Shown here piece after piece: positions 1 to 35,947 of a stretch of 35,947 nt of DNA. Source of the stretch: Pirellulales bacterium (GTDB taxonomy: Bacteria; Planctomycetota; Planctomycetia; Pirellulales; JADZDJ01). Within the stretch, counting starts at the first letter, position 1. Every line of letters starts with the position of its first letter. The position numbers and the translations under genes were made by a program. The notes beneath the pieces are model-generated. The model was not told the DNA's origin. It searched no databases and was given only the letters and a program-made list of their open reading frames with translations. Where the stretch lies: contig DATJYL010000182.1 of the NCBI GenBank assembly GCA_035499655.1, positions 1 to 35,947 of the forward strand, in the 5' to 3' direction.

Positions 1-3000
1 CTGCTGATTGGTCTTCTTACCGGCCTGATCGGTCGACCGGCACGGGCCCAACAGCCGGGGCAAATTCAAATTGTGCCGGGCGGAGGCATTGTCCAGTTCG
101 GCGGCGGATTTCGGCGCTTCCCGGGACAAGGCCAAGATTCTGACGACACGCCCGAGGGCGTGTTCTTGCCCGTCGACCGCGATACCACCCGGCAATGGGA
201 AAAAGCCAAATCGCTTTTGGACGACGGCCATTATGCAGACGCCGTCATGCTGTTAGATGAAATTCTGCAGCGGGGCGAGGATTACTTCTCCAAATCGGAC
301 GCGGACAAGCCCAACTATCAAAGTTTGAAGACCGAAGCGCAGCGGCTGATCGGCAACATGCCAGCCGAAGGACGAGAAGCGTACGAGTTGCAATTCGGCG
401 CCCACGCTCAACAGATGCTCGATGCGGCGACGGCGGCGGGCGATATTGCCGGATTGGAAGAGATTGCGCGGCGCTATTTTCATACGAAGGCCGGCTACCA
501 GGCGACGCTGCTGTTGGGCCGGCATCATTTAGATCACGATCGGCCATTGGCGGCGGCGTTGTGCTTCCAACGGTTGCTGGATGCGCCGAATGCGGCTGCC
601 ACGTTTGAGCCTACGTTGTCTGTGTTATTGGCCACAAGTTGGCAGCGGGGCGGTGTGCCCGATCGAGCCCAAGAAGTGCTGCTGTCGTTAAAAAAGAAAA
701 GTCCCAACGCGGAGCTGCGTGTCGCCGGCAAAACAGTGGCGTTGTTTTCCGACGACAAGCAAGCGCTGGCATGGTTGGAATCGACCACCGGCAAACCGCA
801 AAAAATGTCCCCGGAACAATTGCAGCAATGGGCGTTGGTCGGCGGCAATCCGGCGCGGAATGCAGCAAGCATGGGAGGCATTCCGCTGTTGAGCCCGCTG
901 TGGCGCGTTTCGACGACGAATCATCCGACGCTGGAAAAATCGTTGGCGGGCATCCGGCAGCAATACGTGGACCAAGGCGTGGCCGCGATTCCTTCGATGC
1001 AACCGTTGGCCGTGGGCAATTTGGTGCTGATGCGCACCGCGCGCGATATGCTGGCCGTGGACTTTGACAGCGGCAAACGATTGTGGCCAATTCGCTCCGG
1101 CAGCGACACGTCGCTGGAGCAGATGCTGAATTCGTCGACGTCGTCGGGTTCTTCGGGCACAAACACGATTGATCCGCAGCACAACCCGGGCTTGATCGAA
1201 CGGTTTTGGGAAGACGCCACGTTCGGCACGCTTTCTTGCGACGGCCAGCAGGTGTATTTGATCGACGACTTGGATGTCAGCAGCGTATCGCCCGCCGATG
1301 CGGGCAATGGCCCAATCATGTTCAACGGCCGGATGCGCATTAACGGCGGGGGGGCCATTATTATCCGTGGCCCGATCGGCGCGGATGGGCAAATGCTGAT
1401 TCCCAAGCGCTACAACAAGCTGACCGCGCACGAATTGCGAACTCAAGGAAAGTTGAAGTGGGAAGTCGGCGGGCAAACCGGCGAAGACGAGCCGCAATTA
1501 GCGGGCGCGTTTTTTCTAGGGCCGCCGCTGCCGTTGGAAGGTAAGTTGTACGTACTGGCGGAAATGAAATCGAGCGAAATTAAACTGTGCGTGCTGGATG
1601 CGAAAACGGGCCGGTTGGATTGGTCGCAGCAAGTGGCCATCGTGGAGCAAAACATACAGCAAGATCCGTTGCGCAGGCTGGCCGGTTGCAGTCCGAGTTA
1701 TGCCGACGGGGTGTTGGTGTGTCCTACAACGGCCGGGGCCGTGGTGGCGGTGGATATCGCCAATCGCACACTGCTGTGGGGCTACCAGTATCAACGCGAC
1801 GGCAGCGTGCTGCCGCCGGGGGCCATGGTGTTACGCGGCGGCGGCGGGATGTGGACGCCCGCCATGATGCAGACGAATCCTGCGGAACGTTGGCTCGATT
1901 CCACCGTCACCCTTGCCGACCGATATACACTGGTGACGCCGCTGGAATCGAACGAATTGCATTGCCTTAATTTGATCGACGGCAAACTGCTCTGGAAACA
2001 ACCGCGCGGCGAGAATTTATACGTCGGCGGAGTGCATCGCGGAACGGCGGTGCTCGTGGGACGGCATCAAATCAGCCTGCTGACGTTGGCGGACGAAAGA
2101 TCGGCGGTGAAGACCAAAACGGTGGAGTTGCCGGCGGGCGCCATGCCCAGCGGCCGAGGATTCCTCAGCGGGGACGATTATTTTCTGCCGTTAACTTCGG
2201 CCGAAGTGGCACAGATCGATTTGAACTCCGGAAAAATTGTGGCCGAGGCAAAATCTCGCAAGGGGAGCATTCCCGGAAACTTGGTTTGCTACCAGGGGGA
2301 AATCATTTCGCAGGGGATCGATTACGTGGAAAGCTTTTTCCAGCGGCAGCCCTTGCAGGAACGGATCGCGAAAACGCTGGAAGAAAAGCCGAACGATCCC
2401 TGGGCTTTGGCGCACCGGGGTGAAATTGAATTAGAGGCCAGTGAGTTGGATTCGGCCATTGCCGATTTGCGCCGCGCTTACCAATCTGATCCCGATCCGT
2501 TAAACCGTGAATTGCTGTTTGAAGCGCTCTTGAACGGACTGACGAAAGATTTCAACCAACATCACGAGGACTTGCCCGAACTGGAGCAACTGGTTCGCGA
2601 TGATCGGGAGCGGGGAATGTACTTGCGCGCGCGGGCGGCGGGTTTGCAACAAACCGGCGATATTTCCGGCGCACTGGATGCGTATCTGAAACTAGCTGCT
2701 TTGGAACCGCACGACGATGAACTGGAAGACCTGGACACGAAACTTTCGGTCTACCGTCCGCGTTGGGTGCAAGCGCAGCTCCACGAATTGTTGAGCGGCG
2801 TGAAGCCGGAAAATCGTGCTGCAATTGATGAAATTTTGCAGCGGCAATTAGATGTGGCGGTGGCCAGCACCGATACGAAAGCATTGAGTGCATTTGTGGA
2901 TTGTTTTGGCAATCATCCCTTGGCCGACCGGGCGAGGGAGCTGTTGGTCGATAGGCTAACCGGGGCCGATACCCTGCTGGAACGCGAGCAATTACTGCTG

Positions 3001-4794
3001 GCGCTTGAGGTCTCTGCTTCGACCGTGCAGCGCAGCACCGCCATGTTCAAGTTGGCAAGCCTGCTGCGCGACGCCGGCCAGTGGGATGCGGCCCTGGCAC
3101 AATGCCGCCGTTTGGAAGCGCAAGCAGGCGATCAGCCGGTATCGGAAGGCAAAAACGTAAAGCAGCTCCTCGCCAGCCTGCCGGAAAATTCCCCGATCCG
3201 ACGGGTTGCGGCCCAAGACCGCTCCTGGCCCGAGGGAGAGGTCAAAGTCGAAAAGTCCGATGCCGTCGCGAAACCTCAGATGCCGGTTTTCAATACCGAA
3301 ATCCAGGGCACGCGGGAGCCGTTTTTCTCCAATGTTTTGCTGGGCCGAGATCTGCAACACCAGGAGATCGTGGGGGTGGACGGCTTGGGAAAAAATTTGT
3401 TCCAAATTTCGCTCGCCGACCCGAATCGGATGAGCATGTATCGATCCAATGCCATCAACGATTACGCCTTTGTGCAAGGGCATATTTTGATCGTCTGCAC
3501 GGGTTATCAAGTCGTGGGCTTAGATACGCTGCAGACCAGGGGCCCCTCCAACCCAGTGCTGTGGACGAAAGATCTGTGCGATTTGTCGATGGCCAACGGC
3601 AATTTTCAACCCCCGGTGCGGCAACCCATGCCCTGGGGCGGCGTGCGGCGGCTCCCAAATCAACAGAGCCAATTCGGTGACGTCGCTTTGTGCGGTCAAC
3701 ACACGCTGTGCTTTCAACATGGCCGCGATGTCACGGCGATTGATCCGCTAACCGGTCAGGTGCAATGGGTGCGTCACGGCGTGGAAATTGGCTGCGATTT
3801 ATTTGGGGACGAGGAAATGATTGTTCTGGCGCCCGCCAACGGTAAACCCGCCTTGGTCTTACGCACCGCCGATGGCCAACTGTTGGGCGAACGGACCCTT
3901 CCGGCGACGTTCGATAAGCGTTGGACCAGTTACGGCCATTGTTTGCTCGTTTTTCGTGACCATAACGACGGCAACAAAGTGACGCTGGCCATGTTTGACC
4001 CGTGGACCCAGCACGATGTGTGGAGCGAAACATTTTCCGGTTGGAACAACGGCGGAAATTCCGGATTGAAGTGCACGACCGTCGACGGCGAAACCGTCGC
4101 GCTAATGCAATCCGACGGCCGCTTCGTGGTATTGAATTTGGCCGACGGCCGCAAACTCATCGACCAGCAATTGGAAGCGGAGCAAAATCAGCACAGCCAG
4201 CTGCAAAGCATTTTTGTGCTTAGCTCTTCGCAGCAGGTCATCCTCATCGCCAATCGTCCTGCACCCCCAATGGCTATGCCCACGGAACGCAGTATTGGCG
4301 AACCGCGCAATCTGGCGGTGAACGTGGTGCCCGTAAACTCGCAAATGGGAGAAACCATTACCAGCCAGTTGCCTCTTAGCGGCCACGTATACGCTTTCGA
4401 CCGTGCCACCGGAAAACCGCAATGGACGACTCCCGCTTATGTAGATCAACAATGTTTATTGTTAGGTCAACCCGACGAATTGCCTGTGTTGACCTTCGTT
4501 CGCAATATCTCAACCATCGCCATGAATCGCAATTCGCAGCCCATGCGGGGCTCGGTCTTGTGCTTGGACAAGCGAAACGGCCGGTTGGTGTATGCCAATG
4601 ACGATTTGCCGTTTATCAACAATTTTGAAATATCCGGAAAATTGGACGACAAGACCGTCACGCTGAGCTTGAACAACCAACCCACGTCAACGGCGGTGAC
4701 GCTAAAGTTTACCGACGCGCCGGTCGCGCCCGAGCCGCCTTACCAAGCCGGTGCGTTTGAAAAGGCCGCCTCGGCGAGCGAACCAAAAGAATGA
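1..4794 (+). CDS. Exported PQQ-like beta-propeller / TPR protein (5' truncated)
   Basis: The reading frame is open from base 1. The first 16 residues are hydrophobic and end in a signal-peptidase-like A-R-A before QQPG, so the true start lies just upstream of the window; the GTG at 73 is a poor start because it would drop the signal peptide. 1597 residues are visible. TPR-like helices lie near residues 60-220. PQQ/WD-like blades of the form 'D-x-x-[ST/N]-G-x-x-x-W' occur near 351, 531, 582 and 654. A second helical TPR stretch covers about 790-1100. More blades lie near 1244, 1463 and 1521. The order is therefore TPR, propeller, TPR, propeller. Such proteins are common in planctomycetes and are thought to be periplasmic scaffolds; no enzymatic residues are evident. 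It leads the MoxR/VWA array. The architecture is clear, the function is not. Confidence 0.85.
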   Translation: MLIGLLTGLIGRPARAQQPGQIQIVPGGGIVQFGGGFRRFPGQGQDSDDTPEGVFLPVDRDTTRQWEKAKSLLDDGHYADAVMLLDEILQRGEDYFSKSDADKPNYQSLKTEAQRLIGNMPAEGREAYELQFGAHAQQMLDAATAAGDIAGLEEIARRYFHTKAGYQATLLLGRHHLDHDRPLAAALCFQRLLDAPNAAATFEPTLSVLLATSWQRGGVPDRAQEVLLSLKKKSPNAELRVAGKTVALFSDDKQALAWLESTTGKPQKMSPEQLQQWALVGGNPARNAASMGGIPLLSPLWRVSTTNHPTLEKSLAGIRQQYVDQGVAAIPSMQPLAVGNLVLMRTARDMLAVDFDSGKRLWPIRSGSDTSLEQMLNSSTSSGSSGTNTIDPQHNPGLIERFWEDATFGTLSCDGQQVYLIDDLDVSSVSPADAGNGPIMFNGRMRINGGGAIIIRGPIGADGQMLIPKRYNKLTAHELRTQGKLKWEVGGQTGEDEPQLAGAFFLGPPLPLEGKLYVLAEMKSSEIKLCVLDAKTGRLDWSQQVAIVEQNIQQDPLRRLAGCSPSYADGVLVCPTTAGAVVAVDIANRTLLWGYQYQRDGSVLPPGAMVLRGGGGMWTPAMMQTNPAERWLDSTVTLADRYTLVTPLESNELHCLNLIDGKLLWKQPRGENLYVGGVHRGTAVLVGRHQISLLTLADERSAVKTKTVELPAGAMPSGRGFLSGDDYFLPLTSAEVAQIDLNSGKIVAEAKSRKGSIPGNLVCYQGEIISQGIDYVESFFQRQPLQERIAKTLEEKPNDPWALAHRGEIELEASELDSAIADLRRAYQSDPDPLNRELLFEALLNGLTKDFNQHHEDLPELEQLVRDDRERGMYLRARAAGLQQTGDISGALDAYLKLAALEPHDDELEDLDTKLSVYRPRWVQAQLHELLSGVKPENRAAIDEILQRQLDVAVASTDTKALSAFVDCFGNHPLADRARELLVDRLTGADTLLEREQLLLALEVSASTVQRSTAMFKLASLLRDAGQWDAALAQCRRLEAQAGDQPVSEGKNVKQLLASLPENSPIRRVAAQDRSWPEGEVKVEKSDAVAKPQMPVFNTEIQGTREPFFSNVLLGRDLQHQEIVGVDGLGKNLFQISLADPNRMSMYRSNAINDYAFVQGHILIVCTGYQVVGLDTLQTRGPSNPVLWTKDLCDLSMANGNFQPPVRQPMPWGGVRRLPNQQSQFGDVALCGQHTLCFQHGRDVTAIDPLTGQVQWVRHGVEIGCDLFGDEEMIVLAPANGKPALVLRTADGQLLGERTLPATFDKRWTSYGHCLLVFRDHNDGNKVTLAMFDPWTQHDVWSETFSGWNNGGNSGLKCTTVDGETVALMQSDGRFVVLNLADGRKLIDQQLEAEQNQHSQLQSIFVLSSSQQVILIANRPAPPMAMPTERSIGEPRNLAVNVVPVNSQMGETITSQLPLSGHVYAFDRATGKPQWTTPAYVDQQCLLLGQPDELPVLTFVRNISTIAMNRNSQPMRGSVLCLDKRNGRLVYANDDLPFINNFEISGKLDDKTVTLSLNNQPTSTAVTLKFTDAPVAPEPPYQAGAFEKAASASEPKE

Positions 4795-4800
4795 CAACCT

Positions 4801-4890
4801 CCAATCCCAATTTTCCGTACTCTTGTTCCGCTTTCCGCCGTTTCCTGCCTGCTCCTTCCTGATTCCCGCTTCGTGATTCCAGATTCCTCC
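4801..4890. repeat. Pyrimidine-rich junction sequence with direct GATTCC repeats
   Basis: The 110-base gap between the first two genes is strongly pyrimidine-rich on the plus strand. It carries the word GATTCC three times, at 4861-4866, 4875-4880 and 4882-4887. It looks like degenerate dispersed-repeat DNA rather than a promoter; no convincing -10/-35 pair is visible. Confidence 0.35.
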
Positions 4891-4904
4891 GTAATGTTTG
4901 ACCC

Positions 4905-5999
4905 GTGAAACGTTTCGCCATGCCTCAGCAATTGCGATGGCTGTTTGTTATGCCGCCGGCTCGCAGCGCATCGCTGTGTTGTGCTGCTTTGCTGTGTTGC
5001 ACTACATTACTGCGTAACGCTGAAGCTCAGGGCGCGGACAAAAGAGACCCGCGCGTGCAGCGGTGCATTGACCGCGGGTTGGAGTGGGTGGCCAACACGC
5101 AATCGCGCGTGGGAAGCTGGAGCGCCAAAGACGGCATGTACCCCACGGCCATGACGGCTCTGGCGGGCATCGCGCTATTGCAGGAGGGATCAACCACGAC
5201 GCAAGGCAAGTACGCTCCGAATATCCGCCGCGCCGTCGATTATTTGTGCAGCCGCAGCCGCACCAACGGATTAATCGGCGATCCCACGCGCGACGATCGC
5301 TACACCTACGGTCACGGTTATTCCATGCTGTTTCTTTCCCAGGTCTTGGGAGAAGAAGAAGACGAAGCCCGCCGCAAGGATTTGATTCGGGTGTTGACCA
5401 ATGCGGTGGAGTTTTGCGGCCGAGCCCAAACCGACGACGGCGGCTGGGGCTATGTCAGCGCCAAAGACGGCGGCGGATACGACGAAGGCTCCACCACCAT
5501 CACGCAAGTGCAAGGACTGCGGGGGTGCCGCAACGCCGGCATCACCGTGCCCAAGGAAATTATCGACAAAGCCATTGCATACATCCACAAATGCACGCTG
5601 GAAGACGGTGCCGTACAGTACAGTTCCAAAGGGGGCGGCCCGCGGCCGGCAATCACGGCCGCCGCCATTGCCTGCCTGTACAATGCGGGCGATTACGACG
5701 ACCAATTCGTTCCCAAAATGATGAAATATGCTGAAGACAATTTGAAAAGCCTCTCCAACCAAAGCTTCGGACACTGGCATTATGCACATTACTACTACTC
5801 CCAGGTCATGTACCGCGAAGGGGGCGAGAAGTGGGAAAAATATCGCGACGATATGTACACTCGACTGTTGAACGAAGCAACCGACGACGGCACGGGAACG
5901 TATTGGACCCAGGGTTATGTCGGCCCGATTTATACCACCGCGGTGAACCTGACGATTTTGCAACTCGACAACAATATTCTGCCCATCTACCAACGCTGA
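4905..5999 (+). CDS. Exported squalene-cyclase/prenyltransferase-fold (alpha/alpha-toroid) repeat protein
   Basis: 364 residues from a GTG start; ATG at 4920 is an alternative in frame. The N-terminus has a hydrophobic stretch, '[13 protein letters not shown]', ending in A-E-A before QG, which suggests secretion. The rest contains repeats typical of the prenyltransferase/squalene oxidase fold: repeated 'DGGWGY'-like and 'TAxxxxALxxxG'-like helical hairpins, for example 'QTDDGGWGY' near residues 178-186. The acidic DxDD motif of true squalene-hopene cyclases is absent, and an exported protein is unlikely to cyclise membrane triterpenes. It is more likely a binding or structural toroid. Proteins of this kind are often found immediately before MoxR in planctomycetes, as here. 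Several cysteines are spread through the toroid. Confidence 0.8.
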
Positions 6000-6048
6000 A
6001 TGCAACGACTCACCCTTGACGGTTAATGGCGAAATTCGAATGACGAAT

Positions 6049-6062
6049 CCCGGCGCGCCGGG
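6049..6062. repeat. 14-bp perfect GC palindrome
   Basis: CCCGGCGCGCCGGG is its own reverse complement and sits 50 bases after the toroid gene stop, beside the larger inverted repeat at 6067-6140. It may be part of the same dispersed element. Confidence 0.4.
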
Positions 6063-6066
6063 AGTA

Positions 6067-6140
6067 AATGACCAATGGCCAAATCTCAATGACCAAGAGA
6101 CGCTAAAGCATTGGTCATTGGTGCCTGGAAATTGGTCATT
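6067..6140. repeat. Imperfect 30-bp inverted repeat with AATGACCAA / TTGGTCATT words
   Basis: The left arm at 6067-6096 and the right arm at 6111-6140 pair at 23 of 30 positions, including 10 bp at each end, around a 14-base loop. Each arm contains the core word twice, so it is also internally repetitive. It fills the gap before moxR. It could form a stable hairpin in mRNA but lacks a U-tract, so a dispersed repeat element is more likely than an intrinsic terminator. Confidence 0.65.
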
Positions 6141-6183
6141 AAATTTTGATCTGTTCTTGCTTTGCCCTCCAAGGAACTACTCC

Positions 6184-7236
6184 ATGCCCGATAGCACACT
6201 CGCGCACGATTCGCCCGCCATACGCAAATTGAACGACGCCCGGGAAAAAATCATCCAGCAACTTTCACAAGTCATCGTCGGCCAAAACCAGGTGATTGAA
6301 GAACTGTTGATTTCGCTGTTCGCGCGCAGCCATTGCCTCTTGGAAGGGGTGCCGGGCCTGGCCAAAACACTGATGATTAGCACGCTGGCCCGGGCGCTTA
6401 ATTTATCGTTCAGCCGCATTCAATTCACGCCCGACCTGATGCCCGCCGACATCACGGGCACCGAAATCATCGAGGAGAACCGGAGCACCGGAAGCCGGGA
6501 ATTCCGCTTTTTGGAAGGGCCGCTGTTTGCCAACGTGATTTTGGCGGATGAAATCAATCGCACGCCGCCGAAAACGCAGGCGGCGCTGCTGGAGGCGATG
6601 CAGGAGCGGCAAGTCACCGTAGGGCGTGTGCGGCATCAATTGGCCGATCCGTTTTTCGTGCTGGCGACGCAAAATCCCATTGAGCAGGAAGGGACGTACC
6701 CGTTGCCGGAAGCGCAGCAAGATCGGTTCATGTTCAAAATTTTCATCGATTATCCGAACTTCGACGAAGAGTTTGAAATTGCCCGCCGCACGACGACAAG
6801 CATGTTCGACCACGTGACGCCGGTGCTGGCGGCCGACGAAATCATCGAGCTGCAACGGCTGGTGCGCGAAGTGCCCGTGACCGACCACGTCATTCGCTAC
6901 ACGCTGTCGCTGGTGCGGCAAACCCGGGTGGGCGAGCCGGGCGTGCCCGATTTTGTCAACGACCAAATTTCCTGGGGGGCCGGCCCGCGGGCGGTGCAGT
7001 TTTTAATTTTGGGCGGCAAAGCCCGCGCGCTGTTGCACGGTCGGACGCATGTTTCGACGGACGACATTCAGGCCCTGGCCAAGCCAGTGCTGCGGCATCG
7101 GATGGTCGTGAATTTTTCCGCCGAGAGCGAAGGAATTAACGCGGACCATGTTGTCGATCGCCTGGTCGAGACCACGCCCACCAAGGAAGGCGAGCTGACC
7201 AGCGATGCGCGGTTTCAAAAGATTTTTGCATCTTAA
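6184..7236 (+). CDS. MoxR family AAA+ ATPase
   Basis: 350 residues from ATG 6184, preceded by AAGGA at 6171-6175; in-frame codons upstream belong to repeat DNA. Walker A 'GVPGLAKT' lies at residues 55-62, Walker B 'ILADEI' at about 119-124, and sensor 1 'ATQNP' at about 161-165, followed by the family-typical '[16 protein letters not shown]'. The C-terminal helical lid is complete, so length and motifs match an active ATPase. MoxR proteins act as chaperone-like ATPases together with VWA proteins in maturation of envelope or metallo-enzyme complexes. The next three genes (DUF58, VWA, VWA) are the classical partners. A cytosolic location is expected. Confidence 0.95.
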
Positions 7237-7251
7237 ATCCATCATTTTTAG

Positions 7252-7305
7252 GCCCAAGCCGACGCCTTTGGCGTCGATGATCGACCGCAAGCGGTCGGCT
7301 TGGGC
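7252..7305. repeat. Three-way-junction hairpin element between moxR and the DUF58 gene
   Basis: An outer stem (GCCCAAGCC at 7252-7260 with GGCTTGGGC at 7297-7305) encloses two small hairpins: GACGCC/GGCGTC (7261-7275) and CGACCG/CGGTCG (7282-7297, its last base shared with the outer arm). The element starts 15 bases after the moxR stop and ends 9 bases before the next ATG. It looks like a REP-type dispersed element. It could also affect mRNA stability or downstream translation. Confidence 0.7.
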
Positions 7306-7314
7306 GGTTCCCCC

Positions 7315-8223
7315 ATGGCCACCGTCGATAAAAAACGCTTTCTGCATCCGGAGGCCATCAAGCGCATTGCGCGGTTGGACCTGCGGGCACGGCATATTGT
7401 GGAAGGGTATTTATCGGGAATGCACCGCAGTCCGTACTTTGGGCAATCGGTGGAGTTTTTGCAGCATCGCGAATACAGCTACGGCGACGATTTGCGGCAC
7501 GTCGATTGGAAGGTGTGGGCCAAGCAAGACCGGCTGTACATCAAGCAGTACGAAGAGGAAACCAATCTGCGGGCAATGTTGCTGGTCGATGTGTCGCACA
7601 GCATGCAATATGGCAACGGCCCGTTGAACAAGTACGAGTACGCGTGCACGGCTGCGGTGAGCCTGGCGTATTTGCTGCTGCGGCAGCAAGACGCCGTGGG
7701 TTGCCTCGCATTTGACGAGGGGGTTCGCGCCACGGTGGGCATGCGCACCAAGCGCAGTCATTTAAACTCCATCATTCAATCGCTGGGAGTAAGCGTGCCG
7801 CAAAAGAAGACCGACCTGCAACAAATTCTGCGTCAGGCGGCCGAAAGTTTCCCGCACCGAGGGTTGATGATCATTCTGTCCGATTTGCTGGCCCCGCGCG
7901 CCGGCTTCATCAAGGGACTAAAGCTGCTGCGGCAGCGCGGACACGATGTGTTAATGCTGCACATCATGGACGACGACGAATTGGATTTTCCGTTTGCCGG
8001 TCCGACGCGCTTCGAAGGCTTGGAACTGCCGGAGAATTTGACGTGCAATCCGCGAGCCTTGCGCGACGGTTATTTGCAGGCCTTGAACGCTTATCTGGAA
8101 GAAGTCCGCCGCGCGTGCGCCCAAAACGAATGCGATTACAAGTTGATCCGCACCAGCGATCCGCTGGATGCGGTGTTGGCGCAATTCATCAGCAATCGGA
8201 TGGGAACGCAACGCCGAGGTTAA
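7315..8223 (+). CDS. DUF58 domain-containing protein (VWA-like, MoxR partner)
   Basis: 302 residues from ATG 7315; a TTG further upstream lies inside the hairpin element and is rejected. The DUF58 hallmark, 'YGDDLRHVDW' followed by 'KQYEEE', is at about residues 56-80. A VWA-like strand with 'LLVDVSHSM' follows near 90-98, giving a DxSxS-type metal site, and 'MIILSDLLAP' forms the later strand. No transmembrane helix is evident, in contrast to many longer DUF58 proteins, so it is probably cytosolic or peripheral. DUF58 proteins are encoded next to moxR in many bacteria and are thought to be bound or remodelled by it. The gap to the next gene is only 12 bases, consistent with one transcript. 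Confidence 0.93.
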   Translation: MATVDKKRFLHPEAIKRIARLDLRARHIVEGYLSGMHRSPYFGQSVEFLQHREYSYGDDLRHVDWKVWAKQDRLYIKQYEEETNLRAMLLVDVSHSMQYGNGPLNKYEYACTAAVSLAYLLLRQQDAVGCLAFDEGVRATVGMRTKRSHLNSIIQSLGVSVPQKKTDLQQILRQAAESFPHRGLMIILSDLLAPRAGFIKGLKLLRQRGHDVLMLHIMDDDELDFPFAGPTRFEGLELPENLTCNPRALRDGYLQALNAYLEEVRRACAQNECDYKLIRTSDPLDAVLAQFISNRMGTQRRG

Positions 8224-8235
8224 ACGCACTGTTTT

Positions 8236-10464
8236 ATGCCCAACTTCCTGTATCCATTGCCGATTGCTCTTGTGGCGGGCCTGATCGCGCTGCCGATCGC
8301 CATTCACCTTATCAATTTGATGCGGCACCGCAAAGTACAGTGGGCGGCGATGGAGTTTTTGCTTCTCAGCCAAAAGCGCAATCACACCTGGATCATGCTC
8401 AAGCAGTTGCTCTTGTTGCTGCTCAGGATTGCCGCGATTGCCGCCGCCGTGATGATGGTGACGCAACCGATTTTACAAAACAAATTGGGCAGTCTGTTCG
8501 GCGGCAGTAAATTACACCACATTGTGCTGCTGGACGACAGCTTTTCAATGTCCGATCAATGGGCCGACACAACCGCCTTCGACGAAGCCAAAAAATTTGT
8601 GCTGCGATTGGGCAAGCAGGCGGCCCAGCAGCCGGCGCGGCAGGAATTCACGTTGTTGCGGTTTTCCCAGGCGGCGCATCCGGCGCGGGGCACGCAGGCC
8701 GATTTGGCAGGAGAAACCGTCGACAACGACGAGTTCCCGAAAAAGCTCGATCAAACCCTGCAGGCAATGCACGTTTCGCAACTGGCTGTCGGTCCGGCCG
8801 AAGCGCTGAAGGCGGCCACACAGACCATCGGCGATGGCGGCGAAGCCAACTACGTGGTCTTTTTGGTTTCCGATTTTCGCAGCAAAGATTGGGCGCCCGC
8901 GAAAGAGCTGCAAAAGCTGCTGCATAAGCTGAACGATGCCCGCGCAAAAGTGCAATTGATTAACTGCGTGGACGAGGCGCGCCCCAACCTGGCCATTACG
9001 GCGCTGCGGCCCGGCCGCGGCACGCGGGCGGCGGGCGTGCCGTTGCAAATGGAAGTGACGATCCACAATTACGGGGCCACGCCGGCCACGAACGTTTCGG
9101 TGCGATTGGAAGAGCAGGGGACCCAGCGACCGGCCATTGAAATTGACAAAATCGATCCGGGCCGCAGCGCGACCCGGCAGTTTGAAGTTCGCGCACAAAC
9201 CGCGGGGCAACGGCGGATTTCCGCCTACTTGCCGGCCGACCCCGTGATGGTGGATAACTCGCGGCATACGGTCATCGATTTTCCGACGGGCGTGCCGGTG
9301 TTGATTATCGACGGCGGATTGAAAGCGGGGACGCTGCGCGATTCGGACGGTTTGTTTTTAGAATCGGCCTTGGCGCCGCCGGGGCCTGTGCCCACGGGTT
9401 TGCGGCCGCAGGTAGAACCGCCCCGGTTTTTGGACGACCATCCGCTGGATGAATTCGAAGCGATTTACGTGTGCAACGTCGACCGCCTGCCGCTAGACGC
9501 GGTCGACAAACTGACCAAGTTCGTGGAGGCCGGCGGCGGTGTGGCGTTTTTCGTCGGCGACCAATCGCGGGCCGATTTTTTGAATCAACTTTACGCCGAT
9601 GGAAAAGGCTTGTTTCCCGCGCCGCTGGAAGCGCCGGTGCCGCTATTGGTCGATCAAAGCGCGAAGCAGCCCGACTTGCAAATTACCGATCATCCAATTT
9701 TTCGGATTTTTTCGGGCGAGAATAATCCGTTCATCAAAATGGTGAATATCGAAAAGTATTTTGCCGTGAAGAAGGGGTGGAAGCCGCCGGAAGGGTCGGC
9801 GACTACCGTCATCGCCGGCGTGCGGAACGGAGCGCCGCTGGTGATCGACAAAAAAATGGGGGACGGACGGGTGCTGGCGTTTCTGACCACAGCCGGGCCG
9901 CGCTGGAACAACTGGGGACGCGACAATCCCAGTTACGTGGTGGCGATGCAAGAGCTGCAGAATTACTTGGCGGCGGGAAAGCAAACTGACCCGTCGCGGC
10001 AGGTGGGCGTGCCGCTGGAGATTGCGGTCGATACGCAAAAATATCAACCGCAGGTCGAGTTTTTAACTCCGGCCGAGGGAACTGCGGACAAAATTGTGGT
10101 GAAGGCCGAGCCACAGGACAGCGGTCCTGCAAAAGCCACGCTGAATGACACCGACGCCAGCGGCATTTACGAAGTGCAACTGACGGGCAACGACAACACG
10201 CAGGAAGTGATCGACGTGGCTTACAACGTGGATGCCGCGGAAGGCGATTTGAACATCGTCACGCAGGAGCAACTGGCCGCGGAACTTTCCGACGTGGCGT
10301 ACGAATATCATCGGGCCGGCGATTTGTATTTCGATTCCAAGGACATGCAGGGGTTCAATCTGAGCGAAAGCTTGCTGTACGTGTTGATTGCGCTCTTGGT
10401 GGGCGAGCAACTGCTGGCGTATTCGGCCAGTTATCATCCGGCCCGGCTGCGAGGAGCAAGCTGA
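8236..10464 (+). CDS. BatA-type membrane protein with VWA domain
   Basis: 742 residues. The N-terminus matches the BatA/aerotolerance-regulator N-terminal module: a helix at about 5-28 ('LYPLPIALVAGLIALPIAIH'), a basic 'MRHRK' turn, and a second helix at about 54-75. A VWA domain follows, with the MIDAS motif 'DDSFSM' near residue 99 and 'FLVSDF' further on. The middle part has an Ig-like segment and a glutamine-amidotransferase-like segment near 350-445 ('VLIIDGG' and later 'FVEAGGGVAFFVGD'). A single C-terminal helix lies near 713-730. Most of the protein is expected to be extracytoplasmic. The stop overlaps the next ATG by one base (TGATG), so translation is probably coupled. Confidence 0.88.
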   Translation: MPNFLYPLPIALVAGLIALPIAIHLINLMRHRKVQWAAMEFLLLSQKRNHTWIMLKQLLLLLLRIAAIAAAVMMVTQPILQNKLGSLFGGSKLHHIVLLDDSFSMSDQWADTTAFDEAKKFVLRLGKQAAQQPARQEFTLLRFSQAAHPARGTQADLAGETVDNDEFPKKLDQTLQAMHVSQLAVGPAEALKAATQTIGDGGEANYVVFLVSDFRSKDWAPAKELQKLLHKLNDARAKVQLINCVDEARPNLAITALRPGRGTRAAGVPLQMEVTIHNYGATPATNVSVRLEEQGTQRPAIEIDKIDPGRSATRQFEVRAQTAGQRRISAYLPADPVMVDNSRHTVIDFPTGVPVLIIDGGLKAGTLRDSDGLFLESALAPPGPVPTGLRPQVEPPRFLDDHPLDEFEAIYVCNVDRLPLDAVDKLTKFVEAGGGVAFFVGDQSRADFLNQLYADGKGLFPAPLEAPVPLLVDQSAKQPDLQITDHPIFRIFSGENNPFIKMVNIEKYFAVKKGWKPPEGSATTVIAGVRNGAPLVIDKKMGDGRVLAFLTTAGPRWNNWGRDNPSYVVAMQELQNYLAAGKQTDPSRQVGVPLEIAVDTQKYQPQVEFLTPAEGTADKIVVKAEPQDSGPAKATLNDTDASGIYEVQLTGNDNTQEVIDVAYNVDAAEGDLNIVTQEQLAAELSDVAYEYHRAGDLYFDSKDMQGFNLSESLLYVLIALLVGEQLLAYSASYHPARLRGAS

Positions 10465-13205
10465 TGGGCCGCAAGAAAATTTTTACCGCCGCGTTGTTGG
10501 TCGCCGTAGTGTTCGTCGCCGCAGCCATTCATTTTGCCGCCGCGGGGGTGACGAACAATTCCACGGCAATTGTCGGCAATCAAACCGCGCCCGCCGATGG
10601 CGGCACTTCGGCAACCGGCGGTGGTGTTGCGGGCGGGGCGCTTACGCGGACTCGGTATGAATTCAGCCGGGTGCAATCGTTTACCGAATGGTGGCAGATG
10701 CCGCTGTTGGTGTTGGCGTGCGCGCTGGTGCTGCTGTTTGTGGCGTACATGTACCGGCGCGACAGCGTGGAATTGAAGCCCGGCATGGGAGTGCTATTGG
10801 CGATGCTGCGTTTGGCGGCTTTTGCGGGCGTGCTGCTGATGTATTTAGACGTGCAGAAGCGCAGCGAAACCAAGGTGGTGCATAATTCGCGGGTGGTGCT
10901 GCTGGTCGACACCAGCTTGAGCATGAGCCGCGCCGATGCCGACGAGACTGCGGCGGGCAATTCCGCGGGGGTGACTGCGGGCATTTCTTCCGGCGGCGTT
11001 TCCAACACAGCCAGCGGAGTGCGCCGGATCGATCAAGTGGCCGGGGCGCTAGCCGACGGGAAATTTTTGGACGCCTTGCGACACAAACACGACGTGGAAG
11101 TTGTGAAGTTCGATTCCGAGCTTCGCCGCACGGCCATGCTGCCCAAGCTTCCGGCAGCTCAACCCTCTCCCTCGGGGAGAGGGCAGGGTGAGGGTGCAGC
11201 AGCAAATTCGGACACCCTCGCCCCAACCCTCTCCCAAGGGGAGAGGGAAACCGCGCAAACCAAAAACGAAAACATCGACTGGCATAAAGAGCTTGATCCG
11301 CAAGGGGGCGAAACGCGCATCGGCCAGGCCGTGCGGCAAATCATCAACGACGAGCGGGGCGTGCCGCTTTCGGCCGTGGTTTTATTTTCCGACGGCGGCC
11401 AAAACGCGGGAGTCGACGTGGGGGCGGCGGTCAAAGCGGCACAGGAAGCGAAAGTGCCTGTCGATGTTATCGGTTTGGGCTCCGCCAAGCGGCCCACGAA
11501 TGTGCGCGTCAGCGATTTAGTGGCTCCAGCCCGGGCCTACCCCGGCGATAGTTTTCAAGTGACGGGCTATGTGCAATCGCAGGGATTGGCCGGCCGGACC
11601 GTGACGGTGGAGCTGTCGGTCTTGGCCGCCGGGCAAGGACAGGGAGGCAAAACGGAAGCGCAACCGGCGCTGGAAAAAACGCAGCGCGTGACTTTGGGCA
11701 GCGATGCCGAATCGACGCCGGTGCGGTTCGACATACCAGGTTTCGATACGGCGGGGCGCCGCGTGGTGCGCTTTCGCATTAAGCCGCTGCCTGATGTGAA
11801 AGACACTACGGACAACCAGCGGGAAGTGGATGTGGACATTGTCGATCGCAAAAATCGCGTGCTGCTGTTTGCCGGCGGTCCGACGCGGGAATATCAATTC
11901 GTGCGCAACATGCTGCGCCGCAGCGAACTGGCCAAAAGCGGCGACATGACGGTCGATGTGCTGCTGCAGTCGGCCACCGACGGCGTTTCGCAGGATGCCA
12001 ATCAAATTTTGCCCACATTCCCCCACACGATGCCCGAGCTGGCCCAGTACGACACCATCGTGGCCTTCGATCCCGACTGGCGGGAATTAGATCCGCAGCA
12101 AGTGGAGTTACTAGAAAAATGGGTGGGAGAAGAATCGGGCGGGCTGATTGCGATTGCCGGCCCGGTGTATACCGACGCCTGGGTGCAAGAGCCGGCGATG
12201 GCGACGATTCGCAAGCTGTACCCGGTGGAATTCAACCGCCGCTTGGCGCTATTGGAAGATGCCCGTTACGGCTCGCAGCAGCCGTGGCCGTTGGATTTTA
12301 CCCGCGAAGGCTTGGAAGCGGAATTTTTGTGGCTGGACGACAGCGCCCAAACCAGCCGCGAAGTGTGGGATTCGTTCCCCGGCGTGTACGGTTATTACCG
12401 GGTGCGAGGCGCCAAGCCGGGCGCCACCACGTATGCGTTGTACTCCGATCCGGAAGCGGCGTCGGGGGAACAAAAGCCGGTGTACTTCGCAGGGCAGTTT
12501 TACGGATCGGGCCGGGTGTTTTACATGGGCAGCGGCGAAATGTGGAGGCTGCGGGAACTGGACGAAAAGTATTTCGATGCGTTGTACGTCAAGCTGATTC
12601 GGCATGTCTCGCAGGGACGGTTGTTGCGCGGTTCGCCGCTGGGGAACTTGCTGGTGGAGCGCGAACGGTATGTGGTCGGCAACACGGTGGTGGTGCGGGC
12701 ACAGTTGACGAACCCCCAGCATCAACCGCTGGATGTGCCCAAAGTTACGTTGCAAGTGACGCAGAACGACGGTGTGCCGATGAACGTGGCGCTATTGCCC
12801 GATCCGTCTCGCAAGGGAATGTACCTGGGTCAGTTCACGGCGACACAGGAAGGCGAATGCCGGTTGGATTTGCTGCATCCCGATTCGCCCGACCAGCCGC
12901 TGACCCGTCGGCTGCAGGTGTTTATGCCCAAGCTGGAGCAGGAAAAGCCGGAACGAAACGATGCAGTATTAAAGGAACTGGCCGACGGCACCGGAGGGCA
13001 ATTGTACATTGGCGTGCCCGCGGCGCTGGGTCCGGGAAGCGAAAAGCCCTTGGTGGGACAACTGCAAGATAAAACGCAAGAGACATACGTGGCGGGGCAG
13101 CGCGACCGAACCTGGGAAGAACATTGGATGCACTCGCTGCTGGGCATCATCGCCGGTTGCTTGTGCGTGGAGTGGCTGGTGCGGCGATTGTGCCGCTTGG
13201 CGTGA
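10464..13205 (+). CDS. Large VWA / glutamine-amidotransferase-like membrane protein
   Basis: 913 residues. Three hydrophobic helices lie at about 5-27, 79-97 and 108-130. A VWA domain follows with MIDAS 'DTSLS' near residue 149, the Thr motif 'GGETRIG' near 281, and 'LFSDGG' near 307. A GATase-like region starts near 465 ('RVLLFAGGPTREY') and includes 'LEKWVGEESGGLIAIAG'. A last helix lies near 892-908. This is the usual second VWA partner in planctomycete MoxR operons. The region of residues 233-262 is encoded by a nested inverted-repeat element inserted in frame (see 11161-11249). It sits in a loop between a core strand and the Thr motif, so the metal site is probably preserved. Confidence 0.85.
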   Translation: MGRKKIFTAALLVAVVFVAAAIHFAAAGVTNNSTAIVGNQTAPADGGTSATGGGVAGGALTRTRYEFSRVQSFTEWWQMPLLVLACALVLLFVAYMYRRDSVELKPGMGVLLAMLRLAAFAGVLLMYLDVQKRSETKVVHNSRVVLLVDTSLSMSRADADETAAGNSAGVTAGISSGGVSNTASGVRRIDQVAGALADGKFLDALRHKHDVEVVKFDSELRRTAMLPKLPAAQPSPSGRGQGEGAAANSDTLAPTLSQGERETAQTKNENIDWHKELDPQGGETRIGQAVRQIINDERGVPLSAVVLFSDGGQNAGVDVGAAVKAAQEAKVPVDVIGLGSAKRPTNVRVSDLVAPARAYPGDSFQVTGYVQSQGLAGRTVTVELSVLAAGQGQGGKTEAQPALEKTQRVTLGSDAESTPVRFDIPGFDTAGRRVVRFRIKPLPDVKDTTDNQREVDVDIVDRKNRVLLFAGGPTREYQFVRNMLRRSELAKSGDMTVDVLLQSATDGVSQDANQILPTFPHTMPELAQYDTIVAFDPDWRELDPQQVELLEKWVGEESGGLIAIAGPVYTDAWVQEPAMATIRKLYPVEFNRRLALLEDARYGSQQPWPLDFTREGLEAEFLWLDDSAQTSREVWDSFPGVYGYYRVRGAKPGATTYALYSDPEAASGEQKPVYFAGQFYGSGRVFYMGSGEMWRLRELDEKYFDALYVKLIRHVSQGRLLRGSPLGNLLVERERYVVGNTVVVRAQLTNPQHQPLDVPKVTLQVTQNDGVPMNVALLPDPSRKGMYLGQFTATQEGECRLDLLHPDSPDQPLTRRLQVFMPKLEQEKPERNDAVLKELADGTGGQLYIGVPAALGPGSEKPLVGQLQDKTQETYVAGQRDRTWEEHWMHSLLGIIAGCLCVEWLVRRLCRLA
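11161..11249. repeat. Nested inverted-repeat element inserted in frame in a VWA gene
   Basis: Two hairpins share the identical 9-bp stem CCCTCTCCC/GGGAGAGGG, at 11163-11183 and 11227-11247, each with a 3-base loop. The inner flanks AGGGTGAGGGTG (11185-11196 region) and CACCCTCGCCCC (11213-11224) are also near-complementary (10 of 12), so the whole unit is one large dyad. Its translation contains 'PSPSGRGQGEG' and 'TLSQGERE', peptide words well known as translations of this class of dispersed element in many genomes. The frame stays open throughout. Confidence 0.85.
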
Positions 13206-13210
13206 GGGGC

Positions 13211-13275
13211 AGTGGTCCGTAGTCAGTTGTCCGTTGCCAGTTGTTATTCGATGCAACGGACCACGGACAAGACAA
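13211..13275. repeat. GTCCGT-type inverted repeat in the gap after the second VWA gene
   Basis: TTGTCCGTTG at 13227-13236 is complementary to CAACGGAC at 13254-13261 and nearly continues into CACGGACAA. Several copies of GGTCCGT/GTCCGT occur in both orientations. It fills the 86-base gap between two operon genes and resembles a dispersed repeat, not a terminator, because no U-tract follows. Confidence 0.55.
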
Positions 13276-13291
13276 TTCGCAATTAATTTCA

Positions 13292-15943
13292 ATGTCTGTC
13301 GAACTTGAAAAACATGAGCTGGCTCCGTCGATTGCAGGGCTGCTGGATCGGTTGCGGCTGCGCATTCGCAGTTATGTGTGGACCGATGGATTGGCGGCGG
13401 CGGTAATTGTGTTGGGATTGGCTTTTTGGATTTCGCTGGCCTTTGATTGGCTGTTTGAGCCGCCGTGGCAATTTCGGGCTTTGATGCTGGCGGCGGCGAT
13501 AGCGGCACTGGCATACGTTGTGAACCGGCTAATTGTGCGCCGGGCTTTCCGTCCATTGGACAATGCCGATTTGGCCGTCGTGCTGGAGCGCCGTTTCCGC
13601 GAATACCACGACAGCTTGCTCACCACTGTGGAGCTATCCGAGCAATCAGCGCATGCGGCGGGGTTCAACGCGGAAATGCTGCATCACACGCGGCAGGAGG
13701 CGGCCCAACGATCAGAGGCGGTTCGGCTGGGCGATGTGTTTCGCTTCACGCCGCTGCTGCGCACTTTAACGACCGCGGCAGTGTTGGCAATCTCGGTTTT
13801 GGCGTTCGCCGTTGCGGCGCAAGAAGCGTTTGCCACGTGGGTCCAACGTGTCGTATTGCTTGACAAAAACTTGCTGTGGCCGCGGGCCAACCACGTGCGC
13901 GTGCAAGATTTTCCGGCCGATCATGTTCGCAAAGTGGCCAAGGGGTCCGATTTTGAAATCACGGCCGCGGCCGATCTGACCGGGCGATTCACCTTGCCGG
14001 AAACCGTCCAGGTGCGCTACCACACCGACGAAGACATAAACGGTCGAGACAACATGAGCACCGTGGGAACGCCGGGAGCGAATGATCGAGAACAAAAGTA
14101 TTCGTATGTTTTCAAAGGGGTGATGTCATCGATTGGGTTTGACGTGTTCGGCGGCGACGACCGGGATCGGGGTTACCGGATTGAAGTGGTCGAGAATCCG
14201 ACGATCAGCCACATGGAACTGGCCTGCGAATATCCGCAGTACACGGGCCGGCCGGCGAACACCGTGCCGGCCAGCGCTGTGGTGCAATTGCCGCAGGGAA
14301 CGAAAATCACGATTCGCTGCGAAGCGAACAAAGACCTGGTGGATGTGCCGGTGACGATGGTGCAGGCAGATAAAGCCTCGGCGCTGGCGGACGTGGAGCT
14401 GCCGCCGGACGGCGACCGCCGGCATTTCTCGATCGCGCTGCCGGAATTGATGGAAGATACTACGCTGTTGTTCGAGTTGCACGATACGGACGGAATTCGC
14501 AGCCGGGACCCGGTGCGGCTGGTGTTGGCTGCCCGGGCCGACGACGTTCCCGCGGTAGCCTTGCAATTGAAGGGCATCAGCAACGCCATTACGCCGCAGG
14601 CGCGACTGCCCGTGGTCGGGAACGTCAAAGACGACTACGGCCTGACACGGCTGTGGTTTGAATATCAACTGGAAAAGGCGAATCCCAAGGGCAAGCCGGG
14701 GGCGGGTTCACAGGCGGAAGGCAGTGGTTCGTCGAATTCTCTGCGCGGCAGTGGGGCGGCGGACAATTCGTCATCAACGGGAACCGCGACCACTGCGCAG
14801 CCGGCGGCCGAGCAAACCTTGCGCACTTCGACCATGGGGCACGATGGTCGGCCGCGCAGTGATATCAGCATCGAATTGGCCGACGGCGAAGCGCTCGATC
14901 TGCAACGCTTGGGTGAAATCCACGAACTGCTTCAGCGACGCGGCATCAAAACCGTGGACGATTTGGCGCGCATCACTTCGCCCGATGAACAAACGTTGGT
15001 CGCGGAACTAAAAACGCAGCAGCAAATCGATCAGGCGTTGGCGTTTGCGCCGCGGGAAGGCGATCGTTTGGAGGTAACGCTTAAAGCGGCCGATAACTGC
15101 GCGCTGCCGGCTGGCGCAAACGTGGGGCAAGGGGAACGATACCAATTGGATATTGTGCCGCCGGAGCAGTTGCTCTCGATGTTGGAAGGACGGGAGTTGA
15201 TGCTCCGCCGCCAATTCGAAATCATCTATCAGGAATTGACCGATACGCGGGACGGCTTGGCCCGGCTGGATTTTGGCGGCCCTGATGCTAAAAAAACGGC
15301 GACTGATCAGGCCGGACGTGAGCCGGGAGACTCGCCGGGAAGTGAGCCCGGCGACAAAGCAGCGGAAAAATCGGTTGGGCCTGCCGGCGACAGCAGCGAG
15401 TCGAATGGCGAATCGGCTCCCGCGAACGAAACGCCTGAACAACGGGCCGAGCGGCTGGCGAAGCGGGCCATGGAACTGCGCGAATTACGGGTGGCCCGGG
15501 CGCTGGATAACGGAGATCGTTCAGCCCACGAAACGCTGACGGTGGCCGACGCTTTCGACGACATTCGCGAGGAAATGGAGAACAACCGGGTCGATACGCC
15601 GGAATTGCAAAGCCGGCTGAAAGACCAAATTGCCGATCCGCTGCGGCACATCAGCACGCAAATGTTCCCGGAACTGCGGGCCCGGCTGGTTCAGCTTCGC
15701 CGAGTGCTGGATGACCCTACAACCGGCCCCACGCAGTTGAAAGCGGCCCTGGCCCAATGCGATGCAATTTTGGCGGAAATGAAAGCGGTCTTGGATAAAA
15801 TGTTAGAATTAGAGACGTTTAACCAGGTAGTGGACATGCTGCGCGACATTATCACCGACCAGGAAAAGCTAAGCCACGAAACCCAGCAGCGCCAGAAAGA
15901 GGAGCTAAAGAACAAATTAAGGGAGTTGCAAAACCCAAATTGA
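13292..15943 (+). CDS. DUF4175-like large membrane protein with C-terminal coiled coils
   Basis: 883 residues from ATG 13292; a TTG upstream lies in repeat DNA. Two hydrophobic helices at about 34-55 and 63-82 and a third at about 158-177 anchor a long, presumably extracytoplasmic part with beta-rich segments (about 200-460). Low-complexity Gly/Ser/Ala linkers lie near 467-508 and 667-715. Between them is a short helical piece around residues 539-573 with a helix-hairpin-helix feel ('GIKTVDDLARI'). The C-terminal 170 residues are strongly helical and charged, ending in a Glu/Lys/Gln-rich coiled coil. The topology recalls the DUF4175 family; this is a judgement from layout, not a firm family match. 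It probably forms a complex with the two coiled-coil proteins encoded next. Confidence 0.7.
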   Translation: MSVELEKHELAPSIAGLLDRLRLRIRSYVWTDGLAAAVIVLGLAFWISLAFDWLFEPPWQFRALMLAAAIAALAYVVNRLIVRRAFRPLDNADLAVVLERRFREYHDSLLTTVELSEQSAHAAGFNAEMLHHTRQEAAQRSEAVRLGDVFRFTPLLRTLTTAAVLAISVLAFAVAAQEAFATWVQRVVLLDKNLLWPRANHVRVQDFPADHVRKVAKGSDFEITAAADLTGRFTLPETVQVRYHTDEDINGRDNMSTVGTPGANDREQKYSYVFKGVMSSIGFDVFGGDDRDRGYRIEVVENPTISHMELACEYPQYTGRPANTVPASAVVQLPQGTKITIRCEANKDLVDVPVTMVQADKASALADVELPPDGDRRHFSIALPELMEDTTLLFELHDTDGIRSRDPVRLVLAARADDVPAVALQLKGISNAITPQARLPVVGNVKDDYGLTRLWFEYQLEKANPKGKPGAGSQAEGSGSSNSLRGSGAADNSSSTGTATTAQPAAEQTLRTSTMGHDGRPRSDISIELADGEALDLQRLGEIHELLQRRGIKTVDDLARITSPDEQTLVAELKTQQQIDQALAFAPREGDRLEVTLKAADNCALPAGANVGQGERYQLDIVPPEQLLSMLEGRELMLRRQFEIIYQELTDTRDGLARLDFGGPDAKKTATDQAGREPGDSPGSEPGDKAAEKSVGPAGDSSESNGESAPANETPEQRAERLAKRAMELRELRVARALDNGDRSAHETLTVADAFDDIREEMENNRVDTPELQSRLKDQIADPLRHISTQMFPELRARLVQLRRVLDDPTTGPTQLKAALAQCDAILAEMKAVLDKMLELETFNQVVDMLRDIITDQEKLSHETQQRQKEELKNKLRELQNPN

Positions 15944-15996
15944 CCTTGAATTACGGCCCGACAGAAAATAGCCGGCGGAAGGGATTAGGGTAGGCT

Positions 15997-16018
15997 TATA
16001 ATGCCCAAAAAATGGGCA
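15997..16018 (+). promoter_or_regulatory. Possible -10 box (TATAAT) overlapping an operator-like inverted repeat
   Basis: TATAAT at 15997-16002 is a perfect -10 hexamer, but no good -35 lies 16-18 bases upstream. The last T begins TGCCCA-AAAAA-TGGGCA (16002-16018), a perfect 6-bp inverted repeat around five A residues. This sits in the 181-base gap before the coiled-coil gene, about 120 bases upstream of its chosen start, and could be an internal promoter with an operator or 5' hairpin. Confidence 0.3.
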
Positions 16019-16124
16019 GGAGAGGAACTTTTCCAGGGCCGGCGACACTAAAATGAAGGAAATGGGTTATAACATAAGTCGGCACGGCGATTGCGGTTGG
16101 GCACACGAAAGGAACGTCCACCCT

Positions 16125-18392
16125 ATGGCATGTTTTCAAAATCGCGTTCTGTTGGCGATGATCCTGGGACTGGCCCTGCTGGCCCCTGGAAGTGCCGGGG
16201 CTCAGACTTCAGGCGCGGCAGCCGGCGGCGGGAATGAGAAATCGTCGAGCGAAAAGCCGACGGGCGATAAAGCGGCGGGTGACAAGCCGTCGGCTGACAA
16301 ACCCGCAGCTGACAAACCCGGGGACGATCATCCGCCAGCCGACCCAACGCCAGCGAAAGGTCCGGACGGAGCAGCGGCGCCAGCGGCGAATGTTTCTTTA
16401 CCGTCGGAACAAGCCAAGCTGGCCGGCAAGTACAAGGAGCTGGAGCGGGTCATTCTGCGGATGGCGGAAGTGATGCAGGCCAGCGATCCGAAGCGGGCCG
16501 CCCTGCTAAGGCAAGCGTTTGCCCAAAGCAAAGAGAAACAAATCGATTCGCAATATGAAGACCTGGTGAAGCTGCTCCAGCAGGAGCAACTGTATCAGGC
16601 TTCCAAAGGCCAGGCGGCCATGCAGCAAGACCTGGATCAATTGCTGCAGTTGTTGCTCAGCGGCGAACGCGACAAGCAAATTCCCAACGAGCGGGCCGAG
16701 ATTAAACGCTTTATCGAACGGATCAACAAGCTGATCCGCGAAGAGCAGGGCATTCAAGGCGAAACCGAAGGGCAAGGGGATGCCGACGATTTGATCAAGC
16801 AGCAAGAGAACGTCGCCAACAAGACGGGCGAACTGACGCAGGACCTGAATAAATTCAATGCCTTGAATCATCCGGCCGGCGGAGCGAGTGACAAACCAGG
16901 CGACCAAGGGAACGAAAAATCGGACGAGAAAAATGCCGACGGCAAAAACCCCGATGGGAAAAATGCTGACGGCAAGAATTCGGACGAGAAAAACGGAGAC
17001 GACAAGAACTCGGACAGCAAGAAATCGGGCGAGGAGAAATCGAACGAGAAGGCCGGCAGCCCTTTAGGCCAGGGGGAGAAACAGGATGGGGCCACTGAAG
17101 GTGAGAAGTCAGGAGACAAATCAGCCGACGCATCTGGACAAAAAGGCGTGCCGGCGGGACAGAAGAGCGACGGCAAATCGGGAGAGCAAAAGGCCGACGC
17201 GCAGAAATCAGGCGCGCAGAAGTCCGGCGATCAAAAATCGGAAAATCAACAGCCGGGCGACCAGCAGAGCCAACAGAAGCCGGGGGGCCAAAAATCCGGG
17301 AATCAAAAGTCCGGCGATCAGAAATCCAACGCTCAAAAATCGGACCAGCAGCCGCCGCAAAAATCGGACGGAGAGAAATCGGATCAGCAGAAATCGGACC
17401 AGCAGAAGTCAGACCAACCGTCCGGCGGCCAATCGGACCAACCGTCGCATGACAAATCGCAACAGGGAGGTCAAGGCAAGCAAAGCAAAGCGCAAAACGG
17501 TCAACCCAACGACAACGATAACGACGCGGACAAGCAAAACAACTCGGATCAACAACAATCGGATAACGACGATACGCCGGCCCGCAAGCGCGTCCAACAG
17601 GCGGAAAACCGCATGCGCGCAGCCAAGCGCCAATTGGAACAAGCCCAGCGTCGCGGGGCGGCTGACCAGCAGCAGCGGGCCGTGGAGGAATTGAAGCAGG
17701 CCAAGGCCGAGCTGGAAGAAATTTTGCGGCAGTTGCGCGAGGAGGAAATCGAACGGGTGTTGGCGCAGCTGGAAGGCCGGTTCCGCAAAATGTTGGAGAT
17801 GCAGATTGAGGTTTATGAAGGGACTATCGCCCTGGATCGCACGGCGGAAGAAGACCGCGACCGTGACACGGAAATGGAAGCCGGCAAGCTGGGACGCAAG
17901 GAAGCGGACATCACCGGCGAGGCCGATAAGGCGCTGGCCTTGTTGCACGAGGAAGGTTCTTCAGTGGCCTTTCCCGAAACGGTCGAGCAAATGCGCGAAG
18001 ACATGGATCAGGTGAAAACGCGGCTGGATCGGGCGAACATCGGCCAAATTACCCAGGGCATTGAGCAAGACATTGTCAAATCGCTGGAGGAAATGGTGGC
18101 GGCGCTGCAAAAGGCGCAGAAAGATCAGCAGCAGCGACAAGGCGGCGCAGGGGGCGGTGGCGGCGGTGGCCAGCAAGATCAGCCGCTGGTGGACGCCATC
18201 GCCGAATTGAAAATGATCCGCGCTTTGCAAATGCGTGTAAACACCCGCACCGAGCGCTATTCCAAATTGTTGCAAGACGGCGCCGAGCAGGCCGAAGCTC
18301 CCGATTTGCTGGAGGCGGTCAAGCGGCTTAGCGAACGAGAACAGCGAATTTACCAAACCACGCGGGACATTGTGGTGGGAAAGAACAAATGA
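16125..18392 (+). CDS. Exported Lys/Asp/Ser/Gln-rich low-complexity coiled-coil protein
   Basis: 755 residues from ATG 16125, chosen because it starts a clean signal peptide (basic start, 'LLAMILGLALLAPGSAGA', cleavage before QTSG) and has AAAGGA 11 bases upstream; an ATG at 16053 would bury the signal peptide. After a helical part (about 90-255) comes a long disordered stretch, about 258-480, built of 'KSGDQKS', 'KNADGKN' and 'QQKSDQ' units. The C-terminal 270 residues are strongly helical coiled coil, with a Gly run near 675-685. No enzymatic motif is visible. Its position after the DUF4175-like protein suggests a periplasmic partner or tether. The stop overlaps the next ATG by four bases. 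Confidence 0.85.
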   Translation: MACFQNRVLLAMILGLALLAPGSAGAQTSGAAAGGGNEKSSSEKPTGDKAAGDKPSADKPAADKPGDDHPPADPTPAKGPDGAAAPAANVSLPSEQAKLAGKYKELERVILRMAEVMQASDPKRAALLRQAFAQSKEKQIDSQYEDLVKLLQQEQLYQASKGQAAMQQDLDQLLQLLLSGERDKQIPNERAEIKRFIERINKLIREEQGIQGETEGQGDADDLIKQQENVANKTGELTQDLNKFNALNHPAGGASDKPGDQGNEKSDEKNADGKNPDGKNADGKNSDEKNGDDKNSDSKKSGEEKSNEKAGSPLGQGEKQDGATEGEKSGDKSADASGQKGVPAGQKSDGKSGEQKADAQKSGAQKSGDQKSENQQPGDQQSQQKPGGQKSGNQKSGDQKSNAQKSDQQPPQKSDGEKSDQQKSDQQKSDQPSGGQSDQPSHDKSQQGGQGKQSKAQNGQPNDNDNDADKQNNSDQQQSDNDDTPARKRVQQAENRMRAAKRQLEQAQRRGAADQQQRAVEELKQAKAELEEILRQLREEEIERVLAQLEGRFRKMLEMQIEVYEGTIALDRTAEEDRDRDTEMEAGKLGRKEADITGEADKALALLHEEGSSVAFPETVEQMREDMDQVKTRLDRANIGQITQGIEQDIVKSLEEMVAALQKAQKDQQQRQGGAGGGGGGGQQDQPLVDAIAELKMIRALQMRVNTRTERYSKLLQDGAEQAEAPDLLEAVKRLSEREQRIYQTTRDIVVGKNK
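16897..17440 (+). repeat. Degenerate in-frame tandem repeats encoding the K/S/D/Q-rich linker
   Basis: The stretch is made of short degenerate units rich in AAATCGGA and AAAAATCC words. The clearest part is a 15-base tandem unit, AAATCGGAYCAGCAG, at 17376-17390 and 17391-17405, with a diverged third copy at 17406-17420. All units are multiples of three bases, so copy-number changes would lengthen or shorten the linker without breaking the frame. Confidence 0.7.
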
Positions 18393-19579
18393 CGCGAAAT
18401 GCAACTTGGAAAACATGGCGGCGAGGAGCGAAAGGCGAATGCCTGCCGGCAAGAAGGGTGTTGCTGGGATTGATTGTTCTTCTGGCGATTTTCGCGGCAA
18501 CCGCTCGGGCACAGGTGGCGCTGGATGAAGAATTTGGCCGTGAACCCACGTGGAAAATTCCCACGGCGGCGGAAGTGCGCGGCGAAGTGCTGGCTTGGAT
18601 GAACGAACAAAAAACCGACGAGGCGCTTCGCCAGCAAGCCGCCGCACTCTGGCCGGAAAAAGCAGCCGAGCCGGCCCAAACCAGCGGGACAACAAGTTCA
18701 ACACCGCTCCTGGGACGCGTCGTGACGACTTTTGCGCTGGTTAATCCGGACGCCAAACAATTGGCCGACGTGTGTTCCAAACCGCACGGCGAAGCAAAAA
18801 CGCCGGAATTCGCCTGGCTGTCGGACGAAAAAACGCCGGCGTTCTTCCGCAACAATATGCGGTTGTGGTTAGGCCAATGGCTGACTCAGGAGCGGCTGTA
18901 CGACGAGGGCCTGGAACAACTGAAGGGCTTGCAACCGGCGGACGTGGTCGATCCGGCCGCGCTGTTGTTTTACCAGAGCGTGTGCCATCACTGGATGCTG
19001 CACAAAGACGAAGGGTTGAAAACCATCGCCCAATTGCTGGAGCAGCGGAAGGCCATTCCGCGGCGCTATGAGGAAGTGGCCGAGTTGATGCAGACAGATT
19101 TATCGGGCTTGGAGGATGAATCGCTGGATCACATTTCGCGGCGAATGAACGACGTGACGCGGCGGCTGGATTTCGGCCGGGCCGGCAAGAAGGTGCGCGG
19201 CGAGGAGGACGGCATTGTCGCGTCGCTGGATAAATTGATCAAGCAACTGGAAGATATGGCCAATGGCATGGGGGGCGGCGGCGGGCAGGGAGAAGGTCAA
19301 GGTCAAGAGCAACCCGGCGAACCCGGCGGCCAGGGAAATCCCCAAGGCATTCGTTCGCGCAATCCGGCGGCCGACAGCCGCTTGGCGCGTGGCCGAGGAG
19401 CAGGCGAAGTGAAAAGCAAAGACATTGGCAACCAGAGCGGTTGGGGGGACCTGCCGCCCAAAGATCGTGAAGAAGCCATGCAGCAAATCAGCAAAGATTT
19501 TCCCTCGCACTACCGCGACGTGATCGAGCAATACTTCCGAAGGCTGGCCGCGGAAGATGAGGACAAGCAGCAGAAGTAA
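18389..19579 (+). CDS. Exported planctomycete-type conserved coiled-coil protein
   Basis: 396 residues. The ATG overlaps the previous stop (ATGA), supporting this start. A basic N-terminus is followed by the hydrophobic stretch 'VLLGLIVLLAIFAATARA' and cleavage before QVAL. The body is helical. A Gly/Gln/Pro-rich linker lies near 293-318. The C-terminus contains 'WGDLPPKDREEAMQQ' and 'FPSHYRDVIEQYFRRLA', a conserved tail that I associate with planctomycete proteins encoded beside MoxR/VWA operons. No catalytic motif is visible. The gap to the next gene is eight bases. It is probably a periplasmic component working with the preceding coiled-coil protein. Confidence 0.8.
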   Translation: MTRNATWKTWRRGAKGECLPARRVLLGLIVLLAIFAATARAQVALDEEFGREPTWKIPTAAEVRGEVLAWMNEQKTDEALRQQAAALWPEKAAEPAQTSGTTSSTPLLGRVVTTFALVNPDAKQLADVCSKPHGEAKTPEFAWLSDEKTPAFFRNNMRLWLGQWLTQERLYDEGLEQLKGLQPADVVDPAALLFYQSVCHHWMLHKDEGLKTIAQLLEQRKAIPRRYEEVAELMQTDLSGLEDESLDHISRRMNDVTRRLDFGRAGKKVRGEEDGIVASLDKLIKQLEDMANGMGGGGGQGEGQGQEQPGEPGGQGNPQGIRSRNPAADSRLARGRGAGEVKSKDIGNQSGWGDLPPKDREEAMQQISKDFPSHYRDVIEQYFRRLAAEDEDKQQK

Positions 19580-19587
19580 CGTCGAAA

Positions 19588-20850
19588 ATGAGAAGCACGG
19601 CTCGGTTCGGTTTTCAAAAGGATTTTGCATTCATGTTTGGTTCGCTGATTTTAATGGCCGCAGTCGCCGTGGGTTCGCCCGAGGTGCAGGTGAACACCGT
19701 CGATGGCGGCGTTACAAAGGGAGAATTGCAGCAACTTTCCACGGATGGCATCGAACTCAAGACCGAAAATGGCGATGCAAAGCTGCCGCTCAGCCAAGTT
19801 TTGAACGTCGTGCCGCAGTCCATGGTTCCCCCGGCTGTTGAAAAACCGGCGGCCTGGATTGAATTGATCGATGGTTCCAAGCTGGCGACGAGCGAGTTCA
19901 CCGTTGAAGACGGTTCGGCTAACTTGATTTTTGATGCTGACAAAACCGCAAAGATATCCACGACTGCAATCCACAGCGTCCGGTTTTCACGGCCCGATGA
20001 TCCTGCTTCCGCTGTCTGGCCGAAAAATGTCGGCGCCGATGCAACCGGCGATTTGTTAGTTGTACGCAAAAAGGATCAAATAGATTTCATGGAAGGCAGC
20101 GTGGGGGAAGTCGATGAAAATTACGTGATTTTGAAAGTCGATGGTGAAACCTATCCCGTCAGCCGCGCAAAAGTTGACGGCTTAGTTTACTTTCACAAAA
20201 TGGCCGACAAACTTCCTGATCCGGTATGTGTTGTTGAGAATGCGTCTGGCTGGCGCTTGTACGCGAAAGAATTGTCGTTCGTCCCGCCAAACAATACATA
20301 TCCTGCTGGGCGCTTCGAAGTCACCACGCTCTCTGGTGATAAATTTTTCTTTCTCTCTGGCGATCAAGTCACCAAGCTCGATTTTTCCGCCGGCAAAGTT
20401 GCTTTCCTCAGCGATTTGGAACCGGAAAGCACGCAGTGGACGCCGTATCTGGATTTCGGCAACGCGGTCCCGGCCATGGCGCAATATTATGCCCCGCTAC
20501 GTGACGAAGGGCGCGAGCATCAACCGATCCGCTTGGGCGGGAAGACGTATAACAAAGGTCTGGCTCTGTATAGCCGCACCGCTTTGGAGTACCGTGTGCC
20601 CGCAGGCATGAAACAATTCAAAGCCACCGCCGGCATTGACGATGCCGTGCGAGAAGCGGGCCATGTGCGACTCTCGATTTCGGCCGATGGGAAATCGCTG
20701 TTCGATCGGGCGCTTACCGGAAAGGACGCGCCGGTGGATGTGGATTTGAACGTGGCTGGCGCCAAGCGGCTTTCCATTTTGGTCGATTACGGCGACCAAT
20801 TCGACGCGGGCGATTTTCTCGACCTCGCAGAGGCAAGGATGTTGAAATGA
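19588..20850 (+). CDS. Exported NPCBM-domain protein
   Basis: 420 residues from ATG 19588; ATG 19633 is a plausible alternative that gives a shorter signal peptide. The hydrophobic stretch 'FGSLILMAAVAVGS' marks export. Residues about 30-250 are beta-rich, with repeated 'xxDG...L' strands similar to SH3-like or LamG-like small barrels. The last 130 residues ('GGKTYNKGLALYSRTALEY' ... 'KRLSILVDYGDQFDAGDFLDLAEARM') match the NPCBM fold, a putative carbohydrate-binding module found at ends of glycosidases and widespread in planctomycetes. No glycosidase domain is present, so a binding role at the cell surface is the best guess. Its end overlaps the first HtrA gene by four bases (ATGA). Confidence 0.85.
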   Translation: MRSTARFGFQKDFAFMFGSLILMAAVAVGSPEVQVNTVDGGVTKGELQQLSTDGIELKTENGDAKLPLSQVLNVVPQSMVPPAVEKPAAWIELIDGSKLATSEFTVEDGSANLIFDADKTAKISTTAIHSVRFSRPDDPASAVWPKNVGADATGDLLVVRKKDQIDFMEGSVGEVDENYVILKVDGETYPVSRAKVDGLVYFHKMADKLPDPVCVVENASGWRLYAKELSFVPPNNTYPAGRFEVTTLSGDKFFFLSGDQVTKLDFSAGKVAFLSDLEPESTQWTPYLDFGNAVPAMAQYYAPLRDEGREHQPIRLGGKTYNKGLALYSRTALEYRVPAGMKQFKATAGIDDAVREAGHVRLSISADGKSLFDRALTGKDAPVDVDLNVAGAKRLSILVDYGDQFDAGDFLDLAEARMLK

Positions 20851-22802
20851 AATACCGCTTTCCAATTTGCCCGATTGTGGCGCTGTTGATGGCGGCGGGC
20901 GCCACCCGGACCACGATCGCAGAAGAAGCGGCGCTGAAAATCGATCCCGCCGTCGCTCAGGCCGAGCAAGCCCGCATTGCCGCAGTGGCCAAAGCGATGC
21001 CATCGGTGTTGGCTATCTTCGTGCCCGGAGGGCAGGGGGGCGGTTCGGGGGTCGTCATCTCGCCCGACGGTTACGCCTTGACCAATTTTCACGTGGCCCG
21101 GCCGTGCGGCACGTTCATGAAGTGCGGCATGGCTGACGGCAAGCTGTACGATGCGGTGATCGTGGGGCTCGATCCGGTGGGGGACGTGGGCTTGATAAAA
21201 CTGTACGGCCGCGATGATTTTCCCGCCGCCGAATTGACCGACAGCGACGAAGTGCAACCGGGCGATTGGTGCTTCACTATGGGCAACCCGTTTTTGCTGG
21301 CCACCGATTTTCGTCCCAGCGTGGCTTATGGCGTGGTGTCGGGGGTGCATCGCTACCAATATCCTTCGGGCACGCTGTTGGAATACACCGACTGTTTGCA
21401 GGTCGATGCGGCCATTAATCCGGGCAATTCGGGCGGACCGTTGTTCGACGCCCAGGGACGATTGATCGGCATCAATGGCCGCGGTTCGTTCGAGAAGCGC
21501 GGGCGAGTGAATGTCGGGGTGGGCTACGCCATTTCGATCAACCAAATCAAAAACTTTTTGGGCGATTTGAAATCGGGCCGGATTGTCGATCATGCCACGC
21601 TGGGCGCAAGGGTGGCCACTTCGGACGATGGCCGCGTGCTGGTGAGCGATATTCTGGAACACAGCGACGCTTACCGACACGGCTTGCGCTACGACGACGA
21701 AATTGTGTCGTTTGCCGGGCGGCCTGTTCACAGCGTGAACGGTCTGAAAAACGACCTCGGCATTTTTCCCAAAGGATGGCGGGTGGCAATCACCTACCGC
21801 CGCGATGGAAAAAATACGGACACGTTTGTGCGCTTGATGGGCGTGCACACCGAAGCGGAGTTGCTGGCAAAGATTGATGCGGAGCGCGAACTGGAACCGC
21901 CCAGACCTAATGGGCGGCAACCGCGCGACGGCCGTCGACCCGGGAACGAGCCACAACCCGGGCAGCCGCCCAAGCCGGGCGACCAACCTCAGCCTGGAGA
22001 GCAACCGAAGCCGGGCGAAGAGCCAAAACCAGGCGAACCGCCCAAGCTGCCCGCCAACCCCAGCGAGTTGGAACAGGCCGTTCACGCGCCCGTGCCGGAA
22101 GAATTGAAAAAGCAATACGAAGAACGGACTGGTTACGCGAATTTCTATTTCAATCGCGAAAACACACAGCGCGTTTGGAAAGCGCTAGTTGCCAAAGGAG
22201 ATTTTGCCCAAGCGGCCGGCACGTGGACCCTACGCGGTCAACAAATTGCCGCGGCTCCCATGTTCGGTCCGCCGGCCATTGTGCAGAACATGTCGCCCGG
22301 CCCGGTGACAATTCATCTGAGCGAGACGGACTGCGACATGGATTTACCGACGAGTCCGGCGCCGTCGAAAATCACCGTGACCGATGGAATCGACGCCGGC
22401 GCGAATCCGGCCATTTTGAATCCGCCCGGCAGCGGCGGCTTGCTGGCCGCGCTTCAACTGTGGCGCAAGCTGTTGGTCGGCGGCCCCGGGAAATACGGCC
22501 AAGTGACGTACGAAGGCTTAGCACCAGTGCCCGGTCACAACGGCCTGTGCGACGTACTGCTGGCCGTGGGCGAAGGGGTCGATACGCGATTTTATTGCGA
22601 CCCCGCCGACGGCACGCTGCTATGCCTGGAAATGTATCCGGACGACGAGACCGATCCGTGCGAGGTATACTTCGGCGAATATCGGGAAGAACAAGGCCAT
22701 TGGTTGCCGCACCGCATGGAGGTGCGTTGCGGCGATGCTGTGTTTGGCGTGTTCGCGCTGACGGGGTTCGATTTGCAAAAAGCTGCGGAGAAAACACCGT
22801 GA
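20847..22802 (+). CDS. HtrA/DegP-like S1C serine protease with PDZ and extra C-terminal domain
   Basis: 651 residues with a signal peptide ('IVALLMAAGATRTTIA'). The trypsin-like S1C domain has an intact triad: His82 in 'TNFHVARP', Asp113 in 'GDVGLIKL' and Ser195 in 'NPGNSGGPLF', all in the expected spacing. One PDZ domain follows at about 240-330. A Pro/Gly/Gln/Glu-rich linker of 'KPGEQP' units lies near 352-405. A further ~230-residue domain of mixed helix and strand follows and is not part of normal HtrA. Its 'LLCLEMYPDDETDPCEVYF' and 'LPHRMEVRCGDAVFG' strands suggest a LolA-like half-barrel, which is only an inference. It is probably a periplasmic protease, first of three consecutive paralogues. 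The stop overlaps the next ATG by one base. Confidence 0.9.
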   Translation: MKYRFPICPIVALLMAAGATRTTIAEEAALKIDPAVAQAEQARIAAVAKAMPSVLAIFVPGGQGGGSGVVISPDGYALTNFHVARPCGTFMKCGMADGKLYDAVIVGLDPVGDVGLIKLYGRDDFPAAELTDSDEVQPGDWCFTMGNPFLLATDFRPSVAYGVVSGVHRYQYPSGTLLEYTDCLQVDAAINPGNSGGPLFDAQGRLIGINGRGSFEKRGRVNVGVGYAISINQIKNFLGDLKSGRIVDHATLGARVATSDDGRVLVSDILEHSDAYRHGLRYDDEIVSFAGRPVHSVNGLKNDLGIFPKGWRVAITYRRDGKNTDTFVRLMGVHTEAELLAKIDAERELEPPRPNGRQPRDGRRPGNEPQPGQPPKPGDQPQPGEQPKPGEEPKPGEPPKLPANPSELEQAVHAPVPEELKKQYEERTGYANFYFNRENTQRVWKALVAKGDFAQAAGTWTLRGQQIAAAPMFGPPAIVQNMSPGPVTIHLSETDCDMDLPTSPAPSKITVTDGIDAGANPAILNPPGSGGLLAALQLWRKLLVGGPGKYGQVTYEGLAPVPGHNGLCDVLLAVGEGVDTRFYCDPADGTLLCLEMYPDDETDPCEVYFGEYREEQGHWLPHRMEVRCGDAVFGVFALTGFDLQKAAEKTP

Positions 22803-23884
22803 TGGGCCCACAGCAACAACCATCGTCTATTCCCGGAATTCATCGTCCGCGGCGTCACCCACTCGCTTGCGGTTTAGCAACGACCTGCTTGATCGCCCTG
22901 ACGGCTTTCGCGCCGCTGGGCGCTTCCACTGCTTGGGCCGCCAAAACGACCGACACCGTTCGGGAAGTGCAACGCAAAACGGTCAAAATTTACGGAGCCG
23001 GCGGTTTGCGCGGGTTGGAGGCGTATCAATCGGGCTTTTTAATTTCGGCCGACGGGTACGTGCTGACAGTTTTCAGCCACGTGCTCGATTCCGACACCAT
23101 TACCGTCACGCTGGACGACGGGCGAAAACTAGACGGAAAACTGGTGGGGGCCGACCCGCGTTTGGAAATCGCGGTGCTCAAAATCGACGCCGCAGATTTG
23201 CCGCATTTCGATTTGCAGCAGGCAAAAGCCGGCGTGGAAGGCACACGGGTGCTGGCGTACAGCAATTTGTTCGGCGTGGCCACGGGGGACGAACCGGTGA
23301 GCGTGCTGCACGGCTCGATTGCCGCGGTAACGACGCTGGCGGCCCGGCGGGGGGCGTATGAAATTGCGTATCAAGGGCCCGTGTATGTGTTGGACGCCAT
23401 GACCAATAATCCGGGCGCGGCCGGTGGCGCGCTCACGAATTTGAATGGTCAATTATTGGGGCTGTTGGGAAAGCAATTGCGGAATTCGCGGAATAACATT
23501 TGGCTCAACTACGCCTTGCCGGCCAGCGAATTAGCGCCAGCCGTGGAAGCCATTAAGGCGGGGAAAAGTCAGGCCCAGACAACCCCTGCCACGCCCGCCC
23601 ATCCGGAACAGACATTGACGGCGGCCGATCTGGGGCTGGTGTTGGTTCCGAATGTGTTGGAGCGCACGCCGCCGTTTGTAGACACGGTGCGGGAGAATTC
23701 GCCGGCGGCCAAGGCCGGCATTCGTCCGGATGATTTAGTGGTTTTCGTCGATAATCAATTGGTGCAATCGTGCAACGCACTGGCGACGGAATTAGCAAAG
23801 CTTGACCGCGACGCCGAAGTGCACTTAGTATTGCTGCGCTCCGGCGAGTTGACGGATGTTACGCTGAAGCCCGGCGGCGAATGA
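22802..23884 (+). CDS. Catalytically impaired HtrA-like protein with PDZ
   Basis: 360 residues from ATG 22802, which overlaps the previous stop (TGATG). An Arg/His-rich n-region and hydrophobic stretch end in A-W-A before AKTT. The S1C fold is recognisable, but only His93 ('FSHVLDS') is kept. The Asp position is Glu122 ('DPRLEIAVLKI'), and the nucleophile position is Ala207 ('NNPGAAGGAL' in place of NPGNSGG). A PDZ domain covers about 280-355 ('VRENSPAAKAGIRPDDLVVF'). The frame is long and intact, so this looks like a maintained pseudoprotease, not a decaying gene. It may act as a regulatory or peptide-binding partner of the upstream active HtrA. Confidence 0.88.
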   Translation: MGPQQQPSSIPGIHRPRRHPLACGLATTCLIALTAFAPLGASTAWAAKTTDTVREVQRKTVKIYGAGGLRGLEAYQSGFLISADGYVLTVFSHVLDSDTITVTLDDGRKLDGKLVGADPRLEIAVLKIDAADLPHFDLQQAKAGVEGTRVLAYSNLFGVATGDEPVSVLHGSIAAVTTLAARRGAYEIAYQGPVYVLDAMTNNPGAAGGALTNLNGQLLGLLGKQLRNSRNNIWLNYALPASELAPAVEAIKAGKSQAQTTPATPAHPEQTLTAADLGLVLVPNVLERTPPFVDTVRENSPAAKAGIRPDDLVVFVDNQLVQSCNALATELAKLDRDAEVHLVLLRSGELTDVTLKPGGE

Positions 23885-23928
23885 CGGGACCATGCTCAGC
23901 TGCCCGGCAATTCGAAACAGGAATGGGG

Positions 23929-26052
23929 ATGAAGGTGTGCTGTCCAAACTTAAAGTTTGAAATCCGGTTTGGGGTGGCTTTAATCTGCGCCGCTTTGTGC
24001 GGCCTGATGTGCGCTGCGCCGCTGCGCGCGGCGGATGATTTAGCGCTGCGCGAAGAAGCGGCCATGAAAGCGGCCGTCGACCGCGTGGCCCCCAGCGTGG
24101 TGCGAATTGAAACGTTGGGCGGGCTGGAAACCATCGGCAATTTGCTGGTGGGCACGGGTCCCACGTCGGGGCTGATTGTTTCGTCGGACGGGTACATCAT
24201 TTCCAGCGCGTTCAATTTCGTCCAACAGCCGGCGCAAATGTTGGTCGATTTGCCCGATGGCACTCGATTGCCGGCGAAAGTGGTGGCGCACGATCACAGC
24301 CGCATGCTCGTGCTCTTGAAAGTTTCCACCGACGGATTGGATCCGAAGAAGCAACTTCCCGTGCCCCTGGCTGCTCCAACCAGCGAAATGTCCGTGGGGC
24401 AATGGGCCATTGCCGTCGGACGAACTTTCGACGGCGATCAGCCGAACATGTCGGTGGGCATTATCAGCGCGTTGAACCGCGTGTGGGGCCGGGCGATTCA
24501 AACCGACGCCAAAATTTCGCCGGCCAATTACGGTGGGCCACTGGTCGATTTGCAGGGCCGGGTGCTGGGCGTGTTGGTGCCCATGTCGCCTCAGGAAACC
24601 AGCGAAGTGGCCGGCGTCGAGTGGTACGATTCGGGCATTGGCTTCGCCGTTCCGTTGGAGCAAATCAACCGGGTGTTGGACCGGTTGAAAAAGGGTGAGG
24701 ATTTGAATCCCGGACTGTTGGGCGTAAGCCTGCGGCCGGGCGACCCTTACGCCGATCCGCCGATGATCGCGGCCAGCCATCCGAAATCGCCGGCGGCTGC
24801 GGCGGGGTTCAAAGCCGGCGACCGCATTGCCGAAATCAACGGCGTGAAAGTGAACAGTGCCTCCGAATTGCATCACCAGTTGGGGCCCCTTTACGCCGGA
24901 GAAAAAATCAATGTGGTGGCGCTGCGCGGCGAGGAGCGGATCGAGCGCTCCGCCGAATTGGTCGCCAAGCTCCCCTTGTACATTCATCCGTTTTTGGGAA
25001 TTTTGCCGCTGCGTGAAATTCAACCCGATGAGCACGCCCAAGAAAGCGGCGCCGCGGATAAGGACAAACCCGGCGTGGCAAAGGCTACAACGGATAAGAA
25101 AAAGGACGGCAAAGACAAAGACGACGAGCCAATCGCTGGGAAACACCAGGACGGCGTGGTGGTGCGGCAAGTTTATGCGGACAGTCCGGCGGCCAAGGTG
25201 GGCATTTTGCCGGGCGATCGAATCGAATCTGTCAACGGAGAAACGCTAACAGATCGCTTGCAGTTGCAGGAACTTTTGTCGGCGTTGGAACCGCTGCAGG
25301 CGGTGCAGGTCGAGATCGAACGAGAAGGTAAAAAACAAAAGTTGGACGCAAAATTGGCCACGCTGCCGGAGACGGTTCCCGACAAGTTGGCGCCGGCGCA
25401 TGACGCCAATCCGCCGGCGGACAAAAACCCGCCAGCCACGGGAAAAATCGAAATTAAGATTCCCGAGGCCCCCAGCGGCGCCTTGGCGTACGTGCCATCC
25501 ACTTACAATTCGCATGTGCCGCACGGCCTGGTGGTATGGCTGCATCCGGCCGGCGGTTACAAAGCCGACGAGCTGATTGCCAAGTGGAAGCCGCTGTGCG
25601 AAGCCAACGATTTGATTCTGCTGGCTCCCAACAGCGCCGAATCGGCCCGCTGGCAACGCACGGAATTGGAATTTATTCGCAAAGCCATCGATGACGTGGT
25701 GCAAAAGTACAACATCGACCCCGCGCGGATTGTGGTGATGGGCGAAGAAGCAGGCGGCGGAATGGCCTATTTGCTGGCCGGACAAAATCGAGATTTGATT
25801 CGCGGCGTGGCCGCCATCAACGCCGCCATGCCCCCCGGCATGAGACCGCCAGAGAACGACCCCGTCCAGCGGCTGGCGGTTTTTACCACCACCACGAATA
25901 AGCCCTCGCCCGCACTGGCCGCAGGCATCAAGCGACTGCGCGAAGCCAAGCACCCGGTGACGGAGCTCGATTTAGGCGAGATCGCCCGTCCGCTCACCGC
26001 CGAAGAATTGGCGGAACTGGTTCGTTGGATCGATACCCTGGATCGTTCATAA
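23929..26052 (+). CDS. Pseudo-HtrA with two PDZ domains fused to an inactive alpha/beta-hydrolase-like domain
   Basis: 707 residues from ATG 23929, chosen for AGGA six bases upstream and a compact signal peptide ('FGVALICAALCGLMCAAPLRA'). In-frame ATGs at 23881 (4-base overlap with the previous stop) and 23923 are alternatives. All three protease positions are changed: His to Asn96 ('AFNFVQQ'), Asp to Met126 ('SRMLVLLKV'), Ser to Tyr201 ('SPANYGGPL'). Two PDZ domains lie near 250-345 and 405-480. From about 505 an esterase/PHB-depolymerase-like fold follows ('HGLVVWLHPAGGY', 'NSAESARW', 'DPARIVVMGEEAGGGMAYL'). Its nucleophile elbow reads G-E-E-A-G, so the Ser of GxSxG is Glu607. Both enzyme folds therefore look inactive. 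A binding or scaffold role in the envelope is likely. Confidence 0.85.
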   Translation: MKVCCPNLKFEIRFGVALICAALCGLMCAAPLRAADDLALREEAAMKAAVDRVAPSVVRIETLGGLETIGNLLVGTGPTSGLIVSSDGYIISSAFNFVQQPAQMLVDLPDGTRLPAKVVAHDHSRMLVLLKVSTDGLDPKKQLPVPLAAPTSEMSVGQWAIAVGRTFDGDQPNMSVGIISALNRVWGRAIQTDAKISPANYGGPLVDLQGRVLGVLVPMSPQETSEVAGVEWYDSGIGFAVPLEQINRVLDRLKKGEDLNPGLLGVSLRPGDPYADPPMIAASHPKSPAAAAGFKAGDRIAEINGVKVNSASELHHQLGPLYAGEKINVVALRGEERIERSAELVAKLPLYIHPFLGILPLREIQPDEHAQESGAADKDKPGVAKATTDKKKDGKDKDDEPIAGKHQDGVVVRQVYADSPAAKVGILPGDRIESVNGETLTDRLQLQELLSALEPLQAVQVEIEREGKKQKLDAKLATLPETVPDKLAPAHDANPPADKNPPATGKIEIKIPEAPSGALAYVPSTYNSHVPHGLVVWLHPAGGYKADELIAKWKPLCEANDLILLAPNSAESARWQRTELEFIRKAIDDVVQKYNIDPARIVVMGEEAGGGMAYLLAGQNRDLIRGVAAINAAMPPGMRPPENDPVQRLAVFTTTTNKPSPALAAGIKRLREAKHPVTELDLGEIARPLTAEELAELVRWIDTLDRS

Positions 26053-26055
26053 AGC

Positions 26056-26072
26056 CGCGACCGCCGGTCGCG
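26056..26072. terminator. GC-rich hairpin just after the third HtrA gene
   Basis: CGCGACC-GCC-GGTCGCG is a perfect 7-bp stem with a 3-base loop, three bases after the TAA. It marks the end of the long array and may terminate or stabilise its mRNA. No T-run follows, so an intrinsic terminator is uncertain and a dispersed hairpin is an alternative. Confidence 0.4.
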
Positions 26073-26115
26073 ATGAAACCAACTGTAAATTCCATCGATC
26101 AGTGGCTTATCTCAA

Positions 26116-26619
26116 ATGGAAGTTTCGCTAGCTTTGGCCGGTTTGAAATCGAGCGACCCCGCCGCCCGGGCCGCGGCCGCTGAAGAATTAGCGCACCTGG
26201 AAGATGCCGCCCAGCCTGCGGCAGTGGCCCTGGTTGGGGCGACTGCCGATCAAGATGAATCCGTTCGCCAATGGGCCACGGCGGCGCTGGAATCGCTCGG
26301 GCCGCCGGCTGTGGGTGATGTGGCAGAGTTAGCCAAGCTGTTATTGGACAAACGGCTAGATGTTGCCTATTGGGCCACCACGCTGTTGGGGCGCTTAGAA
26401 TCGGACGCAGCCGCTGCGGTGCCGCAGTTGACCGGTGCATTGCAATCGCATCCGGAGACGGCTGTGCGGGAACGCGCCGCCTGGGCACTGGGGCAAATTG
26501 GACCCGCGGCTGCGGCCGCAGTGCCGGCGCTAAATGCCGCCGTCGGCGACGGTCCGCGCTTGTCGCGCTTGGCTAAAGAATCAATCCAGCAAATTTCAGC
26601 CGCAAATGAACGCAAATAG
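26116..26619 (+). CDS. Small HEAT-repeat protein
   Basis: 167 residues from ATG 26116. About four HEAT helical hairpins are visible, with recurrent 'VRxxAxxALxxLG' signatures, for example 'VRQWATAALESLGPPA' and 'VRERAAWALGQIGPAA'. It has no signal peptide or membrane helix, so it is probably cytosolic. HEAT repeats bind proteins; no partner can be named. The last seven codons and the stop are formed by an inverted repeat (26598-26661), which suggests that the original 3' end was replaced or extended by repeat DNA. It is separated from the HtrA array by a hairpin. Confidence 0.8.
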   Translation: MEVSLALAGLKSSDPAARAAAAEELAHLEDAAQPAAVALVGATADQDESVRQWATAALESLGPPAVGDVAELAKLLLDKRLDVAYWATTLLGRLESDAAAAVPQLTGALQSHPETAVRERAAWALGQIGPAAAAAVPALNAAVGDGPRLSRLAKESIQQISAANERK

Positions 26620-26661
26620 GAAAAAACAATAATTTGCGTTCATTCGCGTTCATTTGCGGCT
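26598..26661. repeat. 20-bp inverted repeat spanning the stop codon of the HEAT gene
   Basis: The left arm at 26598-26617 (AGCCGCAAATGAACGCAAAT) pairs with the right arm at 26642-26661 at 19 of 20 positions. The spacer contains a second partial copy of the right arm (TTTGCGTTCATT). The left arm overlaps the stop codon at 26617-26619. It looks like a dispersed repeat that also could act as a 3' hairpin for the HEAT mRNA. Confidence 0.7.
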
Positions 26662-26702
26662 CATGCAAAATTGTCCTCTGCGACCCGAGGTAAGCTGCGG
26701 GA

Positions 26703-27269
26703 ATGTTGGTTTCCAATCGTGTTGCCTTCAAAGAATGGGCAGTGGTGTGTGCGGCGCTCGGATCAGGCCGGCAAACCATCATTTTGCGCAAGGGGGGCCT
26801 TGACGAAGGGCGGGAAGAATTTCGCGTAAAGTACGGAGAATTCTGGTTGTTGCCCACGCGGTTTCACGAAGATTTATCGCAGTTGACGCCCGATGCCAAA
26901 CCGGTGTGGCAGGAAGTTCAGAATAAACTCCCGTCGCCAGGAAAGTTTCTCGTCGATTTGTACGCCGTCGTGGAAGAAGTTTTTCAACTTACTAATTTGT
27001 CCACGATTGAGCGGCTCGCTGGCGAGCACATCCTTTCGACCGAAACCATCCAGCAGCGATTCCATTACCGTCACCCGGGGTTGTTCGTGCTGGCTGTTCG
27101 TATTTACCGTGTGCCGACGCCGCACGAAGTGTCCGACAGCCCCTACATCGCCGGGTGCAAAAGTTGGGTGGAATTAGCCGAATCGCTTTCGACCGCCGGG
27201 GCCACGCCTGTGCTGGACGATGCGGTGTTTGCCCAGCGTTTGCAGCAGATCCAACGGCTGGCGATTTGA
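26703..27269 (+). CDS. DUF1802 family protein
   Basis: 188 residues from ATG 26703. The N-terminal 'AFKEWAVVCAALGSGRQTIILRKGG' pattern, followed by 'EFWLLPTRFHE', is typical of DUF1802, a small family of unknown function in cyanobacteria and planctomycetes. No signal peptide or membrane helix is present. The length is normal. There is no clear ribosome-binding site. Neighbours (HEAT protein and cyclophilin) do not point to a specific role. Confidence 0.85.
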   Translation: MLVSNRVAFKEWAVVCAALGSGRQTIILRKGGLDEGREEFRVKYGEFWLLPTRFHEDLSQLTPDAKPVWQEVQNKLPSPGKFLVDLYAVVEEVFQLTNLSTIERLAGEHILSTETIQQRFHYRHPGLFVLAVRIYRVPTPHEVSDSPYIAGCKSWVELAESLSTAGATPVLDDAVFAQRLQQIQRLAI

Positions 27270-27361
27270 ATCGCCGAGAAATGGCTCGTTGTCTGTCCCC
27301 GCCACATCTGGTAACTTGGCTCACGGCTTGATTACGGCAATTCACTCGCAGGGGAATACGC

Positions 27362-27901
27362 ATGTCCAAAAATCGCAAGGCGGAAGTCGAGGCGGCGCAG
27401 AAAACGCTCGACCTGAAAAATAAAAAATATCAGCTCGAACTCGACTCCACGGCGGGAAAAATTGTGCTCGATTTATGGTCCGATGTCGCCCCAGGGCACG
27501 TGGCCAACATTTTGGGTCTGGCCAAAATCGGCTATTACGATGGGCTGATTTTTCATCGCATCATCAAGGGCTTCATGATTCAAGGCGGCTGCCCGGAAGG
27601 CACGGGCACAGGCGGACCAGGCTACACCATCAAGGCGGAGTTCAATAAAATGAGGCACGAGCCGGGCGTGCTTTCCGCGGCCCGAACCAACGACCCCAAC
27701 TCCGCCGGCTCGCAGTTTTTTATCTGCTTGGGGGCGCATTCGCATTTGGACGGCCAATACACGGCGTTTGGCAAAACCGCCGACGCGGAAAGCCTCAGCG
27801 TAGTAAAAGCCGTCGGCGAGGTGCCCACCGATCGCAACGATCGCCCGCAAAAACCGGTGACCATCAAATCCGCCCGAGTGCTGGAAGCGGCCAAAAGCTA
27901 G
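27362..27901 (+). CDS. Cyclophilin-type peptidyl-prolyl cis-trans isomerase
   Basis: 179 residues from ATG 27362, with AGGGG at 27350-27354 as ribosome-binding site. The cyclophilin core is complete: 'FHRIIKGFMIQGG' at about 63-75 with the catalytic Arg, 'NSAGSQFFICLG', and 'LDGQYTAFGK'. A short Lys/Glu-rich leader without a hydrophobic core precedes it, so the enzyme is expected in the cytosol. It catalyses proline cis-trans isomerisation during protein folding (EC 5.2.1.8). It stands 92 bases after the DUF1802 gene and 43 before the next gene, so cotranscription is possible. Confidence 0.95.
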   Translation: MSKNRKAEVEAAQKTLDLKNKKYQLELDSTAGKIVLDLWSDVAPGHVANILGLAKIGYYDGLIFHRIIKGFMIQGGCPEGTGTGGPGYTIKAEFNKMRHEPGVLSAARTNDPNSAGSQFFICLGAHSHLDGQYTAFGKTADAESLSVVKAVGEVPTDRNDRPQKPVTIKSARVLEAAKS

Positions 27902-27944
27902 TGGCGGACGGCAGCGTCCAACTACAATAAAGGAAGCGGCGCGA

Positions 27945-30251
27945 GTGCTAAGGGTGGCAAAACGCCCCCCCATGATTTGTTCAACCCAGGTTTTCCAGCG
28001 CATGGCGCGTTTGATGGTGCGATTGTCTTTTCTCTTCGCGTGTTCGCTGCTTTTCAGCTTTTGGCTGTCATTGGGCGCTACGTCTGCATGGGCCGACGGT
28101 TCTGCGGACAATTCGGGGCTGCTCCCGGAAGTCACAAGCATTCAGGTTGGATTCGGAAACCACTATAAGCTCGGTTGCTGGACGCCGGTGCAAGTGACTC
28201 TAAGTGGAGCCAGCGGCGATTCAGGCGCGACGGGCCGCATTGACGTTCAAACCGCCGACTGCGACGGAGTGCCCGCCTGGTTCACCGGGCCACGTGTCAA
28301 TTGGACGGCGGGGCAAACAGCGACCGCTTATGCCCGCATAGGCCGTGCCAACCAGCCGATTCGCGTGCGGCTGACCCCACTGGACGAGCAGGGTGAACAT
28401 CCAGCGAAGATGTTGCCAGAGGTGGCCGACGGCGTTGTGCCGGAAGCCTTGCCGGCCACGAACGAATTGATTGTGGAAGTAGGGGCCTCGATCGGTTTGC
28501 CGGAAACATTTCAACGTTTGAATCAAAACGATCCGGAGCGGACAGCGGTTGTCACCATTGACCAGCGGCAGGCCTTGCCTGAGCAGTGGTATGGTTACGA
28601 TGGCGTTGACATGCTGGTGATAGCCGGAGCGCCTGCGGTTGATAAATCGCTGTTAGATGCCGCGGCCTTGGACGCCTTGGAAAAGTGGGTGCGCCAAGGC
28701 GGCAAGCTGCTGGTGAGTTGCGGCGAGGGGGCCCAAGGCGTGCTGGGCCAGGGTGCGCCGTTGCAGCGGTTCGCTCCGGGCGAGTTGGCGGGCGTCATCA
28801 ATTTGCCGGCGGCACGTTTCGGTCCACTTGAAAACTATGCCGCGGCGGAGCAGCGGCTGGAAGGCGCTTCGATCCGTGTTTCACAATGGAGGAACATCCG
28901 TCCGGGTAGCCGCATCGAATTATCCGGCGGAACTCGGTCCGAAGATTTGCCGCTGGTCATACGTTGGCCCCTGGGATTTGGGGAAGTGATTTTCGTAAGC
29001 TTGGATTTGCACCAGCCGCCATTTACCGACTGGCCCAGCCGTGGAAAGTTTTTGGAACGGTTGCTGGGCCGGAGCACATTTCCAGGGAATCAAACGGGCC
29101 AGACGCATGCCATCAACCAAGGCAAGCAGTTGGGGTATGTCGATCTGAGCGGGCAACTGCGCGGGGCACTCGATCAATTTGCAGGCGTGCAGTTAGTTCC
29201 CTTTTGGGCCGTGGCGATGTTGGCGCTGGCGTACGTTGGGTTTTTATTTCCGATGAATTATTTAATCGTCAACCGTTGGCTGCGGCGGCAATCGCTGGCC
29301 TGGATTGTGTTCCCGACCACGGTGATCGTGTTTTGCCTGGGGGCCTACACGTTGGCAAACTACGCCAAGAGCAACGTGCGGCATGTCAATCAAGTGGATT
29401 TGCTGGACGTCGATCTGGCCAGCGGCAGCACGCGCGGAACCACCTGGTTTAACGTGTTCAGCCCTGAGAATGCTGTTTACGATTTGCGCGTCCAGCCGGC
29501 GTGGAACCAAGCCAATGCCGACGCCGATGCAACCCAAAATGCTTCTGAAAAAGAGGGCGCTACTCCGGCGCTGCTGAGTTGGTTTGGCCTGGCAGGCACG
29601 GGTTTGGGAGGCATGAACTCGGCGACAGTCAATCCGCCGCTGTTCGACGAGCCTTACACCATTGATGTGTCGGCCGGCACAATTTCTAAAGCGCCCTTGG
29701 CCGCGTGGTCCAGCAAAAGTTTTGTGGCTCGTTGGGAAGCCGCAGGCGGCCAGCTCGAGGCGTCGCTAACCGCCGCGCCCGATCACCGGCTCCGGGGCAC
29801 GGTGGTGCATCATCTGCCGGCGGAATTGCGCGATGGTGTGTTGCTGTTCGATCGCTGGGCCTATCCGTTGGGGACGCTGACGCCGGGAAAATCGGTGGCG
29901 CTGGAATCACTGGAACCGCAAACCATGGACACCTATCTCACCAAGCGCCGCACGGTTGATGCTCGCGAAGAAGTGCCAACTTACGATCGCACCAGCTTCG
30001 ACGTGCCGCGCATCATCGAAGTCATGATGTTTCACGAGGCGGCCGGCGGAGCCAATTACACCGGTTTGCTGCATCGTTATCAGCGATTTGTGGACCTGAC
30101 AAATCAACTAAAATTTGGCCGGGCGATTTTGGTGGGCCGCGGCCCCGACGGCGCCGTGGTGCAAATCGATGGCCAGCCCGTGGCCGACGACGCAGCGAAC
30201 CGCCACACCAGCATGTATCGTTTTGTATTGCCCGTGAAATCGCCCGATTGA
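27945..30251 (+). CDS. Large membrane protein with GATase-like region, next to an ABC ATPase
   Basis: 768 residues from GTG 27945, supported by AAGGAAG at 27930-27936; ATG 27972 is an alternative. A signal peptide or anchor ('LSFLFACSLLFSFWLSLGATSAWA') is followed by an extracytoplasmic beta-rich part. A segment near 220-265 ('GVDMLVIAGAP', 'LEKWVRQGGKLLVSCGEG') resembles the class I glutamine-amidotransferase fold without a clear catalytic Cys triad. Two transmembrane helices lie at about 418-443 and 452-475. A C-terminal ~290-residue extracytoplasmic region follows. With so few membrane helices it is not a typical permease, yet it stands 27 bases before an ABC ATPase gene. Its function is unknown; an accessory subunit of an ABC system is my guess. 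Confidence 0.75.
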   Translation: MLRVAKRPPMICSTQVFQRMARLMVRLSFLFACSLLFSFWLSLGATSAWADGSADNSGLLPEVTSIQVGFGNHYKLGCWTPVQVTLSGASGDSGATGRIDVQTADCDGVPAWFTGPRVNWTAGQTATAYARIGRANQPIRVRLTPLDEQGEHPAKMLPEVADGVVPEALPATNELIVEVGASIGLPETFQRLNQNDPERTAVVTIDQRQALPEQWYGYDGVDMLVIAGAPAVDKSLLDAAALDALEKWVRQGGKLLVSCGEGAQGVLGQGAPLQRFAPGELAGVINLPAARFGPLENYAAAEQRLEGASIRVSQWRNIRPGSRIELSGGTRSEDLPLVIRWPLGFGEVIFVSLDLHQPPFTDWPSRGKFLERLLGRSTFPGNQTGQTHAINQGKQLGYVDLSGQLRGALDQFAGVQLVPFWAVAMLALAYVGFLFPMNYLIVNRWLRRQSLAWIVFPTTVIVFCLGAYTLANYAKSNVRHVNQVDLLDVDLASGSTRGTTWFNVFSPENAVYDLRVQPAWNQANADADATQNASEKEGATPALLSWFGLAGTGLGGMNSATVNPPLFDEPYTIDVSAGTISKAPLAAWSSKSFVARWEAAGGQLEASLTAAPDHRLRGTVVHHLPAELRDGVLLFDRWAYPLGTLTPGKSVALESLEPQTMDTYLTKRRTVDAREEVPTYDRTSFDVPRIIEVMMFHEAAGGANYTGLLHRYQRFVDLTNQLKFGRAILVGRGPDGAVVQIDGQPVADDAANRHTSMYRFVLPVKSPD

Positions 30252-30278
30252 ATAAGCCCAACGATTAAAGGCGGCGAC

Positions 30279-31223
30279 GTGATAGAAACCCGTGATTTAA
30301 CGAAAAAATACGGCGAGCTGTTCGCCGTGAAATCTCTGTCGATCAAGCTCGACAAGGGAGATGTGTTCGGCTTCATCGGCCCCAACGGCGCGGGCAAAAC
30401 CACCACCATGCGGATGCTGGCCACGCTGCTGAACCCCACGTGGGGCGAAGCCTACGTGTGCGGCAACTCGATTTACACCAAGCCCAAGGAAATCCGGCGG
30501 CTGATCGGCTTCATGCCCGACTTTTTCGGCGTGTACGACGACATGAAGGTCATCGAGTACCTGGAATTCTTCGCCGCCGCCTACCGCATCAACGGTCAGA
30601 AGCGCCGCAAAGTGTGCGACGATGCTTTGGAATTGGTCGGCCTCAGTTACAAGCGCGATGCCCTGGCGACAAGTCTTTCGCGCGGCATGAATCAACGCTT
30701 GGGCTTGGCTCGGGTGCTGCTGCACGATCCGCAAGTGCTGCTACTGGACGAGCCGGCCAGCGGATTGGACCCTCGCGTGCGGATTGAAATTCGCCGCGTG
30801 ATTAAGCAGTTGGGCGAGATGGGCAAAACCGTGATGGTTTCCAGCCACATTTTGCCGGAACTGGCCGATATGTGCAACAAAATCGGCATCATCGAGCGCG
30901 GCGAACTCTTGTGGAACGAAGATGTCAACGAGCTCATCAAAAAAGTCCGCCGCCAAATCGTGCTGCGCATCCGTGTGGAAGGGCCGCAAGAAGCCGCTGC
31001 GAAGCTGATCGAGCAGCACAACGCCGTTGACCGAGTGGAACTTGCACCCGGCGAACAGCCGGGACACCGCGACATAGTGATCACGTTGAAAGAAGGCCTG
31101 CAAGACTACAGCGACCTGGCCACGCAGCTTGTTTCGCACGGCCACAAGCTGACCCTGTTCAAAGAAGACGAACTGAATCTGGAAGGCGCCTTCATGGCGC
31201 TGACCAAGGGCATTACGGCGTAA
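30279..31223 (+). CDS. ABC transporter ATP-binding protein
   Basis: 314 residues from GTG 30279, with AAAGG seven bases upstream. Walker A 'GPNGAGKTT' lies at about 34-42, the signature variant 'LSRGMNQRL' near 133, Walker B 'VLLLDEP' near 153, and a D-loop 'SGLDP' just after. A C-terminal extension of about 90 residues follows the nucleotide-binding domain, as in CcmA/DrrA-type ABC-2 exporters. It is cytosolic and membrane-associated. No ABC-2 permease gene is visible on either side. The only neighbour in the same direction is the two-helix membrane protein upstream, so the transport partner is unresolved. Confidence 0.93.
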   Translation: MIETRDLTKKYGELFAVKSLSIKLDKGDVFGFIGPNGAGKTTTMRMLATLLNPTWGEAYVCGNSIYTKPKEIRRLIGFMPDFFGVYDDMKVIEYLEFFAAAYRINGQKRRKVCDDALELVGLSYKRDALATSLSRGMNQRLGLARVLLHDPQVLLLDEPASGLDPRVRIEIRRVIKQLGEMGKTVMVSSHILPELADMCNKIGIIERGELLWNEDVNELIKKVRRQIVLRIRVEGPQEAAAKLIEQHNAVDRVELAPGEQPGHRDIVITLKEGLQDYSDLATQLVSHGHKLTLFKEDELNLEGAFMALTKGITA

Positions 31224-31237
31224 TCAGCGTGAAGATT

Positions 31238-31258
31238 GCCGGCATTTCAATAGCCGGC
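31238..31258. terminator. Possible shared hairpin between convergent genes
   Basis: GCCGGC at 31238-31243 and 31253-31258 can pair around a 9-base loop, extending by two to three bases with one mismatch. It lies in the 23-base gap between the converging ABC and aldolase genes and covers the aldolase stop. It could serve both transcripts, but no T-run is present. Confidence 0.3.
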
Positions 31259-32044
31259 GATGTTCGCTTTGCCCGACTCTGACTTCAGCGTTTTCAAAAA
31301 CTCTTCGGCTTTGGCAGTCATCATTCGCAGTTCGCTGGCCACGGCCAGGAACTGCATGCCTTGAGCGGCGCGTTTCTGGGCAATCTCAGCAGACATGACG
31401 TGCATGCCAGTGGGCGTGCCTGTTTTTTTGCCGACAGCGATGATTTGCGCCAGGGCCGCTTCGAACTCGGCATCGCTCGCATCGGAGCCATTGGGTTTAC
31501 GCATGTTGGCTCGCAGATCGACGGGGCCGACAAAAATAGCATCCACGCCCGGCAGACTGTAAATTGCCTCGGCATTGGCAATGCCCTGCGGGCTTTCAGT
31601 TTGCAGCACGACCAGAATTTCGTCGTTGGCACGCTGAAAATATTCGGCGGTGGTGCCGCCGAAATTCAGCGCGTGCAGGCCCCCGCCCAAGCTGCGGTTG
31701 CCGATGGGCGGATATTTTGTGGCGGCGATGACTTCTCGGGCTTGCTCCACGGTGTTGATCATCGGGACGACGATGCCCCAGGCCCCGGCGTCAAGCGCCC
31801 GTTTGATGAGAAAATGATTTCCTTCCGGCACGCGCGCCAGGGGCACGCAGCCGGCATCGGCAATGGCACCGAAGATGGCGGCGGCCTGCGACCAATCGAT
31901 GGGTTGATGTTCCATGTCCAGCGTGAGCCATTCCCAGCCCAGCCGGGCCATGACCCGCGCGGCATACAAATCCCCCAGGCTAAGCCACGTGCCGAACGAG
32001 GGCTGGCCGGCTTTCAATTTTTTTTTGACGGGATTAGTTTTCAT
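31247..32044 (-). CDS. HpcH/HpaI-type aldolase (2-keto-3-deoxy sugar acid aldolase-like)
   Basis: 265 residues from the ATG at 32044; codons further upstream ('[11 protein letters not shown]') do not fit the family. The TIM-barrel signature residues are present: His46 in 'DMEHQP', Arg71 in 'LARVPEG', the metal-binding Glu in 'LQTESPQG' near 146, and Asp in '[11 protein letters not shown]' near 172. Family members such as HpaI and RhmA cleave 4-hydroxy-2-oxo acids to pyruvate and an aldehyde using a divalent metal. The actual substrate cannot be told. It is the only minus-strand gene and converges on the ABC ATPase gene. It is expected in the cytosol. Confidence 0.92.
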
Positions 32045-32324
32045 AGGGCAGGGGGGCCAAGAGTCTGGAAGGAAAATCGTGCACTGATAAAAGAATTCCA
32101 ACCGCTTGCGGCTTAGCAGGCTTGTCGTTCGGCCTATATCAACGCTCTACGCTAACCGTTTCAGTAATAATTCGCTAGCAATCGTGCAAATAATTCCGAT
32201 TCTGCCGAATTCTCGTCTGCACCAAGAGGGGCGCTTTGCCGTAGAATAGTTCGGCCGGGATGGTCTCGGCGAGGCGCCCGCTATTGCAAAATAATCAAGA
32301 CTTTTCGACAAGGATATTTGGATC
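32045..32324. other. Divergent intergenic region between the aldolase and FKBP genes
   Basis: The 280 bases should hold two divergent promoters. A TAGAAT hexamer at 32242-32247 could be a -10 box for the FKBP gene, but no good -35 is seen. The word CGCTTGCGGCTTAGCA (from about 32103) nearly repeats a word inside the second HtrA gene. An AAGGA at 32310-32314 serves the FKBP start. No small gene or riboswitch is visible. Confidence 0.4.
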
Positions 32325-33149
32325 ATGAAACGATTTCTTTTCCCGGCATTCATCGTGGCGATGGCGATTTCGGCAACGATATTCTCCGCGCTTACGGCCG
32401 ATGCTCAACAGCCCCGTCCGGAGCAAGTTCCCGCCAACGGAGGCCTGGTGCCGCTGACTCAGCCGGCCAAAACGGCTACTGGGCCGGCTGTGCCAGGACT
32501 TAGCACCGACAAGCAAAAGGCCAGCTACGGCATTGGCCTGCGGATTGGCGACGACATGCGCGGCGGCCAGTTGACTACCGACGATATTGACCTGCAGGCC
32601 TTGATGCGGGGTTTGTCGGACGCCATGGATAAGAAAAAGCCTGCCTTGAGCGAAGAAGATTTGCAGCAGGCGATGATCAGTTTTCATCAAGCGTTGCAAA
32701 ACAAAATGAAAGCCGTCGCCGACAAAAACAAGAAAGATGGGGAAGCGTTTCTGGCGGCCAACAAAGCCAAGGACGGCGTGAAAACGCTTCCTAGCGGGCT
32801 GCAATACAAAGTGATTAAAGCGGGCGCCGGTCCCACGCCCGGGCCTACGGACATGGTCAAGGCGCAATACAAGGGGACGCTATTGGATGGCACCGTGTTC
32901 GATAGCTCGGACCTCCACGGGGGACCGGTCGACTTTCCGGTGAATCAGGTGATTAAGGGTTGGACCGAGGCGCTGCAACTAATGAAGGTTGGCGATAAGT
33001 GGCAATTATTTGTTCCCTCGGAAATGGCCTACGGAGAACATGGTAGTGGCGGCGACATTGGCCCCAACTCCGTGCTGGTGTTCGACGTGGAATTACTTGA
33101 CGTGAAGAAGGGGGATAACACTTTGCCCGGCGGTTTGCCGGGCGGTTAA
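32325..33149 (+). CDS. Exported FKBP-type peptidyl-prolyl isomerase (FkpA/Mip-like)
   Basis: 274 residues from ATG 32325, with AAGGA ten bases upstream. A signal peptide ('LFPAFIVAMAISATIFSALTADA', cleavage before QQPR) precedes an FKBP N-terminal dimerisation-like domain ('KQKASYGIGLRIGDDM', about 62-130). The catalytic FKBP domain covers about 155-262, with 'YKGTLLDGTVFDSS', 'VIKGWTEALQLMKVGDKW', 'VPSEMAYGEHG' and 'LVFDVELLDV'. This is the full architecture of periplasmic FkpA/Mip chaperone-isomerases, which speed proline isomerisation in exported proteins. The C-terminal tail is short and Gly/Pro-rich. It precedes an exported isoaspartate methyltransferase-like gene by about 145 bases. Confidence 0.93.
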   Translation: MKRFLFPAFIVAMAISATIFSALTADAQQPRPEQVPANGGLVPLTQPAKTATGPAVPGLSTDKQKASYGIGLRIGDDMRGGQLTTDDIDLQALMRGLSDAMDKKKPALSEEDLQQAMISFHQALQNKMKAVADKNKKDGEAFLAANKAKDGVKTLPSGLQYKVIKAGAGPTPGPTDMVKAQYKGTLLDGTVFDSSDLHGGPVDFPVNQVIKGWTEALQLMKVGDKWQLFVPSEMAYGEHGSGGDIGPNSVLVFDVELLDVKKGDNTLPGGLPGG

Positions 33150-33294
33150 TCGGCAATCGGTGCGGCGATTAATCGCGATCAACATACTGGCGCGTTCACA
33201 ATAAACGGTAGCTGCCCATTGGCGGAAATTGGCGATCCAGCCCGGAGTTGCATTCCCTGATCTTGATCGCCGTAAACCGCCGTCCCGTGTCATT

Positions 33295-34584
33295 ATGATG
33301 AGCGGCATGCTTTCTTTTCGGTTGACGGCGATGCGAAGCCGCACGCGTTCTGCTTCCGGCACTTGCTTGCCGGTGGTCACTGTTTGCCTGCTGGCGGCCG
33401 CTTGGTGCTTTCGGCCTTCGCTGGCGGCTGCGCAGAGCAAATCGCCGCTGGACGAAGCCCGCCATCGGATGGTGGAAGATGATATCATCGGCGGAGGCAT
33501 AAAAAATCCGCGGGTGATTCAGGCCATGCGCGAAACGCCACGGCACGAATTTGTCCCCTGGCAACTGCGGCAAAACGCGTATTACGACATGTCGCTCCCC
33601 ATCGGCGAGCAGCAAACCATTAGCGGGCCGTTTGTCGTGGCCTACATGACCGAGCAGCTTGATCCACAGCCCACCGACACGGTGCTGGAAATCGGCACCG
33701 GCAGCGGTTACCAAGCGGCCGTGCTCAGTCCGCTGGTGAAAGACGTGTACACGATTGAAATTTTGGAGCCGCTGGGTAAGCGGGCCGAGCAAACGCTCAA
33801 GCGGCTGAAGTACGACAACGTGCATGTGAAAATTGGCGACGGATACCAAGGCTGGCCGGAGCACGCGCCGTTCGACAAAATCATTGTTACTTGCTCGCCG
33901 GAAAAAGTGCCCCAGCCGTTGGTGGATCAGCTCCAAGAAGGTGGGAAGATGGTCATTCCCGTCGGCGAACGCTTCGAGCAAATGCTGTATTTATACACCA
34001 AGAAAAACGGCCAATTGGTCGCCGAACCGTTGCGTCCCACGCTGTTTGTGCCGATGACGGGCACTGCCGAAGCTGGCCGAGAAGTACAGCCCGATCCGCT
34101 GCATCCGCAAATTGTGCACGGCGGCTTTGAGGAACCCGTGGGAGACGACGGCGAACCCCGTGGCTGGTATTACTGCCGACTGATGAAAGTGGTGGATGCC
34201 GACGATGCGCCCGAGGGCAAACATTACATCACGTTTACCAACGATGTGCCGGGCCGCACGAGCCGCGCGCTGCAAGGCTTTGCCGTAGATGGAAAGAAGA
34301 TCGGACAAATTGAAGTGAGCGCAATGATTCGGGGGCGCGACATCAAGGCCGGGCCCACCGTCGATCAACTGCCGCAAATATCGCTGACGTATTATGACGA
34401 CAATTGGGCGATCATCGGCCGTAATTTTGCCGGGCCCTATCGTGGCACCTTCGATTGGCAGCGGGTAACCGAAAAACTTCCCGTTCCGGTGAAAGCGACT
34501 AAATGCATTATGCACATTGGGCTATTGGGCGGGGTGGGCGAATTCTCGGTCGACGATGTATCGATCCGCGCCATCCCGCGCTGA
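33295..34584 (+). CDS. Exported protein-L-isoaspartate O-methyltransferase-like protein with C-terminal beta-sandwich domain
   Basis: 429 residues from ATG 33295; ATGs at 33298, 33307 and 33331 are possible and no ribosome-binding site decides. All give a signal-peptide-like n-region and core ('LPVVTVCLLAAAWCFRPSLAAA') before AQSKS. The PCMT domain (about 55-250) has SAM motif I 'LEIGTGSGYQ' near 131-140, plus 'MTEQLD', 'IGDGYQGWP' and 'GGKMVIPVG'. PCMT repairs isoaspartyl residues using S-adenosylmethionine and is normally cytosolic and about 210 residues long. The extra ~155 residues ('HGGFEEPVGDDGEPRGWYY' to 'FSVDDVSI') resemble a galactose-binding-like carbohydrate-binding module. Export plus this module makes the usual role doubtful. 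Confidence 0.85.
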   Translation: MMSGMLSFRLTAMRSRTRSASGTCLPVVTVCLLAAAWCFRPSLAAAQSKSPLDEARHRMVEDDIIGGGIKNPRVIQAMRETPRHEFVPWQLRQNAYYDMSLPIGEQQTISGPFVVAYMTEQLDPQPTDTVLEIGTGSGYQAAVLSPLVKDVYTIEILEPLGKRAEQTLKRLKYDNVHVKIGDGYQGWPEHAPFDKIIVTCSPEKVPQPLVDQLQEGGKMVIPVGERFEQMLYLYTKKNGQLVAEPLRPTLFVPMTGTAEAGREVQPDPLHPQIVHGGFEEPVGDDGEPRGWYYCRLMKVVDADDAPEGKHYITFTNDVPGRTSRALQGFAVDGKKIGQIEVSAMIRGRDIKAGPTVDQLPQISLTYYDDNWAIIGRNFAGPYRGTFDWQRVTEKLPVPVKATKCIMHIGLLGGVGEFSVDDVSIRAIPR

Positions 34585-34598
34585 ACGCACATTGCAGA

Positions 34599-34617
34599 CT
34601 GTGCCAATTTTGCACAG
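34599..34617. terminator. Weak hairpin after the methyltransferase-like gene
   Basis: CTGTGC and GCACAG pair over 6 bp around a 7-base loop, 14 bases after the stop. There is no T-run, so termination here is uncertain. Confidence 0.25.
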
Positions 34618-34754
34618 AACCCAGTGCGATTCGAGATCGTGACCTTCGGCGCTGATCGTTTTTGCAACACTGCAGTTGATGTGTGTGCGGTCGATCGAAG
34701 TTTCTTGCTGTACCGCACAGTTCATTCGGACCTGCATTTTTTTTGCGCTCCGGC

Positions 34755-34784
34755 TTGACTGCATTTTTGCGGGGAGAGTTAAAT
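34755..34784 (+). promoter_or_regulatory. Sigma70-like promoter for the triplicate-repeat gene
   Basis: TTGACT at 34755-34760 matches the -35 consensus at five of six positions. TTAAAT at 34779-34784, 18 bases on, matches -10 at four of six. The start codon is 55 bases downstream, with a strong GGAGG at 34829-34833, so the arrangement is coherent. Confidence 0.45.
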
Positions 34785-34839
34785 AGCTATCTTCGTGCTC
34801 TTCACCCGCTTCTCGTTGTTCATGCTGTGGAGGAAAACC

Positions 34840-35838
34840 ATGAACCGACGCCCACGTTGCGCCCCGCTGTTTGCAATTTGCGTTTTTTTCTTGACTGTTT
34901 TGGTCGCTGCTGCCGCCGATTTCAACGGAGTTTGGAAAGGAGAAGTGGAATTTCCCGACGGTCAAACGCGTGAATTGACATATACGTTGAAAGTCGAGGA
35001 TGGAAAACTGAGCGGCACGATTGAAAGCCCGCGCGGTAAAATCGACATCTCCGACGGCAAAGTCGACGGCGAGGCGTTTTCGTTCAACACCATCCGCGAT
35101 GGTAACCCCATTGCTCACGAGGGGAAATGGGTCGTCGGGAAGATTGAAATTACCGTTCATGGACCCGGCGGCGACCGAAAATACACATTGTCGCCCGTAG
35201 CTGCTTCAACCGTTGCGTCAACTTCCGGCACGGCTGGAGCCGCGGCCACGGCAAAGGACATCAACGGTCAGTGGAAAGGCAAAATCAAAGACGAAAACGG
35301 CAACGACATCGACTTGGTTTACCAATTGAAAATCGATGGCGATAAACTTACCGGCACCGTCGAAGGACCAGCCGGAAAACTCGACTTGGAAAATGGAAAG
35401 ATCGACGGCGACCAGTTGAAGTTCCAGGTTTCCTTCGGCGATTTTCACGTCCTCCACGATGGAAAGGTCGCCGACGGAAAAATCAAAATCACCACGCACA
35501 TGCCCCAAGGAGATCGGGAGTATTCGATTTCTCGGGTCGTGGATTTGGCCGGCGCCTGGGAAACCAAATTCGCAACGCCTGACGGCAACGACATTCTCCT
35601 GAAATACGATTTTAAAATCGACGGCGAAAAGCTGACGGGCACCGTGGAGGGACCGCGGGGAAAAATCGATTTGAAAGATGGCAAAGTTGACGAAGATGCC
35701 ATTTCTTACAAAGTCACGATCGCCGACAACGATGTTTCTTACGCGGGCAAATTTGCAGATGGAAAAATCAAAGTGAAATCACACGGCGGACCGTTTGGCG
35801 ATCGCGAATATACGTTGACCCGCCCAACGGCGAAGTGA
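34840..35838 (+). CDS. Exported protein of three 94-residue tandem repeats
   Basis: 332 residues from ATG 34840, with GGAGG six bases upstream; an upstream GTG at 34795 is less likely. A signal peptide ('LFAICVFFLTVLVAAAA') precedes three repeats of exactly 94 residues, encoded at 34918-35199, 35257-35538 and 35542-35823. Each begins with 'D[FIL]xGxW', contains 'KLxGTxExPxGKxD' and ends with 'GDREYxxxR'-like strands. The first two are joined by an Ala/Ser/Thr linker, the last two by one residue. The pattern is all-beta, probably small barrels. I do not recognise a named family. It has its own promoter and seems to be a stand-alone extracytoplasmic protein. Confidence 0.88.
   Translation: MNRRPRCAPLFAICVFFLTVLVAAAADFNGVWKGEVEFPDGQTRELTYTLKVEDGKLSGTIESPRGKIDISDGKVDGEAFSFNTIRDGNPIAHEGKWVVGKIEITVHGPGGDRKYTLSPVAASTVASTSGTAGAAATAKDINGQWKGKIKDENGNDIDLVYQLKIDGDKLTGTVEGPAGKLDLENGKIDGDQLKFQVSFGDFHVLHDGKVADGKIKITTHMPQGDREYSISRVVDLAGAWETKFATPDGNDILLKYDFKIDGEKLTGTVEGPRGKIDLKDGKVDEDAISYKVTIADNDVSYAGKFADGKIKVKSHGGPFGDREYTLTRPTAK
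34918..35823 (+). repeat. Three 282-bp coding repeats
   Basis: The units at 34918-35199, 35257-35538 and 35542-35823 are each 282 bases. Units 2 and 3 are closest to each other, sharing phrases such as GGCACCGT and GATGGCAAAGTTGA-like stretches and the peptide word 'KLTGTVEGP'. Unit 1 is more diverged. Confidence 0.8.
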
Positions 35839-35846
35839 ATTGGGCG
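35821..35846. terminator. Hairpin spanning the stop of the triplicate-repeat gene
   Basis: CGCCCAA at 35821-35827 pairs with TTGGGCG at 35840-35846 over 7 bp around a 12-base loop that includes the TGA. A second possible stem (TTGTTC/GAACAA, 35852-35876) follows. No T-run is seen. The last ~100 bases of the window show no gene. Confidence 0.3.
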
Positions 35847-35947
35847 GCTGATTGTTCGCGAAGGGTTGGAGAACAAAGCTCGTTCCGCGCGAAAAAACAC
35901 TGCTCTTCAAAACTCGTGCCATGAGCGAGGTATTCTAAGTTTTATTA

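What the first reader, a model, noticed from the sequence alone, without database searches (positions are those of the whole stretch)
23929..26052. A double pseudoenzyme: dead HtrA, two PDZ domains and a dead alpha/beta-hydrolase in one chain
The third paralogue lacks every protease residue. Its C-terminal esterase-like domain has G-E-E-A-G at the nucleophile elbow, where GxSxG is expected. Losing catalysis in two unrelated folds of the same protein suggests selection for binding, for example as an envelope scaffold, rather than chance decay.
Basis: partly seen in the sequence, partly recalled or inferred. Interest (0 to 1): 0.75.

Follow-up and report, generated by a model that had tools for sequence, protein, structure and literature searches.

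The report
Dead protease partner with dead esterase
This planctomycete gene encodes an exported protein made of a protease-like part that has been inactive since before the planctomycete classes split and an esterase-like part that is inactive in this species' order; it sits beside a working protease and a second dead copy in an operon kept across the phylum, which suggests it serves as a regulatory or binding subunit rather than an enzyme.

Summary
The 707-aa protein has a signal peptide, an HtrA-type protease domain, two PDZ domains and a C-terminal alpha/beta-hydrolase; neither catalytic site is intact. The protease serine is a Tyr, nearly invariant (151 of 152 full-length homologues; 16 of 16 short homologues outside the class). 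His, Asp and oxyanion Gly are also replaced. The esterase elbow reads GEEAG, and acid and His are gone.

It is the third gene of a cassette (live HtrA > dead HtrA > this protein) ending a MoxR/DUF58/VWA operon conserved across the phylum. The two dead HtrAs are sister clades. Both folds of this protein are under strong purifying selection. Live and first dead HtrA are fused in some lineages, and one complete genome of the order lacks all three. Best reading: a non-catalytic partner of the live HtrA in the envelope, as MamO is for MamE.

Gemmataceae and Planctomycetales members often keep acid or His, and two of about 150 carry Ser-Asp-His. "Double pseudoenzyme" holds for this protein and its order, not for every orthologue.

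The parts
23929..26052 (+). P1: exported pseudo-HtrA / two PDZ / dead alpha-beta-hydrolase protein, 707 aa
23929..24033 (+). likely Sec-type signal peptide of P1 (about residues 1-35)
   Evidence: read directly from the sequence: charged start, hydrophobic stretch, AAPLRA-ADD; no predictor was run
24067..24693 (+). inactive HtrA protease domain (residues 47-255)
   Evidence: Trypsin_2 5.9e-21; triad columns; fold
24523..24540 (+). A-N-Y-G-G-P motif (residues 199-204); Y201 replaces the catalytic Ser; Tyr in 151 of 152 full-length homologues
24700..24963 (+). PDZ domain 1 (residues 258-345)
   Evidence: model
25144..25362 (+). PDZ domain 2 (residues 406-478), after a low-confidence linker
25441..26049 (+). 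inactive alpha/beta-hydrolase domain (residues 505-707)
   Evidence: NF050058/TIGR01840, model pLDDT 96.1, Foldseek 3wyd/8jh8/3doh
25741..25755 (+). nucleophile elbow G-E-E-A-G (residues 605-609), Glu607 at the nucleophile position
22802..23884 (+). P3: second dead HtrA (Ser>Ala, Asp>Glu) with one PDZ; sister clade of P1
20847..22802 (+). P2: live HtrA with intact His-Asp-Ser, one PDZ and a C-terminal domain without a Pfam family
19588..20850 (+). NPCBM-domain protein, conserved operon member
6016..19579 (+). upstream part of the conserved operon: MoxR ATPase, DUF58, BatA-like, VWA-like, two large proteins (900 and 779 aa), 396-aa protein (first four named by reading the sequence; order conserved)

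Best explanation
P1 is a non-catalytic, exported subunit that works with the adjacent live HtrA (P2) and the second dead HtrA (P3). Shown by sequence: both catalytic sites of P1 are destroyed; P2 keeps its triad; the three genes stay together in nearly all loci, and P2-P3 are fused in some lineages. Inferred: P1 and P3 form mixed HtrA assemblies with P2 (or dock on it) through their protease-fold surfaces and PDZ domains, and switch on, restrain or target P2 proteolysis in the envelope; Tyr201 fills the former active site. Inferred: the C-terminal hydrolase domain was captured as a further module and, in the window's order, binds a ligand or partner without catalysis. The MoxR/VWA genes of the operon suggest that the machine assists folding or assembly of envelope complexes (least certain step).
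For: Tyr at the Ser site in 151 of 152 full-length homologues and 16 of 16 short homologues outside the class. Intact triad in P2, none in P3. P2-P3-P1 order in 119 of 129 loci with enough upstream sequence; exceptions include P2-P3 fusions (L119, L120/L146, L207; also L116) and genomes with the genes scattered but kept (G202, G184). G019 (one contig, 99% complete) lacks recognisable P1, P3 and P2 C-terminal domain. P1 and P3 are sister clades at 96/89, each at 100. Operon conserved from MoxR to P1 across the phylum. Omega about 0.05 in both dead domains. Precedent: MamO, a dead HtrA without Gly193, is needed for MamE-dependent proteolysis (PMC4794232).
Against: No physical interaction or activity was measured. 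Fusions join P2 to P3, not P1. Sisterhood of P1 and P3 could be helped by long-branch attraction between dead copies. Shared operon does not prove a shared complex. In the MamO case the protease domain alone did not activate MamE, so the analogy does not fix which part of P1 would act. Some near-complete genomes of the order lack P1, so it is dispensable there.
Confidence: 0.6

Rival explanations
1. P1 acts on its own as a scaffold or chaperone: the HtrA fold and PDZ domains hold unfolded proteins or C-terminal peptides of envelope proteins and the hydrolase domain anchors it, without regulating P2.
For: PDZ domains kept; serine mutants of DegP keep chaperone activity (established knowledge); conservation of both dead folds.
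Against: Does not explain the fixed gene order next to a live HtrA and another dead HtrA nor the joint absence of the genes in G019.
Confidence: 0.22
2. The hydrolase domain is still an enzyme: in some orthologues a Ser-Asp-His or Asp-Asp-His set works (Asp nucleophiles occur in haloalkane dehalogenases and epoxide hydrolases), and in the window's order another residue has taken over.
For: L192 and L184 carry S-D-H, and L193, L194, L199 and L200 carry D-D-H, at the aligned columns; Gemmataceae members keep acid and His with Gly at the nucleophile.
Against: In the window protein all three positions are lost, and no Ser or His and only one Cys (Cys557, 77%, in a helix) is conserved above 70% in the domain. 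In Pirellulales the nucleophile column drifts among E, Q, G, K and R.
Confidence: 0.08
3. Simple decay: the protein is on its way to a pseudogene.
For: Both active sites are lost; one orthologue (L028) appears frameshifted.
Against: Open full-length frames in about 150 homologues, omega about 0.05, invariant Asn-Tyr-Gly-Gly motif, confident fold in both domains.
Confidence: 0.02
4. On history only (compatible with the best explanation): the hydrolase domain lost its nucleophile before fusion, in a stand-alone dead family (X) from which it was captured.
For: The nearest stand-alone homologue in the genome also has a dead elbow (GYESGG), with no Ser in its orthologues across the order; active esterases fall on one side of the tree, P1 domain and X on the other (99/94). 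Parsimony needs 4 changes with secondary Ser.
Against: P1 domains of Gemmataceae and Planctomycetales often keep Asp and His, and two carry Ser-Asp-His, so the captured domain may have been alive.
Confidence: 0.35

Closest known systems
MamO/MamE of magnetotactic bacteria (PMC4794232)
   Same: A dead HtrA kept with a live HtrA in one gene region; degenerate triad and a non-Gly residue at position 193; extra C-terminal domain; repeated pairing of live and dead copies.
   Different: P1 is not a MamO by score (29.9 bits against cut-off 800); it has PDZ domains and a hydrolase domain instead of a TauE-like domain; two dead copies beside the live one; kept across a phylum and not tied to magnetosomes. 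Metal binding not tested.
HtrA/DegP family (S1C peptidases, TIGR02037)
   Same: Fold, domain order protease-PDZ-PDZ, export; Foldseek best hits DegP/DegQ.
   Different: No catalytic triad, no oxyanion Gly; below the family cut-off (192.4 against 416.2).
PHB depolymerase / feruloyl esterase type alpha/beta-hydrolases (NF050058, TIGR01840, LC-Est1C 3wyd, 8jh8)
   Same: Fold and elbow geometry; HMM and structure matches.
   Different: Nucleophile, acid and His lost in the window protein; short; below family cut-offs.
Dead hydrolase-fold binding proteins such as neuroligins and DPPX/DPP6 (from general knowledge)
   Same: Hydrolase fold kept for binding after loss of the serine; DPPX (1xfd) is among the Foldseek hits.
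   Different: Eukaryotic, other architecture, no HtrA part.

Membership tests
HtrA/DegP serine peptidases (S1C) | trypsin-like fold followed by PDZ domain(s) | tested here: met
HtrA/DegP serine peptidases (S1C) | His-Asp-Ser triad and GNSGG motif | tested here: not met
   F95/N96, M126, Y201; NYGG in 172 of 174 P1 sequences
HtrA/DegP serine peptidases (S1C) | score above curated cut-off of TIGR02037 | tested here: not met
   192.4 against 416.2 bits
HtrA/DegP serine peptidases (S1C) | trimer or higher oligomer | not testable with these tools
   no multimer prediction available
Type 1 PHB depolymerase / PHB-family esterase (NF050058, TIGR01840) | alpha/beta-hydrolase fold | tested here: met
Type 1 PHB depolymerase / PHB-family esterase (NF050058, TIGR01840) | GxSxG nucleophile with Asp and His | tested here: not met
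   GEEAG; acid and His replaced
Type 1 PHB depolymerase / PHB-family esterase (NF050058, TIGR01840) | score above curated cut-off | tested here: not met
   60.1 against 150; 34.2 against 107.85
MamO | degenerate triad and non-Gly at position 193 | tested here: met
MamO | family score and TauE-like C-terminal domain | tested here: not met
   29.9 against 800 bits; the C-terminus is a hydrolase domain
MamO | di-histidine metal site; activation of a partner protease | not tested
   needs experiments; metal site not examined

The most novel reading that the evidence does not exclude
Planctomycetes as a phylum use a hetero-oligomeric HtrA machine in which one subunit cuts and two ancient dead subunits regulate it or present substrate, encoded with a MoxR/VWA remodelling system; in class Planctomycetia the third subunit gained a hydrolase-fold module that turned into a binding domain.
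Probability: 0.35. Interest if true: 0.8.

Novelty: new variant of a known kind. Interest (0 to 1): 0.62.

Why it matters
HtrA proteases are mostly studied as homo-oligomers. A phylum-wide cassette of one live and two dead HtrAs, kept together in fixed order, would be a much broader and older case of the live/dead pairing known from magnetosomes, and would make testable how pseudoproteases control envelope proteolysis. The hydrolase module offers a graded natural series (Ser-Asp-His; Gly or Asp with acid and His kept; all lost) for studying how an enzyme domain turns into a non-enzyme.

Tried and rejected
TALE-repeat hits to the C-terminal domain were rejected: they are sums of many weak repeat matches and no single stretch is significant. 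A single pre-fusion death of the hydrolase, suggested by a first tree whose P1 rows were Pirellulales only, was weakened after adding Gemmataceae and Planctomycetales members. Pfam gave nothing firm for the P2 C-terminal domain (weak DUF4292). The papers held contain no description of this cassette that the searches could find; absence from that library is not proof of novelty. Phyla other than Planctomycetota were not searched for the dead HtrA.

Full report
Observation. The ORF at 23929-26052 encodes 707 aa with an evident signal peptide, a Trypsin_2 domain, two PDZ domains and a C-terminal alpha/beta-hydrolase domain. AlphaFold2 with 50 orthologues gives pLDDT 90.6 and pTM 0.85 for residues 39-707; the C-terminal domain alone gives 96.1 and 0.92. 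Foldseek matches DegP/DegQ for the long model and esterases for the C-terminal domain, e.g. 8jh8 (TM 0.79 by query length) and 3wyd (0.73/0.76).

Dead protease. In the aligned full-length homologues the serine position is Tyr in 151 of 152 and Val in the other. Gly193 is replaced by Ala, Asn, Val, Ser and others; the Asp position holds Met, Lys, Asn, Gln and others, never Asp; the His position has mostly Phe or Asn. Asn200, Gly202, Gly203 and Leu205 around it are as conserved as the Tyr. The same Asn-Tyr-Gly-Gly stands in all 16 loci examined from genomes outside the class, where the protein is short (one PDZ, no hydrolase domain).

Dead hydrolase. The elbow GEEAG aligns with GHSMG of LC-Est1C and GLSAG of a PHB depolymerase and lies between strand and helix as an elbow should. 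Fourteen intact planctomycete esterases define the Ser, Asp and His columns; in 20 Pirellulales P1 domains these hold E/Q/K/G/R, then Ser/Ala/Gly and others (Asp once), then mostly Arg. Over about 150 homologues the nucleophile column is G 36, Q 35, E 29-30, D 12, A 12, K 10, R 7, S 4, T 3. The acid column is Asp in 30 and the His column His in 16. Gemmataceae-type and Planctomycetales members often keep acid and His (e.g. GDKDPL and RGHQY in L223) while the Ser is Gly or Asp; L192 and L184 have Ser-Asp-His; L053 has GxSxG without acid or His. So the hydrolase decayed stepwise, and fully in the window protein and most of its order. The nearest stand-alone homologue in the genome, family X, also has a dead elbow, with no Ser in its orthologues across the order. 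Active esterases fall on one side of the tree, X and the P1 domain on the other (99/94). Whether the Ser was lost once before fusion and regained, or lost several times, is open.

Selection. Between the window and the same-genus genome omega is 0.048 (protease) and 0.045 (hydrolase); with two more distant genomes 0.17-0.18 and 0.23-0.24. dS is about 1 or above, so the values are approximate.

Context. Upstream lie P2 (20847-22802), an HtrA with intact triad and GNSGG, and P3 (22802-23884), a second dead HtrA. The order P2-P3-P1 holds in 119 of 129 loci with at least 4.5 kb upstream (some loci overlap the same genome, so the number counts loci). With MoxR, DUF58, BatA-like, VWA-like, three uncharacterised proteins and an NPCBM protein it forms one operon-like run inside and outside the class. 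Named carriers of P1 include Blastopirellula marina, Bythopirellula, Thalassoglobus, Gimesia and Gemmataceae. A contig of identical length ties the same-order genome G093 to B. marina, so the window's organism most likely belongs to the Pirellulales. P1, P2 and P3 are each monophyletic at 100, and P1 and P3 are sisters at 96/89. This fits one inactivation followed by duplication before the classes split; long-branch attraction is a caveat.

Functional linkage. P2 and P3 lie in one open frame in L116, L119, L120/L146 and L207. G202 and G184 have the genes scattered but keep all three. G019, one contig and 99% complete, lacks recognisable P1, P3 and P2 C-terminal domain; G082 and G095 lack P1 and the P2 C-terminal domain (P3 was not searched there).

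Mechanism. The most likely role is a non-catalytic partner of P2. The closest precedent is MamO, a dead HtrA needed for MamE-dependent proteolysis, and the independent live/dead pairs in other magnetotactic groups (PMC4794232). Mixed oligomers, Tyr201 as a plug, and ligand binding by the hydrolase domain are inferences.

Verdict. The inference of selection for a non-enzymatic role is supported for the window's order. The claim that two folds died together needs the history above. New variant of a known kind.

Noticed in passing
own genome contig C232, L232:758-1537: Stand-alone 259-aa alpha/beta-hydrolase whose nucleophile is Glu (GYESGG); orthologues across the order have Asp, Glu, Gln, Gly, Ala or Thr there, never Ser: another dead hydrolase family kept across the order.
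   Followed up: partly
L116:3443-7315, L119:5734-8715, L120:4180-7137, L207:1933-4782: Live HtrA (P2) and dead HtrA (P3) fused in a single open frame, in several families.
   Followed up: yes
window 22065-22799 (P2 C-terminal domain): Conserved 245-aa domain of the live HtrA without a Pfam family; weak DUF4292 matches in 6 of 27 members.
   Followed up: partly
window 6016-20850: MoxR, DUF58, BatA-like and VWA-like genes plus three large uncharacterised proteins and an NPCBM protein in conserved order across the phylum.
   Followed up: partly
genomes G202 and G184 (same class): Cassette genes dispersed around the chromosome but all retained.
   Followed up: partly
L084:1135-2316: P1 homologue of the same order without second PDZ and hydrolase domain (393 aa), possibly a secondary loss.
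   Followed up: no
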